Shown here: one piece after another, positions 1-64,000 of the stretch | How the letters are laid out: each line of letters starts with the position of its first letter | How positions within the stretch are numbered: the first letter of the stretch is position 1 | Assembly (NCBI GenBank): GCA_020050835.1 | Contig: JAGVKB010000015.1 | Span: forward strand, 1-64,000 | Source: Candidatus Obscuribacterales bacterium | GTDB taxonomy: Bacteria > Cyanobacteriota > Vampirovibrionia > Obscuribacterales > Obscuribacteraceae | Direction of reading: 5' to 3' | Length of the DNA: 64,000 bases | Made by a program: the position numbers and the translations under genes | Notes under the pieces: generated by a model | The model's database searches: none | Told to the model about the DNA's origin: nothing | What the model saw: only the letters and a program-made list of their open reading frames with translations

Positions 1-2
1 GG

Positions 3-545
3 AGTACGATTGATTCCTATTTTGTCAAGAAAGCGTTGGCGCCGACTGCTACTCGCCCGGCGGTGTTGGCGGTCGTGACTGATGGAGAACCTAATCGTCC
101 CGATCAATTGCGCGAAGTAATTATCAATGCCACCAGACAGATGACTGATCCCAATGAGCTGTCCATTACATTCTTGCAGGTCGGTACAGCTCCATTCGGA
201 GCTTCCTTGTTGCGTGAACTCGACGACAATCTGGTCAACGAAGGAGCCGAGTTCGACATCGTCGATACCAAGACATTTCCCGAGCTCGAGCGGCTCGGAC
301 TGACCGGCGCCTTAGCGGAGGCGGTGACTGTGCTGCGCACACCGTCTGTGCGCAAGACCAGGATGCCCGTCACAGCCAAGCAAGCAAGACCGCCCTATCG
401 GCGGCCGGCAGGCAATGCCAGGACAGTCAGGCAGTCATCACAATCCAGTTCGCCGTCGGCTCCGGCTGCGATTCCGGTTCAACAACAATTGAAGCGAGCC
501 GAGCAGGAGCGCTCGGAGATTGAAAGAAAGCTGCTGGAAAATTGA
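3..545 (+). CDS. vWA-domain protein, C-terminal part (5' end outside window)
   Basis: The frame is open from the left edge, so this is the end of a longer gene. The visible part carries the late core of a von Willebrand A fold: a hydrophobic strand ending in VVTDGEPN, then a strand with ITFLQVG and a helix before a DIVDTKTF segment. This is the usual order around the third metal-binding loop of vWA proteins. The last 60 residues are a Pro/Ser/Gln-rich linker ending in a charged helix. The first MIDAS motif (DxSxS) lies outside the window, so metal binding cannot be judged. A TTG at 36 could be read as a start, but the vWA fold continues upstream of it. The gene converges on trmD with only five bases between the stops. 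Confidence 0.75.
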   Translation, partial: STIDSYFVKKALAPTATRPAVLAVVTDGEPNRPDQLREVIINATRQMTDPNELSITFLQVGTAPFGASLLRELDDNLVNEGAEFDIVDTKTFPELERLGLTGALAEAVTVLRTPSVRKTRMPVTAKQARPPYRRPAGNARTVRQSSQSSSPSAPAAIPVQQQLKRAEQERSEIERKLLEN

Positions 546-550
546 ATGAG

Positions 551-1273
551 TTAGGTCTGTATCTTGCGTAAAAACTCTCGGTCTTCCTTTGTCAGCGCCG
601 CGCTCTCCAGCAGTTCTGGACGTTTGGAAAGAGTGCGCTTGAGAGCCTCTTGCCTGCGCCAGCTGGCAATCTTCTGATGATTGCCGGAGAGCAATACGTC
701 GGGCACTGCCATCCCTCGAAATTCGGGAGGCTTGGTGTATTGCGGTCCCTCCAGCAACCCGTCCACGAATGATTCGTGCGCCAAGGAGATCGATTTGCCG
801 ATCACACCCGGCACCAGCCGCGCCACCGAATCGATCACCGCCAATGCTGGAAGCTCGCCGCCGGTCAGCACGAAATCGCCGATCGAGATCTCGTCGGTTG
901 CCAGTGTGCGAATTCGTTCGTCAAAGCCTTCGTAGTGACCGCAGATAATCGTGATGTCGCTCTCCAGGGCAAGCTGATCGCAGAATTGTTGTTGCAGCGG
1001 TTTGCCTTGTGGCGTCATGAGCAAAACCGGTGATGCAGCCGGTCGTTGGATTGATTCGAAGGCCGCGAAAAACGGCTCGGGCTTCAACACCATGCCGGCA
1101 CCGCCACCATAAGGAGTGTCATCGACTTTCCGGTACTTGTCTATGCAGAAGTCGCGAGGGCTGACAGCTTTTACGCAGATCTTCCCGGCTTCGGCGCCTC
1201 TACCGACAATGCTGGTCGTGCAATAGGTCTGGATCAGCTCAGGAAAGAGAGTGATGACGTGAAAATTCAACAT
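551..1273 (-). CDS. trmD: tRNA (guanine-N1)-methyltransferase TrmD
   Basis: TrmD methylates G37 of tRNAs that read CNN codons, using S-adenosylmethionine, and so prevents +1 frameshifts. The protein starts MLNFHVITLFPEL, the classic N-terminus, and contains the knot-forming SAM region (ICGHYEGFDERI, then SIGDFVLTGGELPALAVIDSVARLVPGV) and the tRNA-contacting DGLLEGPQYTKPPEF stretch. The length of 240 residues is normal for the family. An upstream in-frame ATG at 1315 would add 14 residues not found in TrmD; the ATG at 1273 follows an AGAGGCGG-like ribosome site and is preferred. Its usual partners (rpsP, rimM, rplS) are not adjacent, so the gene stands alone here. Confidence 0.96.
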   Translation of the reverse strand: MLNFHVITLFPELIQTYCTTSIVGRGAEAGKICVKAVSPRDFCIDKYRKVDDTPYGGGAGMVLKPEPFFAAFESIQRPAASPVLLMTPQGKPLQQQFCDQLALESDITIICGHYEGFDERIRTLATDEISIGDFVLTGGELPALAVIDSVARLVPGVIGKSISLAHESFVDGLLEGPQYTKPPEFRGMAVPDVLLSGNHQKIASWRRQEALKRTLSKRPELLESAALTKEDREFLRKIQT

Positions 1274-1342
1274 TGAAACCGCCTCTGGATCAAGGCGATT
1301 GTACCAGGGGCTCAAGCCGATTTCTTGGCTGTCTTGACGGAG

Positions 1343-2992
1343 CTAGTGTTTTACGAACCACTTAATCGGGCGGCAATCCAGGAGATAGTCGGTGGCGTTC
1401 CACAGATAACGCTTGTAAGTTGGCGGGTCGACGTATTTTTTGACGACATCTATCACTTGCTCCGGTGTCAGCTTCGTGTCGCGGTCCTGCGGCGAGCCGA
1501 AAATGCTGGAGCGTCCGCCCCATCCAGGCTCCATCTTATTTAGTTCGCGAATCGCTCGGCCGAGATAGCGGTCCAAGTCGCTTTTCTCATCGACACCGAC
1601 TGAGTATCGACTAAAGTGAGGGGTTTCTTGCTGCAAAATTACGACCGGCGCGTGGCGATAACCATGTCCCATCGCCAGCCTGGTATCAGACTTTACAAAG
1701 ACGACCTTGTCCGGAATGACGACTTTTGGCTCGAGCTCAACATTGAGGCGAGCGTGTCTTTCGCGAGCCAATTCGCGATGGCGAGAGGCCAGGCGTTGTA
1801 CGTAATCCATATTTACAGAGCCATCCAGGACATCCTTCACGAAGAAGACCTTCTTGTGTATCTCTTCATTGAATCGCGTCTTACGCCGGATCGCCTGGAT
1901 CAGGTCTCTGATCGTTTGATCGCTGTACAGTTCGGTTGGTGCCAATCCGCGATCGAGTCTGCCGATTTCACGAACGAGTGCTTCGTTTACTGGCCTGCCT
2001 TCCAACCTGTTTGCGAGCACCGCCATCGCGGTAATCGAGTCGGAATCCGGGCGAATAGTGGCTAAGATCGAGCCTGGCTTGGGCAATCTGTTGCTTGGCA
2101 GAGCGAGCGCCTGCTCGCAAGCGCTGGGAGTCGCCGACGAATTGTGGCTGCTGTGATGGTCCAAATTGGGTTGTCCGCGCAGCAGCCGCGGATCAGATAC
2201 CTCAATTCCGAAATCGAAGCGGGGGTTGATTTCACTGGCGGGATTCAGCTGCTCGAATTTATAGCGAGTGACGCGGCCCGGCCGCGAAGATGTTTCCAGT
2301 GGTTTCGTCATCTCCGGTGGTTTTGTCGTTTCCAAAACGGCCGCATCTTTGGCCGTCATGGTTGATACTTCTGCAACGCTGTCGGTAACTTTGCTGGCTG
2401 TCTTTGCCGAAGTCGTCTCACCGCCAGTAGTGACTGCTGCGGTTTCAGTCAGACCACCCGTGGTCTGACTGGGTGGAGCTGCCTTGCCGGCAAATCCAGG
2501 CAATCGCCAGTGTCCGGCATCGAAAGACGAGCGCAGTTTGGCTCCGGCAAAGGTGCCGGCGATCGCTCCTGGTGTCATTATCACGCTGTCGACTGAAAAA
2601 CGGCCGAATTGATTCGAAAGATCGCGCGTTGCGAAATCAAGCTCGACCTGGCTGCGAGCGCTCCATGCTTTGCCGCAAGCTTCCTTCCAGGGCTTAATCC
2701 CGTCATACATGAAAGAGAGTCCGGCTGCTGCTGCCGCACCGCGCACCAGCTTACCTAGTACGCCGGCGCGCTGAGAAAAGACTCCGATTCCCAGACCGAA
2801 CGCGAAGCTGATGCCAATCTCGGCGGCGGTTGCGGTTTTATGATTCCAGGAATTTTGAGCAGATTTGGCGCAGGCCTCCGGCATGCCGGCGATGCCTCTG
2901 GTCAGCAAATACCATTCATTCTGCAAGCTCGTGCCGAGGCTGATCTCCTCGCTTGCCGCGGATTCTAAAGAGGTTTCGGTAGATGTTGCCAT
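1343..2992 (-). CDS. Hypothetical protein with DHH-phosphoesterase-like motifs in its second half
   Basis: Not recognised as a named family. Residues 1-240 are Ala/Thr-rich with glycine-rich hydrophobic stretches (about 55-95 and 135-150) that could be membrane-associated. From about residue 255 the character changes. NLDHHSSHN (about 276-284) is followed by ILATIRPDSDSITAMAVLANRL (about 309-330), which resembles the LDHH and D-x-D-S/A motifs of DHH phosphoesterases, and the C-terminus has a Gly-rich GWGGRSSIFGSP stretch reminiscent of DHHA1 substrate loops. The match is by eye, and the spacing differs from nanoRNase/RecJ. The ATG at 2992 has no good ribosome site. It is transcribed in the same direction as trmD, 70 bases upstream. 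Confidence 0.6.
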   Translation of the reverse strand: MATSTETSLESAASEEISLGTSLQNEWYLLTRGIAGMPEACAKSAQNSWNHKTATAAEIGISFAFGLGIGVFSQRAGVLGKLVRGAAAAAGLSFMYDGIKPWKEACGKAWSARSQVELDFATRDLSNQFGRFSVDSVIMTPGAIAGTFAGAKLRSSFDAGHWRLPGFAGKAAPPSQTTGGLTETAAVTTGGETTSAKTASKVTDSVAEVSTMTAKDAAVLETTKPPEMTKPLETSSRPGRVTRYKFEQLNPASEINPRFDFGIEVSDPRLLRGQPNLDHHSSHNSSATPSACEQALALPSNRLPKPGSILATIRPDSDSITAMAVLANRLEGRPVNEALVREIGRLDRGLAPTELYSDQTIRDLIQAIRRKTRFNEEIHKKVFFVKDVLDGSVNMDYVQRLASRHRELARERHARLNVELEPKVVIPDKVVFVKSDTRLAMGHGYRHAPVVILQQETPHFSRYSVGVDEKSDLDRYLGRAIRELNKMEPGWGGRSSIFGSPQDRDTKLTPEQVIDVVKKYVDPPTYKRYLWNATDYLLDCRPIKWFVKH

Positions 2993-3461
2993 TTGTAGCG
3001 CGGTCGAATGAAGGGAATCGTCCTGTGGCTTCGGCCAGTCTAGTTATCGGCAGAATTTGTGTCATTGGTGGGATTACGTATGAGGCTGAAAACGTCTAAA
3101 TTCGTCGATGCTCGCGCGAGCGAGGCCAGTTTGAGCGATCTGAGCTGAAGTCAGGTTTAACAAAGCTTCTAATAGCGAAAGGTTGGCTTGATTTAGTGGA
3201 TGTGAGGCCGGCCTTCAAAATTTGAGCTTGACATCAAACGGCTGAACGAAGAGCTTTCAAGCCTTTGGTTGCGCCTTTGAACTTGCCGGCTTCAAGTGAT
3301 TGAAACACTTGGGCGATCGCCCATATATTCAGATCGATCCCTTCCAACTAAATCTCTCTGCGTTAGTTTCATCCAACCAAGCATTTCAACCGAGCCAAGA
3401 TTCATTAGCGTGTCAGGCGACATGGCTAGTGATTCAACTCGGCCAGTAGAAGGTGCTTTCC
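2993..3461. other. Intergenic region between divergent genes
   Basis: This 469-base stretch separates the leftward DHH-like gene from the rightward TPR-like gene and must hold both promoters. No convincing -35/-10 pair, RNA gene or repeat was found. A GC-rich partial palindrome (CTCGCGCGAG) lies near 3112-3121. Confidence 0.4.
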
Positions 3462-3857
3462 ATGCCGGAAACAGCCGAACGACGAATTGCGCACTTTGCC
3501 AAGCTCGGCGACGAATGCATGGCAAAGTCGGACTGCGCAGGCGCGTACGATCACTATCAAAAAGGCTTGGAATCAGCGCGAGACCATTATGGGTTGCATC
3601 ATGCGAAACTGATTCCACTGCTGGCAAAGGCTGCCGAAGCGAGCTTGAAGGACAGGCGCAGGCTGGTGGAGAAGCGGCTGAATGAAGCCGTCGAGCTCTA
3701 CCGCTGGATTCTTGCCATTCAGGAGACTGTGCTTGGTTTCGACCATGCCGATCTTTTGCCAATGCTTCAAGTTCTTTCCATTTGCTACGACCAACAGGGC
3801 CAGCACATCATGGCTTCCGAACTCGCGCGCAGAGTGCGCGTGATTCGGCGTCGATGA
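3462..3857 (+). CDS. Small TPR-like helical protein
   Basis: A 131-residue soluble protein made of helical hairpins that read like tetratricopeptide repeats. One runs over ERRIAHFAKLGDECMAKSD with CAGAYDHYQKGLESA. Another is AVELYRWILAIQETVLGFDH followed by ADLLPMLQVLSICYDQQGQH. The pattern of a leucine/tyrosine ladder with Gly/Ala at repeat position 8 and a Pro at the repeat end fits kinesin-light-chain-like TPRs. The ATG at 3462 sits eight bases after AGAAGG, which is better than the GTG three codons upstream. There is no signal peptide, so a cytoplasmic scaffold role is inferred. gmhB follows in the same direction after 105 bases. Confidence 0.7.
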   Translation: MPETAERRIAHFAKLGDECMAKSDCAGAYDHYQKGLESARDHYGLHHAKLIPLLAKAAEASLKDRRRLVEKRLNEAVELYRWILAIQETVLGFDHADLLPMLQVLSICYDQQGQHIMASELARRVRVIRRR

Positions 3858-3962
3858 GCACCCCCCCTTGTTGTTTTCGGTTTTTCGATCAAGCATTGTC
3901 GTTCGGACTTTGCTTGAAGCTCCTATGCGGGGTACGAGTATCAAGTCAGAAGGAGAAAGTTC

Positions 3963-4547
3963 ATGAGTTCACAAGTAAAAGCTGCTCGCTGCGTCTTCCT
4001 CGACCGCGACGGCGTCATCAATCAAGGCATGAATATCAACCGGCCGGAAGACTTCAAGCTGATTCCCGGGGTGATCGATGCGATCGCCAGGCTGAAGCAG
4101 GCGGGCTACCTTGTCATCCTGGCCAGCAACCAGGGTGGGCTCGGTGAGGATCTCGACGGCAGCATCCGCTGGAAAAATCGTCCAATGACGCGCGAACAGT
4201 TGACGGCTGTCCATGCCGAGATGGCGAAACTGCTTGGAGACAGCGCAGCGCTCGATGCTGTCAAGTTCTGTCCGCACTCCAAGTCTGTTCCCTGCCAGTG
4301 CAAGAAACCCAATCCGGGCATGCTGGTGGAAGCTTCGCGTGAGTTCGGCATCGACCTCACGCAGTCGTACATGGTTGGCGACCGCGCTACCGACGTGGCC
4401 GCCGGCAACGCCGCTGGTGTCACGGCTATCCTGGTGCTGAGCGGACCGGACGGTCCCGACACCCAGGACAAGCATCAGGTTCCGCAAGGGACTCTGCAGT
4501 TCCCGTCCCTGGTCGAAGCGGCTGACTGGATACTCAGCCAACCGTAA
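3963..4547 (+). CDS. gmhB: D-glycero-beta-D-manno-heptose-1,7-bisphosphate 7-phosphatase
   Basis: A HAD-superfamily phosphatase that removes the 7-phosphate from heptose bisphosphate on the way to ADP-heptose for LPS core, or GDP-heptose for S-layer sugars. The catalytic loop is FLDRDGVIN, with Asp14 and Asp16. Motif II lies in ILASNQGG. A zinc-binding loop with Cys103, His105, Cys111 and Cys113 (CPHSKSVPCQC) is diagnostic of GmhB and the related histidinol-phosphatase domain. Motif IV is MVGDRATDVAAG. At 194 residues the length is typical. A strong AGAAGGAG site precedes the ATG. No hisB or other heptose genes are nearby. The Zn loop argues for GmhB over other HADs, but substrate is inferred. 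Confidence 0.9.
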   Translation: MSSQVKAARCVFLDRDGVINQGMNINRPEDFKLIPGVIDAIARLKQAGYLVILASNQGGLGEDLDGSIRWKNRPMTREQLTAVHAEMAKLLGDSAALDAVKFCPHSKSVPCQCKKPNPGMLVEASREFGIDLTQSYMVGDRATDVAAGNAAGVTAILVLSGPDGPDTQDKHQVPQGTLQFPSLVEAADWILSQP

Positions 4548-4563
4548 GACGCTTCACTCTAAA

Positions 4564-4603
4564 CAGCTCGCAGCAAGGACATCCTCGTCCTTGCTGCGAG
4601 CTG
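4564..4603 (+). terminator. Strong hairpin downstream of gmhB
   Basis: Perfect inverted repeat with arms 4564-4580 and 4587-4603 (17 bp; first arm CAGCTCGCAGCAAGGAC) and a six-base loop, 17 bases after the gmhB stop. There is no clear U-run, so it may act with Rho or as a 3'-end stabiliser. Confidence 0.6.
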
Positions 4604-4699
4604 CTCTCGTGGCTGGTTGAAGAGCATGGCAGGTTCTGGACTGGCAGGACATTTGATTTTCTTTGTTCGTTGGATATACGAAGTAATATAGTATCAAAA

Positions 4700-4757
4700 A
4701 ATTTTGAAAGAGCCGGGAGGCTGCTGCTTGAAATAGAGCAGCAGCCTCGTCCGGCTC
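4700..4757 (-). terminator. Rho-independent terminator of the acyltransferase block
   Basis: On the minus strand GAGCCGG-ac-GAGGCTGCTGCT pairs with AGCAGCAGCCTC-CGGCTC (4710-4757), followed by a T-rich tail (TTTCAAAATTTTTT). It lies 30 bases past the stop of the last acyltransferase gene. Confidence 0.8.
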
Positions 4758-4786
4758 CAAAACGAATGCTGTCGCAATCTGGCTTT

Positions 4787-5641
4787 TCAGCGACCGGCCG
4801 GGTCGAGCGCGGCGACACGACTGCGGAGCAGTTCGGTGTCCTTTTCGTCGTCACCGGACAGCTCGTCTGCGCCGATCGGTTTGCCGACAACCACGGTTAC
4901 GCCCCGCCGGTAGTACCAGGCTGTTAAGATCAGATAGGCGTAAGACCGGTACTTCGGCCATTTCATGATCCAGCTGCCAGGATACTTGCCGTAGCGCAGG
5001 CAGACCGGAATGATCGGAACCGGTGTGCCGAGCTTCTCGGCTGCTTCTCGCGCGATTCGCACCGCGCCTTTTTTGAACTGTCCGAGCGCGCCATCGAGAT
5101 GGGTTTCGCCTTCCGGACAGAGCACGAGTTGCTGGTCGGTAGTAAGCACTTTCACCGCCGCATCACGAGCTGGTCCGCCTTTACCGCTGGTCGTGTCGAC
5201 GGCGAATCCGCCGCAGCGGGCAAGCAATGGTCCAATCCCGAACGGCAGGCGGAATACCCATTGTGCTCCCATGTAGCGAGCCGGTCTGGGCAGCAGCTGC
5301 TGAACTACGAAACCGTCGGTGTAATGCGGATGATTGAGGGCGATTACTGCCGGTCCTGATTTTGGCAGATTTTCGACGCCGGAAGCTTTGATCTTTCCGA
5401 CCTGATATCCGGTGACGCAGCGCGAGATCGCGTTCAGCAAGCGAACTGCTCGCGGTTTGGGCGGATCTGGCAGGTAGCCGCAGGTGGCAACGGCGCGGGC
5501 ATAAGCCCGGTATCGTTGCCAGTAAGGTGCGAGGTAGTACGCCGCCAGCGCAAAACACATCAGGAAAAACGCAAGCAGCAAAAGCCAGTAGACCGCCACC
5601 ATAGTGGCGAGCAACTGCAGTTGGGCCGGTCCCGGGTGCAT
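4787..5641 (-). CDS. PlsC-type 1-acyl-glycerol-3-phosphate acyltransferase family protein (paralogue 1)
   Basis: Membrane-bound acyltransferase of the LPLAT/PlsC superfamily. An N-terminal transmembrane segment (about 12-38) is followed by motif I NHPHYTD (103-109, the HX4D catalytic pair) and motif III CPEGETH (about 175-181). A GVTVVVGKPI strand near the C-terminus is the usual family end. The likely reaction is acyl transfer to the sn-2 position of lysophosphatidate; the actual acceptor is unknown. The start at 5641 is chosen over an upstream ATG at 5740 because GGGGAG lies seven bases before it and the transmembrane segment begins directly after. It is last in a leftward series of three paralogues downstream of a lipid-kinase gene. 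Confidence 0.88.
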   Translation of the reverse strand: MHPGPAQLQLLATMVAVYWLLLLAFFLMCFALAAYYLAPYWQRYRAYARAVATCGYLPDPPKPRAVRLLNAISRCVTGYQVGKIKASGVENLPKSGPAVIALNHPHYTDGFVVQQLLPRPARYMGAQWVFRLPFGIGPLLARCGGFAVDTTSGKGGPARDAAVKVLTTDQQLVLCPEGETHLDGALGQFKKGAVRIAREAAEKLGTPVPIIPVCLRYGKYPGSWIMKWPKYRSYAYLILTAWYYRRGVTVVVGKPIGADELSGDDEKDTELLRSRVAALDPAGR

Positions 5642-5752
5642 GGTAAGTCTCCCCAGAAAGCATTGTGAAACGGCGAGCCAGCGCGAGCTGGCCTCAAAAA
5701 TAGGAAGAGAGAATCGGCGTTGCGAGCGGTATCGTCGCAAGCGCCGACTCGT

Positions 5753-6601
5753 TCAACCATTTGCCAGCGGGTCGAGATCGGTAATCCGGTCCTTCAGGAT
5801 TTCGGTGGCTTGATCGTCATCGTCCGGCAGGTCAGCCGAGCTGATCGCCTGCCCGATCACGACGGTGACGCCCCGCCGGTAGTACCACGAATTGAGAAAC
5901 ATGTAGAGGTACTCGATGGTCGGCGGCAGCTTTCGGATCCAGCTGCCTGGATTGCGGCCGTAGCGCAGGTAGACCGGCACGATCTTGACCGGCTTGCCGA
6001 GCTGTGCGGCGGCTTCTTTGGCGATTCGGACGGCGCCCTTTTTCATTTCGCCCATCTTGCCGTCGAGATAGGCCCAACCTTCTGGAAACATTACCAGCAC
6101 TTGGTTGGTGGTCAGAACCTTGATTGCTGCTTCGCGGGCCGGACCGCCTTTGCCCTGGGTGAGATCGACGCTGAAGGCGCCGCATGGACCAGCAAGCAGT
6201 GCGCCGAAACCGCGCAAAAAGGTGAAAACGCCGCGGGCCGCCATGTAGCGGGCCGGCCGTCTGATTACGCGCACCACCACTCCCGGGTCGACGTAATGAG
6301 GATGGTTGGGGCAGACCAGAAATGGCTCTGTCTCTTTGGTGTCCTTCGGCGGTTTGGGAGGAAGGTTCTCCTCTCCGAGAATTCTGATGCGGCCTACCTG
6401 AATCCAGGTGACCACGCTGCAGAAAACATTGAGAAATCGCACCCAGCCTGGAGTGGGAGGTGGTGCGAGGTATCCACAAGTGCTGACATCGGTGATGTAT
6501 GCTCGAGCCCGTTTCAATGCCGGACGAGCAAGTAGAAGCCAACCGAGGGCTCCCATCAGCACTGCCGCTAGAATGAACAGCAGAGTTGAAAATGACAGCA
6601 T
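5753..6601 (-). CDS. PlsC-type acyltransferase family protein (paralogue 2)
   Basis: Closest relative of its downstream neighbour, sharing an N-terminal hydrophobic anchor (residues 1-24), a TCGYLAPPP motif after a basic helix, NHPHYVD (99-105), a GKGGPAREAAIKVLTTNQ helix, FPEG, and the C-terminal SWYYRRGVTVVIG strand. HX4D and FPEG are intact, so activity is expected. The 282-residue length matches the other paralogue. An insertion between residues 80 and 95 (Pro/Lys/Glu rich) separates the anchor from motif I. It is separated from the next gene by 111 bases, and all three acyltransferase genes read leftward. The substrate cannot be told from sequence. Confidence 0.88.
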   Translation of the reverse strand: MLSFSTLLFILAAVLMGALGWLLLARPALKRARAYITDVSTCGYLAPPPTPGWVRFLNVFCSVVTWIQVGRIRILGEENLPPKPPKDTKETEPFLVCPNHPHYVDPGVVVRVIRRPARYMAARGVFTFLRGFGALLAGPCGAFSVDLTQGKGGPAREAAIKVLTTNQVLVMFPEGWAYLDGKMGEMKKGAVRIAKEAAAQLGKPVKIVPVYLRYGRNPGSWIRKLPPTIEYLYMFLNSWYYRRGVTVVIGQAISSADLPDDDDQATEILKDRITDLDPLANG

Positions 6602-6724
6602 ATCGCGTTTCCAGTCCTGTGAAGCGCGAAGCGCCCCCGGTTTGAGCGAGGGCGATTCGCGCGCGGGTTTGGGTTGGAGAGACGTGCTACCCCGGCCAGC
6701 ACAGCGCTTGCCGTTAGACGGAGA

Positions 6725-7567
6725 TCAGGACTGCTCGGCTACGTGGAGCAACTCCTGAATCTTTCCGCGGAGGAATTCGATGGCGTTGTGCGGGTGCTCC
6801 GGGTCCGCGTCGTAAGGCAGATCGTGGACCGGAATCGGATCGCCGACGACGACGACCGCACCGAAGTTCTTCGCGCCGAAAATGTTGCGAAACCACTTCT
6901 GCCCGAGCGTGAGCATCAGGCGGTGAAGCAGAGTTGCCTGGCTGCGGTCGTGCTTGTACAGGATGGCGACCGGAATGATCGCCAAAGGCTCGGCACCAAC
7001 CTGGCTGGCCGCCTTGCGCGCCACCTTGACGATGCCCGGACGGAAGTCTTCCGGGCGCAAGATGTTGTCTGCGACCAGCTTCCCTTGTGGAAAGTAAAGC
7101 AAGCTCGAATTCTTCTTGCTGGTGATTACTTCCACACAGGCGTTGATGAAGTTTTCGGCGCCGTTTGGCTGCTTGGAGTCGACGCCGAAACAGCCGGTCC
7201 AGCCGCTGAATAATCCGCGCGGGCCGCGCAGCTCAGAGGTGACGGCGGTATAGCGCTCGTAGTCGACGCCTTGATTGACCAGCGCCCAGTCAGGCGCCTG
7301 GATATGATTGGGAGCGACCAGTTTGCGCCCTTTGTAGCGGCGATACTTTTCGCTGCGGATCACCTTGACCGGACCGATGGAGAGGAAGACCAGGAGGCGG
7401 TTAACAAGGTGGAAGAAGATGCGCGCTGTCCAGGAAGGTTCCGGTGGCAGGTAGCCGCTGGTCTGGAGTTTGCGCCCTTCGCCTTTCCAGAATTGCCGCC
7501 AGAGGTAGATACGAACGGCAGCTACCGCCAGCAGTCCCAGAATTACGAGCAGAGCATATGTGTTCAT
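6725..7567 (-). CDS. PlsC-type acyltransferase family protein (paralogue 3, divergent)
   Basis: The most divergent member of the trio. It has an N-terminal transmembrane helix (3-22), the same SGYLPPEPSW segment, motif I NHIQAPD (97-103; HX4D retained), a strand-loop GCFGVDSKQPNG, and a YFPQGKLV segment in place of FPEG. The Glu-to-Gln change falls in motif III, which in PlsC contacts the glycerol-phosphate acceptor, so the acceptor may differ. A predicted start at 7567 follows AGGAGA at nine bases; the longer ORF from 7597 lacks such a site. The gene leads the acyltransferase series and lies 200 bases from dagK-like 7768-8676. Confidence 0.82.
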   Translation of the reverse strand: MNTYALLVILGLLAVAAVRIYLWRQFWKGEGRKLQTSGYLPPEPSWTARIFFHLVNRLLVFLSIGPVKVIRSEKYRRYKGRKLVAPNHIQAPDWALVNQGVDYERYTAVTSELRGPRGLFSGWTGCFGVDSKQPNGAENFINACVEVITSKKNSSLLYFPQGKLVADNILRPEDFRPGIVKVARKAASQVGAEPLAIIPVAILYKHDRSQATLLHRLMLTLGQKWFRNIFGAKNFGAVVVVGDPIPVHDLPYDADPEHPHNAIEFLRGKIQELLHVAEQS

Positions 7568-7634
7568 GCTTTCGGTCTCCTTTTCGAAATTCCGCAAACG
7601 AAGAGCAATACCTCGGTCTTCTTCGTCTTCGGCT

Positions 7635-7681
7635 GAAGAACACCGGCTCCGGCATTACGTCGGTACGCGCTGGTGTTCTTC
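7635..7681 (-). terminator. Hairpin between lipid-kinase and acyltransferase genes
   Basis: Ten-base perfect arms GAAGAACACC (7635-7644) and GGTGTTCTTC (7672-7681) with a 27-base loop, in the 200-base spacer downstream of the lipid-kinase gene. Long loop and no U-run, so it may be an attenuator or processing site and not a full terminator. Confidence 0.35.
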
Positions 7682-7767
7682 GTAAGTTGCAAGTAAGTGG
7701 TGGATTTCTGTACGGCTGTTTCTTCGGCGGTGCCGGGTAGGCGTCGCTTGGTCCGAACCTTTGGCTG

Positions 7768-8676
7768 CTAGGTAAGAATCATCTTGACCGCGCCCGGCTC
7801 TACTTTGAGGTTGATCTCCTGGGTGGCGGCGCCCGGATCTCCGTCGATGTTTGGCTGCATCGCTTTGTTGCAGCGAATCGTCAGCTCGCTGGTGCGGAAG
7901 CGGTAATAGTGCCGCGACCGTTCTGGTCTGCCTAAGGCCAGCCAGAAAGCGACCGTGATTAGCTGCCAGGCGCTCTGCGCTCGAAAGACGACGACGTCCA
8001 TCAAGCCGTCGGAGGCGTTGCAGCCGCGCGACATGCTTGCCATCGAGGGCGGAGCCACGTTCAAGGCGAACAGTGCGGCCGCATCTTCCTGGGTGTCCGT
8101 GCCGAGCATGCTCAACTGGAAGCGGCGCGCGTTGGGCAGGAGGCAGGCGAGCGCGACCTTCACCACATAGACGAGGCGCCCCAGATAGCGCTTGAGGAGC
8201 GGGCTGGCCGTGCTGATCGCGTCCGACACTTTGCCCAGTCCGAAGCCGACCAGGAAGAGGCGGCTTTGACAGTTGCCGGATTGGTCCTTGTATCTGGCGG
8301 AGACGACGTCGACCGGTTGAGCGGTGCCGGCCAGGATCATTTGCGCAAACTGAGCCGGGGTCGGGTCCGAGTAGAAGCTGCGGGCGAACAGATTGCCGGT
8401 TCCGCCCGGGTAGACGGCCATCGGCACCGGTTTGCCTTTCAATCCGGCGGCAACCTGACAGGCGGTGCCGTCACCGCCGAAGGCGACAACAAGCTCAGCG
8501 CCGGCTGCGACTGCCGAAAGCGTCAGACTCGTCGCCGAATCCGGTTCGGCGGTGGTGGCGCAGAAGGTGACCGCAATCCCGCGGTTTTGAAAGTAGCCGG
8601 CCAGCTCGTTGACCCTGTTTTCGCTTGCGGAGCCGCCTTTGGGATTGTATACGATTGCCAGTGTCTTGAGGTTCAA
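7768..8676 (-). CDS. Diacylglycerol kinase-family lipid kinase (DagK/YegS/LCB5 type)
   Basis: Soluble or peripheral lipid kinase that transfers phosphate from ATP to a lipid hydroxyl. The N-terminal nucleotide domain shows VYNPKGGSAS (9-18), the signature FGGDGT (66-71) and YPGGTGNLFA (89-98). The second domain has GFGLGKVSD and a late NASDGLMDVVVF strand, both family hallmarks, and the C-terminus carries an IDGDPG motif. 302 residues is the expected size. The start codon is TTG at 8676, supported by GAGAGGAAAACCAC directly upstream. Phosphatidate made from diacylglycerol would feed the same lipid pool as the acyltransferases downstream; that functional link is inferred from context. YegS and true DgkB cannot be separated by eye. 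Confidence 0.9.
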   Translation of the reverse strand: MNLKTLAIVYNPKGGSASENRVNELAGYFQNRGIAVTFCATTAEPDSATSLTLSAVAAGAELVVAFGGDGTACQVAAGLKGKPVPMAVYPGGTGNLFARSFYSDPTPAQFAQMILAGTAQPVDVVSARYKDQSGNCQSRLFLVGFGLGKVSDAISTASPLLKRYLGRLVYVVKVALACLLPNARRFQLSMLGTDTQEDAAALFALNVAPPSMASMSRGCNASDGLMDVVVFRAQSAWQLITVAFWLALGRPERSRHYYRFRTSELTIRCNKAMQPNIDGDPGAATQEINLKVEPGAVKMILT

Positions 8677-8823
8677 GTGGTTTTCCTCTCAGTTGACGCT
8701 AAGACAGCGCGTTTCGCGGCCACCGGTAGTGGTCGCAGCCAGCCGCCGTCCGCGCCGGCATGTCATTGCATTCGATTGAATCGACATCTGTAAGCAGGCA
8801 CCAAACCCACTTGCGAGAGCAGT

Positions 8824-8887
8824 GCGGTCTTGTCCGATCAGGTCAGCGCGTCATCGCTACAAACCTGGCGTGATCGGACAAGACCGC
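8824..8887. repeat. Long perfect inverted repeat in gene-poor spacer
   Basis: Arms GCGGTCTTGTCCGATCA (8824-8840) and its exact reverse complement (8871-8887) enclose a 30-base loop. It lies between the vWA gene ending at 9555 and the lipid-kinase start at 8676. There is no U-run on either side, so a factor-dependent terminator, a structured RNA or a remnant mobile-element end are all possible. Confidence 0.6.
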
Positions 8888-9067
8888 TATCTGAAAAACT
8901 CGGAGGCTGTCCGAGGCAGAAAAATGATCGGCTGCGGCGTGTCACCATATGCGGTGAAGGATATTCCTCCTGCGCCCGGGTTGCGGAGGCTCTCCCCGAA
9001 GGAAGAGCTTACTGCTCACCACAAGGGCAAGCACCACAAAAATAGGGCGCGCGAAGGCCAATTCGGT

Positions 9068-9466
9068 TCACCAGCTGAGCGCCAAAAGGACGCTACCTAC
9101 CCAACCTTGGACCCAGACCCCAGGGCAGGCGCGCCGTTTGCACGGCGAGCTGAGTGGGGGAGTGGGCCGCACCGCATACGGCTGACGCCGCAGCCGACCG
9201 TCGAACATCCGCAAGTAATACCCCGGTTCCAGGCGGGGTTTTATGCGCAGCAGCGACTCGAGAGAATAGAGACCTGCTGCGCAACCGCCGGTGACGGCGG
9301 CAAGGGTCAACTGAACGATTTTCGGTCTGGCCTGCCTGGCTAGGCCACCGTACGCCTGAATCCTGCCCCGCTTCCCAATCGAGGCTCCCACGACCAGTCT
9401 TCTCCCAGCGCTCCGGGCTGTTAACCCGAAATTCTGAGATTTGACCGGCCGTGTTTGCCTGTCCAC
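9068..9466 (-). CDS. Possible small hypothetical protein in a spacer
   Basis: Weak candidate. The 878-base spacer 8677-9554 holds one leftward open frame of 132 codons with G/C-rich third positions like the neighbours and a central hydrophobic stretch (IVQLTLAAVTGGCAAGLYSL) followed by a basic segment. The GTG at 9466 lacks a clear ribosome site, the last 35 residues are Cys/Trp/Pro-rich and look non-coding, and no family is recognised. It could equally be untranslated sequence. Confidence 0.22.
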   Translation of the reverse strand: MDRQTRPVKSQNFGLTARSAGRRLVVGASIGKRGRIQAYGGLARQARPKIVQLTLAAVTGGCAAGLYSLESLLRIKPRLEPGYYLRMFDGRLRRQPYAVRPTPPLSSPCKRRACPGVWVQGWVGSVLLALSW

Positions 9467-9554
9467 GAGACAGTAAGGCTAACAGCGCCGGCAATTGGGT
9501 GCTTACCAGCGTCAGTCATGCTGTTAGTTTTGATTCGTTGTTATGTTCAATGCT

Positions 9555-11858
9555 TCACTTACCGCTGTCCACCAGGGACAGCAGCAGGCGCCCGAACTCG
9601 ATAATCGCCGAAGCCATCGGTTGCCCGACCAGGTCGACAAAATACCGTTCGAACGCCGGGTTCGTAATGGTGCTAACCGCGATCTGAACCGGCACGAAAC
9701 CGGCCATTTCGAGGCGGCAAACCAGGTTGTGCAGCGAACCCCACGAGCATTCGGTGGGATTGCCGTCCGAGACCATCAGCAAGATGCGAAGCTCTTTGCC
9801 GCTGCTGGCCGCCGATTGGTACATATGCCAGAGCATCGCCGAGTCGTTGTTGCCTCCGTTAGCACGGAGTCCCGAGACCCGGCTCTGTCCGGGCGTGCCG
9901 CAGTCGTAGATTGTTCTGTCGGTGAATCCCCAAAAGTGAGCCGTGATGCCTCGCACACCGCGCACAGATTCCTCGATCAGGAGGCCGAAGCGCTTGGCCA
10001 ACTCAATGTGCTGGCCGGCCATGGAGCCGGAGCAGTCGATGCCTACTTCGATGTGCACTGATGCCTTCGGCACTTTGTGCTCATCGACGAAGATCGCTGT
10101 TTCGCCGAGCGCCGCTCGCTCGATCTCATCAATCAGCTCGTGACCGGTTTCCTGGTCCTCGATATCGACAACTGCCAGGCCGGTTTGCTCGAGGTAACGC
10201 CGCATCTGCGATGCCAGAGGCAGCACATCGGGCAGCATCGTGTCGAGCGAAGCCTGGTCGGCTGCGACCGGAACGATGTTGTTGATGACGGCGAATTCCA
10301 GCATCGACTCGTCATAATCAGGCGCGCCTCTGGCTGGCAAAGGGCCGTCCATCGCCGGTGGCGGCTGGCTTACAAACTGCTTGATCTGTTTGCGAAAGAG
10401 CCAGGCCAGCAGCGCCAGCAAAAGCAGAATGACTAGCAAGATCAGAAGCGCCAGCCAATTGCTTTTCAGGATGACCGCCACGATCATCGCCAGCAGTGCG
10501 GCCAGCGGAGCGCCGAACAAAAGCGCCCGGAAAGTCGGCGAGCGCCATACTTTTACGGACCATCTCTTGATGGACGCCCAGAGCCAGCATAAGCCGCGCC
10601 AGAACGCCAGTGCTGCCAGCACCGCCCAGGCCGCCAGCATCTTTGCCATCGTCCAGAGCGGCGTCAATAGCCACTGGTGTAACTTGTTCAAGACGGCCGC
10701 CACCGGTTTTGGCGTGTACTTTACCGCTAGCGCGTCCAGGCGGTCCAAGACCTCTGCCGCCTTGCTTTTGAGGGCACCCCAGGCGTGTTGGACGCTGTCT
10801 TTTGCCCTTTCAGCAAGCGATTTCGGCTTCTCTGGCGCTTTGGCCGGTTTGGCAACGGACGGCTTGGCGCTCCTGCGTCGGAGCCAGTTGTCCAGGCAGA
10901 TTGCCAGGATAATCAGCGAACCTGACACGGCCAGGCCGACTGCCGTGTACCAGAAAGCCGAGTCCCAACCGGCCAGCCCGTTGTGGGTAAAGAGCGCGAA
11001 CCAGCCGGCGACAAAGACGATCAGGAGCAGCCAGGAGACTTTCGAGCCGGCGACTTCCCGCCAGAAGGGAGGCTTGGTCGGAGTTGTCTCCGGCGGCTCG
11101 GGCTCGGGTTTCGGTGTCGGCTCCGGAGTCGGAGGCGTTGTGGCAGCAGGCGGAATCGGTTGCGGTGCTTCGACCCCGCGCGCGAGTACTGCGTGCACTT
11201 GGCGGGTGAGATCGAGCAGCTCATCTTTGGAGAGATCCATCAGATTAGCCGGGATCATCGCCAGCGCTTCGGCCACCACCGGATCTTTCGGACCGGGCAG
11301 GTGCCGGCGGAAGTGATAGAGGAATTCGTTGAATCTGGCGATGTAGCCGCCGGGCGGAATCCCACCGGCGTCCGGCGCTTGATCGTCGCCCTCGCCGGTC
11401 ACTTCCTTCCAGCGCGAAGCCTTGTTTTTTCGAATCACCCAGGCGACCAGCGTCTGGAAGCATGCTCCCCAGCTCGGGTCTTTGCTGCGACCGCGCCGCT
11501 CGTTTTGTTCGTCGTCGATCAGATTGAACAGATCTTTGAAACCCTCCGCGGCAGCAATCTTGTACTGTTCGTGCGCCGGCCAGAGATGATGAGCGAGCTC
11601 ATGAAAGCCCAACCCGCGCCAGACATTGATGGCACGCTCGCGGTTGCGGATTTCGAGCAGAACCGACGGGTTCAAGTGAATGTTGATCACCGAACCGTCA
11701 CCGCCGGCGTCGTACGTATAACCGTACTGGTTGCCGCCGATCAGGTGCAACCTGACAGGTCCTCTGGCGTAAAAAGCCAGGTCCGCTGCCAGTAGCCCCG
11801 TCTGTTCCTTGATGAAGGCGATTTCGTCTTTTGTCAGCGGAACTTTCTTGTCAGCCAT
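9555..11858 (-). CDS. Membrane protein fusing an HExxH (zincin-like) domain to a CobT-like vWA domain
   Basis: Domain order: residues 1-230 hold a zincin-like unit with GLGFHELAHHLWP (HExxH at 86-90) and a following FNLIDDEQNERR helix (about 111-122) that could give the third metal ligand. A Pro/Thr/Glu linker covers about 230-270. Hydrophobic segments follow at roughly 273-295, 300-325, 405-430 and 455-495. The C-terminal vWA domain begins near 600 with an intact MIDAS loop DCSGS (608-612), then MVSDGNPTECSWG. The vWA part resembles CobT-type partners of AAA+ ATPases and the DUF2201 metallopeptidase/vWA arrangement. The next gene upstream is a CobS-like ATPase, making an ATPase-substrate adaptor pair likely. 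Metallopeptidase activity is inferred; the topology, with two soluble domains flanking membrane helices, is unusual. Confidence 0.8.
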   Translation of the reverse strand: MADKKVPLTKDEIAFIKEQTGLLAADLAFYARGPVRLHLIGGNQYGYTYDAGGDGSVINIHLNPSVLLEIRNRERAINVWRGLGFHELAHHLWPAHEQYKIAAAEGFKDLFNLIDDEQNERRGRSKDPSWGACFQTLVAWVIRKNKASRWKEVTGEGDDQAPDAGGIPPGGYIARFNEFLYHFRRHLPGPKDPVVAEALAMIPANLMDLSKDELLDLTRQVHAVLARGVEAPQPIPPAATTPPTPEPTPKPEPEPPETTPTKPPFWREVAGSKVSWLLLIVFVAGWFALFTHNGLAGWDSAFWYTAVGLAVSGSLIILAICLDNWLRRRSAKPSVAKPAKAPEKPKSLAERAKDSVQHAWGALKSKAAEVLDRLDALAVKYTPKPVAAVLNKLHQWLLTPLWTMAKMLAAWAVLAALAFWRGLCWLWASIKRWSVKVWRSPTFRALLFGAPLAALLAMIVAVILKSNWLALLILLVILLLLALLAWLFRKQIKQFVSQPPPAMDGPLPARGAPDYDESMLEFAVINNIVPVAADQASLDTMLPDVLPLASQMRRYLEQTGLAVVDIEDQETGHELIDEIERAALGETAIFVDEHKVPKASVHIEVGIDCSGSMAGQHIELAKRFGLLIEESVRGVRGITAHFWGFTDRTIYDCGTPGQSRVSGLRANGGNNDSAMLWHMYQSAASSGKELRILLMVSDGNPTECSWGSLHNLVCRLEMAGFVPVQIAVSTITNPAFERYFVDLVGQPMASAIIEFGRLLLSLVDSGK

Positions 11859-11909
11859 TGGACCCAGTCCTTTTCGATTGAAAGCGAAGCGGGATCAGTC
11901 TGGGGTCGT

Positions 11910-11940
11910 AACCCGGGCGGCTTTTGCAGTCGCCCGGGTT
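11910..11940 (-). other. Intercistronic hairpin between AAA+ and vWA genes
   Basis: Perfect arms AACCCGGGCG (11910-11919) and CGCCCGGGTT (11931-11940) lie in the 121-base gap between the two genes. Without a U-run it is more likely to tune relative expression or mRNA stability than to end transcription. Confidence 0.5.
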
Positions 11941-11979
11941 GACTCAGCACTGGATCCGTCGCGGCGGCGTCGTAGGCGA

Positions 11980-13080
11980 TCACGACTGTTTGAGCAGGTC
12001 GATGATCGTTTTGGAGACGCGGCCGGCTTCTGAGTTTGCATCGGCGTTGTTGCCTTCGAACTGATTGGCGACGCCGGTCAAGAGTGCGGTCTCGAGGTCG
12101 ATACCGCTGGCCAGAAACATCGCTACGTTCTGCGCCGCGCGGGTGGAGATCGTTTGGGACAAACGCATCTTCAAGTCGTGACGCATCTTTCGCAGCTTGT
12201 TGATCACCGTCAACGCCTGGTCGAGCTTGGCTTTGGGACTGTTGGGGAATTTGACCAAGCAATGCGCCAGCTCTTCAGCATGGGGCATGTGCTCGATCTT
12301 GATGATCACCCAGCGGTCTTTGGCGGCGGCGTCGGTTTTGCGCACGGTGAAAGGCCCGCCTTCGTTGGCCGCGGCCATGAAGCGAACATTCGACGGAACC
12401 TCGATCACGTCTCCGTTGGGAAGAGCCATCAGCCGAACCTCTCCTTCGATCACGTCGAGCAGCGCGTCGCGAGCATCCTCGTCCATGCGGCTGTACTCGT
12501 CGATCATGATCAAGAAGATCTCGTTGGGATTCCGAATCGCTTCGCGAATCGCTTTCACCAGCGGCGAATCAACCCACTTGAATACCTGCTTTCCGTCCTG
12601 TTCGACCGGTAGCAAGCGCCCAAGCATGTAGGCGAACTTCTTGATCGTCCCGCCCGAGATCTTGCGAAATTTCCAGTCGAGCTTCGAGGAGACCGCTCGT
12701 GAGATGGTTGATTTGCCGATGCCCTGATCGCCGATCAGCATCAAGTTTTTCTGCCGATTCTGCAAAGTGATCGACATTAGGCGGGCGGTGATTGGGTCGA
12801 CCCAGACACCAGGGAAGTTGGGATCGATCTCCAGCGTGAGCGGCCGCACGACGATCGCTCCCCGACTTTCCGATTGCGGGTTGACGATTCGTTCGATGCG
12901 GCAGACCCAGCTTTCGCCGGCCTTTGGCGTCTGGCTCCGGCGAGAGAGTTCGGGCAAGACGATCTTCTTGGTTCGCTTGCCGTCGATGTGATTCGATTTG
13001 ACCGGCACCGCTCCCTTTGCATTGGTTTCCCAGCGCACGAGGCAGTTGGTGCCCGGTGTGAGATTCTGTTGGTTGCTCAT
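11980..13080 (-). CDS. CobS/MoxR-like AAA+ ATPase
   Basis: A 366-residue AAA+ protein. The N-terminal 100 residues form a small beta-rich domain with conserved Trp residues (about 12-90). The ATPase core has Walker A GDQGIGKST (117-125), Walker B LIMIDE (190-195), sensor-1 region VRFMAAANEGG, and an arginine-containing KDRWVIIKIE stretch typical of CobS/MoxR ATPases. The C-terminal helical part (from about 260) is lid-like. These ATPases remodel or load metal into complexes together with vWA partners. No cobalamin gene is near, so cobalt chelation is unlikely here. The start at ATG 13080 follows GGGAGG; the GTG at 13086 overlaps that site. The vWA partner follows after 121 bases. Confidence 0.88.
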   Translation of the reverse strand: MSNQQNLTPGTNCLVRWETNAKGAVPVKSNHIDGKRTKKIVLPELSRRSQTPKAGESWVCRIERIVNPQSESRGAIVVRPLTLEIDPNFPGVWVDPITARLMSITLQNRQKNLMLIGDQGIGKSTISRAVSSKLDWKFRKISGGTIKKFAYMLGRLLPVEQDGKQVFKWVDSPLVKAIREAIRNPNEIFLIMIDEYSRMDEDARDALLDVIEGEVRLMALPNGDVIEVPSNVRFMAAANEGGPFTVRKTDAAAKDRWVIIKIEHMPHAEELAHCLVKFPNSPKAKLDQALTVINKLRKMRHDLKMRLSQTISTRAAQNVAMFLASGIDLETALLTGVANQFEGNNADANSEAGRVSKTIIDLLKQS

Positions 13081-13151
13081 AGGCACCTCCCAGGCAAACC
13101 CGTTTCAAGCGGGTAATTGCTTAGTAGTGAGATTGAACTGGCCGAGCCGAG

Positions 13152-13748
13152 TTAAGGTTTCGCGCCGGATTGCTGCGACCTGATGTAGCGATACATTCGG
13201 TCCCAGTTGTCGAGGAAAAGGCGGGCTCGCTTTTTCGATTTGATGAAATCCAGTGTGTTGGCTTGATCGTTGGCCGCTTTCGTGTAATTGAAGCTGCCGG
13301 ACTGGACGTACAGACCGTCAACGACTGTGTATTTGCTGTGGAGCAGCTGGTGTTTCTTCTCGGATGTGCCGAGCAGAACTTCGACGCCGGCTGCGGTCAG
13401 CCGAGCGATCTGAGCTTGCTCCACCGGTCCGGATCTCCCCTGCGTCTGAGACTTATCCAGCAGGAGGCGAATCCCAACGCCTCGTTTCGTTTTCAGCTCA
13501 ATCAGCTTATCGACTACCCGCGGGTCGGTAAAAGCGTAGTCGGCGATGTGCACCGACTGGTGTGCCTGGTCTAAAAAGTCGAGGAAGCTGTCGATCCCAC
13601 TTTCGTAGGGCGTGAACACTGTCTTTATGTAGTCTTGTGGATCGACGTCGCCACGATTCGTATGCGAGCCGACCCAGAAACCACCACCGAAAGACATGCC
13701 GAGCAGAACCACGACCAGCACGACCAGAAACTTCTGTTTCAGGCTCAT
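13152..13748 (-). CDS. Membrane-anchored or secreted single-domain phospholipase D/nuclease family protein
   Basis: A 198-residue protein with an N-terminal hydrophobic segment (7-27) and one PLD domain: LLHSKYTVVDG carries the HxKxxxxD motif (His137, Lys139, Asp144), followed by SGSFNYTKAANDQAN (150-164). Size and single motif match bacterial Nuc/EndA-type phosphodiesterases, which act as dimers on DNA or RNA; a lipid substrate is also possible. Position of the anchor suggests action outside the cytoplasm. Start at 13748 is favoured by an AAAAGGAA ribosome site and the position of the anchor. The AAA+ gene follows after 71 bases in the same direction, so PLD, AAA+ and HExxH/vWA genes may be one transcription unit. 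Confidence 0.85.
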   Translation of the reverse strand: MSLKQKFLVVLVVVLLGMSFGGGFWVGSHTNRGDVDPQDYIKTVFTPYESGIDSFLDFLDQAHQSVHIADYAFTDPRVVDKLIELKTKRGVGIRLLLDKSQTQGRSGPVEQAQIARLTAAGVEVLLGTSEKKHQLLHSKYTVVDGLYVQSGSFNYTKAANDQANTLDFIKSKKRARLFLDNWDRMYRYIRSQQSGAKP

Positions 13749-14363
13749 GGTGGATGTTCCTTTTGAAAAGGTCAGCATTGTGCAGGCTGCAACCGACAAT
13801 GGTTGAGTCTTTTACTGCACTTAAGCAGCGGTCAGCTCGCTTCCTCGGGGGCGGCGCGGGCTCAGTGTTACAGAGCGCCAGGCCAAACCTACGAACAAAC
13901 GGCCGGAATCACTCCCTGCAAAACCCCAATCGTCATGGCGACCGTGTTAATGGTTCGAGCTGTTGAAGGGGGCGAAGGTTTGAAGGGGATGACTACCAGG
14001 AAGTGCCGAATGAACTGCTATTTACATCTCATAAGCTAATCAATCCACGCCTGTGATCGAAAGGATCATGATGTAGTTAGAAGCTATAAGTTTTTGTAAT
14101 TACAGGCTGGACTTAAGCTGTAAGACTTTCAGTCAATTTCTTTGGGGCAGTATAAAGGCGCAGCGGAGCCTAGTTTTGGAACCTTGGAATTCGATCATAA
14201 TCGGCGACAATACACTCTATTAGAAGCAGTTTTACTATAGAAACTTACGCAACACAGCTCGCGGGGCTCCGAAAGTTGCAGACGCTAAGCGGCAGATTCT
14301 TTCGATTATTGCCAATCAGTTTCGGCCGGCTGTATCACCCGTTGCAGATTGAGAACAAGACCA
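13749..14363. other. Gene-free spacer
   Basis: Over 600 bases between the HU terminator and the PLD gene. It is more AT-rich in its second half (14030-14230) and must hold the promoter of the leftward PLD unit. No RNA gene, repeat or persuasive open frame was found; a short rightward frame at 13803-14039 lacks a ribosome site. Confidence 0.4.
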
Positions 14364-14394
14364 AGAAAAAACGAGGACTCGATTGAGTCCTCGT
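14364..14394 (-). terminator. Rho-independent terminator of the HU gene
   Basis: On the minus strand ACGAGGACTC-AATC-GAGTCCTCGT is followed at once by TTTTTTC. The ten-base perfect stem with a four-base loop lies about 60 bases after the HU stop codon. Confidence 0.92.
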
Positions 14395-14455
14395 CTCGTG
14401 TGGATCGAAATGTGTTTACCTAACCTAATCCAACCAAAAGGATACTGATCAGTGT

Positions 14456-14863
14456 TTACCTTTTGCCTTTTTTCTTGGCGGCCTTCTTTACGGGTTTGGC
14501 AGCCTTCTTCGCCGGCTTAGCAGCGGCCTTCTTGGCCGGCTTGGCGGCTTTCGCGGGCTTCGCAAGCACCAAAGTTGGTTGCTTGGAGCGGCCGTTGACG
14601 ATGTCCTTCAACTCCTTACCAGCGCGAAACGCAGGAACCTTGGCGGCTGCGATCTTGAGCGGAGCCAGGGTTCTCGGGTTACGGCCAGTGCGGGCCTTGC
14701 GCATACGACGCTCGAAAGTTCCGAATCCGACTAGGGTTACTTTGTCGCCTCTGGAAAGAGCGCCGGTCACTGTGTGAATAAGTCCGGACAAGCACTTCGT
14801 CACTTCTGACTTCGGTTGTCCTGTCGCCTTCGCGACTTGTTCTACGAGCTCAGCTCGGTTCAT
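14456..14863 (-). CDS. hup: HU-family DNA-binding protein with lysine/alanine-rich tail
   Basis: Residues 1-98 are a full HU domain: MNRAELVEQVAKATG start, the VTLVGFGTFERR beta arm base, ARTGRNPRT arm tip and KIAAAKVPAFRAGKELKDIVN end. The arm proline of the RNP motif is present, so DNA bending is expected. Residues 100-135 add a low-complexity tail of PAKKAA-type repeats ending KKKGKR, similar in composition to eukaryotic histone H1 tails and to mycobacterial HupB. Such tails raise DNA affinity and help compaction. The start at 14863 follows AGGAGG at seven bases; upstream extension to 14902 has no support. Single gene with its own terminator. Confidence 0.95.
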   Translation of the reverse strand: MNRAELVEQVAKATGQPKSEVTKCLSGLIHTVTGALSRGDKVTLVGFGTFERRMRKARTGRNPRTLAPLKIAAAKVPAFRAGKELKDIVNGRSKQPTLVLAKPAKAAKPAKKAAAKPAKKAAKPVKKAAKKKGKR

Positions 14864-15271
14864 TCGATTTCCTCCTATGGAAATGCCCACTCCAACCCAC
14901 ACGCAGGGATGATAGCATCACCATTTTGAATAGACAATAGATTCTGACTGCAGATCGAAAAATATTTTTCCAGCGGTCAAATTCAAATTCCGATGGCATC
15001 AAGGTTACAGTCCGTGAGGCTTTTGGGCGCTTGTTGAACACCTGATGCGCTCGATGTCCCGGTTCGACCCTGATTATTTTGACTGATAAAGCGACATATC
15101 CATCAGGCTTTGGTTGTCTGGCCGGAAACCCTCGGAAATGAAATTTAGGCGGCGCAGTGGTTTGAGAGTTTTGCTCGATTGAGTGCCTCTTGTAATCAGC
15201 CTGGTATGCCGGTGGCATAACCAGCTACCTGAAATGCCTGCTGACAGTAGGTTTGTGGCAATTTGTCTGAA

Positions 15272-15300
15272 TTGGAGGTCGTCAACAAAAGGGTTATAAT
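15272..15300 (+). promoter_or_regulatory. Sigma70-type promoter for the PQQ-repeat gene
   Basis: TTGGAG (15272-15277) and a consensus TATAAT (15295-15300) are 17 bases apart, 38 bases before the ATG at 15338. It is the clearest promoter in the window. Confidence 0.7.
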
Positions 15301-15337
15301 TGGCACCCTATCACCCGTCTATTTCCGAGATGCCCTT

Positions 15338-16495
15338 ATGAGTAAAGGTAGATTGATTATCTCCAGCGGCATGACAGCTGCAATTATTCTGGCTGGAGCC
15401 ACCGCTATTAAAAGTCTGGGTCAGAAGCCGACTGGGTCAGCCAGCGGGCGATCCGAAATCGACTGGCAGATGTTCAGGCATAATTCAGCGCGGACAAGCG
15501 CAGTCACTCTCGATATCCCCTTTTCTTTGCAGGGCAAGCTTCTCTGGATGTTTCCAGCGGAAGGGCAGATTGACTCATCTCCGTCCATATATAAGGGGGT
15601 GATATATGTTGGGTCTGATGATGGATATCTCTATGCCGTGGCGGAGCGGAGCGGAAAGATGCTCTGGCGGGCTGAGCTGGGCGACAAGGTGAAGTCATCC
15701 CCCCTGATCGATAAAGGCACTGTTTATGTAGGTTGTGAGAACGGCAAGCTCTTTGCGCTCGACGGTGCTACAGGCAAAGTACTCTGGTCGTTCAAGGCTG
15801 AAGACCGCCTGTCGTCGTCGCCGGCCATATCCGGCGGATTGGTTTTTGTAGGTTGCTGGGATGGTTGCGTATATGCGCTTGACACCAAATCCGGTAGCTT
15901 ATCCTGGAAGTTTCAGGGCGAAGGTCGTATTACTTCATCGCCGGCGGTTGCGCAAGACACTCTGTTTGTTACTGCGCATGGCGGTTATCTCTACGCAATT
16001 ACCCCGGCTGACGGCAAGCTCATCTGGAAGTTCAAAACCGGCAATAAAGTTTACTCCTCGCCGATGGTAATGAACGGGGTAGTCTATTTTGGAAGCTGGG
16101 ACAAGAACTTCTATGCAGTCGATGCAATTACCGGTAAGACTAAGTGGAAATTCACTGGTCCTGAGACTTTCAGCATCTCGGCGGCGGGAGCAAACGGTCG
16201 TATCTTTGCCGGTAATGATGATCTGAAAATGTATTGTCTCGATGCTGAAACTGGGAAGTTTCTCTGGAAAACCATGCTGAACAGCCCGGTGCCGTTGTTG
16301 TCCTCTTCTCCGGCTGTTGCAGGCGATTTACTGTTCGTGGGTAGCTCCGATGGCAATCTTTATGAGTTGCAGACAAGAAATGGCGCTATTAAATGGAAGT
16401 ACAAAACACAGCGACCGATCATTAGTTCACCGGCTGTCTCAAGCATCGGTGTTTGTGTCGGAAGCCAGGACGGCAATCTTTATCTATTGAATTAA
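15338..16495 (+). CDS. PQQ-like beta-propeller repeat protein, membrane-anchored or secreted
   Basis: A 385-residue protein with an N-terminal hydrophobic segment (about 6-25) and then seven or so repeats of about 40 residues. Each repeat has the pattern SSP-x-hydrophobic-G-VYVGS-D-G-LYA-D-x-x-TG-K-LW-F, typical of PQQ-type propellers such as BamB. The last repeat ends DGNLYLLN. There is no enzyme-specific cofactor or calcium signature of an alcohol dehydrogenase, so a binding/scaffold role is more likely. BamB-like function in outer-membrane assembly is possible, but a canonical lipobox is not seen. The ATG at 15338 is preferred over a TTG at 15263, because the promoter lies between them. 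Confidence 0.88.
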   Translation: MSKGRLIISSGMTAAIILAGATAIKSLGQKPTGSASGRSEIDWQMFRHNSARTSAVTLDIPFSLQGKLLWMFPAEGQIDSSPSIYKGVIYVGSDDGYLYAVAERSGKMLWRAELGDKVKSSPLIDKGTVYVGCENGKLFALDGATGKVLWSFKAEDRLSSSPAISGGLVFVGCWDGCVYALDTKSGSLSWKFQGEGRITSSPAVAQDTLFVTAHGGYLYAITPADGKLIWKFKTGNKVYSSPMVMNGVVYFGSWDKNFYAVDAITGKTKWKFTGPETFSISAAGANGRIFAGNDDLKMYCLDAETGKFLWKTMLNSPVPLLSSSPAVAGDLLFVGSSDGNLYELQTRNGAIKWKYKTQRPIISSPAVSSIGVCVGSQDGNLYLLN

Positions 16496-16741
16496 GCAGT
16501 TCGTACAGCTGAGCGCAGTTGTGTCGCCTTGACATCCGGGTGCTGCGAACTGTCTTTGCGAGCGGTTGATATCCATATAAGCATGGCCGTAAGCTGGTGG
16601 GGAGTTTGCTGATTCTCCTCTAACGGTTGGTGCACAGCCGAATTTACTTTCCGTTTCGTATCTCACTTCCAAACCACTGGAATGCCTGCCGGCGTTCTAA
16701 GTGGAAAACCGGCTCGATTAACGAGCGATTGAGAGGGAGCT

Positions 16742-17335
16742 GTGAAGGAAAAACTGAAAAGCTTGATTGCGCGTGTAGCGCAATTCTGTATCTTCGTTAT
16801 TGCAGCTTTGGCCGGCCAGCGCGATCGCCACATCGCCGATAGCGTGACCGCCAACATTTCTGGCAACGGTAATGCCGGCAATCGATTCGACGATACCTAT
16901 GACAGGATAGTCAAGGCATTGCCAGACGGGACGCCGGTAAAGTATGACGACTTCCGCAAAAAGGTCGGCACGGATGTGACCGACCTTTTGCCCTGGGCCA
17001 CGCCGGACACCATTACCAGGCATGGCAATCACATCGTCCTCGACTCACCGTCGGCCGGCACTCAACAGCTCGGCAACGGAGTTGAGTTGAAGACCGACAA
17101 GAAAGTGGAGTTCGACGTCAACAAGGCCAATGGCCTTTTGACCTTAACTGGAATCAAGGGCATTAAGGTGAGCATCAGCGGGGCGGCCGCTCTGGACTTG
17201 CGAGAGCTTACGCTCGCGCGTGACGGCAATGGCAACATTGTTGTCAGCGGCAAGTTGCTGCTCTCTCGCTTCTTGCCTTACCTCCCGTTCAAGGTCACGC
17301 TTGGGCCTGACGGACAGCCTGTTCAGGGCAAGTAA
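16742..17335 (+). CDS. Secreted hypothetical protein
   Basis: Not recognised. The N-terminus is a likely signal peptide: MKEKLKSLIARVAQFCIFVI then AALAGQ, with possible cleavage after ALA (about residue 24). The mature part of about 170 residues has a charged helix-rich first half (FDDTYDRIVKALPDGT, YDDFRKKVGTDVTD) and a beta-rich second half with alternating strands (VEFDVNKANGLLTLTGIKGIKVSI, LDLRELTLARDGNGNIVVSG), ending in a Pro-rich FLPYLPFKVTLGPDGQP. The GTG start at 16742 is preceded by GAGAGGGAG. It probably acts in the periplasm. Two more rightward genes follow, with a shared terminator at 18343-18391. Confidence 0.65.
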   Translation: MKEKLKSLIARVAQFCIFVIAALAGQRDRHIADSVTANISGNGNAGNRFDDTYDRIVKALPDGTPVKYDDFRKKVGTDVTDLLPWATPDTITRHGNHIVLDSPSAGTQQLGNGVELKTDKKVEFDVNKANGLLTLTGIKGIKVSISGAAALDLRELTLARDGNGNIVVSGKLLLSRFLPYLPFKVTLGPDGQPVQGK

Positions 17336-17451
17336 GGGCAGGAGTAAAGCGCCGATGCTCTTCGGCAGGCAAAGACCAACAACAATTCAGCGGCGGCAGG
17401 ACTGGCTCTTGTCGCTGCTGGGTGTCCGCACCCAATCAGGAGAAACTTAAT

Positions 17452-17730
17452 ATGGATTGGCGCACTGCGCGGCTTTATGCCGCTGCCATGAGTTGGCCTG
17501 TCATTCTGGTCAGTGCATGGCTGGGAAATCATTTTGGCGGAGCTGTCGGAATGTTCATCGGTACATTCGTCGGCATCGCCGCTTACTTCCTCGGGATCTG
17601 GCGAGCGATGCCGAAAGATGATCCGCCACCCGCGCAAGGTGGCAAGGACGATTCCAAAGAGGGCGAAAATCGCCCTGTAAAACGACGCGAGGATCCGCCC
17701 TGGGACGATGACCAGGATCAGGTATCCTAG
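17452..17730 (+). CDS. Small two-helix membrane protein with charged tail
   Basis: A 92-residue protein. Residues 8-50 hold two hydrophobic stretches, YAAAMSWPVILVSAWLGNHF and GAVGMFIGTFVGIAAYFLGIW, joined by a short glycine turn, which is reminiscent of AtpI-like or glycine-zipper membrane hairpins. The remaining 40 residues are highly charged and proline-containing (KDDPPPAQGGK, PPWDDDQDQ) and probably cytoplasmic. An AGGAG site is placed eight bases before the ATG at 17452; the upstream TTG-type extension is not needed. It lies 13 bases before the OGFr gene, so the two are probably co-translated. Resemblance to AtpI is weak and no ATP-synthase genes are nearby. Confidence 0.7.
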   Translation: MDWRTARLYAAAMSWPVILVSAWLGNHFGGAVGMFIGTFVGIAAYFLGIWRAMPKDDPPPAQGGKDDSKEGENRPVKRREDPPWDDDQDQVS

Positions 17731-17743
17731 CAAGGGGTAAATC

Positions 17744-18280
17744 ATGAACACTCAACTGATCGACTTCTATCGCGGCACCGGCGCCGACGCTGCCGGCCGT
17801 ACCATCGACCAGATCTGGGCTTTCGACCACAATCAATTGGAGAAAGTCCACGACTATATTCAATGGCTCTTTCCGCTTTCAACGGCGAGCAGATACAATC
17901 CGCAGGCTCCGCTTCTGGACCCCGAAACCATCAAGGTGTTCACCGAGGATGCCGATCTGAAGGCGCGATTGCTCAAGTCGTTGCATCTCATGCTCGACTT
18001 CTACGGTTTGGCGCTGAGCACAAGCAGCACCAACCGACCGCAGATCGACAAGGCTGTCAATTACGCAGCTCGCAAGTCCAACTGGCAAGATGCGTTGCCG
18101 GGATTCCTCAACCACAATCTTCTGCGTCTCAGCCGAATCTTGGAGGCTCTGTCCGTGCTCGGCTGCCCCGATTACAGCGCCGCGCTCTTCAACTGTTTGC
18201 AGAGCGTACAGACTGAGGAGCCGTTCAAGATCCCGACCCAGACGCTCAAGTTCTGGCAGCGAGCCACCGGCGCTCAATAG
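17744..18280 (+). CDS. Opioid growth factor receptor (OGFr) conserved-region protein
   Basis: A 178-residue soluble protein that matches the OGFr N-terminal conserved domain over nearly its whole length. The key run is a short N-terminus with FYRGTGADAAGRTIDQIW, a ten-residue gap, then LEKVHDYIQWLFPL and a downstream helix-rich part with FTEDADLKARLLKSLHLMLDFYGL. The D-x-x-GRT and HDYIQWLFP motifs are the hallmarks of this family, which is known mainly from animals but also has bacterial members of unknown function. There is no signal peptide. AAGGGG precedes the ATG. The gene is the last of a rightward three-gene group ended by a terminator at 18343-18391. Confidence 0.85.
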   Translation: MNTQLIDFYRGTGADAAGRTIDQIWAFDHNQLEKVHDYIQWLFPLSTASRYNPQAPLLDPETIKVFTEDADLKARLLKSLHLMLDFYGLALSTSSTNRPQIDKAVNYAARKSNWQDALPGFLNHNLLRLSRILEALSVLGCPDYSAALFNCLQSVQTEEPFKIPTQTLKFWQRATGAQ

Positions 18281-18342
18281 ACTCAGCTTCGTCGTCGGCC
18301 TCTGTCACCGCGGTTCTCCGCAACCGGTCGAAACCGTTCCTT

Positions 18343-18391
18343 AAGAGCAAAGATTGGCTGTCAAAACCAGCGCTCTCTTTGCTCTTTTTTT
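18343..18391 (+). terminator. Rho-independent terminator after the OGFr gene
   Basis: AAGAGCAAAGA (18343-18353) pairs with TCTTTGCTCTT (18376-18386), running into a run of seven T. It lies about 60 bases after the stop. Confidence 0.8.
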
Positions 18392-18477
18392 GCATTTAGC
18401 TACCCGGGTGTATAGTAGGGGCGATGCCATGCGTCGCCCGCAACTGCCGAGCATCGCTTGCCTACTCTTCGCCAGGA

Positions 18478-19182
18478 CTATCGACGCACGCCGAAGCGAG
18501 ATCCAAGCGGCATCAGTCCATTGCGCAGACCGCCATTTGGAATGCATTGACCGAGCGATTGAAATAGACCGATCGCTTCCGGCGACATGATTGTTTTGGC
18601 GGCCAACTCCAGCATCGATCCAGCGCCAGCTGCTGTTGTGCCCAATCCGTTCTGTCCAGGCATTTCAGAGAAACTCGCTCCGGTGGTGGCGCTTGTTCCG
18701 GCTGGCACCGTCCACTCAGAGATGCCATCCTCCAGAGTCAAATTTCTCTTGGTGGCGAGCCTTGGCGGACTGCTGTAAGCACCTGAAGAAGCTGATTTCG
18801 CCTGGGGAGTCAACCATTCCGACTGGCCTGCGTAGCCGGCGGTGACCGGACCGGACTGCATGGCGTGGCTGTTGGGTGAAGTACTTGGACCGATCCAATC
18901 TGATTGACCGCTGCTTGCTGTCCTTGCCTCGGCCGGTGAAATCCATTGCGATTGCAATGGTGCTGCCGCGGCCGAAGTTGTAACGATCGTGCTTTCGCTT
19001 GGATTGATCCAGCCCGATAGCCCTGGAGACGCTGCGGCTGAGACGGCGGATGATTCTGGTGGCGGAATCCAATCCGACATCCCGGTGTTTTCTTGAGCTA
19101 ACGCAGACTGGCAGCTGGTTTGCTGCAGAAGCAAGAGACCTAGCCCAGAAATTATGATGAAAGCTTTGTTCGATTTTCGCAT
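18478..19182 (-). CDS. Secreted protein with six degenerate S-x-W-x-x-P repeats
   Basis: Not a recognised family. Residues 1-30 form a signal peptide (KAFIIISGLGLLLL core; SALA-Q cleavage site near 29). The mature part contains six short tryptophan units at Trp38, 58, 80, 96, 123 and 157: SDWIPP, SGWINP, SQWISP, SDWIGP, SEWLTP and SEWTVP. They are spaced 16 to 34 residues apart by Ser/Ala/Thr-rich linkers. The last 60 residues are helix-prone and end in a basic FGVRR. This repeat with one aromatic per unit suggests a ligand-binding or surface-attachment role, which is inference. The TonB-C-like gene lies 17 bases upstream in the same direction, so they are probably one operon. Confidence 0.7.
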   Translation of the reverse strand: MRKSNKAFIIISGLGLLLLQQTSCQSALAQENTGMSDWIPPPESSAVSAAASPGLSGWINPSESTIVTTSAAAAPLQSQWISPAEARTASSGQSDWIGPSTSPNSHAMQSGPVTAGYAGQSEWLTPQAKSASSGAYSSPPRLATKRNLTLEDGISEWTVPAGTSATTGASFSEMPGQNGLGTTAAGAGSMLELAAKTIMSPEAIGLFQSLGQCIPNGGLRNGLMPLGSRFGVRR

Positions 19183-19199
19183 GACTGTTTCTAACTCAG

Positions 19200-19934
19200 T
19201 TACTGAGAGCGCAGCAATTCTGCGTCGCCCACCGTGTGACGAAATCCCTCCCGACCGTAGTTTTGAAGGAAGACGCCTTGTTTAGAGACGATTGTGCGAC
19301 GCGAGCCATTTGGAAACTTGAGCAATGTTTCATCGCCGTGGACTGATTTGAGAACTGTCAAGACAAGCAGATTGAAGAACATATTTGAGCTCTTCTGCTC
19401 CACTTGTACGTTACCAATCTGGCCCGTGCTGGTCACTACATAGTTCACCCGGCATTGAAGCGGTGGTGAGAATTTAAAGGCTGATTTTGCGATTACATTG
19501 AATCGGGCAAAGATCTCTTCGGCTACGCGCCGGTGCCAACTATCCCAGGCTAGTTGCATCTCTGCGCTCTGGTCAGGATCATCTGTAGATTGCGATGCAG
19601 TCTCGGCTACCCCTTCGAATTGCGGCGTGGCCGCCTCGGAATCCGGTAGTGCCAGCTCTTCTCCATTTGGCCAGCCTCGCTCTTGGGAAGCAACAGGAGG
19701 GCTAGCGGTTAGCTTTGGCGGCGGATTGTCACCGGATTCGGTATCATCACTGCTAAATGGATCTTCGACTTTTGGGGCTCCGTGAGACTGCGCTGGAGAC
19801 CGCTCTTTGGTGGTGTTCAGCTGATGCTTCGACTCGACCTTGCCGGTGAGATACCCGCAATGGGCCGGCAGGCTGAATTGAACAGATAAAGTAAAAGTAG
19901 CTGCAGTTGCAGCCGCAAGCGAGGTTAACTTCAT
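19200..19934 (-). CDS. TonB C-terminal-domain-like secreted protein
   Basis: A 244-residue protein with a signal peptide (about 1-27, ending PAHCG), a Pro/Ser/Glu-rich linker (about 35-120), and a C-terminal domain resembling TonB/TolA C-termini. That domain begins WDSWHRRVAEEIFARFNVIAK, continues FSPPLQCRVNYVVTSTGQIGNVQVEQKSSN with the Gly-x-Ile/Val turn, and ends with a FN-LVLTVLKSV helix and a LKFPNGSRR strand. It lacks the usual long N-terminal transmembrane anchor, so it may be a soluble adaptor and not an energy transducer. No ExbB/ExbD genes are present. The ribosome site is weak. The W-repeat gene follows. Confidence 0.75.
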   Translation of the reverse strand: MKLTSLAAATAATFTLSVQFSLPAHCGYLTGKVESKHQLNTTKERSPAQSHGAPKVEDPFSSDDTESGDNPPPKLTASPPVASQERGWPNGEELALPDSEAATPQFEGVAETASQSTDDPDQSAEMQLAWDSWHRRVAEEIFARFNVIAKSAFKFSPPLQCRVNYVVTSTGQIGNVQVEQKSSNMFFNLLVLTVLKSVHGDETLLKFPNGSRRTIVSKQGVFLQNYGREGFRHTVGDAELLRSQ

Positions 19935-20123
19935 GTGATTTGGGGGGGAGAGTTGCTAATGGCGGCAGTGTAATAAAAAATTGTGACTTAACCGTGAAGG
20001 ATTTGTGACAAAAACCTTGAAAACCGTAAAGAACAACTAATTCTCGACGTTTTGAGTATACGGTGCGGTATAGTGGTAAAAGATTTTTGAAATGCAGGAA
20101 AATCAATCCTTTTGTTTTTAAGG

Positions 20124-20167
20124 ACCGGTGGTATTGCAAACTCTAGGTTGCAATACCACCGGTTTTG
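20124..20167 (+). terminator. Perfect 16-bp hairpin with short T-run
   Basis: Arms ACCGGTGGTATTGCAA (20124-20139) and its exact complement (20148-20163) flank an eight-base loop and are followed by TTTTG on the plus strand. No rightward gene ends here, which leaves either a small RNA read from about 20050 or terminator use by the leftward gene ending at 20214. Confidence 0.5.
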
Positions 20168-20213
20168 TAGATCCCTGAATGACGGAGCGCTGGCTTAAGC
20201 GAAGCGCTGCCGC

Positions 20214-20873
20214 TTACTTTCGGTCGATTCGCAAATCAGGACAGATCGGGCAGCGCGGTGTCGAGCAGCGAAGACCTTCTTCGAGATGCTTTCTCGCCTG
20301 AGGCGTACAGAGTATTTTGAGCTCTTTGAGATCTCCGATGCCGCCGTGTTGCGCATATCGCTCTTCGAGTCGACAGTGAATAATCGACCCCGTGCCGATC
20401 AGATTCAGCGATTCCTGAGTTAGCCGGTTGGAGCCGATCGGGATAGAGACTCTTTCAACGAGGAGCTCGGCTGCCTTCTCGAGCACCATTCGTGTCATCC
20501 CGCAGACGACCGGCAGTGCGAAGTCTTTGTATTTACCCAGTCCGACCAAGAAAATGTAACGCGGTCGAGCCGGGTTCAATCCCTCTTTGTCCAGATCGAG
20601 CAAGAGGCTCGAACCACGGACACCGCGAAAACCGGCTTGTTCCTTTGCCTTTGCGATGGCCCCGCCGAGATGTTCGTCGAGCAGCTTGACGTATCCGCCT
20701 GCTCGAGTCCCTTCCGTCTGAGTCAAAACCAGCATGTCGGTGTCGAAAAACTCCGGCACCAACTTTGCCTTTCGTCCTAAAACCGGTGCGGTGGTAATCT
20801 CCGGTAGTGGGCAGCAGAGCGGAGCCTTCGGCGGAAAGCCGACAATCGGCAATCCTTTGAAATCATTGTTCAT
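20214..20873 (-). CDS. Stand-alone leucyl-aminopeptidase (M17) N-terminal-like domain protein
   Basis: A 219-residue protein with the pattern of the macro-like N-terminal domain of M17 leucyl aminopeptidases: DMLVLTQTEGTRAGGYVKLLDEHLGGAIAKAKEQAGFRGVRGSS (about 46-90), then the strand RYIFLVGLGKYKDF (about 105-118) and a following helix. The catalytic domain with its two-metal site is absent, so no peptidase activity is expected. The C-terminus has Cys residues (CSTPRCPIC) that could bind a metal. It could bind a nucleotide or regulate a peptidase. AGGAGG lies seven bases before the ATG. It reads in the same direction as the gene at 21006-21584. Confidence 0.7.
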   Translation of the reverse strand: MNNDFKGLPIVGFPPKAPLCCPLPEITTAPVLGRKAKLVPEFFDTDMLVLTQTEGTRAGGYVKLLDEHLGGAIAKAKEQAGFRGVRGSSLLLDLDKEGLNPARPRYIFLVGLGKYKDFALPVVCGMTRMVLEKAAELLVERVSIPIGSNRLTQESLNLIGTGSIIHCRLEERYAQHGGIGDLKELKILCTPQARKHLEEGLRCSTPRCPICPDLRIDRK

Positions 20874-20948
20874 GGCAAACCTCCTGGTTGGTTGAAGCTT
20901 GGTTGCGTTGGTTAGATCAAGTCAGCGGTTTGTTGTCCGCCTAAGCCA

Positions 20949-20982
20949 AGTGGGCCCTGATTCTTCCGAGTCGGGGCCCACT
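20949..20982 (-). other. Intercistronic hairpin
   Basis: Perfect arms AGTGGGCCC (20949-20957) and GGGCCCACT (20974-20982) lie in the 132-base gap between two leftward genes. It has no U-run on either strand. Confidence 0.45.
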
Positions 20983-21005
20983 GAGGGCAGACAGACTAGT
21001 CGGTC

Positions 21006-21584
21006 TTAGGCTTGGGCAGTGTTCTTTTCGCAGGCCTCGCCGGCGGCGTTGTAAATCCATTCCAGAGCGAGATCGCAGATGGCGTTGATCTGCATGGCGA
21101 ATGCAGTAAATTGACTTGTCTCTGCGCTGTAACAGCAGGTGTTCGCGCGGGCAAACAGTTTGTCGGGTTCGGCCGCTGGTTTGTCGGCGATGCTGGTCTC
21201 TTCCGGTTTGGCGTGGCAGTCTTCCAGAGCGTTGCGCAGCCGGAGTTTGGCCCGCAACACTGCCGAGCCATTGAACCGTGCCGCTTCCTCCTTGATGTGC
21301 TTGACGTTCTTCTGGAAAGTCTTGATGCGGTCCATCACTTGGTCGGGGGGCAGTTTCTTGGCTTCGGTGGACAGAAGTTCGGCCGATTTCAGCAGATCGT
21401 GCAGCTCAGCGACAATGTAAGTAACTTCGGCGGTGTTCTCGACTCCGAAGGAATGCTCTCGGTCGAGCATCTTCAGCGCTCCGAGCTGTTCATCGAGAGC
21501 GGCAAGTTGCCATTGAAGCGCAGACTTGCGCAGCTGCTGCGAAGTAGGTTGATGGTTGCCAAACGGTTGATCGTTGTGAGACAT
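21006..21584 (-). CDS. Hypothetical helical protein
   Basis: Not recognised. A 192-residue, mostly alpha-helical protein with heptad-like runs (LQWQLAALDEQLGALKMLDREH; DQVMDRIKTFQKNVKHIKEEAARF; LRAKLRLRNALEDC). It has no signal peptide or membrane segment. Two adjacent cysteines occur at NTCCYSAETSQF and two more single ones elsewhere. AAAGGAGC lies eight bases before the ATG. It precedes the M17-N-like gene and could form a unit with it; the two share no clear motif. A cytosolic scaffolding role is only a guess. Confidence 0.65.
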   Translation of the reverse strand: MSHNDQPFGNHQPTSQQLRKSALQWQLAALDEQLGALKMLDREHSFGVENTAEVTYIVAELHDLLKSAELLSTEAKKLPPDQVMDRIKTFQKNVKHIKEEAARFNGSAVLRAKLRLRNALEDCHAKPEETSIADKPAAEPDKLFARANTCCYSAETSQFTAFAMQINAICDLALEWIYNAAGEACEKNTAQA

Positions 21585-22220
21585 GGTAGCGCTCCTTTAC
21601 TTTTGTTTTGCGCAGATAGTAATAAGATCGGCTCGCCTGGTGGCGTTGATTGAAGCTTGGAGATTGATTGCGGGTGAAACAGCTTGAACAAGACCCTCCT
21701 TTGAAGAAATGGATTTGACGATGAGTGGATTCAAACTACTGGCTCGAGCGCTCCGTATTCAACTGCTACCAACGCGAGATCGGCTCGCGAACAGCAGCTG
21801 CTGCTCAGGCGATCAGTCAAAGGGATGATCTGTTTGCCAGGCAATGTTGTGAATGACGCCAATGTTTGTGGGGTGGCTTGTCGACCGTTAATGCAGATCA
21901 GGCTCTGGCTGGTTATCTTTAGCAAGGAGGAGCTGCTAGCGACTGAGCCGTCTTCCAACTACTTGAGCTGTCAATCGGCGGTAAATCGCCACTGGCCGAT
22001 TGCCAGCAGATAACTGTCCTAGCTCCGAGATCAGCCCTTCGGTTGATTTTCTCTTTTAGAGCGGCTGCGAGTGCCATGTTGTCGAGACTTTGACCATGGC
22101 CGCTAAGGTAGGCGCCGGCAGTTAAGCAATGCCGAATTGGGAAAGTACTTGCTACTCGGTGCCTGATAGCCGGGAAACATCAATATCTGGTGACCAGGCA
22201 GAAGACAGGCCCGGCGTTAA
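21585..22220. other. Gene-free spacer
   Basis: 636 bases between the helical-protein gene and the M23 peptidase gene, both leftward. Several short frames appear (for example a leftward one at 21731-21958), but none has a ribosome site or recognisable protein. No tRNA, repeat array or clear terminator was seen. Confidence 0.4.
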
Positions 22221-22958
22221 CTACAAAGGAATCTCCGCATCCGGAGCGGCCGGTGGCGGTGCTTCTTCGCCCTTGAGAGAAGCTTCTTCCTTTTCCGGCT
22301 TCTTGCTGGTTTCGATCTCCTTTTCGTCCTCACCAGGAAGAGCGGTTTTTTGCGGAGCCTTCTTGAAGCTCTCGAGGTTCTTCGCAACCGCTTGCTTTCC
22401 TTGAGCGCTTCTTAAGGCCGCCATGTATTGCGGCACTTGCAGCAAGAACGCCATCGGGTCGATATATTGGTTCGTATCTTCTTTGATGACGGTGTAGTGA
22501 ACGTGCACCCCGGTCGAGCGGCCGGTCGAACCGGCATACCCAATTACTCTTCCTCGCTGTACCCACATGCCGGGCTGCACGCTGTAACCATTCAAGTGAC
22601 CGCAGATTACGCGAACATTCGGGTAAGGGCAATAGACTTCCACCGCTACCCCCATATTGCCGCGCCAACCCACGCGCGTCACCATGCCTGGCAAGAGGCA
22701 ATACACCTTGTCGTTGAGATTGGCTGCCAGATCGACGCCATTGTGAAAGTCACCGCGTCCGGTCACCGGGTGGACACGAAAGCCGGCTTTCGAAGTGACT
22801 ACTCCCATACCGACTGGTGTGTACAGAATGTCGTCGCGCATAGGCGATACCAGGACGGTCGGCACATAATAGCCTTGAAAGTAGTAAGCAAGGCTGGGAG
22901 CGGCCAATATGATCGCTGCAATCAACGCTGTGAGTGTGAATTTGCCAGCCCGCTTCAT
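22221..22958 (-). CDS. M23-family (LytM/lysostaphin-type) murein endopeptidase
   Basis: A 245-residue protein with an N-terminal signal or anchor (1-25) and one M23 domain. The zinc ligands are visible: His72 and Asp76 (FHNGVDLAA), the mid-domain His121 (ICGHLNGYSV), and His152-x-His154 (GVHVHYTV). The domain cleaves peptide crossbridges in peptidoglycan and the four motifs are intact, so it should be active. The C-terminal tail from about 190 is Lys/Glu/Pro-rich (KKPEKEEASLKGEEAPPPAAP), probably a flexible extension. It lies 66 bases after gatB in the same direction and may share its transcript. It acts in the periplasm or at the cell surface. Confidence 0.93.
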   Translation of the reverse strand: MKRAGKFTLTALIAAIILAAPSLAYYFQGYYVPTVLVSPMRDDILYTPVGMGVVTSKAGFRVHPVTGRGDFHNGVDLAANLNDKVYCLLPGMVTRVGWRGNMGVAVEVYCPYPNVRVICGHLNGYSVQPGMWVQRGRVIGYAGSTGRSTGVHVHYTVIKEDTNQYIDPMAFLLQVPQYMAALRSAQGKQAVAKNLESFKKAPQKTALPGEDEKEIETSKKPEKEEASLKGEEAPPPAAPDAEIPL

Positions 22959-23024
22959 CCGATTCTACAGCTCGGTTTCCTACTCCATTTCTTACCACGA
23001 GTGAAAGAGAAGTATGTTAAGTGC

Positions 23025-24464
23025 TCAGTCGTTCTTCGCCAGTTGTTCGTCCAGGATAGTATTTATTACTTGAGGATTGGCCTTCCCCTTCGTAGCCTTC
23101 ATCACTTCTCCGAAGAAAAACTGTCTGACCTTGGTTTTGCCGCTGTGGAATTCGGCAACTTGCGATGGATTATCGGCTAAAACCTTTGTGACCAGGTCGG
23201 TAAGCCCTTTTTCATCGCTGATCTGGGACAATCCTTTTTGTTCGATCAGTGTTTTGACATCACCGGCATTGGCCAGCAGTTCAAGCAGAACCTGCTTAGC
23301 TGTGCTGGAGCTGAGCGCGCCGGAGTTTACTGCTTGCGATAAATCGCGTACGTTTTCCGGCGTGATGCTAGTTTGTGAGAATTCAAGCTTGTTTTCGTTC
23401 AGATACCAGATTGTCGGCCCCATCAGCCAATTAGCTACCGCTTTGGCCGGCGCTCCCAGACTGAGAACACTGTCGAAGAAGTCCGACAACTCTTTCGATT
23501 CCGCGAGGACGGCGGCGTCGTCGCCAGAGAGAGAGCACTGCTCGACGTAACGTTTCCGGCGCTGGCTGGGCAGCTCCGGTAGCGCTTGGGCAATCTCGCT
23601 CACCCAGGACTTGTCGACCACGACCGGCACTAAGTCTGGGTCGGGAAAGTATCGGTAGTCGTGTGCTTCTTCCTTCGATCGCATCGGATGCGTGGTTCCG
23701 GTCGCTTCGTTCCAGAGCCTTGTCTCCTGAACCACGCGCTCGCCTTTTTCCAGCAAGGCTGTCTGTCGCTCTATCTCTGATTGAATCGCTCTTTGCACAG
23801 CCTTGAAGCTGTTCATATTCTTTATCTCTGCTTTCGTGCCGAGCTCCTTTTGTCCGACCGGGCGGATAGAGACATTGGCGTCGCAGCGAAAGCTGCCTTC
23901 CTCGAGATTGCCGTCGCATACATCCAAGTAGCGAAGAATAGTTCTCAACTCGGTCAAATAGAGTCTTGCCTCTTCGGGGCTAGTTAAATCAGGCTCACTG
24001 ACGATCTCCAGAAGCGGCACGCCGGATCTGTTGAAGTCGACCAGGCTGTAGTCCGAGCCGTGTAATCCGGCGGCACCGGCGTGAACGAGTTTGCCGGCAT
24101 CCTCTTCCAGATGAGCTCGGTGGATGCGAATCGGTCGGCCCTTGATGGTCAGGTGTCCAGATCGGCAGATCGGCTGGTCGTATTGCGAGATCTGGTAATC
24201 CTTTGGCAGGTCGGGATAAAAATAGTTCTTGCGATCGAATTTGGTAACGGTGGCGATCTCGCAGTTGAGAGCAAGACCGGTCTTGATTGCAAACTCAACG
24301 GTCTTGCGATTCAAAACCGGCAAAACGCCTGGCATCCCAAGGCAGACCGGGCAAACGTGAGCATTGGGAGTTCCGCCAAAATCCGTTGGGCACCCGCAGA
24401 AAATCTTGGTTTTGGTCTTCAGCTGTGCATGTACTTCCAAACCGATTACAGGCTCGTATTTCAT
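23025..24464 (-). CDS. gatB: Asp-tRNA(Asn)/Glu-tRNA(Gln) amidotransferase subunit B
   Basis: GatB activates mischarged Glu-tRNA(Gln) or Asp-tRNA(Asn) by phosphorylation for amidation by GatA. The sequence opens YEPVIGLEVHAQLKTKTKIFCGC and contains the conserved CPVCLGMPGVLPVLN zinc-associated stretch, the KFDRKNYFYPDLPKDYQISQYDQPI motif, and the HLEEDAGKL motif. The C-terminal GatB/YqeY helical domain ends QVINTILDEQL. 479 residues is normal. gatA and gatC are not adjacent. GGAGAG lies upstream of the ATG. M23 peptidase follows and may be co-transcribed. Its presence shows indirect tRNA amidation in this organism. Confidence 0.97.
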   Translation of the reverse strand: MKYEPVIGLEVHAQLKTKTKIFCGCPTDFGGTPNAHVCPVCLGMPGVLPVLNRKTVEFAIKTGLALNCEIATVTKFDRKNYFYPDLPKDYQISQYDQPICRSGHLTIKGRPIRIHRAHLEEDAGKLVHAGAAGLHGSDYSLVDFNRSGVPLLEIVSEPDLTSPEEARLYLTELRTILRYLDVCDGNLEEGSFRCDANVSIRPVGQKELGTKAEIKNMNSFKAVQRAIQSEIERQTALLEKGERVVQETRLWNEATGTTHPMRSKEEAHDYRYFPDPDLVPVVVDKSWVSEIAQALPELPSQRRKRYVEQCSLSGDDAAVLAESKELSDFFDSVLSLGAPAKAVANWLMGPTIWYLNENKLEFSQTSITPENVRDLSQAVNSGALSSSTAKQVLLELLANAGDVKTLIEQKGLSQISDEKGLTDLVTKVLADNPSQVAEFHSGKTKVRQFFFGEVMKATKGKANPQVINTILDEQLAKND

Positions 24465-24603
24465 CTCGGGGCTCTCTCCAAGGCGTCTGGCAATGGTACC
24501 AAATTTTTCATTCTTGAAAGCTGACTTTGGCCTATGATCCTGGCTCCAGTGTTACCGATGCCGGCTCTGGAGATTATAGATTCCTTAGCGAGAGCTGGAG
24601 AAG

Positions 24604-25992
24604 ATGACTCTGACCGAAGAAAGCGAAAAACTGACGGTCGCACCGGATGCGATCTTGGAAGGGTCGACCTGGTCGGCTATCTGGGAGATGTCCTGGCCGA
24701 TGCTGGTCAACGCAATGGCGGTCTCGATCGCTTGCTTCGCTGATGTTTACGTATGCGGGCAGCTCGGTGCCAACGAGCAGGCAGCGGTCGGCTTGGGCGG
24801 TCAGATCTGGTTCTTCATGATCGTGATGGCGATCGCGATTGCCACCGGTGCCAATGCGATTGTGAGCCGGTACTGGGGGGCGCGTGAATTCGACACGGCG
24901 ATTGAAGCGTCCAGACAATGCATATTGTCGGCGTTTCTGTTCGGTGCTGTTTCGGTGGCTACCGGGCTTACGCTGTGCCGGCCAGTAATGAATCTGCTGG
25001 GGGCCGCTCCGGAAGTGGCTCGTCTCGGCTGGGAGTATCTTCAATACAGCTTCTACTCTTTGCTGCCCTTAACAGTTCTCTGGGTCTGCCATTCCATCTT
25101 TCGAGCGAAGGGTGACGCCCGCACTCCGATGCTTTTGATGGGAGTGCTGATGGGGCTGGTGATTGCTTTTGATTACGGTTTCTGTCTGTGGCCGTTGCAC
25201 ATAGGCATAGCCGGAATCGGCATTTCCTGGGTGTTGGCTGGCGCTGTGGCAACGCTCTTGTCTTTATTTGTGTTGAGGTCGACTGAGTTGGGCAGCTGTC
25301 TGGAAGTCAGTGCGGCTAGACCGTTGCACCTGTCCTGGAGCTGGTCTTGGCGCATATTGAAAATTGGAATACCAGCTTGCTTACAAGATGTGGCATGGGT
25401 CGCAGGCAATTTCGTGCTCTTTGCAATCTTTGCTCAAACGAGCGACCCGACTTCCTGTCAGGCGTCCTGGGCGATCGGATTGAGGATAGAAGATGCTCTG
25501 GCGAGCATGCCGATGTTTGCTTGCAGTCTTGGTGTAGCGACTATCGTCGGGCAGAATCTCGGAGCAAAGCGGCCGGACCGTGCCGTGAGAACCGGTTGGC
25601 AAGCTTCCGGAGTCGTTGCTCTTTATATGAGCCTGGTGGGGTCCTTGATGTTTTTTGGCGCCTACCCGATTGCACATTTGATGAGCACGAACGATCATGT
25701 CGTTGAGTATGCCGCTCAATACCTTCAAATAGTAGGACTATCCGAACCATTTCAAGGGGTGTGGCTGATCTTGTTCGGGGCGATGGAGGGAGCCGGCTAC
25801 ACACGCTGGCCGATGGTGTTGGCTGCAGTCTGTTTGCTTGGAATGCGGCTGCCGCTCGCCTGGTTCCTAACTGTGCCGATGAAAATGGGTCCAGCCGGTA
25901 CCTGGATCAGTATCTGCGCTTCATTCGTAGTTTTGAGCCTGTTTACAGTTTTCCTTTTCGTGCGCGGCAGCTGGAAGAACAACAGCGTCTGA
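24604..25992 (+). CDS. MATE-family efflux transporter
   Basis: A 462-residue integral membrane protein with about 12 transmembrane helices. The family's first conserved helix is ILEGSTWSAIWEMSWPMLVNAMAVSIACFADVYVCGQLG, with VGLGGQIWFFMIVMAIAIATGANAIVSRYWGA after it. The second half repeats the pattern (LASMPMFACSLGVATIVGQNLGAKRPDRA). Members exchange Na+ or H+ for drugs, or flip lipid-linked substrates. The sequence alone does not separate NorM-like drug exporters from DinF-like types. TGGAGAAG sits directly before the ATG. It is a single rightward gene converging on mlaD, with 17 bases between the stops. Confidence 0.93.
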   Translation: MTLTEESEKLTVAPDAILEGSTWSAIWEMSWPMLVNAMAVSIACFADVYVCGQLGANEQAAVGLGGQIWFFMIVMAIAIATGANAIVSRYWGAREFDTAIEASRQCILSAFLFGAVSVATGLTLCRPVMNLLGAAPEVARLGWEYLQYSFYSLLPLTVLWVCHSIFRAKGDARTPMLLMGVLMGLVIAFDYGFCLWPLHIGIAGIGISWVLAGAVATLLSLFVLRSTELGSCLEVSAARPLHLSWSWSWRILKIGIPACLQDVAWVAGNFVLFAIFAQTSDPTSCQASWAIGLRIEDALASMPMFACSLGVATIVGQNLGAKRPDRAVRTGWQASGVVALYMSLVGSLMFFGAYPIAHLMSTNDHVVEYAAQYLQIVGLSEPFQGVWLILFGAMEGAGYTRWPMVLAAVCLLGMRLPLAWFLTVPMKMGPAGTWISICASFVVLSLFTVFLFVRGSWKNNSV

Positions 25993-26009
25993 AGCATCTT
26001 CCTGTTTTT

Positions 26010-27311
26010 CTATTTGTCTACTTTAGGCTTGGATTCTGCGTTCTCTTTTGATTTCGGCTCTTCGCCGGGCTGCTGCAATTCCCTTGGTATTCGGCCGGGA
26101 TGTCCGAACATCAGGCGCAATAAAGGTGCGCGCTGGTCCAGCACATTACTGATCTGGCGCGAAGCGTAATCGACGTTGTCGGCTGCTGTGCGAACCTTGG
26201 TAATAGTGGTTCTGATGTCATTCTTAAATCCCGGTTCGTTGACCAGATCGTCCAGTTTTCCCATCGCCTCTTTGGCGTTGCCGACGATCTGTCGCAAATC
26301 TGTTCGCAATCCTTGATCGTCAGACATCTCTTTCACTACATTCAATGATTTGACGATATTGCTCGTCGATTGATCGACCCGATTCAATATCGCGAGAACG
26401 TCCTTTCTAAGCGGTTCATCTCCGAGCGTTACGGTTAGCTCGTGCATCGCCCGTGATACCGTATCGGCCGTCTGGCGGGCCATATTGACCGTCTCTTTCA
26501 GGTCTTTCGACAGGGCTGGGTTGTCCAGTATCTTGTTTACTTTCTTGGCTGTTCCTCTCAGATCTTGTGCGAGATCGCTCACCCCATCCATCGTCTGAGT
26601 GCCGTGCGAGAAGAAAGTCTGAGCCGAGCTTTCTATCCCTTGAGCCTTATCGGCGACAACTCCGATTTTGTTGGAAGTAGATTGCACGCTGTCGGCCACA
26701 TCGGCCAGTCTGTCCATGTTTTTATTCAACTTCTCGGAAGCCTGGTTGATGTTCTTGACTGCCTCGCCGGAATGCTCTAGCGCGTCTGCCAAACTGGTTC
26801 CGGCCTTGTCGCTCTTGATTGCGCGGAACACTTTTGACAACTTGGTTGCCATCTCATTGATGACCAATTCGACCCGCACCGGATCTTCACCGGTAACAAT
26901 ATCTTGCTCCGTCAAAGCTGGCGGAGCTTCCTGTGCTGGTCTTAGCTCGGGCAAGTTGATCTCCAGATATTTTGCGCCGACCAATCCGAGCGTCTGAATA
27001 GTAACTTTCGAGCCTTTCGTAACCACAACTTTGTCGGCGGTAATTCTGATATGACAGTGAACCTCGCCCTTGGACACCAGGTCTACTTTCTCAACCATTC
27101 CCACGCGCACGCCGTTGATGTTTACCGGAGCATTGTTGTTTAACCCTGCTACGTCATGAAACTGCACTGTAAATCGTTGCGGCGCATGCAGCAGGTTGAA
27201 GCTCTTGAGCCAGGTCCATCCCCAGACGATCATAATTAGTGCGCCGAGCGCAAATAGTCCGACCCGAACCTCATAGTTCGCTTGGTGCACCGAATTTCCA
27301 GCTGTAGCCAC
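26010..27311 (-). CDS. mlaD: MlaD-family (MCE domain) lipid-transport substrate-binding protein
   Basis: An N-terminal transmembrane helix (about 17-36) is followed by one MCE domain. FTVQFHDVAGLNNNAPVNINGVRVGMVEKVDL (about 43-74) shows the conserved GL-x(3)-APV-x(2)-GVxVG motif. Residues from about 140 to 410 form long coiled-coil helices with many Val/Ile heptads, longer than E. coli MlaD and more like TGD2/MCE proteins. It hexamerises in the periplasm and shuttles phospholipids. The GTG start abuts the mlaF stop without a gap, so translational coupling is likely. It is the third gene in an mlaE-mlaF-mlaD order. Import or export direction is not determinable. Confidence 0.9.
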   Translation of the reverse strand: MATAGNSVHQANYEVRVGLFALGALIMIVWGWTWLKSFNLLHAPQRFTVQFHDVAGLNNNAPVNINGVRVGMVEKVDLVSKGEVHCHIRITADKVVVTKGSKVTIQTLGLVGAKYLEINLPELRPAQEAPPALTEQDIVTGEDPVRVELVINEMATKLSKVFRAIKSDKAGTSLADALEHSGEAVKNINQASEKLNKNMDRLADVADSVQSTSNKIGVVADKAQGIESSAQTFFSHGTQTMDGVSDLAQDLRGTAKKVNKILDNPALSKDLKETVNMARQTADTVSRAMHELTVTLGDEPLRKDVLAILNRVDQSTSNIVKSLNVVKEMSDDQGLRTDLRQIVGNAKEAMGKLDDLVNEPGFKNDIRTTITKVRTAADNVDYASRQISNVLDQRAPLLRLMFGHPGRIPRELQQPGEEPKSKENAESKPKVDK

Positions 27312-28058
27312 TTAGACTTTCCCCGCTATCATAGGGCCTTCTTTGGTGGCATTTGCAAATTGTTTCATATACTCGTTGTCAGTCACCATTGCTTCGTCTA
27401 TTTTTCCTTCCCAGACTATGTTGCCAGCGAACATAAGATGCACTCTGTCGCAAGTTCTTGACCAGGTTGATAGCTGGTGCGTTACTACAATCGAAGCAGC
27501 GCGCAGCTCATGTTCGAGTTCAATAATATAATCTTCGATCACTGTTGACATTACAGGATCTAACCCTGTTGTCGGTTCGTCGTAAAGAATGATGCGCGGA
27601 TCATTGACAATTGCTCTGGCGAAGCTGGTTCGCTTCTGCTGGCCGCCGGAAAGCTGCGTCGGATAAGCGTTGACATAGTCAGATAGTCCGACGAGCTTGA
27701 GCTTGTCCGTAATGATTCTGTCCTGCTCGTTTGCAGACAGTTTGCGTCTTCTCAAGCCGAGCGCGAGATTCTCCCGGACCGTTAATGAATTTAAGAGAGC
27801 CGAGCCTTGAAAGACTAGGCCGATTTCATCCGAGCGAATGATTACCTCACCAGCATCGGCATTGAGCAGCCCGCAGAGATGTTTCAGGATGGTCGACTTT
27901 CCACAGCCGGACGGACCGATGATCGCTAATGTCTCGCCGGCCCAGACTTTGAAGCTGATGCCTTTGAGAACTTCGCGTCCATTGAATGACTTGCACAACC
28001 CCTTAACTTCGATCAGCGGTTCTGTACGCAATTCTGTGATTCTGGATGGACTCGTCAT
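27312..28058 (-). CDS. mlaF: MlaF-type ABC transporter ATP-binding protein
   Basis: A 248-residue ABC ATPase. Walker A is GPSGCGKST (about 53-61), the signature motif is LSGGQQKR (about 140-147), and Walker B is IILYDEPTTGLD (about 160-171), with a switch histidine in VVTHQ. The signature's extra KR and the C-terminal extension match the MlaF/TGD3 branch. It drives phospholipid movement between membranes with MlaE and MlaD. GAGGTAAC precedes the ATG. It sits nine bases after mlaE and abuts mlaD. Confidence 0.95.
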   Translation of the reverse strand: MTSPSRITELRTEPLIEVKGLCKSFNGREVLKGISFKVWAGETLAIIGPSGCGKSTILKHLCGLLNADAGEVIIRSDEIGLVFQGSALLNSLTVRENLALGLRRRKLSANEQDRIITDKLKLVGLSDYVNAYPTQLSGGQQKRTSFARAIVNDPRIILYDEPTTGLDPVMSTVIEDYIIELEHELRAASIVVTHQLSTWSRTCDRVHLMFAGNIVWEGKIDEAMVTDNEYMKQFANATKEGPMIAGKV

Positions 28059-28067
28059 CGGCGCCTG

Positions 28068-28877
28068 TTACCTCGGTGCATAAGTGAGCGACGTGACGAT
28101 GAAGTTGAAAATAAAGATCATGACCATAGTCCAGACGATTGAGCGGGTAGTTGCTATACCGACATCTTCGGCGCCACCGCGAGTGTTCAATCCGATTGCA
28201 CAGGAAAACATAATGATAATCGTCGCGTTAATCCATGCTTTCGTAAAATGGACCGAAAAGTCTCGATCTAGAATGGTTTGCTTGACTGAGTCCAAGAATG
28301 TCTCAACCGGCAGATTGGCCGCTCCATGTGCAATTTGAATTCCGGCTAAAAGACCGATGAACATCGCATAGGTAGACAGGGCTGGCACCATCAACATAGC
28401 CGCAATGTAGCGTGGAACTACCAGGAACTGAACCGGGTCTATTCTCATGACTGTCAACGCATCGATTTGTTCCGTTACCATCATCGTGGTAAGTTCGGCG
28501 GCGATAGCCGATCCGACTCGACCAGCTACCATTACTCCGGCAGTAATTGGGCCAATCTCCCGAATCAAGGCGAGCGAAACGACGCCACCGATAGCTGTGT
28601 CAGCTCCGAACAGAACCAGTTCGCGGGCGATTTGCAAAGACATGGCGAAGCCGGTGAATATTGCGGTGATAGCCACTACGACAAATGAGTTGACCCCGAT
28701 AAAGTAACACTGGCGCCACACTTCCGGCCAATCAATTTCGCCGCGCAAGATGTACTTGATCGTATGAAGCAGCATCAAGAGCGTCTGGCCGCTTAGACGC
28801 AACCCGCTTGCGACCCAATCTTCAAATATCAGGAAAGGGCTTATCGCAATCTTTTTGATCGGTTTAGGTACATTCAT
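28068..28877 (-). CDS. mlaE: MlaE-type ABC transporter permease
   Basis: A 269-residue MlaE/TGD1-family permease. The N-terminal amphipathic part is followed by about five membrane helices. The family motifs are seen as ALIREIGPITAGVMVAGRVGSAIAAELTTMMVTEQIDALTVMRIDPVQFLVVPR (about 108-161), including the coupling helix MxVTEQIDAL. The C-terminus ends FNFIVTSLTYAP. First gene of the leftward operon, with 220 bases of upstream spacer to the divergent M50 gene. The lipid pathway maintains outer membrane asymmetry or thylakoid-like membrane supply in relatives. Confidence 0.95.
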   Translation of the reverse strand: MNVPKPIKKIAISPFLIFEDWVASGLRLSGQTLLMLLHTIKYILRGEIDWPEVWRQCYFIGVNSFVVVAITAIFTGFAMSLQIARELVLFGADTAIGGVVSLALIREIGPITAGVMVAGRVGSAIAAELTTMMVTEQIDALTVMRIDPVQFLVVPRYIAAMLMVPALSTYAMFIGLLAGIQIAHGAANLPVETFLDSVKQTILDRDFSVHFTKAWINATIIIMFSCAIGLNTRGGAEDVGIATTRSIVWTMVMIFIFNFIVTSLTYAPR

Positions 28878-29097
28878 GTCTGTTTGAGTCGAGCGCTCGG
28901 CAAGCTGCTCTTTCGTAGCCAGCCATTACGAGCTGTCTGTAGACACTCCACAAATCGGTGATCGATACATTTTAGGACGTAAGCTACCACTTTGCTTCCA
29001 CCCCTCTTTTCCAGCCGGCTGTGCGATGATTTACTTTTAATGGTTGATCGCGTCGAATTCAACGACAGAGATCGGTTGAAAGAAAGACAGGGGCTTC

Positions 29098-29880
29098 ATG
29101 ATGGCAGAACAGGGTCGGCCAAAGGGAATTGCAACCGGACTGGGACTGATTGCGGCTATAGGCGTGTTTTTCCTGAAGTTCAAAGTGGCGATCCTGGGAG
29201 CTTTAAAAGCTGGCTGGCTGCTCAAATCAGCCGGTAGCATGCTTGTCAGTTTGGGGCTATATGCGGCGGCCTACGGATGGCGTTTTGCTGTAGCGTTGAT
29301 CGCCTTGCTTTACATTCATGAGATGGGACATTACCTGATCATGAAAGTAAAAGGTCTGAATCCGGATGCGCCGGTTTTCATTCCCTTCCTTGGTGCATAT
29401 GTAGCGATGACCAAGTTGCCGGATGACCCGATCACGCATGCCTGGGTCGCTTATGCCGGCCCTTTTGTGGGTGGATTGGCGGCGGTTGCCATGTACTACC
29501 TGGGGCTGCAAACTGATAATCACTTCCTGGCTGCGGCAGCCAGTTTCGGATTCGTCCTGAACTTGATGCAATTGGTTCCGGCCAAGCCTTTCGATGGTGG
29601 ATTCATCGCCGAGTGCATATCCAAGTGGTTTTTGATTCCTGGCATCATCATGCTGGTACTGCTCACACTAATGTGGCATTCCTTCATGTTGACAATTATT
29701 TGTGTCGTGGCAACTGTGCAGACTTACAACCGGTTCAGGCATGGCTCTCGTTACGACCAGATCTCTATCCCATTTTTGGAGCGACTGAAAGTCGGAGTTG
29801 CCTACGTAGGGTTGGCGGTCATGTTGGGATATTTCTACTGGCAATCTGAGTCGGCTCTCCGGTATCTTCACTCGACTTAG
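29098..29880 (+). CDS. Site-2 protease family (M50) membrane metalloprotease
   Basis: A 260-residue intramembrane protease with six or so hydrophobic segments. The zinc motif HEMGH is at His74-His78 (LLYIHEMGHYLIM), and the second motif LNLMQLVPAKPFDGG supplies the Asp ligand near residue 166. It belongs to the short, PDZ-free M50 group, not to RseP, which has PDZ domains. Substrates are unknown; candidates are membrane-bound anti-sigma factors or signal remnants. The ATG at 29098 or 29101 lies after AAGAAAGACAGGGG. It is divergent from mlaE. Confidence 0.9.
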   Translation: MMAEQGRPKGIATGLGLIAAIGVFFLKFKVAILGALKAGWLLKSAGSMLVSLGLYAAAYGWRFAVALIALLYIHEMGHYLIMKVKGLNPDAPVFIPFLGAYVAMTKLPDDPITHAWVAYAGPFVGGLAAVAMYYLGLQTDNHFLAAAASFGFVLNLMQLVPAKPFDGGFIAECISKWFLIPGIIMLVLLTLMWHSFMLTIICVVATVQTYNRFRHGSRYDQISIPFLERLKVGVAYVGLAVMLGYFYWQSESALRYLHST

Positions 29881-30040
29881 CGGCCTTACTCAGTGGGGAA
29901 AACCGCCGCGGCCGGCGCCGTCATACAGAGCAAGCGCTGCTTTCCGCCGTAGTTGTGGGGATTTTCCCCAGTGACTGGACCCGGGCTGAGAGCCTATAAC
30001 AGTAGCCCACTCATGGACATTGGCAGTTCGGGGATTCTGA

Positions 30041-30700
30041 ATGAAAGCGCTCGATTTATTCGTGGAGAAGCAGGCCGGCGATCGCCAGTGCGATTTTTCG
30101 AGCAGCCGCTCTCTGTCAAGAGAGATCAACGGTCTGCCGCTGCGTGATTACATCGAACAGAACAAAACTCTGTCTGTCCGCGACAAAATGTCAATAGCCT
30201 CAGCCTCTTTGGCGTTGGGCTCGCCGTTTTTTCTATTCAGCCTTGGCGCGACGTTTGCCATGGTAGATGAATACGATCGCCTCAAGGAAGATGATTTGCT
30301 CAATGGCGGTCAAGGTCGCCGCCGCCACCCGCTGAAGGCGGCCCAAGAGCTGTCTGCTTTGCTCGATGGTGAAACCAAGATTTTTTGCGAGACGATTACG
30401 CCGCTCAGTATCATGACCGGCTCGCTTGAGCTTTCGGAGCGGCGCGCCGGCAAGAAGAAGCCGAAATTCGGGCAACGCAAGGATCAATCGGTCTTCTCGT
30501 CTGATGAGCTGAGAGTGGATAATGGCAAATTCCTGGTTGAAGACAGGTCTTGGCTCAAGGCCAACAAGGTAATGAAGAAGAAATTCTTCCTGGAAGACGA
30601 GCTCGAGCGGGTTAATGGTAAAGCTGAGTTCAGCCTGGTGGCGGGCATCATCGCCCAAATCGAGCGTCTCGATAAAGAGCTGAAAGGGCTGGGTTGCTAG
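30041..30700 (+). CDS. Hypothetical protein with one or two hydrophobic segments
   Basis: Not recognised. A 219-residue protein; residues 50-75 (MSIASASLALGSPFFLFSLGATFAM) are hydrophobic and may form a membrane helix or hairpin. The N-terminal part is charged and could face the cytoplasm. The C-terminal half is basic and then helical (MKKKFFLEDELERVNGKAEFSLVAGIIAQIERLDKELK). No catalytic motif was seen. GGGGATTCT precedes the ATG. It is followed by an OmpR-type regulator 116 bases downstream; a functional link is possible but unproven. Confidence 0.55.
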   Translation: MKALDLFVEKQAGDRQCDFSSSRSLSREINGLPLRDYIEQNKTLSVRDKMSIASASLALGSPFFLFSLGATFAMVDEYDRLKEDDLLNGGQGRRRHPLKAAQELSALLDGETKIFCETITPLSIMTGSLELSERRAGKKKPKFGQRKDQSVFSSDELRVDNGKFLVEDRSWLKANKVMKKKFFLEDELERVNGKAEFSLVAGIIAQIERLDKELKGLGC

Positions 30701-30816
30701 ATTCAGCCGGCCTGGTGATCTAAGGTCGCCATGCTTTTGTCGTTTGCAACTGTCTGGCGAGGGTAGTCGCTGTCCTGTATCCTTTTCGTGAGAGGTCGAA
30801 AGGAGTGGGACGGAAA

Positions 30817-31503
30817 ATGGCGCGGGTGCTTTTGGCGGATGACGACCGATCGGTCCTGGTGATGGTGTCCTCCTGGCTTCGGCTGGAGGATCAGCATACA
30901 GTCGATACCGCTTCGGACGGGCAGGAAGCGCTCGATTTCCTTTTGACGTATGGCTACGACGCGGTTGTGCTTGACTGGGAGATGCCTAAGGTTGCCGGAG
31001 TGGAAGTCTGCCGAAGATTCAAAGAAAAGCATCCTGAAACGCCGGTGTTGATGTTGACCGGAAAAGATACTACCGACGACAAGATTACCGGCTTGGACGC
31101 GGGCGCTGATGATTACATTACGAAGCCCTTCTCAGCCGAGGAGCTGTCCGCGCGGTTGCGAGCGCTTTTACGAAGACGTGCTGCACCAGCCGTAGATAAG
31201 GTAGTATCCGGGACAGTGTCGCTAGAACCGGCGAGCCGCAGCGCGTCTGCCTCCGGTAAGTCGCTGCAGCTATCGCCGATTGAATTCAATCTGCTCGAGT
31301 TTTTGCTCAAGCATCCCGGTGATTGCTTCTCACCTGAAGCACTGCTTAGCAGGGTCTGGGCTGATTCGGAGGAAGCGACGGTGGCATCGGTGCGTGTAAC
31401 CGTCAATCGCTTGCGCACGAAACTGGAAGAAGCGCTCGGCACCTGCCCGCTGGCTACCGTGCGCGGCAGCGGCTATCGCTGGGATGCTCCGCCCGGGAAA
31501 TAG
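30817..31503 (+). CDS. OmpR/PhoB-family response regulator
   Basis: A 228-residue two-component regulator. The receiver domain (1-120) has the acidic pocket DDD (8-10), phosphoacceptor Asp53 (VVLDWEMP), Thr81 and Lys103 (ITKPF). The C-terminal winged helix (about 135-228) has LSPIEFNLLEFLLKHPGDCFSPEALLSRVW, VTVNRLRTKLEE and VRGSGYRW, typical of PhoB-like DNA binding. No sensor kinase is adjacent, so it is an orphan here. The ATG at 30817 lies ten bases after AGGAGT and directly before ARVLLADDD, the normal receiver start. The GTG at 30805 would overlap the ribosome site. Confidence 0.93.
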   Translation: MARVLLADDDRSVLVMVSSWLRLEDQHTVDTASDGQEALDFLLTYGYDAVVLDWEMPKVAGVEVCRRFKEKHPETPVLMLTGKDTTDDKITGLDAGADDYITKPFSAEELSARLRALLRRRAAPAVDKVVSGTVSLEPASRSASASGKSLQLSPIEFNLLEFLLKHPGDCFSPEALLSRVWADSEEATVASVRVTVNRLRTKLEEALGTCPLATVRGSGYRWDAPPGK

Positions 31504-31597
31504 CCCTGCATTGCAGACCGGTAATAGTCTGCGGCTTCGATTAGACTCACGCTAGTGGGGAATCAATGTTGAGTGTCAGCGGTGAGGAGGAACGAAA

Positions 31598-32272
31598 ATG
31601 ATCGACTTGAGCTACGCGGTTAGACGGCGCCAACGGCGAGCCGCCGGAGGACAGGCAATTGCCGAAGGAGCCGCAATTATGCCGGTGATCATTATGATTG
31701 CAGTGTTCTTTATCATGCTTTTGGTCTACGTTGGTATCACCTTCTACAATTGGATACAGCTCAGCTCTGTGGCAGGACAGCTGGCGTTCTATCTAGCAGG
31801 GGAGGTGACTGCTGACCAAACATCGCTCACTCCCGACCAATCTGCAGATGTAATTGCTAAGGCGAACAAAATGTTGCCATTGCTGAATCTCCCTACCGTA
31901 TCCAGTTCTGGCGATGGTCCCATGACTCTTGCCTGCAATCTGACAAGTTCGCCGGCGATTGCTGTCAGTCTGAAAATGGCAAGCATCAATCTGTTTGGTG
32001 GCAAGATGCCCACCCCCAAAATCGTAGGGACAGGCGTAGGGCTGATCGGTGCAAGTTCAAGATTTAAATATTATGCGGTGATGCAGGGAATGTGCGCAAA
32101 GAAAAATTACGGAAATGTAGACTGGGTAAACACAAAGTTCTGGGTTCCTTGCTACAAATCGAATCGAGCACCCGGTTCTATCCCAGCAGGGGTTACATGG
32201 GCTGGCGGGTTCGGAGTAAATTGTACTGAGGAGAGCAGTTCGAACAACGTTTGGGGCATTGGTGCGGAGTGA
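31598..32272 (+). CDS. TadE-like pseudopilin / secreted membrane-anchored protein
   Basis: A 224-residue protein whose basic N-terminus (RRRQRRAAGGQAIAEGAA) leads into one transmembrane helix (about 28-50), the same GQ-x-x-EGA/F start seen in Tad pilus TadE/TadG-like minor pilins. The rest (about 165 residues) is extracytoplasmic with six cysteines. It lacks other Tad genes next to it. GAGGAGGAAC precedes the ATG. It converges with the DCPVG-domain gene (32318-33496). A related gene at 61861-62634 also neighbours a DCPVG-domain gene. Exact role unknown. Confidence 0.65.
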   Translation: MIDLSYAVRRRQRRAAGGQAIAEGAAIMPVIIMIAVFFIMLLVYVGITFYNWIQLSSVAGQLAFYLAGEVTADQTSLTPDQSADVIAKANKMLPLLNLPTVSSSGDGPMTLACNLTSSPAIAVSLKMASINLFGGKMPTPKIVGTGVGLIGASSRFKYYAVMQGMCAKKNYGNVDWVNTKFWVPCYKSNRAPGSIPAGVTWAGGFGVNCTEESSSNNVWGIGAE

Positions 32273-32317
32273 GGTAACGGCTCAATCTCGTCCGGTCTTG
32301 TGATCTGCGGCGCTCGC

Positions 32318-33496
32318 CTATTTCCTCGGTCGCTGCCAGACTCCAGGCTGTTGTGCTGGTTGAGTTGAACCAGAATCTTGTGCAGAGGGCACCGAAGTCT
32401 GGACTGGTACTGAGCCAGGGGCTGTACTTGGCTCAGCCAAGGGTGTCTGGGCTGGCGTGACAGGCGCTGACACCGCTGGCGCGTTGCCTGGCATGGCGGA
32501 TTGTCCGGAGCCGTTTTGGGTCGACGGTGGCGGTGTAGTAATCTGTTGAGCCGGTTCTGCAATGTAAGGGGTTTGACCGGGATTCATTGGAGCATTGCTT
32601 GGCGTAGCCATCTGGCTTGGATAATCCGCTGGATTAGGAGGTACGAGTGCCGGATTCGTTTGACCGGGAGCGAGCATAGCTGGCGTAGAGAAATTGGAAT
32701 TGGACGGAGTCTGCGTAGTTGATCCGCCCTCTGGAGCTGTGATCGTTACCCATCCATTCGACGATTTTTCGACTGCGCTCGCCTGCTCTGTTTCTTGCTT
32801 TTGCGCGTTCTCCTTAGTTACGGTTACGTTCTTCGTGCCCGACGGTGCTTGCTGCACAGATCCAAGCACAATCATGCATCCGACCACTAGCAGAGCTGCC
32901 ACCATACCTGCCACCATCAACAGCTGTTTGTTTTTCACGCCGACAGGACAATCGGTGGTGAGGAATTTGCCATCCGTTCTCCGATGGAGGATAAAGTCCT
33001 TCTTTCCCTCTCGCTTGAAGATGATCTCTTCAGCCTCGGGGAGCTCTGTTTTGCTGAAATCGTAGACCTGAAGTTTGCATTGCTCGCAAAATCTCACGGT
33101 CTCCGATCCGGTCATTTTGTCCCAGGACGATTTACATGAAGTTGCCGGTCGAAATTTCTCAATTGGTTGGATCGGCTTAGCAGGCTCTGCCGGTCTGGCA
33201 TCCAGCTCTTCACGCAGCTTCTCGTCCTTCTCGGCGACCGTTTTCGAAGCCATGTCCAAGAGGGCATCCATATCAAGCCTGGTCTTATCTACAGGGGGAG
33301 CCTTCTTTCTGCGCTCATCAAGCGAGTCTTTACCAGCCTCAGCGCTCTTGCTCTCAGGCAAGCCCGGCGCTGCCTCCTGAAGCTCAACCTCCAGCATCGT
33401 TTTGTCCACTGGCGGCGACTTTTTCCGGCGAGCCGCCAACGGATCGCTTTCAGGATTGGAATCAGACACTCCATGCTCTCCTGGTATCTCCGGCAT
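32318..33496 (-). CDS. Membrane protein with Cys-rich DCPVG domain and proline-rich tail (paralogue A)
   Basis: A 392-residue single-pass protein. Two short repeats of the form RRKKsPPVDKT occur at about 23-33 and 62-72. A Cys-rich module runs from about 118 to 190: Cys121 (SCKSSWDKMTG), Cys137-x-x-Cys140 (RFCEQCKLQVYDFS) and Cys183 (LTTDCPVG), which together may bind a metal. A transmembrane helix (191-214) follows, then about 175 residues of Pro/Ala/Thr/Gln-rich sequence, likely outside the cytoplasm. The pattern C-x(3)-W-x(2)-M-x-G...C-x-x-C...DCPVG also occurs in unrelated contexts in other bacteria. The start at 33496 follows CAGGAG. It is homologous to the gene at 63083. Function unknown. 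Confidence 0.75.
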   Translation of the reverse strand: MPEIPGEHGVSDSNPESDPLAARRKKSPPVDKTMLEVELQEAAPGLPESKSAEAGKDSLDERRKKAPPVDKTRLDMDALLDMASKTVAEKDEKLREELDARPAEPAKPIQPIEKFRPATSCKSSWDKMTGSETVRFCEQCKLQVYDFSKTELPEAEEIIFKREGKKDFILHRRTDGKFLTTDCPVGVKNKQLLMVAGMVAALLVVGCMIVLGSVQQAPSGTKNVTVTKENAQKQETEQASAVEKSSNGWVTITAPEGGSTTQTPSNSNFSTPAMLAPGQTNPALVPPNPADYPSQMATPSNAPMNPGQTPYIAEPAQQITTPPPSTQNGSGQSAMPGNAPAVSAPVTPAQTPLAEPSTAPGSVPVQTSVPSAQDSGSTQPAQQPGVWQRPRK

Positions 33497-33895
33497 CACT
33501 CTCTCCTGACTCAAATCAATCTGATTGCGCAGGCACTTTGTGCAAACTACCGTCCAGCTCTGCAAAATGGGCTCACGGTATAGGTTGCTTGCTGCCTGTC
33601 AGGTCATATATACCCACCTGCACCGCCACCCCGTCTGGAAAATTATCGGCTGCAACAGGAAAACGACGCTGCTATCGCAGCAGTTTTTTTCCATTTGAGG
33701 GTTCGGTAAAGTTACTCTAGCATATAGTGAACATTTTCAAAAAATTTGGACGATCTTCACCGGCAATCGGGCCGTCATTCAGCGGCAGTCAGACCCCCTG
33801 GTAACGCGAGTCGTAGCAAAAGATGCCGGGGCGCACTTCCAGCAGCTGAGCCGCAGGAAGAGTCGCACCCGGCTTGAAGATAGTCGGAAAGCTAA
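33497..33895. other. Spacer between two leftward genes
   Basis: 399 bases upstream of the DCPVG gene. Apart from the possible rightward short-RNA unit (33585-33690), only an AT-rich patch at 33735-33752 (attttcaaaaaatttgg) is notable. No open frame of quality. Confidence 0.35.
33668..33690 (+). terminator. Possible terminator in a spacer without a rightward gene
   Basis: GCTGC-TATC-GCAGC (33668-33681) followed by AG and seven T. The rightward gene nearest upstream ends over 1.3 kb away, so a short RNA beginning near 33615 is possible; a weak TTGCTT-16-TATATA pair lies at 33585-33612. Confidence 0.35.
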
Positions 33896-34171
33896 TTAGG
33901 AGCCGACGATCATCGCTTCGATGAAGCCGACACCGGCGAGCTTGGCCGCGATCACGCGGTGACGCCCGTCCTCGACGTTGTACCCGCCCCCGCAACGAGG
34001 ACGCAGAACGACGCGCACCATGTTGCGTCCCGACTCGAAGTCGACGCGCATGCGTTCGATCTGACCCTTGTCGCGCATGACCTTCTGCCAGGTCTTCTCA
34101 GGGACGTGGATCTCGTCGAGCGAAACCATGATGGTCTCGTCCCGACCGCGGGCACTGTTGAACTTGCCCAT
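33896..34171 (-). CDS. Small ParB/sulfiredoxin-like domain protein
   Basis: A 91-residue protein made of one ParB/Srx fold. It opens with VSLDEIHVPEKTW (ParB-type strand and N-loop), then has VVLRPRCGGGYNVEDGRHRVIAAKLAG (about 54-80), where the G-x-x-x-V-x-DGxHRxxAA motif is the nucleotide-binding signature of ParB-N/sulfiredoxin proteins. There is no HTH domain or C-terminal dimerisation domain, so it is not a plasmid/chromosome ParB. A small CTPase, kinase or nuclease-like activity could follow from the family. GGAGG is eight bases before the ATG. It is the last of a leftward series after the S41 protease. Confidence 0.75.
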   Translation of the reverse strand: MGKFNSARGRDETIMVSLDEIHVPEKTWQKVMRDKGQIERMRVDFESGRNMVRVVLRPRCGGGYNVEDGRHRVIAAKLAGVGFIEAMIVGS

Positions 34172-34363
34172 GAATGCCTCCTTCCGGAGGTCCGCTCAAG
34201 CGATGGCCCAATGCCACCGCCTGGCGGGCCTCATAGGAAGAGGGCTTGGCGCCAGAGCATCTCCATGGCACTATCTCCTTTCGTGTGGCTGTCAAAACTG
34301 CTTGTCGGTTGAACGCGCGGAGCGGCAACGCAAGGCGCTTACCGTCCGCGCTCGATTCAACTC

Positions 34364-36037
34364 CTACTTGCTTTCACCCTTGGGGGCGTTGCCGCCGTCC
34401 GGCTTGCTTTGACCGGCAGCAGAGCCGTCGCCCGGCTTGACTTCACCCTTGGCGCCCGGATCGACAGATGACTTTCCTTCGCCGCTGCCGGCTGCGTCGC
34501 CGTCTTTGCCGGGCTTCGCTTCAGCCTTGGGCCGGTTCTTTTCGATCTGCTCGCGCAACGCCAGCATCGCTTGACCGTAGCTGTTGCCTTGCAGAGCATC
34601 GGCCTCGATGTCCGGTTTGACGCCGACTCCGTCAATGGCCTTGCCGCTCGGGCTGGTGTAGCGCGACACCGTCACGCGCACCACGTAGTTCTGGCTCAAG
34701 GTGATGGTGCGCTGACCGGTGGCCTTGCCGCGGGTGGTGGTGCCAAAAATAGTGGCACGCTGGTTCTCCTTGAGCGCGGCCGCGATCAGTTCGGCCGAGC
34801 CGGAGGTCTTGTCGTCGACCAGCACGAACACCGGCTTTTGGGTGTAGCGATTGACTGGTGCGTCGACTACCGCTTCGGAGGCAGCGCGTCCGGCGTAGGT
34901 GGTGGTAACGGTCAGCTTGCCGTCGCGGATTGCATAGCTTATGGCGACTTCTTGACCGTCGATTCGTTCGACCGCGTTTGCCAGTTTGCCTTCCGTCAGG
35001 AAAAGTGCCGCCACCTTCGCTGCTGTCAGCGCCGAGCCGCCTTTTAGCCCGCGCAGGTCGAGCACTATCCCTTCGATGTTCTCCTTCTCCATCTTCTCGA
35101 GCTCGGCCAGAAGTTCTGCTTCGACCGCTTCGCTCCGCAGATTGAAGATACGCACCGCCGCCGTCGTGTCCTTTTGAAACTGAAACGGTCGCGGCATGAA
35201 CAGGCTGGGCTGAACGGTCGTCGGTGCGTTCGGCGCCGGTGCCGTCGCCGGATTCAACTGTCCTCCGAATCCGCCACCAAAGCCTCCTCCGAAGCCGAAG
35301 AATGAGCCTTGTCCTCCGATGTATGAGCGTACCGACGGATCCTGGCGGATCACCTGGCGTGTCAGCTCGAAGGTGATGCGTTTGTGGTCGCGCAGCACTG
35401 CCAGTAAGAGCTTGGAGCCCTCCTGACCGGTTCCGCGCAAAAGCACCATCATCTTGGTGGTGGAGACGGTATCGTCGATCGGCACACCGTCTATTGCTAC
35501 GATTGTGTCGCCCGGTTGAAGTCCGCTCTTTTCCGCCGGTGCGTCGGGGATCAAACTCGCGATCTGACGGCCGGAGAGGTTGATACCGATGCCCACATAC
35601 TTGCCGCTGGCAGCCTGCTCGAAAGCGACGAGCTCGCCGTTGGTAAGCACTACCATGTAACGGTCGCCTGCGCTGGCGAGCATCTGGGCGACAGCTTCGC
35701 GCAATTGAGCTTCGGTTCTGATCTTGCCGTCGAACTTGTGCTGCCACTGGCCCCAGTCGGCGAACCGGCTCTGGTCGAGCGCCTCTTGCGGCACTTTCAG
35801 CCAGGCTTGGTGGTAAACCTCCTCCAGATCTTGTCTGGGAATCGGGGCAAACGGCATGATATTGGCGCCCGGCAGCGGCTGGTTTGCATCGCTGCCGGCC
35901 TGCCGCGAAAGAATCCACGAGCCACCCAGCAAAAGAGCCAGGGCGAGCAGGATGGATATGGCTGCGGCCTTGAGCACGAGCCTTTTGTCAAAAGTGTTCA
36001 AGGAATACCTCCGATACGAGTTACGGGGAGGCGGCAT
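34364..36037 (-). CDS. S41-family C-terminal processing-like protease with PDZ domain
   Basis: A 557-residue protein with an N-terminal anchor (about 22-44), a helical linker, a PDZ domain (about 145-225; GIGINLSGRQIASLIPDAPAEKSGLQPGDTI), a Gly/Phe-rich loop (245-260), and the S41 core. The core shows GIVLDLRGLKGGSALTAAKVAALFL, VDDKTSGSAELIAAALKENQRATIFG and the Lys438-containing RGKATGQ. Counting back from Lys438 on an ungapped match to Tsp, the position of the catalytic Ser falls on Gly413, flanked by Ser412 and Ser414, so activity is not assured. The tail is Lys/Gly/Pro-rich. A TTG at 36067 is an alternative start. It is last but one in the leftward block. Confidence 0.85.
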   Translation of the reverse strand: MPPPRNSYRRYSLNTFDKRLVLKAAAISILLALALLLGGSWILSRQAGSDANQPLPGANIMPFAPIPRQDLEEVYHQAWLKVPQEALDQSRFADWGQWQHKFDGKIRTEAQLREAVAQMLASAGDRYMVVLTNGELVAFEQAASGKYVGIGINLSGRQIASLIPDAPAEKSGLQPGDTIVAIDGVPIDDTVSTTKMMVLLRGTGQEGSKLLLAVLRDHKRITFELTRQVIRQDPSVRSYIGGQGSFFGFGGGFGGGFGGQLNPATAPAPNAPTTVQPSLFMPRPFQFQKDTTAAVRIFNLRSEAVEAELLAELEKMEKENIEGIVLDLRGLKGGSALTAAKVAALFLTEGKLANAVERIDGQEVAISYAIRDGKLTVTTTYAGRAASEAVVDAPVNRYTQKPVFVLVDDKTSGSAELIAAALKENQRATIFGTTTRGKATGQRTITLSQNYVVRVTVSRYTSPSGKAIDGVGVKPDIEADALQGNSYGQAMLALREQIEKNRPKAEAKPGKDGDAAGSGEGKSSVDPGAKGEVKPGDGSAAGQSKPDGGNAPKGESK

Positions 36038-36071
36038 GACCTGCTGCGCTCCACCTGGACAGATCAATCGA

Positions 36072-36368
36072 TTACCTGCGACGCCTACTGCTTCTCCGGT
36101 TGTGGAGAAGCATGAGCAAGAGCAACACGAGCACAGTGATGCGCACGAGGTGCAGCATTCGTGAGCGCCGAGCGTCTGATTTTGCCGTTGGCACGGATTG
36201 TGGTTGTGATTGAGCGACCGGCCAGCCAGCCGTGAGCACTGTCGCAGTCACGGGCTGTTGCGCCAGGCTGGCTGTCGGTGCTCGCGGCGACTCGTGTGCC
36301 GGTGCCGGCCCGCAGGCCAGCAGGAAGAGCAGGCAGAAGCCAGCCAGAGTGTTCTTGATCGAAGACAT
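36072..36368 (-). CDS. Small lipoprotein with C-terminal membrane helix
   Basis: A 98-residue protein. MSSIKNTLAGFCLLFLLACG has a lipobox (LLAC) with Cys19, and is a type II signal peptide. A Pro/Ala/Thr/Gln linker follows, and the C-terminus has a second hydrophobic run (MLHLVRITVLVLLLLMLL) ending in a basic HNRRSSRRRR stop-transfer signal. Lipidation at the N-terminus and a C-terminal helix would hold it by both ends. GAGGGGG precedes the ATG at 36368; the longer frame from 36413 adds no signal. It lies 34 bases before the S41 gene start and may be co-expressed with it. Not a recognised family. Confidence 0.65.
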   Translation of the reverse strand: MSSIKNTLAGFCLLFLLACGPAPAHESPRAPTASLAQQPVTATVLTAGWPVAQSQPQSVPTAKSDARRSRMLHLVRITVLVLLLLMLLHNRRSSRRRR

Positions 36369-36555
36369 TAGTACCCCCTCTAGATCGGGCGTCTGCGCCG
36401 AAAGGCTCTTCAACCTGTCCCGCGCAGACGTCCGATCTTTCGATTCGTTTCACTGTCACAGCCTGGTGCGGCAGATCGAAGTTAACCGGTTGTCTCCACC
36501 GGTGGTGGCTGCAAAGAGTCTGGGCGCAAAAATTTTTCTTTGGCAGCGCGCCGCA

Positions 36556-36587
36556 GGCAGCGCTGTCTCGGGAGAGACAGCGCCGCC
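36556..36587 (-). terminator. Hairpin after the BatD-like gene
   Basis: GGCAGCGCTGTCTC pairs with GAGACAGCGCCGCC over 14 positions with one mismatch and a four-base loop, 15 bases past the stop at 36603. A distal T-rich stretch follows on the minus strand (ccaaagaaaaattttt). Partial or full termination is plausible. Confidence 0.55.
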
Positions 36588-36602
36588 TTAACGTCGCAGA
36601 CA

Positions 36603-37736
36603 TTACGGTCTCGGCACGAGCGCTTCGAGCTCGGCGTAGAGCTGGTTGAGCTCGGCATCGGTGAGGACGCCGCGGTCGTAGAGAGCGGAGTCGAACTTGG
36701 CAAGTGCGCTCAGGATCTGCTCGAGGTCCTTGTGGTCCTTGAGCGCGATCTTCACCTCTTCCAGGGTCTTCGCATCGACGCCGAGATAGCTTCGAAGCGC
36801 GGCGGCGATCTGCTTGTAGTGCCGGACGGTGAATCCCTTGCTCTTGCCTTCGGCCAGCACGCGATCGAAAGTAGTCCAAGCCAACTCGTTGGCGGGGATC
36901 TTTCGGCGCGGCGCAACGCGTTGCAACCACTCCATGACGAGCAGCGTCGGCCAGAGCATGATCAACGACAGGCCCGCAAGCAGCAGCGGGTAGGTGAACC
37001 AGGATACCTGGAACGGCGCCGGTTCGAGGTCACCTTCGAGCAGGTTCTCTCCGTTGTCGGCGGTGTTTGACCGCGACACGACGAATTCCGGTGTGGTCAC
37101 ACGCTTCCAGTTGGGTGTCTTGTTGTCGGTCAATTCGGTTGCACAGAGGAAATCCGCTGTGAACACGACACCGGGCTTGACGACGAAGGTTCTGAGCGAA
37201 AGGTCGATCCGGTAGACCGTCTTTCCTTGCCGCTTGCCGAGCTTGCGCACGACCGGCGGGCTGACCAGTTCGAAGTCCGAGCCGTTGAGACCGAGCACAC
37301 CTTTCTCGATGGCGGTGAAGTCCACCAGCACTCCATCGTCCGCAGCGACGATCACCGTCAGACCGACCCGGTGGCCGATCCGATAGCCGAAGTGGCGGTC
37401 GGCGCCGACGATGACGATCAGTTTGCCGCCTTCGTAGCCCTTCTGCACCGGATTCTGGGGAATCGGCTCCACTTCCGGCGGCGGCGGAGCGAAGGGGTCA
37501 CCCTCATCGCCGCCCCAGCCAGGATAGCCGGGAGCGGCTTGGGCCGCAGCGTTGGCGCCGAACGGGTCGAACGGCGGAACCTGACGGTTGGTGCCCGGGT
37601 TTGCCGGAGTGACGCCGGGCTGATTGGCCGGCGGTGGGGATGTGGGATTGGCAGCGGAGCCCGGCTGTTGAGCCAGTGCCCCACTGACGAGCCCAATCGC
37701 CAGGAAAAGAGCGATCAGCAACTTCTTGTGAAACAT
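36603..37736 (-). CDS. BatD-like / hypothetical protein of the MoxR-vWA operon
   Basis: A 377-residue protein with a signal peptide (1-23, ending GALAQ) and a Pro/Ala/Gly-rich linker (24-100). A beta-rich extracytoplasmic domain (about 105-235) shows KLIVIVGADRHFGYRIGHRVGLTVIVAADDGVLVDF and a FVVKPGVVFTADF strand. A transmembrane helix (about 250-275; TYPLLLAGLSLIMLWPTLLVM) is followed by a cytoplasmic helical end (about 290-377). This topology, placed next to DUF58 and MoxR, parallels BatD/MxaA members of MoxR operons, but the sequence is not close enough to name. AAAGGAAGG lies upstream of the ATG at 37736. It follows DUF58 with 16 bases between. Confidence 0.7.
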   Translation of the reverse strand: MFHKKLLIALFLAIGLVSGALAQQPGSAANPTSPPPANQPGVTPANPGTNRQVPPFDPFGANAAAQAAPGYPGWGGDEGDPFAPPPPEVEPIPQNPVQKGYEGGKLIVIVGADRHFGYRIGHRVGLTVIVAADDGVLVDFTAIEKGVLGLNGSDFELVSPPVVRKLGKRQGKTVYRIDLSLRTFVVKPGVVFTADFLCATELTDNKTPNWKRVTTPEFVVSRSNTADNGENLLEGDLEPAPFQVSWFTYPLLLAGLSLIMLWPTLLVMEWLQRVAPRRKIPANELAWTTFDRVLAEGKSKGFTVRHYKQIAAALRSYLGVDAKTLEEVKIALKDHKDLEQILSALAKFDSALYDRGVLTDAELNQLYAELEALVPRP

Positions 37737-37752
37737 TGACAGCCTTCCTTTC

Positions 37753-38667
37753 TCAGCGCTTGTGGTTGGCAAAGAGCTTGATGACTTTGGGGATGGCGGC
37801 GTCGCCTTCCTCAGTGCTCACCACCAGCCAGGAAACGTGAATCGCCTTGAAGAAAGCAGTACGCTCTTCCTTCCGTTTGTCGACGTTGGCCGCAAACTTG
37901 GCGCGGTTTTTCTTCGACAGGAAGATGAGCACACGTTGGCCCGTCTCCATGTCCTGGTAAGTGAAGTAGCCCCAGCCCGGTGGCAGCTCGCGCTCGCGCC
38001 GGTCCTCGATGACGAGGCAGACGACGTCGTGCAGGAGAGCGGCTCGCCTCAGTGCGACTTTCTCTTCGCTCGACAGGGTCTGGAAGTCGGACAGGAGAAA
38101 GACGAGTGAGCGCGACTTGGGCAGCGCCGACAGGGCCTTGACCAGACCGCTGCCGGTTGCGCCGGGAGTCGACTGCGTCTCCAGGATGTTGACCAGAGCC
38201 GGCAGGATGGCCCGCTTGGCGGTGCGCGTCGTTACCTTCTTCTCCACCCGGTTTTCCGAGTAGGCGATGAAGCCGACGCGATCGGATGTCTCTTCTGCCG
38301 AGCGGCAGACAGAGGCGGCCATCTCCGCGGACAGGTAGCGCTTGGTGGCGCGTACGGTGCCAAAGTCCATCGACCGGCTGAGGTCAGCCAGGACGAAGAC
38401 CTTGATCTCGCGCTGATCGCGGTAGACGTTCTTGAAGAGCACGCGGCCGCCAGTCTGTGCGGTCGCCTTCCAGTTGATGAAGCGCGGGTCGTCTCCGGGC
38501 GTGTATCGGTCGAGCGTTTCGAACTCCTGCCGGTTATGACCCCGGAAGAAAGTTCGCCTTTCACCACCGCCAGGCACGGAGCCGTTGGTGCGCCACTTGA
38601 CCGGGATTTCGCAGCAGACAACCCGTCGGAGAATCTGTTGAATCTCCTTTTTCGTTTCGGGTTTCAT
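37753..38667 (-). CDS. DUF58 domain-containing protein
   Basis: A 304-residue DUF58 protein. It lacks the N-terminal membrane helices of many DUF58 proteins. The family motifs are RRTFFRGHNRQEFETLDRYTPGDDPRFINWKATA (about 38-71) and a vWA-like domain starting VFVLADLSRSMDFG, with LSRS replacing the canonical D-x-S-x-S (DLSRS retains Asp-x-Ser-x-Ser). DUF58 proteins are constant partners of MoxR ATPases and are thought to act in protein maturation. The MoxR gene is upstream (175-base gap with a hairpin), and the BatD-like gene is downstream. The start at 38667 gives the usual MKPETKKEIQQILRRV helix. Confidence 0.93.
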   Translation of the reverse strand: MKPETKKEIQQILRRVVCCEIPVKWRTNGSVPGGGERRTFFRGHNRQEFETLDRYTPGDDPRFINWKATAQTGGRVLFKNVYRDQREIKVFVLADLSRSMDFGTVRATKRYLSAEMAASVCRSAEETSDRVGFIAYSENRVEKKVTTRTAKRAILPALVNILETQSTPGATGSGLVKALSALPKSRSLVFLLSDFQTLSSEEKVALRRAALLHDVVCLVIEDRRERELPPGWGYFTYQDMETGQRVLIFLSKKNRAKFAANVDKRKEERTAFFKAIHVSWLVVSTEEGDAAIPKVIKLFANHKR

Positions 38668-38754
38668 ATTGGATTTCTCCCCGTGGGTCCAAGTATTGAA
38701 ATTTGCAGTGACAGAAAGTAAGTAGTCTTCCTACGCGAGCAGCGAAGCCGAGGC

Positions 38755-38784
38755 GGAGAGACAGGTTTTTCAACCTGGCTCTCC
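38755..38784 (-). other. Intercistronic hairpin between MoxR and DUF58
   Basis: GGAGAG-ac-AGGTT-tttc-AACCT-gg-CTCTCC, a symmetric stem with an inner two-base mismatch, in the 175-base gap. No U-run. Likely tuning, not full termination. Confidence 0.45.
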
Positions 38785-38842
38785 GGCCTTGAGCCGTCAG
38801 TCTTTCGCCTCGAGCTTTGCCAGGACGCATGCGGAGGGCCGC

Positions 38843-39850
38843 TTACTTCGTCTTGGGCTCGACAACGGGGACGGCGTTCAACACGATGTTGATCGCTTCG
38901 TCGGTGGTGAAGCCGTCGAAGATCACCTCGTCGGTGAGGATGATGCGGTGGCGCAGGATGTCCTTGGCCACGGCCTTGACGTCTTCGGGCAGAACGTGGT
39001 CGCGACCGGCCAGGAAGGCGCGCACCTTGGCGGTCTTGTAGAGCCAAATCTGGGCGCGAGGCGAGGCCCCGACCTTGATCTTGCCCTGCAACTCGTTCTT
39101 GACGAGCTTCTTGAACAGCGGGTCTTCGGGACGGGTGCAGCGCACCAGGTCCACGATGTACTCCTTGGCGGCCGGCTTGACGCGGACGTTTTCGATGATG
39201 TGCTTGCGCATCGCGATCACATCCGAGACGGTGATGGTCTGCTCGATCCCGGCCTGCGCGTCGCGGCCGTGAACGTGCAGAGCATCGAGAATGGCCAGCT
39301 CGTCTTCACGCGAGGCGTAGTCGACGATCAGCTTGAAGCAGAACCGGTCCTGCTGCGCTTCCGGCAGCGGGAAGGTGCCTTCCTGCTCGATCGGGTTCTG
39401 GGTGGCCAGCACCAGGAAGAGCTGTTCCATCTTGCGGGTGACGCCTTCGACCGAAACCTGGCGCTCCTGCATCGCTTCGAGCAGCGAGCCCTGGTTCTTG
39501 GGCGTGGCCCGGTTGATTTCGTCGATCAACGCCAGGTTGATGCCGACGATCGGGCCGGGCCGGTATTCGAACTCCAGCGTCTTGGGGTTGTAGACCATGA
39601 CGCCGATGATGTCGGACGGCTGCAGGTCCGAAGTCATCTGCACGCGGCGCCATTGTGATTCGCCGAGCGTCGATTGGAGCGTCGAGATGAGGAGGGTCTT
39701 GGCCAGACCGGGCAGACCCTCGAGCAGAACGTGGCCGTCGGCCAGCAGCGCGAAGATCACCCGCAGCTTGACGTTGCGGTAGCCGAAGATATTCTTGTCC
39801 AGCTCGCCGAGCAGCTTGTTGACCTTGGCGATCATTTCCTGCTGATTCAT
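38843..39850 (-). CDS. MoxR-family AAA+ ATPase
   Basis: A 335-residue MoxR ATPase. Walker A is LEGLPGLAKT (about 43-52), Walker B LALIDEINRATPKNQGSLLEAMQE (about 107-130), and sensor 1 LVLATQNPIEQEGTFPLPEAQQDRF, all nearly consensus. The C-terminal lid has ASPRAQIWLYKTAKVRAFLAGRDHVLPEDVKAVA. MoxR proteins act as chaperones for vWA partners, often in metal insertion or stress survival. It lies between a vWA gene (upstream, 105-base gap) and DUF58. Seven leftward genes around it (34.4-42.9 kb) form one likely functional set. Confidence 0.96.
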   Translation of the reverse strand: MNQQEMIAKVNKLLGELDKNIFGYRNVKLRVIFALLADGHVLLEGLPGLAKTLLISTLQSTLGESQWRRVQMTSDLQPSDIIGVMVYNPKTLEFEYRPGPIVGINLALIDEINRATPKNQGSLLEAMQERQVSVEGVTRKMEQLFLVLATQNPIEQEGTFPLPEAQQDRFCFKLIVDYASREDELAILDALHVHGRDAQAGIEQTITVSDVIAMRKHIIENVRVKPAAKEYIVDLVRCTRPEDPLFKKLVKNELQGKIKVGASPRAQIWLYKTAKVRAFLAGRDHVLPEDVKAVAKDILRHRIILTDEVIFDGFTTDEAINIVLNAVPVVEPKTK

Positions 39851-39955
39851 GGGAAATTCTCCCTTTCAAAGGTTGCCTTAGATGATGTTTGGATAAGGTC
39901 CGGTGCCGGTCTAAGGCCCCGGGCTGCCAGACCTTTACACGTCAGTCGAAGCAAG

Positions 39956-41023
39956 TTAGACGAGGTCGTTCCGCTTGCGGAGACCACGCAGAGACAACGC
40001 GAAAAGCAGTACGAGCGCGGCTGCCAGCGGATACTGGAAAACCGGCGTTTCGTGGGCCTCAGCCTTGCTGCCAGCGAGCTTGGATGCCCACTGGATGTTG
40101 AGGTCGCTGGCCTTTTCGAGGCGGATCAGCTCGCCACCGGTCAGGCTGGCGATATGCTCCAGAGTGGCCGGAGTGTAGACGGTCGGAACAACCTTTCCGT
40201 CCTTCTTTGCCCAACCGGCGAAATGGTATTCGCCGTCGGCGCCCAGCAGATATTCGGGAATCTCGATCGGAGAGTCTCCACCCATGCCGACGATGATTAC
40301 GCGAACTTTCAAATCGACAATCTCTTGCAGGACCTTGTCCAGCTCTTCGAGCTTGTCGTCGAAACCGCCGTCGGAGAAGAGCACGATTACCTTCTCTTTG
40401 TTTGGATCGTGCTTCTGCTTGAATGTCTTCAGTGCCATGGTCAAGCCGTCGACCATGTGAGATCCGCCGCCCGGAGCGATCGGTCTGACGACCGTAACCC
40501 ACTCCTCGAGAACAAAGCGCAGAGCTTGGAAGTCGTCGGTGAGCGGGGCTTGCGAGAAGCCTGCTCCGGAGTAAGTGACGATGCCGATCTGGTTGCCCGG
40601 AATAGCGGCCATGATCCTGGTTAGGATCACGTGCTTGGCCATGTCCAGGCGGCTGCCGTGCGGACCGTCGCTCGCGGGCGGACCGGGCAGTTGGGTACGG
40701 TAGTCTTCGGCGTGCGAGCTTTTCGACCCGTCGATGACGGTGACGACCTGGAGCGAACCGGTCTTTGCTCTCTGTGGGGCATCCGGCCGCATCGGACCGG
40801 CAAGCGCCACCACCAGCAGTGACAGAATCGCCGCCCAGGCGACGAGCTCGAGCGCTTCGGACGCGAGCGTCAGTCGTCGCGTGTAGCGATCGACCAGCCG
40901 CTCGTCGCCGTAAAGCTTGCGAGCCTTTTGGCGCAGCCAGAAGCTGACGTACCACAATCCAGCCGCCGCCGGCAGCACGGCCAGGAGGGCGTAAAGATAT
41001 TCAGCGTTTGCGAAATGGATCAT
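39956..41023 (-). CDS. vWA-domain membrane protein (BatA/BatB-like)
   Basis: A 355-residue protein with two N-terminal membrane helices (about 8-28 and 58-75), a vWA domain (about 90-300) and a C-terminal membrane helix (about 325-345; FQYPLAAALVLLFALSL). The MIDAS motif is IDGSKS (97-102), followed by SHMVDGL and LFSDGGFDD, so metal binding is likely. Domain order matches BatA/BatB of Bacteroides-type aerotolerance operons. AAAGGAAC lies before the ATG at 41023; longer extension to 41086 is not favoured. The TPR gene precedes it by 176 bases. Confidence 0.88.
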   Translation of the reverse strand: MIHFANAEYLYALLAVLPAAAGLWYVSFWLRQKARKLYGDERLVDRYTRRLTLASEALELVAWAAILSLLVVALAGPMRPDAPQRAKTGSLQVVTVIDGSKSSHAEDYRTQLPGPPASDGPHGSRLDMAKHVILTRIMAAIPGNQIGIVTYSGAGFSQAPLTDDFQALRFVLEEWVTVVRPIAPGGGSHMVDGLTMALKTFKQKHDPNKEKVIVLFSDGGFDDKLEELDKVLQEIVDLKVRVIIVGMGGDSPIEIPEYLLGADGEYHFAGWAKKDGKVVPTVYTPATLEHIASLTGGELIRLEKASDLNIQWASKLAGSKAEAHETPVFQYPLAAALVLLFALSLRGLRKRNDLV

Positions 41024-41199
41024 TGCAAGTGTTCCTTTTCCAAAGCGACGCCTTTTCGGGCGTCTCGGAGATTGAAGGGAGCTCAAGCGGCGCCGCCGCC
41101 TCCGTCGACGTGCTCAGAGCGAAAACTCGATTGAGTTCGCAACCGGAGCGGTTTCGGGAGCGGCGACGCCGAATGCCGTTTTGCGCAGGGCAGCTGCGC

Positions 41200-41820
41200 T
41201 TAAATGTCGTCGGGGCGGCCCTTGCCTGGCTGCGTCCCGGGCTCCTGTCCGGGTGCCGGCTTGGCGCCCTGCTTGCCCGGTTTGCCCTTGCCGTCCTTGC
41301 CCTTGCCCTCTTGCTGAGCGAGGTCCGGCCGGCTCTTGAAGAGCATCTCGAGGTCGTACTGCACTTGCATGGCCTCTTCCCGGAGGCGATGCCGTTCTGC
41401 GGCGGAAAACGGGCTGTAAAGCTCGGTTAACTGCCCGTTGTCGTCATAGACGTCGCCCGGATTGATTCGCAGCGACTCTTTCAGCGCCGCCACAGCCTGC
41501 TCGCCCTGCTTTGCTTGCAGGAGCGCTTTGCCCTTGTGGAAATTGGCCATCGCGGCGTATTCCAGCGAGGGCCGCGGGTAGATGAAGCGATGCAGCCACC
41601 CGGCGTTGTTTTCTGCCTTGTAAGAAGCGATCGAACGGTCGAAGTACTGCACCGCCTTGAGCATGTCGCCGTTCTGGTACGCCTGCAAGCCGGCATTGTA
41701 GTACGCGGTTTGCGGCGACACCCAGTTGGCGAGCCTGTTGCCGGAGTAAACCAGCAGCAGTCCGGACAGCAAGAAGGCTGTCAACCAGGCCTTTCGATGT
41801 TGTGCGAAAAACCTCATCAT
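41200..41820 (-). CDS. TPR-containing membrane protein (BatC/BatE-like)
   Basis: A 206-residue protein with one N-terminal helix (about 11-30), then TPR units: YYNAGLQAYQNGDMLKAVQYFDRSIASY and MANFHKGKALLQAKQGEQAVAALKESLRINPGD. A short helical end is followed by a Lys/Gly/Pro-rich tail (QEGKGKDGKGKPGKQGAKP). Placement between two vWA genes resembles the BatC/BatE position in Bat operons, where TPR proteins sit next to BatA/B. Start at 41820 or 41817 (ATGATG) follows AAAGGAG. The tail suggests an unstructured extracytoplasmic part. Confidence 0.82.
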   Translation of the reverse strand: MMRFFAQHRKAWLTAFLLSGLLLVYSGNRLANWVSPQTAYYNAGLQAYQNGDMLKAVQYFDRSIASYKAENNAGWLHRFIYPRPSLEYAAMANFHKGKALLQAKQGEQAVAALKESLRINPGDVYDDNGQLTELYSPFSAAERHRLREEAMQVQYDLEMLFKSRPDLAQQEGKGKDGKGKPGKQGAKPAPGQEPGTQPGKGRPDDI

Positions 41821-41940
41821 TGGGGGTCTCCTTTGTGTGTAAGCCCCGTTTGGATCGGGTCCGGAAGAAGGCGCGCTGTCTGTCGCTTGTTGAAGCCGAC
41901 GGAGCGCCGTTCTGCCGGTAAATTGAGGAAGAGTGAGGGT

Positions 41941-42945
41941 TTATGCCTGCTCGCGAATGAGCGCGGCCGATGCGAAGTAGAGCAGCCAGAGACCGATGCC
42001 GGCAGCCAGGAACACCTGGTAGACGTCGCGGTAGCTGACCTGCTTCTCCAGGGAGACAGCGGACTTCTCAAGCTGGTCGATCTTGTCCATGCCGGCGCGA
42101 AGCTGTTGAGCATCGCTGACCGGAATTGCCAGACCGGCCATCCGCTCTTCGACGAGCGTCCGGAGGTCCAGCTGTGCGCCGTTGGCCCAGCCCTCGCTCA
42201 CACCGAGCACGTAAAGCCGAATGCCGAGCGCCTGCATCTGCGCTTGCAGCTCGTCCATTCGTTTGGCTGAGATGCTGTCTTCCCCGTCGGTGACGAGGAT
42301 GAGCACCTTGGTTTTGGCTTTGCCGTACTTGCGGAAGTGATCGACGGCGGCTTGCAGCGGTCCGAGTCCTGGGTTGAAGTCGCTCGGTCCCTCGAAGTTC
42401 GTGCCGCCGCCGGAGGCGTTGTCGATCAGGTCGGCCTTGTCCAGGATGATCTGGAGGTCCGAGCTGAGCGGCCAGTGGTAGTAGGTGTCCGTGTCGAAGA
42501 CAAGGAAACCGACGCGGTCACCCTGGCGCCTGGCGACGAAGAGCTTGATCGCTTTCTTCGCGCCGTCGATGCGTCGTGGCTGCTGCTGTCCGAAGGGATC
42601 GGACGGATCGGGATTGCTGCCGTCGGCGAACTGCTGCAATCCAGGATCGCTCAAGGTTTGCCACATCGAGCCCGAGATGTCCGTAGCGATCACGAAATCA
42701 CGTGTCTGAATGCTCGTCTTTTCAGAGACGTGCGCCAGCATCGGACGCGCCAGGGCTACGCACAGCGCCGTCCATGCCAGGGCGAAGAAGATAGTCGGCA
42801 GCCACCCGATGATCAGGGGCGCGCTCAGGCTCTTGTGCAGCCCGGCTTGCGAATGACCGACCGCAGTCTGGCGTCTTCGCCGGAGCCAGAGCATTGGCAG
42901 CACAAGCAGCGCCAGTGCCAGAAAAATCGGTTCAGCGAAACTCAT
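41941..42945 (-). CDS. vWA-domain membrane protein (BatA-like)
   Basis: A 334-residue protein. N-terminal helix about 5-22 and second helix about 47-68; a vWA domain from about 83 with an intact MIDAS loop ATDISGSM (87-94), SGGGTNFEGP and VTDGEDSIS; and a C-terminal helix (about 310-328). The initial segment SFAEPIFLALALLVLPMLWLRRRR matches the BatA N-terminal domain pattern of a Pro-containing first helix and basic stop. First gene of the leftward set, so the operon promoter should lie in 42946-43579. Confidence 0.9.
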   Translation of the reverse strand: MSFAEPIFLALALLVLPMLWLRRRRQTAVGHSQAGLHKSLSAPLIIGWLPTIFFALAWTALCVALARPMLAHVSEKTSIQTRDFVIATDISGSMWQTLSDPGLQQFADGSNPDPSDPFGQQQPRRIDGAKKAIKLFVARRQGDRVGFLVFDTDTYYHWPLSSDLQIILDKADLIDNASGGGTNFEGPSDFNPGLGPLQAAVDHFRKYGKAKTKVLILVTDGEDSISAKRMDELQAQMQALGIRLYVLGVSEGWANGAQLDLRTLVEERMAGLAIPVSDAQQLRAGMDKIDQLEKSAVSLEKQVSYRDVYQVFLAAGIGLWLLYFASAALIREQA

Positions 42946-43579
42946 GTTTGAGCCCTCCAGGGTAAGGAGTAGGAAAGAGTGTGTGACCCGCTTGCTTTCG
43001 CAAGTGAATTACGAAGTTCTCAGCGCGGTGACTCGCCGGCAGAGTTGCTCAGCTTTCGCTCGAATCCACTGGTGAAGCGGGTTTCTTTCAAAGGCCGGAG
43101 TTACCCTCCGCTTAGCTTGTAAGCGTTGGAGAGTCTTGGGGGGAAGAACTCAGGTCTTGGAAGGGATATCCAGCTCTACCTTAAGGAAATGTGAAAAACT
43201 TTGACACCATAACTTAGAGACTTCTGCTTCTTAACTCAATTGACGAGGTGGTTGTGATCAGATATCTAATCGACCTGCTTGTCTTTTGATTATGGGCGCA
43301 GGCCAGCTCTTCCCATCACCCGATCAGCACGCCAAGGAGCGAACTTGGGGATGTTTAGTGGTTGTCACGAACCGGTTTGATCGAGGCAAACATCGCACGA
43401 TAAGCTGGTCTTGACATGTTTGAATCGTCGCTTGATGTTTAGCGCAGCTTTACAAGGGTGGTTGTCATGGGTAAATGCGCGGCATGCCTTGAGGAGATTG
43501 GTTGATATCACGCGCGGTGGCTGATCGTAATCGGCCGAGACTGCCTAAGCAGTCCGGCCATTCGAACCCGAACGTCGCT
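42946..43579. other. Spacer upstream of the vWA/MoxR operon
   Basis: 634 bases without a gene. The octamer GTGGTTGT occurs at 43248, 43358 and 43458 (about 100 bases apart), and a rightward TTGACA at 43201 has no good -10. A leftward operon promoter is expected near 42960-43150 but was not identified with confidence. No tRNA or repeat family. Confidence 0.35.
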
Positions 43580-43780
43580 TCACATCCTGCCAAGCGCAAG
43601 TGTTAGAACTGTCAACGCCAATCCGCCCAGGAAGTACTTCAAGGCGCCCTGACGCTTGCTAAACAACCGTCGAGCGGCGATAAACCAGAGCCAAATGGCC
43701 CAGGCTGGACCGATCATCTCCAAGAGGCTTCGAAACAGATTGAGGCACTGCAAAAGTTGAGATGAATCAAACAATTTCAC
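43580..43780 (-). CDS. Small membrane protein translationally coupled to mqnC
   Basis: A 66-residue protein with a GTG start that shares four bases (GTGA) with the mqnC stop, the arrangement of coupled translation. Two hydrophobic segments are seen: residues about 20-38 (LEMIGPAWAIWLWFIAARRLF) and about 47-64 (ALKYFLGGLALTVLTLALGRM), joined by a basic loop RRLFSKRQG. It is likely a two-helix inner-membrane protein. The overlap argues for a real gene, yet no family is recognised, and a role next to menaquinone synthesis is only inferred. Confidence 0.55.
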   Translation of the reverse strand: MKLFDSSQLLQCLNLFRSLLEMIGPAWAIWLWFIAARRLFSKRQGALKYFLGGLALTVLTLALGRM

Positions 43781-44859
43781 CGGCCGGTTCCTTTTAGCAC
43801 CGAAGCGGCTGCAACGTGCCGGTAGTCAGGCTTAAAGCCTGCTTCTTTCGCGTAGCCTAGCACGCGCTCGACGTCCCGCTCGATCACGGCTCCGGCCATC
43901 TGGGTCACTTCGTCTTCCCAGGGAATATCGAAATCGTCCGCACCGTACTTGAGCGCCGTTAAGGCATTGGCGTTCTGAGTCAGAACGGAGGCGCGTACAT
44001 GTTTGAAGTTGTCGAGATAGATGCGACTGATTGCCAGGTGACGGAGATACTCTTCAGCGGAGATTTCGCTGCCCCCAAGCTCATTGTTGTAGGGCTTGTA
44101 CGTCCAGCACAGGAAGCTGAACAAGCCGTTTCCGGTAGAGTCTTGAAACTGCCGCAGCGTCTCCAGATGGTCGAGGCGTTCGGCCAGCGTTTCGTCGAAG
44201 CCGATTACCATCGTGGCTGTGGATTTGAGCCCAGCCTCCAGAATATCGCGCTGCGCGTCGTAGTATTCTTGAACCGTATATTTCAGCGGGCTGTGGCGCA
44301 GGCGGAAGGAATCAGCCAGAATCTCTGCACCGCCGCCGGTTACCCATCTCACCCCGGATTCTTTCAAGAGATCGACCGCCTGCCGTACAGTCAGCCCGCT
44401 CAGTCGGGCTGCGTAAATCAGCTCGACGACTGTCATTGCATAGAATTCGATCGTGTCTTGATAGCGTTTGCGAATCGCACTGAACAAGTCGACGTAATAA
44501 TCGATCTTAAGTGCTGGATTGAATCCGCCGTTAAATCCGAACAGATCGCCGCCGACTGAAATGAGCTCGTCGATCTTCTCAAATATCCATTCTTTAGACC
44601 GCACATAGCCCTCAGGCGAGCGAGGCAAACGGTAGAAGGAACAGTAGTCGCATTTAGCGACACAAACATTGGTGTAATTGATGATCCGCATCAGCAAGTA
44701 AGTTGCTGAGCCAGGCTGATGATATCTTGCCCGAACGATATTGGCCAGACGCATGAGCTCGTCATTGCCGGCCTTGTTCCAGAGCCACTCTATGTCTCTG
44801 CGCTCGAGCCTGTCGCCAGCCTCGAGCCGTTGCTCAATTGATTCGATTGTTTGGTTCAT
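43777..44859 (-). CDS. mqnC: Cyclic dehypoxanthine futalosine synthase (radical SAM)
   Basis: MqnC catalyses the radical cyclisation of dehypoxanthine futalosine in the futalosine route to menaquinone. The radical SAM cluster motif is CVAKCDYC (Cys66, Cys70, Cys73). The surrounding RIINYTNVCVAKCDYCSFYR and GFNGGFNPALKIDYYVDLF segments and the late FSFLCWTYKPYNNELGG segment match MqnC rather than MqnE. The last of these resembles the WT-x-QP-x-NT motif of MqnC. 360 residues is normal. mqnA, mqnB/D and mqnE are not in the window. The start at 44859 follows the usual NQTIESIEQRLEAG. Its stop overlaps a small membrane protein gene. Confidence 0.92.
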   Translation of the reverse strand: MNQTIESIEQRLEAGDRLERRDIEWLWNKAGNDELMRLANIVRARYHQPGSATYLLMRIINYTNVCVAKCDYCSFYRLPRSPEGYVRSKEWIFEKIDELISVGGDLFGFNGGFNPALKIDYYVDLFSAIRKRYQDTIEFYAMTVVELIYAARLSGLTVRQAVDLLKESGVRWVTGGGAEILADSFRLRHSPLKYTVQEYYDAQRDILEAGLKSTATMVIGFDETLAERLDHLETLRQFQDSTGNGLFSFLCWTYKPYNNELGGSEISAEEYLRHLAISRIYLDNFKHVRASVLTQNANALTALKYGADDFDIPWEDEVTQMAGAVIERDVERVLGYAKEAGFKPDYRHVAAASVLKGTGR

Positions 44860-45553
44860 CAGGGATCTGCTTTCTGGCTGGACAGGCGCGACTGATCTGA
44901 CTCGACTGCTGGTGTCCTGGCGTTAAGGTGGCAATTGTGTCAGAACGGATGCCGCAATGCCAAGTACCGATTTAGAAAGGTGACTGATTGTGAGGCGAAT
45001 CGATGCCGCCGGTAGTGCGCTCCTGGCTGGATCTCTCCAGTCTACCTTGGCTGGGATTAATCTCGGCCGATGATCTGGGAGCCTGGACGCCAGCTGACAT
45101 TCAAGAATCGGATCGCGCTCAGCTTCGATAACTGTAGAGATGGCGTCCGGACCTGTTTGCAAGCTGCGCTCTGAGCCGCTGGCGATCCGTCCTGCAAACG
45201 TCGATTGCGCGATCGCAACGACTGAAATGCAGGCAGCCGCTTCACAAGCATCAGGGTAGCTGCCCTGGAATTCGATTGAGTTTGCCCGATTGAGATTGTT
45301 AGTCTCAAACCGTTATTTAGTTCGTTGTTCTTTCAACAAGAGGTTTCTGAGGAAAGCACGCGCCTTCTGCCTTTATAGGGAATTACCATTTTTGCCCTTG
45401 GGCTGAGACGGTCGCGCAGCTGGTTTCAGAGATCTGATTCAACTTGTCCAAAAGACCAGGCGCCTTGCATCAATGCCGGTCTTTGGCTCGTGCTCTTGAC
45501 CGCCGGCGTACTTGCTGGCGCTGGGCATGAGTTTCTTTCTTGAGGAGAAAGCA
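44860..45553. other. Spacer between divergent genes
   Basis: 694 bases between mqnC and the rightward zincin-like gene. Two leftward short frames (44923-45162, 45057-45308) lack ribosome sites and are thought non-coding. An AT-rich stretch at 45290-45335 and a possible -10-like TATAGG at 45375 are the only promoter hints. Confidence 0.35.
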
Positions 45554-46975
45554 GTGAAACCCTCATTTTCGACTCGCCTCTGGTTGCTGGTGGCTCTTGT
45601 GCTGTGCCTGATCGTTGGAGTGTCGACCTGTTCCACGTCGCCGCCCAATCAGAATTTCAGTAAGGAAGAGCTCTCCGATACCTGCCGTGGATTTGTGGGT
45701 GCCAACCCGCCGGCGCCCGAGGCGAAAGCCAAACCTAGCTCTGAGCTCGAGAAGCAGGCGCGGGAATTTGCTGGCAGCAATGGCATCGACGTTACCGCTC
45801 AAAACGGCAAATTTCATTTCAAGCTGAAGGCCGGCAAGGAGATAGCTCTTTTCACGACCGACGCGTCGGCCGCCGGCTTGAAGGACGCGGAAAAGGAGCT
45901 TGCCAAGCTCGTTTCCAAGAAAAAGACCGAGCTCGAGTCTACCTTCGGCGTTTCGTTCAGCGCCGACGGTGAGGTTGTCGATCAGCAATGGTTGAAGAAC
46001 GCCAAAGGTGAATGGGAGCAAGGTGCCGACGTCAAGGCTCGATTGCCCAGGCTGAACGAGCTCTACGGCATCGCCGCCGCGCTCTATCGCGCTCAGCCCA
46101 GCCACAAAGCGAAGGGATCTCCGACGGCGGCGATCAAGTTCTACTTTCTAACCGATGACCTGACGAAAGGTGAACGCCCGCTTGCCACTTATCGCTCTAA
46201 CCGCAATGGTGCTCCGGCCATTCACTTTTATCCGAACTCGACCAACGGTAGGCCGGTACTCGAGATCGATGCGCAGTTTGACCCTACCCGGTCGATGGGA
46301 CACGCCTATGGCAGCATCGAAGCGCTTACGCTGCACGAGATCAGCCATAATCACCAGCATGTGATCGACTGGTGGACCGTTGTTGAAAAGGACGTCGCCG
46401 ACGAACTCGGATTCGTTTCGACCGGTGAGGGATGGGCTGTTAAGGCCAGGACTAAGGATAAGTCTGGCAATCATCACCTCTATCGGAAGAATGACAAGAC
46501 CGACAAGTGGATGCGTTGCGATCCAGCTGGTAAAGAGATTGCGGGACAACCCGAGCTTACCGGCGCCGAGATGCGCAAGGAAGCGCTTAATCGCCCGATG
46601 ACTTACTACTTTCCCAGCCCCTCGGAAACTTATGCCGAGGGTGTGATGGTGCTCCGCCTGGGCGGCGTGTACCGAGCTTCGCTTCTTGCCGAGAATCCGG
46701 CTCTCTATGCAGTAGCCAAGCGTCTCGATCAGCGCGAGATCGACCAGATTTACGGAAAGGACACCTATCTGGAGTGGGAAAGCGCGCTGGATCAGCAGGG
46801 GCGGCCGGTCTGGTATCAAGTTCAAAAGGAGCGATCGAGCTACATCCGTGGCTCCGACGGCTATCTGGTCAAGAACACCGATGCCAGCCGGCAAGCCGTC
46901 GCGCAATACGAGCAGAAAGTGTCGGACGACGCTGCTCGAAAGAAGCTTTCCGGCACGCCAAAGGGCGGCAAGTGA
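45554..46975 (+). CDS. Putative zinc-metallopeptidase-like secreted protein
   Basis: A 473-residue protein with an N-terminal hydrophobic segment (8-24) ending VGVSTCSTS, a near-lipobox whose -1 residue is Thr rather than Gly/Ala/Ser. The central part has LTLHEISHNHQHV: HExxH at 261-265 plus His267 and His269. Residues 50-150 are a helical domain and the C-terminal 150 residues hold the SPSETYAEGVMVLRLGG segment with a conserved Glu that could be the third ligand. GTG at 45554 directly follows GAGGAGAAAGCA and is preferred to an ATG at 45527. Metallopeptidase activity is plausible, but the family is not identified. Confidence 0.72.
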   Translation: MKPSFSTRLWLLVALVLCLIVGVSTCSTSPPNQNFSKEELSDTCRGFVGANPPAPEAKAKPSSELEKQAREFAGSNGIDVTAQNGKFHFKLKAGKEIALFTTDASAAGLKDAEKELAKLVSKKKTELESTFGVSFSADGEVVDQQWLKNAKGEWEQGADVKARLPRLNELYGIAAALYRAQPSHKAKGSPTAAIKFYFLTDDLTKGERPLATYRSNRNGAPAIHFYPNSTNGRPVLEIDAQFDPTRSMGHAYGSIEALTLHEISHNHQHVIDWWTVVEKDVADELGFVSTGEGWAVKARTKDKSGNHHLYRKNDKTDKWMRCDPAGKEIAGQPELTGAEMRKEALNRPMTYYFPSPSETYAEGVMVLRLGGVYRASLLAENPALYAVAKRLDQREIDQIYGKDTYLEWESALDQQGRPVWYQVQKERSSYIRGSDGYLVKNTDASRQAVAQYEQKVSDDAARKKLSGTPKGGK

Positions 46976-47029
46976 CCGGTTCCAGGCGCGCTCAGTAAGG
47001 TTCAGGAGGTTCGATTGTGAGACTGTCTG

Positions 47030-47074
47030 GCAGACGAGAGGGCACCACCAGCGATGCTCTCTCGTCTGCTCTTT
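47030..47074 (+). terminator. Rho-independent terminator after the zincin-like gene
   Basis: GCAGACGAGAG (47030-47040) pairs with CTCTCGTCTGC (47059-47069), followed by TCTTT. It lies 55 bases after the stop. Confidence 0.8.
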
Positions 47075-47178
47075 ACAGGCAAGCAGCTGATCCATTTGAT
47101 TTGTTATCGCTTGTTTTGGCAATACTAAAACAAATAGTATAAATTGAAAAAATCAAATTGGGCTGTAAGTCCCGCCGC

Positions 47179-47219
47179 GTCAGGGAATGGAGAGCGGTTA
47201 GGCAACTCCATTCCCTGAC
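47179..47219 (-). terminator. Hairpin downstream of the coiled-coil gene
   Basis: Perfect arms GTCAGGGAATGGA (47179-47191) and TCCATTCCCTGAC (47207-47219) with a 15-base loop, 38 bases past the leftward stop at 47258. An AT-rich stretch lies beyond on the distal side. Confidence 0.6.
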
Positions 47220-47257
47220 TTGGATGTAGCTTACTCAGTCGACTACGCCCGGAAGCT

Positions 47258-47926
47258 TCAGCTCGGGTTTACGGGTGGCGGCTCGTTGCCGTCGACCGGA
47301 TTGCTGGGCGCGGGAGTGTTGTCTGCTGAATCGGTCGGCCTTAACGGCTCGACCGGCGCAGGAGAGACGGTTGGGGTCGCTGCCGTGGGCGGTTCGCAGG
47401 CGTTAACGTCTTCCGGTGGCGGCGCCTGCGGGTGCTGGTCGGGCGATAGATGCTGCCCGCGCACTGCTGTTTTGAGCTTCTCGAATCCGCTCAGGACGAC
47501 GCTCTTGGCCTTGCTCAGGAGCGGTTGCAGGAACTCGGAGGTCGTGTTCGCCATCTTGTTCAGGCTGGTCGAGGCGGTCTCCAGCTGTTGGGCGGCGAAC
47601 GACTTGCCACGCTGGGTGTATTCTGCGCTCAGTGCGGCGAAACCAGCCGCCAGTTCGGACAGGCTTTCCCGACCGCGTTGAGTGTCGGTTTCCAACCGCC
47701 GGCGCAGATCGACCATGATCTCTTCCCAGCTGCGAACCTGCTCGCCCTGAGGTTGAGGATCCAGCTCTTTCTTGAGCCAGCGCAGCAGCTCTTCGCCCTT
47801 CGTCTTGCCCTCATTGCCGAGGCGAAAGGCGAGCGCTTCGACTGCCCGATCGAACTCTTCGCGATCCGGATTCTCCTCGGTGAAGAGCTTCTTCAGGCTC
47901 TGCATTACTTGGTCCAGCTCTTGCAT
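47258..47926 (-). CDS. Hypothetical helical protein with Pro-rich C-terminus
   Basis: Not recognised. A 222-residue protein: the first 160 residues are helical with many charged heptads (MQELDQVMQSLKKLFTEENP, WEEIMVDLRRRLETDTQRGRESLSELAAGF, AQQLETASTSLNKMANTTSEFLQPLLSKA), and the last 60 are Pro/Glu/Thr-rich (PQAPPPEDVNACEPPTAATP). No signal peptide or membrane segment. AAAGGAAG precedes the ATG at 47926; the upstream extension from 47992 is not supported. It stands alone between a rightward gene and a spacer, with its own hairpin. Confidence 0.6.
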   Translation of the reverse strand: MQELDQVMQSLKKLFTEENPDREEFDRAVEALAFRLGNEGKTKGEELLRWLKKELDPQPQGEQVRSWEEIMVDLRRRLETDTQRGRESLSELAAGFAALSAEYTQRGKSFAAQQLETASTSLNKMANTTSEFLQPLLSKAKSVVLSGFEKLKTAVRGQHLSPDQHPQAPPPEDVNACEPPTAATPTVSPAPVEPLRPTDSADNTPAPSNPVDGNEPPPVNPS

Positions 47927-48469
47927 TGTGGTCTTCCTTTCTCGACAAAAGTCGAAACTGGTTGAAGCCCGCCGGTAATACTCGCCTGACACCGCTGAAG
48001 CTGCGTCGCTTCGACTTATCCTTGTTTGCGGTGAATCAGGTAGTATTTCGTGTGTTTGACAGGCTCCAGAGAGAAACAGAGAAGAAACGCTGCAAAATAC
48101 CTAACAAAGCTGGTAGGTCAAAATAGACATATATTATGGATTGATACAAACCTGTATCGGCGCTGGCGGTTGTCTGCAGCGGCTTACGATCGCCCTATCA
48201 GTGGACATTCTAGATGGTTTTGCGGGCAGGAAAGCAGGGCATTTCCTCAAAAATCGATCCGTAGTTACCACACTTTAAGCCGAATTTTCCGGTTAGCACA
48301 GCTCTCGACTGACCGCTCGAACTAAGCTGCAAGTTATACAGATATAAGAGCGCCAGAATGAATTTAATCGTCGTAGCTTGTAGCAAATACGAAACAGCTC
48401 ATAGCATTGTGGGAACTTACAGCAAGTCGTACCGTCCAGAACGGGGTCACTGGAGACTTCAGAAACCTT
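47927..48469. other. Spacer between divergent genes
   Basis: 543 bases that hold the promoters of the coiled-coil gene (leftward) and the phosphatase gene (rightward). A GATACA-N4-TGTATC palindrome at 48143-48158 could be an operator. An AT-rich stretch (48120-48148) is promoter-like. No open frame of quality. Confidence 0.35.
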
Positions 48470-49267
48470 ATGAATCGAATCACTGTGCCTGCATTTATTG
48501 TGACTTGCCTGGTTTTATCCACAATCGTGGGCACCGATCCAGTCTATGCCCGCGACGAGCAGAAGGTCGAGAGAAACTCGGCGACCCAAGCAGAGACAAA
48601 ATGCTGCCCGGGCAATGAGAGTCAACAAACAGACAAGAAGATTGAGAAGAGCCAATCAGAGAGCTGTCCTTTCCACGATGGCATGCCTTGTCCGATCAAA
48701 CCGCCCGGACGGATTAGGATGTTCATAAGTGACCTTCTTTGGCAGCCAGGCGGCCGCTTTGCCCATCTCTCTCCCGATCTATACATCGGTGCCAGACCCG
48801 GCCGCCGGCGCATGCAAGTGCTGAAATCGATCGGTGTAAAAACGCTTGTGTGCTTTTCGCTCCTGTTCCAGCGACACACGGCAAAAATGGCTCAGCGACA
48901 AGGTCTCGAATATCACAAGCTCCGTACCGGCTTATTTAGCGGTCCAGGCTCTCAGGAGATCGAACAGTTCTTGAGCATCGCTTGCGATCCCAATAGTCAG
49001 CCGATGTACGTTACCTGTTACAGAGGCGTGGATAGAACAGCCTTTTACATAGCCGTCTATCGCCTCGGGGTTCAAAACTGGTCTCTGGATAGGACGATTG
49101 CCGAATTGAATAACAGTCACGTCAGAACCTGGTGGCCGGTTTTTGGAGGTTACGAAAAGACCTTGAGCAAGCACTTGCCGGAGATTCAGCAGCTTGCTCA
49201 CCGCATGAAAGCAGAGCAGGCGGCCAGCCGGCTGATTCCTGAAAAACGCACAGGTCCCGGTGTTTAG
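48470..49267 (+). CDS. Secreted dual-specificity phosphatase-like protein
   Basis: A 265-residue protein with an N-terminal signal peptide (1-28; VYA-R cleavage near 27), a Cys-containing linker (CCPGNES, CPFHDGMPCPI) and a cysteine-phosphatase fold. The P-loop is CYRGVDR (Cys183 to Arg189), a CX5R loop, but the residue before Cys is Thr182 in place of the usual His. An upstream LVCFSLLFQ strand and a downstream WWPVFGGYEK helix fit the fold, and the region FAHLSPDLYIGARPGRRRMQVLKSIGVKTLVCF is DSP-like. Substrate could be phosphotyrosine, phosphoinositide or cell-surface phosphate. The ATG at 48470 starts the signal peptide; earlier frame is unlikely. Confidence 0.78.
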   Translation: MNRITVPAFIVTCLVLSTIVGTDPVYARDEQKVERNSATQAETKCCPGNESQQTDKKIEKSQSESCPFHDGMPCPIKPPGRIRMFISDLLWQPGGRFAHLSPDLYIGARPGRRRMQVLKSIGVKTLVCFSLLFQRHTAKMAQRQGLEYHKLRTGLFSGPGSQEIEQFLSIACDPNSQPMYVTCYRGVDRTAFYIAVYRLGVQNWSLDRTIAELNNSHVRTWWPVFGGYEKTLSKHLPEIQQLAHRMKAEQAASRLIPEKRTGPGV

Positions 49268-49354
49268 AGAATTGCACCGTAATCACTATGCGCAATAGTA
49301 AATGCGCGATCAAGAAAATTTGTAGCGGTAATCGCTGTGTAGTCGCAAGCGGAT

Positions 49355-49405
49355 GAAGAGAAGAAGCGACTTGCAGTCAGACTGGCATAGCCGCTTCTTC
49401 TCTTC
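49355..49405 (-). terminator. Hairpin downstream of the Cys-rich protein gene
   Basis: Perfect 14-base arms GAAGAGAAGAAGCG (49355-49368) and CGCTTCTTCTCTTC (49392-49405), 20 bases past the leftward stop at 49426. A long loop (23 bases) and no U-run. Confidence 0.55.
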
Positions 49406-49425
49406 CGTTGCCGCCGTAAGCTTCG

Positions 49426-49932
49426 TTACTTGACGGTAACCGTGCACTTCCAGGGCGGAGTGCCGGTCGAGCCGCCGAAGTCGTGCTCCTCTTGGATCTC
49501 CACCAGCGATTGCCCGGAGGACTCGGCCGAGAAGATGATCGTACGTGAGCCATACTGCATGTCACCGGGATCGGGCGTGAACTGGCCGCGATCGCAGAGC
49601 GACAGCACGCCGAACGTGTAGTCCTTCACCACCCAGCTTTTCCAGCTGTCATCCTCTTCCGGCAAGGTGATATGCAGCTCCTCGCCCAGCTTGAGCTTGA
49701 TGGTACTGCCGTTGTCCTTCTCGCCCTTCTTGATGAAGAAGACTCCCGGCTTGCGCGCCTTCAGCTTGAGCGGCGCACGGTCCATCGAGTTGGCGCAGCA
49801 CTGGCAGTCGCCCAGGTCTTCGCTGCACGTCTGACAGAGAAGGTAATCAGTTGAATCAGTGGTGCCGGTGCACATCAAGCACTTACCCTTGGCGGTCGAC
49901 AAAACGCTCTTTTTGCATTCGTCGTGAATCAT
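49426..49932 (-). CDS. Cys-rich N-terminus plus beta domain resembling I42 (chagasin-like) inhibitors
   Basis: A 168-residue cytoplasmic protein. Residues 1-50 hold eight cysteines (6, 18, 21, 33, 36, 43, 45, 46) in CxxC-type spacings (CLMC, CQTC, CQCC), a zinc-ribbon-like module. From about residue 75 a beta-rich domain has LGEELHITLPEEDDSWKSWVV, GVLSLCDRGQF and a late GSTGTPPWKCTVTVK. These resemble the NPTTG, GxGG and RPW loops of I42 chagasin-like inhibitors only loosely. No signal peptide. TAGGAG lies before the ATG at 49932. It reads in the same direction as the PrkA set, as the final gene. Not recognised beyond this. Confidence 0.55.
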   Translation of the reverse strand: MIHDECKKSVLSTAKGKCLMCTGTTDSTDYLLCQTCSEDLGDCQCCANSMDRAPLKLKARKPGVFFIKKGEKDNGSTIKLKLGEELHITLPEEDDSWKSWVVKDYTFGVLSLCDRGQFTPDPGDMQYGSRTIIFSAESSGQSLVEIQEEHDFGGSTGTPPWKCTVTVK

Positions 49933-50028
49933 GGCACTTCTCCTACCGCTCTTGCCTGCACAACCGTCTGCCCTGACTACGAGCCAGGTTTGGTTGTCAG
50001 CATTGCTTTTCAAATTTTTTTTCAAGAG

Positions 50029-50069
50029 GCCGGAAGCCGTCTCAGCTGAAAGCTAAGGCGGCCTCCGGC
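50029..50069 (-). terminator. Hairpin between two small genes of the PrkA set
   Basis: GCCGGAAGCCG (50029-50039) pairs with CGGCCTCCGGC (50059-50069) with one mismatch. It lies 14 bases after the 50083 stop and before the 49932 start. The distal side is A-rich on the transcript, so full termination is doubtful. Confidence 0.35.
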
Positions 50070-50082
50070 TTTGTTTGATCGA

Positions 50083-50643
50083 TCAGCTGCCGTGCTTGCC
50101 ATGCCTGCAACAGCTGCAACCGGACTGAGTCACGCCTTCCGGCGGGATGATTCGGTTGAAGTTGGCAAGCAGAGCGCGCTCGTGTTGCCCGGGCGCATTC
50201 ATCTGGAAGCAGACGGTCTCGGTTTCGCCGGCCTGGCGAGCCGGTCCGAATTTGGTCTTGGGCTGCTCGGCAAACTGCAGCGAGACCAGCACGAGCCCGT
50301 TGCTCTTGGGCAGGCTCGCGGCCGGTTTCGGCGTATCAGCGTCTTGCCGGTCGCCGTCCTTGACCGGTCGGGCCGGAGACTCGCCGGGCAGATCGAATCG
50401 CAATTCGTTGCCTTCGTCGTCGGTGGAAAGCAGATTGATCTGCTTGGGCTGCACCTTCGTCTTGAGCAGCTCGACGCCATCGAGGCTGACGGCGACGTTG
50501 GTCGGCAGCGGGGTAACGACGCGCACGCTGAACTGGCCGTGCGGCATGCGGACGAAGATTGCTCGGTCGGTCTGAAAGTCGAGCGGTTTCCTGCCGGAGA
50601 CGCCCGAAATCAGGTCGACATGGATACCCTTATCGGTTTTCAT
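50083..50643 (-). CDS. Hypothetical protein downstream of spoVR
   Basis: Not recognised. A 186-residue protein with a beta-rich pattern in the first half (IHVDLISGVSGRKPLDFQTDRAIFVRM, FSVRVVTPLPTNVAVSLDGVELL) and a charged linker (PGESPARPVKDGDRQDADTP) leading to a second set of strands (GLVLVSLQFAEQPKTKFGP). The C-terminus has a Cys-rich end (GVTQSGCSCCRHGKHGS). No signal peptide. AGGAGAAC precedes the ATG at 50643. It follows spoVR by 103 bases, in the same direction, and is likely part of the PrkA-YeaH-SpoVR transcript. Confidence 0.6.
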   Translation of the reverse strand: MKTDKGIHVDLISGVSGRKPLDFQTDRAIFVRMPHGQFSVRVVTPLPTNVAVSLDGVELLKTKVQPKQINLLSTDDEGNELRFDLPGESPARPVKDGDRQDADTPKPAASLPKSNGLVLVSLQFAEQPKTKFGPARQAGETETVCFQMNAPGQHERALLANFNRIIPPEGVTQSGCSCCRHGKHGS

Positions 50644-50746
50644 GTTTTCTGTTCTCCTTGGAAGCACCGGCAGGGGCGACGCTTTTGGCGTTACCCCCAC
50701 CGGCGAGAGATGCATGAATGTCAGGGCGCGATGAACATCATCGTCC

Positions 50747-52534
50747 CTATTCGAGCCAGCGCTCCTTCACCTCGCCGTCCTCGTCGCAGAAGTACTCGTA
50801 GGCGCGCGGCGGGCCGAGCGGGCGACCGCTGCGGTCGGACTCGACCTCCTTGGTGAGCAAGCGGACCGGACGGCCCCAGAGACGGCGCACGTAGCGCACC
50901 GTGTCTTTGCACTCAGACTGCAGGAGCGGTCCGAAGTTTTCGTCGAACTCGTGACGGAGCGTCAGCGAGCCATCGGTGAAATGTCCGCTGTCCACCACGA
51001 CGATAATCGGCACGCTGGCGTAGCCGGTGCGCAGCAGAAGCATCTGCTTCAGCTTTGCCTTGTTCTCCACGTAAGAGCCGACGATCTGAAGCACCGTGCC
51101 CATGCTCTGCAGAGTCTGCATCGGCACCGGAAACGGTGGCATTCCGAGGTCGGGGCGGAGCAGCTCGGTTTGCTCGGCCAAGCCTGCCCACTTTTCGACC
51201 ACGGCCATCAGACCTTCGAGGTCGATCGGCAGCGGATCGACGATCGTGTTGGGCGACCAGCCGGTCTTGGCGAGCATGCGGTTGATCTGCATCATCACCC
51301 GGCGCACCCATTCGAGCCCTTCCTCGTTCATCTCCAACAGGATGTCGTCGGTGAGGTGCGTGCGCAGGAAAGAGACGTCGTCGCAGTTGGCGCGCACCCG
51401 GAACATCATATCCCGGTTGCGCTTCACGACCTTGACCTGCTTGACGCGCTTGGTGTGCGTCCAGACTTCGTCGCCGTCCTCGGTCGTTTCGCGCTTCAAG
51501 ACCGGCACGCGCACGGTCTCTTCACCCTCGTCGCAGCCGTACTTCCGGTCGATGCCCTTGAACACTCGCAGACCGAGGTTGTACGGGTTAAACCAGATGT
51601 CGGTGATCGTCCGCTGGTGCATCGAGAAGAACGGGGCGCAGCCCATCTTCCACTCGAGCGGGAAGTCGAGCTCGGGAGCCTTGAGAAGGACTTCTTCCCA
51701 GTAGCTCGCCCAGCCCTCGTTCATGATCTTGGTCAGACCCTGCGGCTTGAGATAGCGCGCCTGGTCACGGCCGATGGCGATCAAGCCGCGGGCCTCATCC
51801 GAGAGCCGCGGGTTGTTCTTCTCGTCCATCAGGAAGGCGAGCAGGTCCTCGGTCGGGTGAATCGGCATGTTCTTCAGCTTGGCTTCGAGCTCGGTGATTT
51901 CAGCCTTCAGGCCTTCCTTCTCGAACTCGGAAACCAGCTTGGGAACCTTCAGTTGCAGCTCGAGCAGGCGAGCTTCGAGCTTGAGCCGCGCTTCCTTTTC
52001 GCTGGCCGAATCTTCGATCGTCGGCACGATGCCGCAATGATCGTCGATCGCGTGCACGGCGTCCAGGATGTATTCCACCCGGTCGATGCCGAAATCCGGC
52101 CGCTCGATCAGCCGCCGAATGTACTCCTTGTTCTGGGCGAGCCGTTCGTCGAGCGACTCCGGGCGCGATTCCTTGAAGCGGAAGTTGTGCGCGAAGAAGT
52201 CGACGTGTCCCCACTTGGCGTGCGCCATCACGAGCACCTGCATGAGCAGCTCGTTGGTCACGCCAAGGTAGCAGTGGGACGGATTGGAATTGATCACCGC
52301 CTCGAAGATGTGGAAGCCTTTCGACTCCTTGATCTGCTGCTCGTACTTCTTGCCGAACGACCAGTGCCCATAGTGAGTGGGCATCATGGTGTACGGAATG
52401 AGGCGGATCATTTGCTCGTCCGAGACGAGCTCGTAGATGGTGCGGAAGGGACGGAGGCCATGCCGAGTGCCGGCCTGCGTCAACCGCTCATCGAACTCTT
52501 TCAAGTTCCTCTTCAAGCGTTCGAAAGCACTCAT
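50747..52534 (-). CDS. spoVR: SpoVR family protein
   Basis: A 595-residue SpoVR-family protein, longer than the usual 470-510. The core includes RHGLRPFRTIYELVSDEQMIRLIPYTMMPTHYGHWSFGKKYEQQIKESKGFHIFEAVINSNPSHCYLGVTNELLMQVLVMAHAKWGHVDFF, with the conserved YHYGHW-type and HC-Y motifs. GWASYWEEVLL and the NPYNLGLRVFKGIDRKYG motif come later. The C-terminal 100 residues form an extra segment with a beta pattern. SpoVR/YcgB is functionally tied to PrkA and YeaH in stress responses and sporulation. Its ATG overlaps the YeaH stop (TAATG). The mechanism of SpoVR is not established. Confidence 0.93.
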   Translation of the reverse strand: MSAFERLKRNLKEFDERLTQAGTRHGLRPFRTIYELVSDEQMIRLIPYTMMPTHYGHWSFGKKYEQQIKESKGFHIFEAVINSNPSHCYLGVTNELLMQVLVMAHAKWGHVDFFAHNFRFKESRPESLDERLAQNKEYIRRLIERPDFGIDRVEYILDAVHAIDDHCGIVPTIEDSASEKEARLKLEARLLELQLKVPKLVSEFEKEGLKAEITELEAKLKNMPIHPTEDLLAFLMDEKNNPRLSDEARGLIAIGRDQARYLKPQGLTKIMNEGWASYWEEVLLKAPELDFPLEWKMGCAPFFSMHQRTITDIWFNPYNLGLRVFKGIDRKYGCDEGEETVRVPVLKRETTEDGDEVWTHTKRVKQVKVVKRNRDMMFRVRANCDDVSFLRTHLTDDILLEMNEEGLEWVRRVMMQINRMLAKTGWSPNTIVDPLPIDLEGLMAVVEKWAGLAEQTELLRPDLGMPPFPVPMQTLQSMGTVLQIVGSYVENKAKLKQMLLLRTGYASVPIIVVVDSGHFTDGSLTLRHEFDENFGPLLQSECKDTVRYVRRLWGRPVRLLTKEVESDRSGRPLGPPRAYEYFCDEDGEVKERWLE

Positions 52535-53793
52535 TATTTGGCCCCCTTTTTCTTTTCCTTGGTCAGGATCTGCTTGAAGGCATCGGGGATGCCCTTGAGG
52601 TCCGCAACCTTGGCCATTCCAATGTGTTCCTTGATCTCGTCCGGCAGCTTGCTGATCGCTTCGCCGCCGGAAGCCCAGTTGGGGCGCCCGAATCGGCCGC
52701 TGCGGTCGGAGGGATCGATCTCCAGGTAGCCCAGGTAGTTGAAGGCTGCCTTGGTGAGCAGGTCGGTCATCCATTTCCGAACGGTCTCTTCACCGTCGAA
52801 CATGTAACCGTCAGTCGCCTGGAACATGTAGGCGTTGTACTCCGATTCGGAATACCGGCTCTTGCGCAGGTCGAAGATCATCTTGTAGGCCGGCCCGAAC
52901 ATCGTGCCGCCGTCGACTTCGATCTGGTAGAACTTGCGCTCGTCCTCGATCTCGTAGGCCTGACCGTCGTGGGCGATCATCACCACGACCACTTCCTTGT
53001 ACTTGGTACGCAGGAAGAGCAGGTTGAGCAGGAAATACGCTTTGGCGATCGCCAGCGGATCGCCGCCCATCGATGCCGAGCGGTCGAGCATGAAGAAGAC
53101 CACGCACTTGGAGTCGTCGTCCTCTCGCTCTTCGACGCGATGGTAGCGGAAGTCCTTTTTCGAGAACGGCACCTTCTTGGTGCTGGGGATGTTGGACTGC
53201 TCGTCCTCGAAGTGTTCGGGTTGAGCATTCTTCATCCCGATTGCGCGACGAATGCGGGCGCGAGCGGTGTCCGCCTTCTTCAGGCGCGGCTTGGGTCCGT
53301 TGACCTGAGTCCCGCGGTACTTGAAGGTGGTGACCTTGGTGGTGGCGAACTGCTTCTTGAGCATGTCCGGGAGTTCCATCTCCTCGAACAGCATCTGAAC
53401 CAGCTCTTCCATCGTGATCTCGATGTAGATCAGATCACCGGGATTGCCGCCGGCCTTCTTGCCTTTGCCGCCGCCGCCGGCCGGGTCACGGCCGTAACGA
53501 AAGCGAGGTTCGTAGCCGCCTTGAACCGGAACCTTGATCTTGCCCTTGTCACCGAAGATCGGAGAGCCTCCGATGATGCCGGGGAGTTGGGGCTTGATCT
53601 GGTCTTTGATGCGGTCCTTGTGGCGGTCGCGGTCATCCTTCGTGCGGTCGCCGCCGCCGTAGTCGGGAGGGTTGATTACGCTGTCCAGAACGACATTGCG
53701 CGTCAGCCCTTTGAATGGATGCGGTGAGCTGCCGGAGTCGAAAAGCACGAACGTGCTCTCAAAGTCCTCCAGCGTCTTGCGCTTCTTTGCCAT
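52534..53793 (-). CDS. yeaH: YeaH/YhbH family protein (DUF444) with vWA-like domain
   Basis: A 419-residue DUF444 protein. The N-terminal part (1-150) has a Gly-rich loop (PAGGGGKGKKAGG) and LIYIEITMEELVQMLFEEMELPDMLKK, a family hallmark. The vWA-like domain begins at about 228 with VVFFMLDRSASMG (Asp237-Ser241), then ATDGYMF later. The end is helical and Lys-rich. In enteric bacteria yeaH lies between the PrkA gene yeaG and is co-expressed in stationary phase. The start at 53793 follows GGAGG. It overlaps spoVR by one base. A 320-base spacer with two hairpins separates it from the kinase gene. Confidence 0.95.
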   Translation of the reverse strand: MAKKRKTLEDFESTFVLFDSGSSPHPFKGLTRNVVLDSVINPPDYGGGDRTKDDRDRHKDRIKDQIKPQLPGIIGGSPIFGDKGKIKVPVQGGYEPRFRYGRDPAGGGGKGKKAGGNPGDLIYIEITMEELVQMLFEEMELPDMLKKQFATTKVTTFKYRGTQVNGPKPRLKKADTARARIRRAIGMKNAQPEHFEDEQSNIPSTKKVPFSKKDFRYHRVEEREDDDSKCVVFFMLDRSASMGGDPLAIAKAYFLLNLLFLRTKYKEVVVVMIAHDGQAYEIEDERKFYQIEVDGGTMFGPAYKMIFDLRKSRYSESEYNAYMFQATDGYMFDGEETVRKWMTDLLTKAAFNYLGYLEIDPSDRSGRFGRPNWASGGEAISKLPDEIKEHIGMAKVADLKGIPDAFKQILTKEKKKGAK

Positions 53794-54112
53794 AGGAGAG
53801 CCTCCATATTGAATGGGCCGGCACCACATTTGGTGACGGCGCTCTGAAGATTCATCTCGCCGGAAACAAAGGAGCGGGCAGGCCCCGTTTGGACGGCTTC
53901 AGTTGAAAGCCGCCTTTGCGAGGCCCGCCCGCCTTCTCTAAATCGAGCTGCTTGCAAAAGCAGCTTTGCAGCGCCGACGAGACGACCGATGGAATTCCTC
54001 AACTGGAAAGAGAGAATCACCCCACCGGCGTAACGCAGTTTTCAGGCTGCGCTGCCGGTGGGATTCTTCTAGTTTGTGAGGGGAACAGCAGCGACTGGCG
54101 TCGCCCGTATCC
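53794..54112. other. Structured spacer between prkA and yeaH
   Basis: 319 bases between two genes of one likely operon. One stem pairs 54013-54029 with 54054-54067 (AGAATC and CCACCGGC arms, three-base bulge), and a second pairs near 53891-53914 (GGACGGCTT with AAGCCGCC). Such structure could set the ratio of kinase to YeaH/SpoVR. Confidence 0.5.
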
Positions 54113-56305
54113 TTACACCTCCTTGAGGAAGTCCTTGGTCTCTTCGGCCTCCTTCAGCACCTCGTCCGCGCAGTGCTGGCAGAACCCGTAGGTCTGCTGC
54201 AGGCGCTCGCGGGCGGTCTTCAGCTTCCGGTTGTCGTCCGTCGAGCGGGCGTTCTTGGAGCTGATGATGCGAGCCGTGTCCTTCACCTTGTTGCAGACGT
54301 ACCGCTCGATTGCGAAGCGCAGCGGCTCGTAGCAGGTGTAGGGCGGGTTGACGTCCTTGTGCTCGATCATCCAGTCGTTGATGGCCGAGACCACCTCCGA
54401 CCGGAAGTTCTTGGCCTGAGCCGAGGTGATGTTGAGATCGGGGTCCGACTCAACCGCACGCAGGAAGTCCTCGTCCGGACCCGAGCTCCAGGAGGACAGA
54501 CCCGAGCTGGCGTTCGGGCGGATCGTCCGCTTGGCGTGGTCGACGTACTTGTCGAAGTTGCTCTGGCACTCTTCGGGGAAAGCCTCGACCAGGGCGCCCA
54601 GGACGGCCCGAGCGAGCTTCTTCCGGCGCCAGTCGTCGAGGTACTTCCCGACGAAGGTCCGGTAGCGCTCCTGGGTCTTCTCGTCGGCGATGAGCCGGAT
54701 CCGCTCGTAGAGCCGGTCACGCAGCGCGCGGCTGGTGACGCACTTGCAGCTCTTGATGAGCGAGTCGGAAGCCAGCGCCGAGAGCAGCTTGGCGCTGAAG
54801 CGCGGCGAGGAGCCTTCCATGCCCTCGTACGGAGAGGCGTTCTTCTTGAGCGACTGGGTGTCGATCTTGACGCCCTGCCCGCGCAGGCGACCTTCGTCGC
54901 CGTTGTAGGCGTAGAGCTTCATCATCATGTCCTTGAGGTTCGGGTCCTCCTCCAGGCGCGTCAGCACCTCGAAGATGGCCATGTACTCGGACACGAGCGG
55001 CTCGCGGTGCACGCCGCCGGCACGCGCGTAGTCGGTCTTGTTCCAGAGCTTGTCGATCACGCGCTTGGCCTCGCTGTACTCCAGCGGGTAGATCCAGTAG
55101 ATCTCCACGAACCGGTCCAGGTACGGCTCGTTCTCCGGCTTGTTCTTGAACTTCAAGAACTCCGGCGCGTTGGAGTGAGCGATGATGAAGTTGTCGATGT
55201 GCAGGTTGCGGCGCAGCGGATCCGGGGCCGGAACGCTCTTGTCCTGCGTCGCTTCCAGCTTGGTGCGGTGCGCTTCGATCGGGTTCTTGAAGTCCTCGAC
55301 GAACTCCAGCATACCGCGGTTGGAGAGGTTGTAGGCGCCGTTCAGCAGCACCGACTCGGAGCTGCGGCGGTCGACCTGACCGAGAACGGAGATGTCCTCC
55401 TCACCGACCATCACGCGGATGTCGTAGTTGAGCGGCTGGACTTCCTTCACCGAGCAGATACCGACCGAGCCCTGCTGGTCGTCCTTGTAGGTGAACGAGC
55501 TCACCGGGAACTCGACCAGGTCGATCTGCTCCTTGCCGTACAAGCCGAGCGCGCGCTCCTGGCAGCACATGCAGGGGTGGCCGATGTTGGCGCGGGTCGA
55601 GCGCGGCAGGCCCAGACCGTAGACCACCGCCGAGACGAGCTCGTCGGTGTCCTTGAGCTTGGCCAGCCCCTCGATCGAGGCGTCCACGCCGGCGCTCTCG
55701 AGCACGTCGACCAGATCGGCGTTCTGCCAATCGAGCAGCGTCTCCAGCCCGAAGCGCTTGAGGATGTCCAGGCGGTACTGCGAGGGGTTTTCGCCGTCCT
55801 TGAGCGCCTTGGCCTCGGCCACTTCGTGGACGAGGAAGAGCAGGTTGAGCGGGTTTTCCCGCTGCGGGCAGCCGTCGGCCATCGGCACCGGAGCCGAGTT
55901 CTTCAAGATCTTCTTCAGCTTCTTGACGAACTGGCTCTTGCTCGAGCCCTTGGGCCCGATCAGCACGATCACCTGGTTGTCCTGCTCACCACCGTAGACG
56001 GCGGCCTGCAGGTTGGTGACGAACTCGTGGATCGGCAGCTCGATGCCGTAGAACTCCTTGAAGGCGTTGTAGGCGATGATCGGCTTGCCGTAGATGCGCT
56101 GGATCTTCTCCGAGCGCAGCTCGTTGACACCGAGCGCCATGATCTCCCAGTAGAGCCGCGACTTGGCGGACTCGGGGTAGCGCGGGAAATCCTTGACGGC
56201 GTGGAGGAAGGAGCAGAGATTGGCGGGCTTGCCGGCCTTCTTCTGGAGAGTCTCGAAGGGGACTTCCGGCAGCGTGAGCTTCTTGTCCGAAGTGTTGATG
56301 TTCAT
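54113..56305 (-). CDS. prkA: PrkA-family serine protein kinase (canonical paralogue)
   Basis: A 730-residue PrkA protein. The AAA+ part has Walker A IGPKGSSKS (116-124), a GCPQRENPLNLLFLV stretch, the GHPCMCCQERALGLYG cysteine pair, and VGICSVKEVQPLNYD. The conserved IDNFIIAHSNAPEF and DRFVEIYWIYPLEYSEAKRVIDKLW segments follow. The C-terminal kinase-like region is helical and ends GFCQHCADEVLKEAEE. PrkA phosphorylates proteins at Ser/Thr, and was also described as an AAA+ protease in Bacillus. The start at 56305 follows GAAAGG. It is preceded by a second PrkA gene only 19 bases upstream. Confidence 0.96.
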   Translation of the reverse strand: MNINTSDKKLTLPEVPFETLQKKAGKPANLCSFLHAVKDFPRYPESAKSRLYWEIMALGVNELRSEKIQRIYGKPIIAYNAFKEFYGIELPIHEFVTNLQAAVYGGEQDNQVIVLIGPKGSSKSQFVKKLKKILKNSAPVPMADGCPQRENPLNLLFLVHEVAEAKALKDGENPSQYRLDILKRFGLETLLDWQNADLVDVLESAGVDASIEGLAKLKDTDELVSAVVYGLGLPRSTRANIGHPCMCCQERALGLYGKEQIDLVEFPVSSFTYKDDQQGSVGICSVKEVQPLNYDIRVMVGEEDISVLGQVDRRSSESVLLNGAYNLSNRGMLEFVEDFKNPIEAHRTKLEATQDKSVPAPDPLRRNLHIDNFIIAHSNAPEFLKFKNKPENEPYLDRFVEIYWIYPLEYSEAKRVIDKLWNKTDYARAGGVHREPLVSEYMAIFEVLTRLEEDPNLKDMMMKLYAYNGDEGRLRGQGVKIDTQSLKKNASPYEGMEGSSPRFSAKLLSALASDSLIKSCKCVTSRALRDRLYERIRLIADEKTQERYRTFVGKYLDDWRRKKLARAVLGALVEAFPEECQSNFDKYVDHAKRTIRPNASSGLSSWSSGPDEDFLRAVESDPDLNITSAQAKNFRSEVVSAINDWMIEHKDVNPPYTCYEPLRFAIERYVCNKVKDTARIISSKNARSTDDNRKLKTARERLQQTYGFCQHCADEVLKEAEETKDFLKEV

Positions 56306-56324
56306 GGTTATCACCTTTCACTTG

Positions 56325-58481
56325 TTAGCTCTGGAGCGACCAGAGTTTGAAGTCCTTGATGTAAGCCAGCGCCTTTTTGGAGCAGTGCTGGCAGTAGCCG
56401 AGACTCTCGAAACGCTCGAGGGATTCTTGGCGCATCTTGCGATCGGTATCGCTGTTGAGGTTCATCTCGTCCGTCAAGCAGCGCTCGACGTCTTTGGCGA
56501 TGTCCTCGTCGAGTTTCTTGGCGATCGCAATCCGGAGAGCCGGCAGCGTGCGCCAGGAGACTTTCACATTGGCAGAGCTGCCGAATTCCTTGATCTGCTG
56601 CCGGATGGTGTCGGAAAGCTCCGTTTCCAACGCCTGCCGGAACTCGCTGCGTTCCGACCCGGTGGTCTTGCCCATCAGACGCTCGAGCGACTCGAGAAAC
56701 TCGGAGTCGATTTCGACCGTCTTGCCGTAGCGCTTGTCGAAGACCTTTTCGGCCCCGGTCGCAGCGGCTTTGGCATGCGTGCGGTAGACATCGAAGTCGA
56801 GCTCGGCTCGGTCTTCGTAGTCGGGCGCGAATGCGCGCAGAATCTGCTCGCGCAGCAAGCGGCGATACTCCTTCTCCACCAGGGAGGGAGTTTCGGTCTT
56901 GTACTTGAGCTCCTTGAGGAATTCCCGGCAATTCTCCAGCACCTTGCGGTCGGCGTCCTGCAGCTCGGGGGTCTGCAGCTCCATCTCGATCCGGGCGCGC
57001 ATGTAACCGAGCATCGACAGTGCCGGGATGCACTGCTTGGCTCCCTTGCCGTGCATGGACAGCTCGCAGACCTGGCTGACCGCCGAGAGCATGAGCGGGA
57101 CGGAGAGACCCTCCATCGCCTCCTTTTCGCCGGCAGCATCCCAGAGGTCGGTCACCTGAACGTTGCGGTTTTCGGTGCCATCGGCCGGCTTGCTCTCCAG
57201 GCTGGCGAGCATGCCGCTGTTCCAGCGATCCGAGTCGCTGGAGCGAGAGATCGACGACGAGCGCTTCGCGACGAAGAGGTTCTCGCCGTTGTACATCCGG
57301 ATGCGGACATCAAGCGAAACGCCGGTGTCGCTCTCCTTCTTCATGCGGCTGGCGACGGCGAGCGTCGCAGCCAGGCGAAGGGCGAGCGGGTCGATGTGAG
57401 GACGGGCCTTGAGGACATTGATGAAGTCCAGATAAGCCTGCACCTCCTCGCACACGGCCGTGTTGTACGGCGTGCCGAGGATGATCGCCCGGCGCATGAA
57501 GCGCTTGGGGTCGGCTTGCGCTTTGATGAAGCGCCGGAAGGCGCCTTCATTGGACTGCAACATCAAGAGGGCGTCGAGCGGCATGGTGCCAGCCACTTTC
57601 GAGCAGGCTTCCTTCATGGAAGGGATGCGCCGGTACTCGGTGGCGTCGAGCAGGAGGTCCAGCTCGAGCACCTGGCCGGGAGCTGGCTCAGCCACTGCGA
57701 AGGCTTCGGGCATGTCGATCATGCCGCGGCTGCCCTGGCGCAGAGCGGTGAGCAGATCGCAACCCTGACCATCGGACGAAGGCATCCAGGTAGCGATGCC
57801 GGCTTTGCGGCTGGACAGCTTGATCGGCTGCACCATCACGTTGGCCAGGCTGGGCGTGGTGGAATCAGCGGACTCCATCGCCTTCGACCAGCAGTGCTCG
57901 CACGGCTCGCCGGCGACTTTGAGCGCCTCATCGAGTAGGTCGCCTGCGCCCAGCAAGGCGGAGAGTTCGCGAACCTGGTCGGGTTTGAGGAGCTTGAGCT
58001 GGTTGAGCGGGTTCTCGTGAACCGGACAACCCTGGACGACGTACACTTCTTCCCCCTCGAGGACGGCCTTGAAGGCGTCCATGAGGTAGGACTTGCCGGA
58101 GCCCGGGCCACCGATGATGACCAGGAGCTGACGGAGTTGATAGCCATTGGATGCGGCCGATTCGAGAAACTTCATGATGCGAGCGACGGTGCGCTGGCTG
58201 CCTCGCACGTGCATGAAAGCCTTGTAGAGCGGAATGCCCTGGGTCTTCAGCATGCGAAGGTAGCGGGCGCGGTCCGGCGACTGCTTCTGAATCTCTTCGA
58301 TGTCCGCATCGTTGACCAAACCACGCTTCTTGACGGCACGGACAATCAGTCCGGCAGCCGTTTCGGCGCGTTCGGGATGTTCCACCAGCTCGGACAAGAA
58401 CTGGAGGAAGGGGAGAGGCTTGCCGGTCAGTGGCTGCAAAGAGACCGCGTCGGCAAGAGCCTTTTCGTTCTTGGATGACAT
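56325..58481 (-). CDS. Second, divergent PrkA-family protein
   Basis: A 718-residue relative of its downstream neighbour. The AAA+ part keeps Walker A IGGPGSGKS (123-131), GCPVHENPLNQLKLL, CEHC in place of CMCC, and a Walker-B-like DMPEAFAV stretch. The middle has LDALLMLQSNEGAFRRFIKAQADPKRFMRRAIIL, equivalent to the substrate-loop of the other copy. The C-terminal half diverges but ends LGYCQHCSKKALAYIKD, sharing the CxxC end. It may be a partner or regulator of the canonical kinase. AAGGAGG precedes ATG 58481; the longer frame to 58685 is unsupported. Both copies, YeaH and SpoVR read leftward as one set. Confidence 0.88.
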   Translation of the reverse strand: MSSKNEKALADAVSLQPLTGKPLPFLQFLSELVEHPERAETAAGLIVRAVKKRGLVNDADIEEIQKQSPDRARYLRMLKTQGIPLYKAFMHVRGSQRTVARIMKFLESAASNGYQLRQLLVIIGGPGSGKSYLMDAFKAVLEGEEVYVVQGCPVHENPLNQLKLLKPDQVRELSALLGAGDLLDEALKVAGEPCEHCWSKAMESADSTTPSLANVMVQPIKLSSRKAGIATWMPSSDGQGCDLLTALRQGSRGMIDMPEAFAVAEPAPGQVLELDLLLDATEYRRIPSMKEACSKVAGTMPLDALLMLQSNEGAFRRFIKAQADPKRFMRRAIILGTPYNTAVCEEVQAYLDFINVLKARPHIDPLALRLAATLAVASRMKKESDTGVSLDVRIRMYNGENLFVAKRSSSISRSSDSDRWNSGMLASLESKPADGTENRNVQVTDLWDAAGEKEAMEGLSVPLMLSAVSQVCELSMHGKGAKQCIPALSMLGYMRARIEMELQTPELQDADRKVLENCREFLKELKYKTETPSLVEKEYRRLLREQILRAFAPDYEDRAELDFDVYRTHAKAAATGAEKVFDKRYGKTVEIDSEFLESLERLMGKTTGSERSEFRQALETELSDTIRQQIKEFGSSANVKVSWRTLPALRIAIAKKLDEDIAKDVERCLTDEMNLNSDTDRKMRQESLERFESLGYCQHCSKKALAYIKDFKLWSLQS

Positions 58482-59199
58482 CACGTTACCTCCTTCTAGA
58501 AGGTCACAAGACAGGAGTTGTTCATGAGACGACCCCCGTCTGGCCGCGCCAAACTGCACCGAAAGGTGCATCTGCGCAGATTGTTCGGGGCGGCAGTGAG
58601 ATTGGGTGGACACAGAGAGCTGCGTCCGTGATGAGCGAAGGAAAACTCTCTCTCTGAAAGGCCAATCACCCCGTAGCCTGCTCATTGGCGTTGGCGGAGT
58701 GATTGCTGAAGATCTGCTGAATTACGATTGAAGCTTGGGTACGGGTTTCCTGAATTGATCAAGGGCCTAAAGAGAGATGAATGAACAGTACCAAAGTTCA
58801 CAATTTCTTCCAAATCTCAAAATCTACTCACACTCCGCGATTGCAGTCGATTGAATTTAGATTGGAGGAGCGCCAGCACTGAGAAGTTGTTCGCAACACT
58901 TGGTAACAGCGTAATCCCCCCACTGTTAGGGAAATCCCCAGTTGTCAGGTTGTCCAAAAATAAACCGGCGCAAGTGCTTAAATCGGTAGGTTATTGGGGT
59001 GGTTTGGGGCAAGAATCTGGCAATAATAAAGTAGAGCTTTCCAGATATGCAGTTGTTAAGGTTGTCGTTAACAGTTAGCGCGATTGAAGCAAGGTTGTGA
59101 CAAAAACGAGCAGTGGTGGGTTTTTCCCGCTGTCAAGCGGCTGAATTGCTGTTGTAAAGCTGTTTTGCTGGTCAATTGAGCGCTGGCGTCGAACGAGCG
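58482..59199. other. Spacer upstream of the PrkA set
   Basis: 718 bases that should contain the promoter of the leftward PrkA operon. It is AT-rich from 58720 to 59090. A small stem TGCACC-GAAA-GGTGCA lies at 58556-58571, in the likely 5' leader. A rightward 75-codon frame at 58851-59078 lacks a ribosome site and is rejected. No sigma-54-like or strong sigma-70 promoter was recognised. Confidence 0.4.
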
Positions 59200-60367
59200 T
59201 TAGCGTTGAGCGCCCTTCCCATTTAATGGCTTTGCTGGCTCAACTGTCCCGCTTTTAGCCAAATTGATCGCCTTGTAGCGGAGGAACGCTTCGATAAATT
59301 GATCCAGATCACCGTTCAGCACAGCTTCGACTTGCGGTGTTTCCACTTTAGTGCGGACATCCTTCACCAATCTGTCGTCAAGAACGTAGGAGCGAATGGC
59401 GTTGCCAAAAGTTGCCGAAACGCTTTCACCGCGCAATCTAGCCAATTCCTCATCGCGCTCGGCCTGTTTGATCGCCAGCAGCTTGGAACGTAACAGCTCT
59501 AAGGCGAGCGACTTGTTTAGCAATTGGCTGCGCTCTTGCTGGCATTTGATCATAATCCCGGTTGGCTTGTGGACGATTCTTACGGCTGTCTCAACCTTAT
59601 TGACGTTTTGTCCGCCGGCGCCGCCTGAGCGCATGGTGTCCACTTCAATGTCGTCGTCGCGGATCTCGACCAGCGAATCGATGTCATCCATCAATGGGCT
59701 GACTTCGACTGCAGCGAAGCTCGTTTGCCGCGAGTCGGCGCTAGCCTTGAAAGGAGACTTGCGCACCAGCCGATGTACACCTTTTTCACAGACGAGGTAT
59801 CCGTATGCAAAAGGTCCGTCCGCTCTGAATGTGACGCTCTTGAGACCGGCTTCTTCCCCGGCCGATTGATCGATAATCTCGGTCTTGTACCCGCGCGTTT
59901 GGCACCATCTCAAATACATGCGGAGCATCATCTCTGCCCAGTCTTGCGCATCGGTGCCGCCGGCACCGGCGTTGATGGTAACCAGTGCGGACGAATCATC
60001 ATAGTCGCCGGATAAGAGCCGTGTAAGCTCATAACGCTCGAGATCGGCGTTGAAGCTCTTCAAACCGGCTTCGATCTCAGCGGCTATCGACTCGTCTGCC
60101 TCTTCGAGTCCGACTTGCAGCAGGACAGCAAGATCGCTGGCGGTCGATTTCCAGCCTTGATACTGTTCGGCTGTGGACTTCAGGCGGCTCATCCGTTGAG
60201 TCACCTGCTGCGCTCGCTTCTGGTCTTGCCAGAAGTCGGCGACGAGCGTCTGTTCTTCTAAATCTTTGAGCTCTCTTTCAATCTGGGCTGGGTCAAAGAT
60301 ACTCCCTGACTTTCGTCAGGCGCTCCTCAGCTGCTTCTACTTCACGCTTCAATTCCGAGAGCATCAT
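59200..60367 (-). CDS. prfB: Peptide chain release factor 2, expressed by programmed +1 frameshift
   Basis: RF2 recognises UAA/UGA stops and triggers peptide release. The downstream frame (59200-60294) encodes domains 2-4, with SPF tripeptide in RKSPFKAS and the catalytic GGQ in [15 protein letters not shown] short upstream frame starts at ATG 60367 ([26 protein letters not shown]) and reaches an in-frame TGA at 60293-60295. Ribosomes slip at CTT-T with help of the AGGGAG site a few bases upstream, joining codon CTT to GAC. The product is about 388 residues. It is a single gene; lysS or others are not adjacent. GGAG nine bases before ATG 60367 supports the start. Confidence 0.95.
60293..60307 (-). 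promoter_or_regulatory. RF2 programmed frameshift site
   Basis: On the minus strand AGGGAGTATCTTTGA: a Shine-Dalgarno-like AGGGAG, three bases, then CTT followed by the TGA stop and C. This is the standard autoregulatory RF2 slip site; low RF2 favours the +1 shift, which restores RF2. Confidence 0.93.
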
Positions 60368-60509
60368 CTTCAAAAACTCCAGTAAACAAGCTTGTCCAGT
60401 TCAATATTATAAGCCGTCTCGCTCGAAAGCATCAGACGGACAGCCGCCCTCATACGTAATCCACGCTAATCAGCGCGGGCATAGAATGAGATTGGCGGCG
60501 AGGGCGCGC

Positions 60510-61541
60510 CTAATAGACCCTTTGCGAGATGTCGATCGTGACGTCTTCTTTGGATTTCAACTTGCCGACTTGCACGAAGATTGGCACACCGTAAGCCGGG
60601 TTCGAATCGAGATCGAGTGCAGTCGGGATAGTCACGGTCAACGATGTGGTGTCACCCGAGATAACCTCAGCGTTCGCGCCGCCGATGGTTACTTTGTTTT
60701 CGGAAAGCGTCTTCGAGAAATTCTTGCCGGACAGAGTAATCTCTTGTCCGGGCGGAGCCGATGAGAGGCTGACGCTGCTCAATTCCGGTTGCGCTTTGAT
60801 GGTAATCTCCACGCTGCCTGCCTTTTGCCCGATTATGATCACATCGACCTTTTGTTTGCCACCTTCGAGACCGTCCGGCACTGTAACCTGCAATGCATCA
60901 GCGGTGGCGCCGGTTACTTCGGCCTTCTTCTTGGCGAAGTTGACCACGTCATACTGAGCGGTCGGACAGAAGTTGGTGCCACTGATTGTGACGGTATCGC
61001 CCGGTCCGACTTCCAATGGCTTGGCGGCTTTGACTGTCGGCTTTGGAGTGGTAATTACCCAGCTCAGTGTGCTGTCTTTGGGACCGATTGCGTTAATCAA
61101 GATCTGACTGCTGCCGCTGCCCAGGTTGCCGGTCATGTTTATAACCAGAGGGCTGTTTGTCAGCTTCTGGCGGTTAAGCACCGGATAGCCGGCGATCGTG
61201 CAGCTGGCGGATTGAAAGTTGAGATTGTTGAACGTCAAGGTCAGTGGAAGTTTTTCTTGACCAGGCTTCAAATTGATGTAGTCGACGAAGCTTTGGACCG
61301 TGTCGCCCTTAGAGACATAGGGCTTCGATTCAGCCACCTTGATGATGTTGGCAGCGGCCGGTTGAGCTGCTGCTGGTTTGGCTGACGCTGGTGTAACAGC
61401 CGGTGGTGGGACTTGAAATCTGCCCGAAGCCGGAATCGGTGGAATTCGGCGGCTGGTCGGAACATGGGAGTTGTCAGCCGCCTGAGCCGATGTCGCAAGC
61501 ATTGCAACTGCCGATGCCACTAGTAATAGGTTGCGTTTCAT
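60510..61541 (-). CDS. Secreted IPT/TIG-domain protein
   Basis: A 343-residue protein with a signal peptide (1-21; SAQA-A cleavage), a Pro/Ala-rich linker (about 25-65), a beta domain (about 70-160; PLTLTFNNLNFQSASCTIAG), and two IPT/TIG-type Ig-like domains. These show the DTVTISGTNFCPTAQYDVVNF and GQEITLSGKNFSKTLSENKVTIGGANAEV motifs, each with the G-x-x-F loop after a strand and a following hydrophobic strand. Such modules mediate binding at the cell surface. No catalytic part. The start at 61541 follows AAGGAAAGTGCAGG; the longer frame from 61646 lacks a signal peptide at its N-terminus. Confidence 0.83.
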   Translation of the reverse strand: MKRNLLLVASAVAMLATSAQAADNSHVPTSRRIPPIPASGRFQVPPPAVTPASAKPAAAQPAAANIIKVAESKPYVSKGDTVQSFVDYINLKPGQEKLPLTLTFNNLNFQSASCTIAGYPVLNRQKLTNSPLVINMTGNLGSGSSQILINAIGPKDSTLSWVITTPKPTVKAAKPLEVGPGDTVTISGTNFCPTAQYDVVNFAKKKAEVTGATADALQVTVPDGLEGGKQKVDVIIIGQKAGSVEITIKAQPELSSVSLSSAPPGQEITLSGKNFSKTLSENKVTIGGANAEVISGDTTSLTVTIPTALDLDSNPAYGVPIFVQVGKLKSKEDVTIDISQRVY

Positions 61542-61860
61542 GTCCTGCACTTTCCTTCTGGGCAAATGATTGAAGTCCGGATGGTTTTTCTTGTGGGTCG
61601 GCACTTGACGACACAGCAACGACCAGGATACCTCTAGCCTAGACATTATAAATTCTTGCCATGCTCGCGGCTACTTTTATTAGGACGAGTAGGCAACAAA
61701 CATGCGGAAGCGATTTTTGCTTCAGGCGATTCTTGATTACTGGTGTCCTTGCGACTCTATATTGACTTGTTGCCGCAACGGGCATAGTTAGATGTCTCCC
61801 GGACCAGGGACCATTTTGTTCTGATTTCAGGCATCGCAATGCCAATCGCATTATGCAGGC

Positions 61861-62634
61861 TTAGAAAGCAACCGGGTTGCCATGTGGGTCCTGAACTTGG
61901 GCGCCTTGAGGGTTCGCCGGATAGATCGGATTTGCGTTAATTGCCCCCAAGAACACTCTACTGTAGTTGTGTTCCCCCATCGGGTATCCTGGCTTCGCGA
62001 ATGCGTACTGTCGCCAGGTACCGGCACTAGTGCTGGTCAATGGATAATAGGCCGGAAAAACAACGGTTTGGAAGGGCATGCCCAGCGGTGGCGTAGTTGT
62101 TGTAAAACTAAGAACTCCTACGCAATATGGCCTGGTAGCAGTTTCGGCAGATATTCCGGTGGCCGGAATCGCGACAACGGATGGGAAGGCGACTCCTTTC
62201 ATGAGTTGCACGTTTTTTACATCAAAATTGACTCTGGTTATCCACCCCATGCGCGCACCTCCCTGCATGACTGGTGTGTACGTAGGTTTCTTCCAGATGA
62301 GGTCGCTTCTCTTCCATCCCAAGTCCACAATCATGTCTTCGGCAAGTGTTTTGGCTTCCGCTTCTAGCGTACCCTTATTGGCGTTGAAATCATTCCTTTC
62401 CATTCCAACCCAATATCTGCCGTTAGCGAGGTGCTTTGCTGCTGCCATAGCGACGGCAGTTACCTTCTGTTGAGACAGAATTATCAGACCAACATTTATC
62501 AGAAGAAGTAAAACAGCTACCGCTACTGACACAATCAGCCAGGTGGCAACAACACCTTCGGCAATTCCTGAACCACAAGCAGATCGTCTTCCGTGAACTT
62601 TCGTCAGTTGAATGGCTATGCGAGATTTTTTCAT
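61861..62634 (-). CDS. Tad-like pseudopilin-type membrane protein
   Basis: A 257-residue protein. The N-terminus is basic (MKKSRIAIQLTKVHGRRSACG), then GSGIAEGVVATWLIVSVAVAVLLLLINVGLIILSQQ forms the transmembrane helix (about 25-53). The G-x-A-E-G entry is the same arrangement as in the gene at 31598-32272. The rest is extracytoplasmic with few Cys. It belongs to the broad TadE/TadG-like group, but no tad operon is present. It is divergent from a DCPVG-domain gene at 63083, parallel to the first pair. GGAGAAC lies 14 bases before the ATG, so the start is not certain. Confidence 0.62.
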   Translation of the reverse strand: MKKSRIAIQLTKVHGRRSACGSGIAEGVVATWLIVSVAVAVLLLLINVGLIILSQQKVTAVAMAAAKHLANGRYWVGMERNDFNANKGTLEAEAKTLAEDMIVDLGWKRSDLIWKKPTYTPVMQGGARMGWITRVNFDVKNVQLMKGVAFPSVVAIPATGISAETATRPYCVGVLSFTTTTPPLGMPFQTVVFPAYYPLTSTSAGTWRQYAFAKPGYPMGEHNYSRVFLGAINANPIYPANPQGAQVQDPHGNPVAF

Positions 62635-63082
62635 AAAGCACCCGTTCTCCTATTTCTCCCAGGCTGCGCTTGTTTCACGCGTACGCCCCCTCATTTATTC
62701 CGAGCACTAGCTAGAAACTACTGAGGTCATCCCAGTAGTAATTATGGCATTCGACTGTTACAAAACTGCGAAGGCAGACGCGTTCTCAGACCTACATCAA
62801 GGAACCTGATAGCAGGCCGGTCACGACATAAAATGCGAGCAGATTGGTTTTCAACCGATCACATCCAAATTTAGGGGGACAATTTGCAGAACTGAATTCT
62901 GAGGCGCCAATTTGAACGCCCTTGTACATATTGCAACAGATTGGTAGCTGGAAGAACCAATGGGGTATATAGCTACCGTACTTTCAAGCTAGAGTGTTGT
63001 CGACCCAATCAATAACGCTGGTAGCTTTTGCGAGAGACAATCGGAAACCGATAAAACCACCACAAGAACAACGGTAGGATAG
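62635..63082. other. Divergent promoter region
   Basis: 448 bases between the leftward pseudopilin-like gene and the rightward DCPVG-domain gene. The palindrome ACTACTG-N9-CAGTAGT (62717-62739) may be an operator shared by both. No gene or RNA recognised. Confidence 0.4.
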
Positions 63083-64000
63083 ATGTCGCATGACGATCCA
63101 ATCATTTCAAGTGAGTCGAGTCCCGACTTAGAATCTGAGATGCTCGTTGATATCGAGGCAGCGCACACCGAATCGAAAAATTCTGACCAGGCTGAGAATG
63201 AGGATAAGACTTCGTTCGACAAGCTCGCACAGAGGCGCAAGAAAGCAGCTCCAGTAGGCCGCACAAAACTAGATGTCGAAGCTTGCAGAGATATGGCATC
63301 CAAGACATTGTCTGGCCAAGAATCAAGATTGCGTGAACAGCTAGAATCCAGAGAACCAGAACCGGTTGTGCCATTGCAGCCAATTGAGAATTTTCGAATG
63401 GCGACACACTGTCCTGCATCGTGGGAGAAAATGACAGGTTCAGGTTGTGTCAAATTCTGCGAGACCTGTAAACTTCAAGCCTATGACTTCTCTGGTATGA
63501 ACATGCCGGAGGTGCAAGAGCTTATCCTCAAGCGCGAGGATAAGAAGAAGTTTGTCCTGTATAAGAGAAAAGACGGAAAGTTTCTAACAGCAGACTGTCC
63601 TGTTGGAATTCAAAAAAAGCGCACCCTCATCCTAGCCAGTACCGCAGGAGCGCTTCTAGTACTTGGCGTCTTTTATCTCCTGATCACACAACCACCGCCA
63701 CAAGTAGTAAATCCAGCTGCTGCCGATGAATCGGTGACTTCTTCTGGTGTAAAAGCTGAAAACACTTCACCTGAGTCGCCCGCAAACGGAGGCGCCATAG
63801 AAACTTCTGAAACTCCAATGGCACCTGCTTCCGAGACTGACTACGGGGGTATGCCGCTAAGTTTCCCGGCGGGAGCACCGCAGGTACCACCTCAAGCACA
63901 GCCTATCCCTCCATCCGCAGATCAAACACCAACATCTCCGGCGCCTGCCACCACATCCACTGATCCAACAGCAACACCACCGACGCCGGCCGCCGCGGCA
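63083..64000 (+). CDS. Membrane protein with Cys-rich DCPVG domain (paralogue B, 3' end outside window)
   Basis: 306 codons open to the right edge, so the gene continues. The product has an acidic N-terminus with an RRKKAAPVGRT motif (51-61), the Cys-rich module Cys110 (HCPASWEKMTG), Cys126-x-x-Cys129 (KFCETCKLQAYDFS) and Cys172 (LTADCPVG), a transmembrane helix (about 181-201), and a Pro/Ala/Thr-rich tail. Layout and about half of the module residues match the protein encoded at 32318-33496, so they are paralogues. TAGGATAG precedes the ATG at 63083. Its divergent neighbour is the second pseudopilin-like gene. Function unknown. Confidence 0.78.
   Translation, partial: MSHDDPIISSESSPDLESEMLVDIEAAHTESKNSDQAENEDKTSFDKLAQRRKKAAPVGRTKLDVEACRDMASKTLSGQESRLREQLESREPEPVVPLQPIENFRMATHCPASWEKMTGSGCVKFCETCKLQAYDFSGMNMPEVQELILKREDKKKFVLYKRKDGKFLTADCPVGIQKKRTLILASTAGALLVLGVFYLLITQPPPQVVNPAAADESVTSSGVKAENTSPESPANGGAIETSETPMAPASETDYGGMPLSFPAGAPQVPPQAQPIPPSADQTPTSPAPATTSTDPTATPPTPAAAA

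Follow-up and report, generated by a model that had tools for sequence, protein, structure and literature searches.

Organization of the locus

The window, which is the whole 64,000-nucleotide stretch analysed here, belongs to the 7.0 Mb draft genome of a Candidatus Obscuribacterales bacterium, a non-photosynthetic relative of cyanobacteria. Three minus-strand genes, encoding a PLD-type nuclease, an AAA+ ATPase and a 767-aa vWA protein, lie in succession where the initial annotation had positioned them (Table 1). The set is parted from the upstream HU gene by a strong terminator-like site, and no minus-strand terminator-like site was found between the PLD, AAA+ and vWA genes. About 65-71 nt separate the PLD gene from the AAA+ gene, and 121 nt lie between the latter and the vWA gene.

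Table 1. Features of the three-gene set and its upstream limit (window positions)
Feature	Positions	Strand	Basis
CobT-like protein, 767 aa: zincin-like HExxH domain, membrane-helix linker, finger, vWA	9555..11858	-	sequence, model, hhalign
N-terminal zincin-like domain (residues 10-225)	11184..11831	-	AlphaFold, Foldseek
HELAH (residues 86-90), potential zinc site	11589..11603	-	kept in 37/38 alignment rows
Second helix (residues 108-126); D116, E117, E120, R121 invariant	11481..11537	-	model and alignment
Membrane-helix linker (residues 273-488)	10395..11042	-	hydropathy; model helices, moderate confidence
Finger region before vWA core (residues 535-600)	10059..10256	-	Foldseek alignment extent, low pLDDT; role after PMC13036017
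vWA domain: DCSGS MIDAS (608-612), GGNND (668-672), D698	9558..10061	-	sequence and model
MoxR/CobS-type AAA+ ATPase, 366 aa from ATG 13080 (or GTG 13086)	11980..13080	-	AAA_5, motifs, hhalign
Nuc-type single-HKD PLD nuclease, N-terminal anchor or signal; most likely a neighbour and not a component	13152..13748	-	PDB 1byr, linkage in relatives
Terminator-like hairpin after HU gene; bounds the set upstream	14368..14397	-	terminator scan

The most likely start codon of the PLD gene is the ATG at 13748. The protein has one HKD motif and one N-terminal hydrophobic helix, as had been described, and it matches PLDc_2 (E=5e-21) and the Nuc endonuclease (PDB 1byr; E=8e-14). It is a Nuc-type nuclease of the ordinary kind, either secreted or anchored. 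PADLOC matches of this protein to DrmC were set aside, being explained by the common PLD fold.

Other gene groups were noted elsewhere in the window. On the minus strand at 4787-8676, three genes for PlsC-like acyltransferases stand in a row with one of the diacylglycerol-kinase type. A second, classical MoxR - DUF58 - vWA set, also on the minus strand, occupies 38843-41086 and 37753-38667; next to it are a gene with no Pfam match and then an S41/PDZ peptidase gene (34364-36067). The usual PrkA-YeaH-SpoVR cluster is present on the minus strand at 50747-58685, with genes for SpoVR, DUF444 (vWA-type) and, unusually, a tandem pair of PrkA-like kinases.

The AAA+ protein

The second gene encodes the CobS/MoxR-like ATPase with intact Walker motifs that had been reported for this position. 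The protein matches AAA_5 (E=2.5e-12; 47 bits against a cut-off of 22) and carries the Walker A motif GDQGIGKST and the Walker B motif FLIMIDE. Walker A, D196/E197, the sensor residue N241 and R258 are invariant in nine family members, and the arginine finger is intact. The nearest named models are GvpN and CobS, and the protein scores far below their cut-offs (29 bits for CobS, where the NCBIfam cut-off is 559). A phage CobS aligns with it (hhalign E=2e-11), and the alignment covers the region in which a helix-2 insert would lie. The first ~95 residues (window 12800-13080) form an extra, apparently strand-rich N-terminal region that is conserved in the family; this region preceding the AAA+ core had no Pfam match.

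Domains of the 767-aa protein

The 767-aa protein passed no Pfam cut-off. CobT_C was the sole relevant weak match (14.7 bits against a cut-off of 21) and PF06213 did not match; because these scores lie below the Pfam cut-offs, we treat the protein as a CobT relative and do not file it as CobT. When the family profile was searched against PDB sequences, it returned chance matches only, plus a CobT vWA domain at E=1.5. A phage CobT (PQ867845 ORF18), which is encoded beside a phage CobS and passes both CobT Pfam cut-offs (PF06213, PF11775), aligned end to end with the family profile (hhalign, 96.8%, E=3e-10), placing HEAGH on HELAH, NTLEDIWMERR on NLIDDEQNERR, DLSGSM on DCSGSM and GGGNSD on GGNND.

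The initial annotation had described an HExxH motif at residues 86-90, several membrane segments and an intact vWA MIDAS at residue 608, and had likened the protein to the DUF2201 type. The architecture was borne out, and a fusion of the HExxH domain to the vWA domain through membrane helices is supported: both motifs are present, hydropathy placed membrane segments at residues 274-292, 304-322, 401-419 and 469-487, and the model has helices across 273-497. The DUF2201 assignment did not hold. The DUF2201_N profile had no match in the window's genome, no family model assigned the HExxH region to DUF2201, and hhalign against a DUF2201 protein recovered the vWA core only, at 10% probability, against the 97% obtained end to end with phage CobT. 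Since the phage CobT alignment includes the HExxH motif, we describe the protein as CobT-like and not as DUF2201. Membership of DUF2201 (PF13203) was accordingly dropped, with no profile match and an N-domain not detectably related by hhalign.

The N-terminal domain was modelled by AlphaFold with a pLDDT of 87.7 and a pTM of 0.84. In this model the HExxH motif lies on a helix (73-92) that follows short strands, and E117 lies on the helix at 108-126. Short strands, an HExxH helix and then a helix bearing a glutamate are the usual zincin layout. Of 38 aligned homologues, drawn from several phyla, 37 retain H86, E87 and H90, and all retain the four invariant residues of the second helix; conserved to this extent, these features are not due to chance. 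The module idea had been said to fail if the HExxH segment modelled as a helix far from any third ligand. In the predicted fold a candidate is at hand on the next helix, the invariant E117, likely the third metal ligand by fold and spacing, which speaks against that case, but HExxH itself is missing in two relatives.

Foldseek comparisons of the N-domain gave whole-domain matches to viral CobT/VWFA predicted proteins (prob 1.00, TMq 0.5-0.6). Against PDB, the matches were minigluzincins (E 0.5-1) and a zincin, all weak and non-significant, and a PDB sequence search with the HExxH domain gave no match. The Zincin_1 profile matched weakly in 5 of 38 family members. HExxH is kept in 8 of the 10 Obscuribacterales proteins with a complete N-domain and, outside Obscuribacterales, in all 30 loci where that domain is complete, a conservation that hints at a role beyond passive docking. 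The motif is lost in L032 and L033 (relatives G006 and G011), which form a supported clade (0.999) on long branches and retain DxSxS, the gene pairing, the membrane segment and family C (see below).

The best Foldseek matches of the vWA half were the NorD VWA (4e-9) and the Rea1/MDN1 MIDAS domain, and the top ten were all vWA domains of AAA+ partners. Alignments to NorD VWA and Rea1/MDN1 MIDAS span about 250-285 columns, extending past the bare vWA core; low pLDDT was observed at 567-572, inside the finger region. A hydrophobic hairpin immediately N-terminal to the vWA part is conserved in the family alignment. The full model has low confidence (pTM 0.39) in the membrane bundle and in how the domains are placed.

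Conservation of the AAA+/vWA pair

Homologues of the 767-aa protein were found in 10 of 49 family genomes in addition to the window's own, and those in nine family loci are 30-45% identical. The AAA+ gene lies directly upstream of the vWA gene, with a gap of 19-81 nt, in 9/9 loci whose contig reaches far enough to be assessed; the contig of L031 ends inside the vWA gene, and L026 is counted among the nine with just the end of the AAA+ gene on its contig. No relatives besides the window's own genome were found in a phylum-wide sample of 386 genomes, nor on viral contigs searched with patterns of the 767-aa subfamily.

As a single query against the genome contigs the 767-aa protein gave no match, and the family alignment used as a profile recovered 42 loci. 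The profile search reached 34 loci outside the family, in Myxococcota, other Deltaproteobacteria, Planctomycetota, one Wenzhouxiangella and unclassified MAGs. An AAA+ gene is present in 30 of these 34 and generally lies downstream of the vWA gene, so the pairing is kept while gene order changes. The proteins are typically 1,600-1,860 aa long and run from HEAT repeats (three were scanned) through the HExxH domain to the vWA domain; no strong membrane segment was found in the six Myxococcota/Planctomycetota and other homologues examined. The AAA+/vWA pair is thus a real, conserved unit, in agreement with the proposal that a CobS/MoxR-type ATPase works here with a vWA partner.

Two further protein families, B and C, are encoded downstream of the vWA gene (L024-L033) and are nearly confined to genomes with the pair. 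Family C proteins are helical, about 550-780 aa long, with one N-terminal TM helix in those examined. The gene lies downstream of the pair in 9/10 relatives with the pair, and family C occurs in one of 39 relatives lacking the pair (Fisher p=5e-8, kinship ignored). In the single exception the gene extends to within 11 bases of the end of its contig, and its neighbour is beyond view. Family B, encoded in five relatives, is weakly similar to C and has no evident TM segment. Neither family had a meaningful Pfam match. Family C is an undescribed membrane-anchored helical protein and the best candidate partner in most Obscuribacterales relatives. Neither B nor C was found in the window's genome, and the family-wide partner argument therefore does not extend there.

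Proposed function

We propose that the pair is probably a membrane-remodelling machine, in which a MoxR/CobS-type AAA+ ring is anchored to the membrane through a CobT/NorD-type vWA partner. The analysis shows that the two genes are paired, that the vWA protein is homologous to CobT over its full length and has a vWA fold like that of NorD and midasin, and that membrane segments and conserved ATPase motifs are present. By homology and fold, the AAA+ ATPase would form a hexamer whose pore is plugged by the finger of the vWA protein, while the N-terminal zincin-like domain would hold the complex at a second point. ATP hydrolysis would then twist and stretch the linker between the finger/vWA part and the N-domain. 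As this linker is made of membrane helices, the force would be exerted within the membrane or at its surface, with a partner membrane protein as its target, and hence we suggest membrane-protein remodelling.

The initial annotation had raised an ATPase-driven membrane protease or nuclease module. In an ATP-driven membrane metalloprotease, HExxH and E117 would bind zinc, and a substrate in or close to the membrane, delivered or unfolded by the AAA+/vWA part, would be cleaved there. The near-complete conservation of the motif over several phyla, including its catalytic-type glutamate, the motif's retention in phage CobT, the predicted order of strands, HExxH helix and Glu helix, and the weak minigluzincin, zincin and Zincin_1 matches are all consistent with such an enzyme. 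The PDB fold matches are, however, non-significant, and the fact that one clade has lost HExxH while its loci are otherwise complete argues that protease action is not essential to the core function. To our knowledge, no protease activity is known for CobT-type proteins. The peptidase annotation of phage CobT has been called a mistake (PMC8651126). We therefore consider the metalloprotease unlikely. It is quite unlikely, too, that ATP-driven twisting of the membrane-helix linker directly gates a fused zincin protease with lineage-specific partners, which on that reading would be the HEAT-repeat fusion in Myxococcota and Planctomycetota and, in Obscuribacterales, the helical proteins B and C, encoded separately.

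The pair might instead be one of the MoxR-vWA conflict systems found in multicellular bacteria, ternary systems with VMAP, iSTAND, FtsH or beta-propeller components. These systems share the MoxR-vWA core, contain HEAT repeats and rarely metallopeptidase domains, and are typically hosted by planctomycetes and deltaproteobacteria (PMC7159879). VMAP, iSTAND, FtsH and beta-propeller domains were nevertheless absent from the pair and the downstream proteins scanned, PADLOC gave no convincing match for the AAA+ or vWA protein, and effector-domain shuffling was not seen within the family. We regard this assignment as very unlikely.

Cooperation of the PLD nuclease with the ATPase and the HExxH-vWA protein in a three-gene module would accord with the shared strand, short gaps and lack of an intervening terminator in the window's genome. 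PLD orthologues, mostly 45-57% identical, were found in 15 relatives, 7 with the pair and 8 without; presence was somewhat more common with the pair (7/9 genomes, against 8/26 lacking it; p=0.02, kinship ignored). However, the PLD gene lies on a different contig in 7/7 relatives holding both, including G027, whose pair sits on a 259-kb contig. None of the ten family loci contains it, nor do the loci of other phyla. An unlinked PLD gene in relatives had been set beforehand as refuting the module, and the three-gene idea therefore fails; we give it almost no weight. The PLD gene beside the pair is most likely a coincidental neighbour and not part of the machine.

A cobaltochelatase-like motor for CobN, suggested by the CobS/CobT-type homology and by a CobN-type protein elsewhere in the window's genome (contig C86), is similarly improbable in the extreme, given the low CobS score, an AAA_5-matching gene of CobN's own within 1 kb on C86, and the absence of CobN from 7/9 relatives with the pair, which means that CobN is not the pair's obligate target. 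Co-occurrence thus agrees with the earlier opinion that cobalt chelation is unlikely. As a separate observation, the C86 region (78556-83000) holds a CobN/BchH-type protein and the neighbouring AAA_5 match in a non-photosynthetic genome.

Comparison with known systems

The pair appears to be a membrane-linked, undescribed variant of the known MoxR/CobS-vWA class; literature searches found no paper on it. The MoxR-vWA ternary conflict systems share its MoxR-vWA core and, in some, HEAT repeats, but their third components and effector domains were not found for the pair (PMC7159879). The MIDAS domain of Rea1/midasin is likewise an AAA+-docked vWA domain with a finger, but belongs to a eukaryotic single-chain ring that acts in ribosome assembly. 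Pairs of DUF2201 and AAA proteins also place HExxH plus vWA beside an AAA+ gene, but the N-domain is not detectably related (hhalign) and no membrane segment was noted. One such pair was observed at L095 (1054-3718), where the gene for a DUF2201 HExxH-vWA protein adjoins an AAA+ gene in relative G010, which lacks the pair studied here.

CobT/CobS (PF06213 plus PF11775), and phage CobST especially, share with the pair an AAA+ protein beside a protein with a zincin-like N-domain (with HExxH in phage), a linker, GGN-D and a vWA domain. The linker is soluble there and made of membrane helices here, and co-occurrence shows no link to CobN here. Cellular members without a tie to CobN thus retain the HExxH domain of CobT-type proteins, and one may ask whether CobT descended from a protease.

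NorQ/NorD, a MoxR AAA+/vWA system, gave the best fold match, with vWA domain and finger, and likely shares the linker-stretching mechanism. It differs in that the NorD N-terminal domain was not recovered against the HExxH domain and in that the NorD linker is soluble, with no membrane bundle. In NorQD, the pore of NorQ takes up the NorD finger, while the N-terminal domain attaches to the side of the ring and ATP use stretches the linker (PMC13036017). That work suggests that the class acts by stretching the linker of the vWA partner; a variant whose linker is a membrane bundle points to membrane-protein remodelling and offers a natural direct test of this mechanism.
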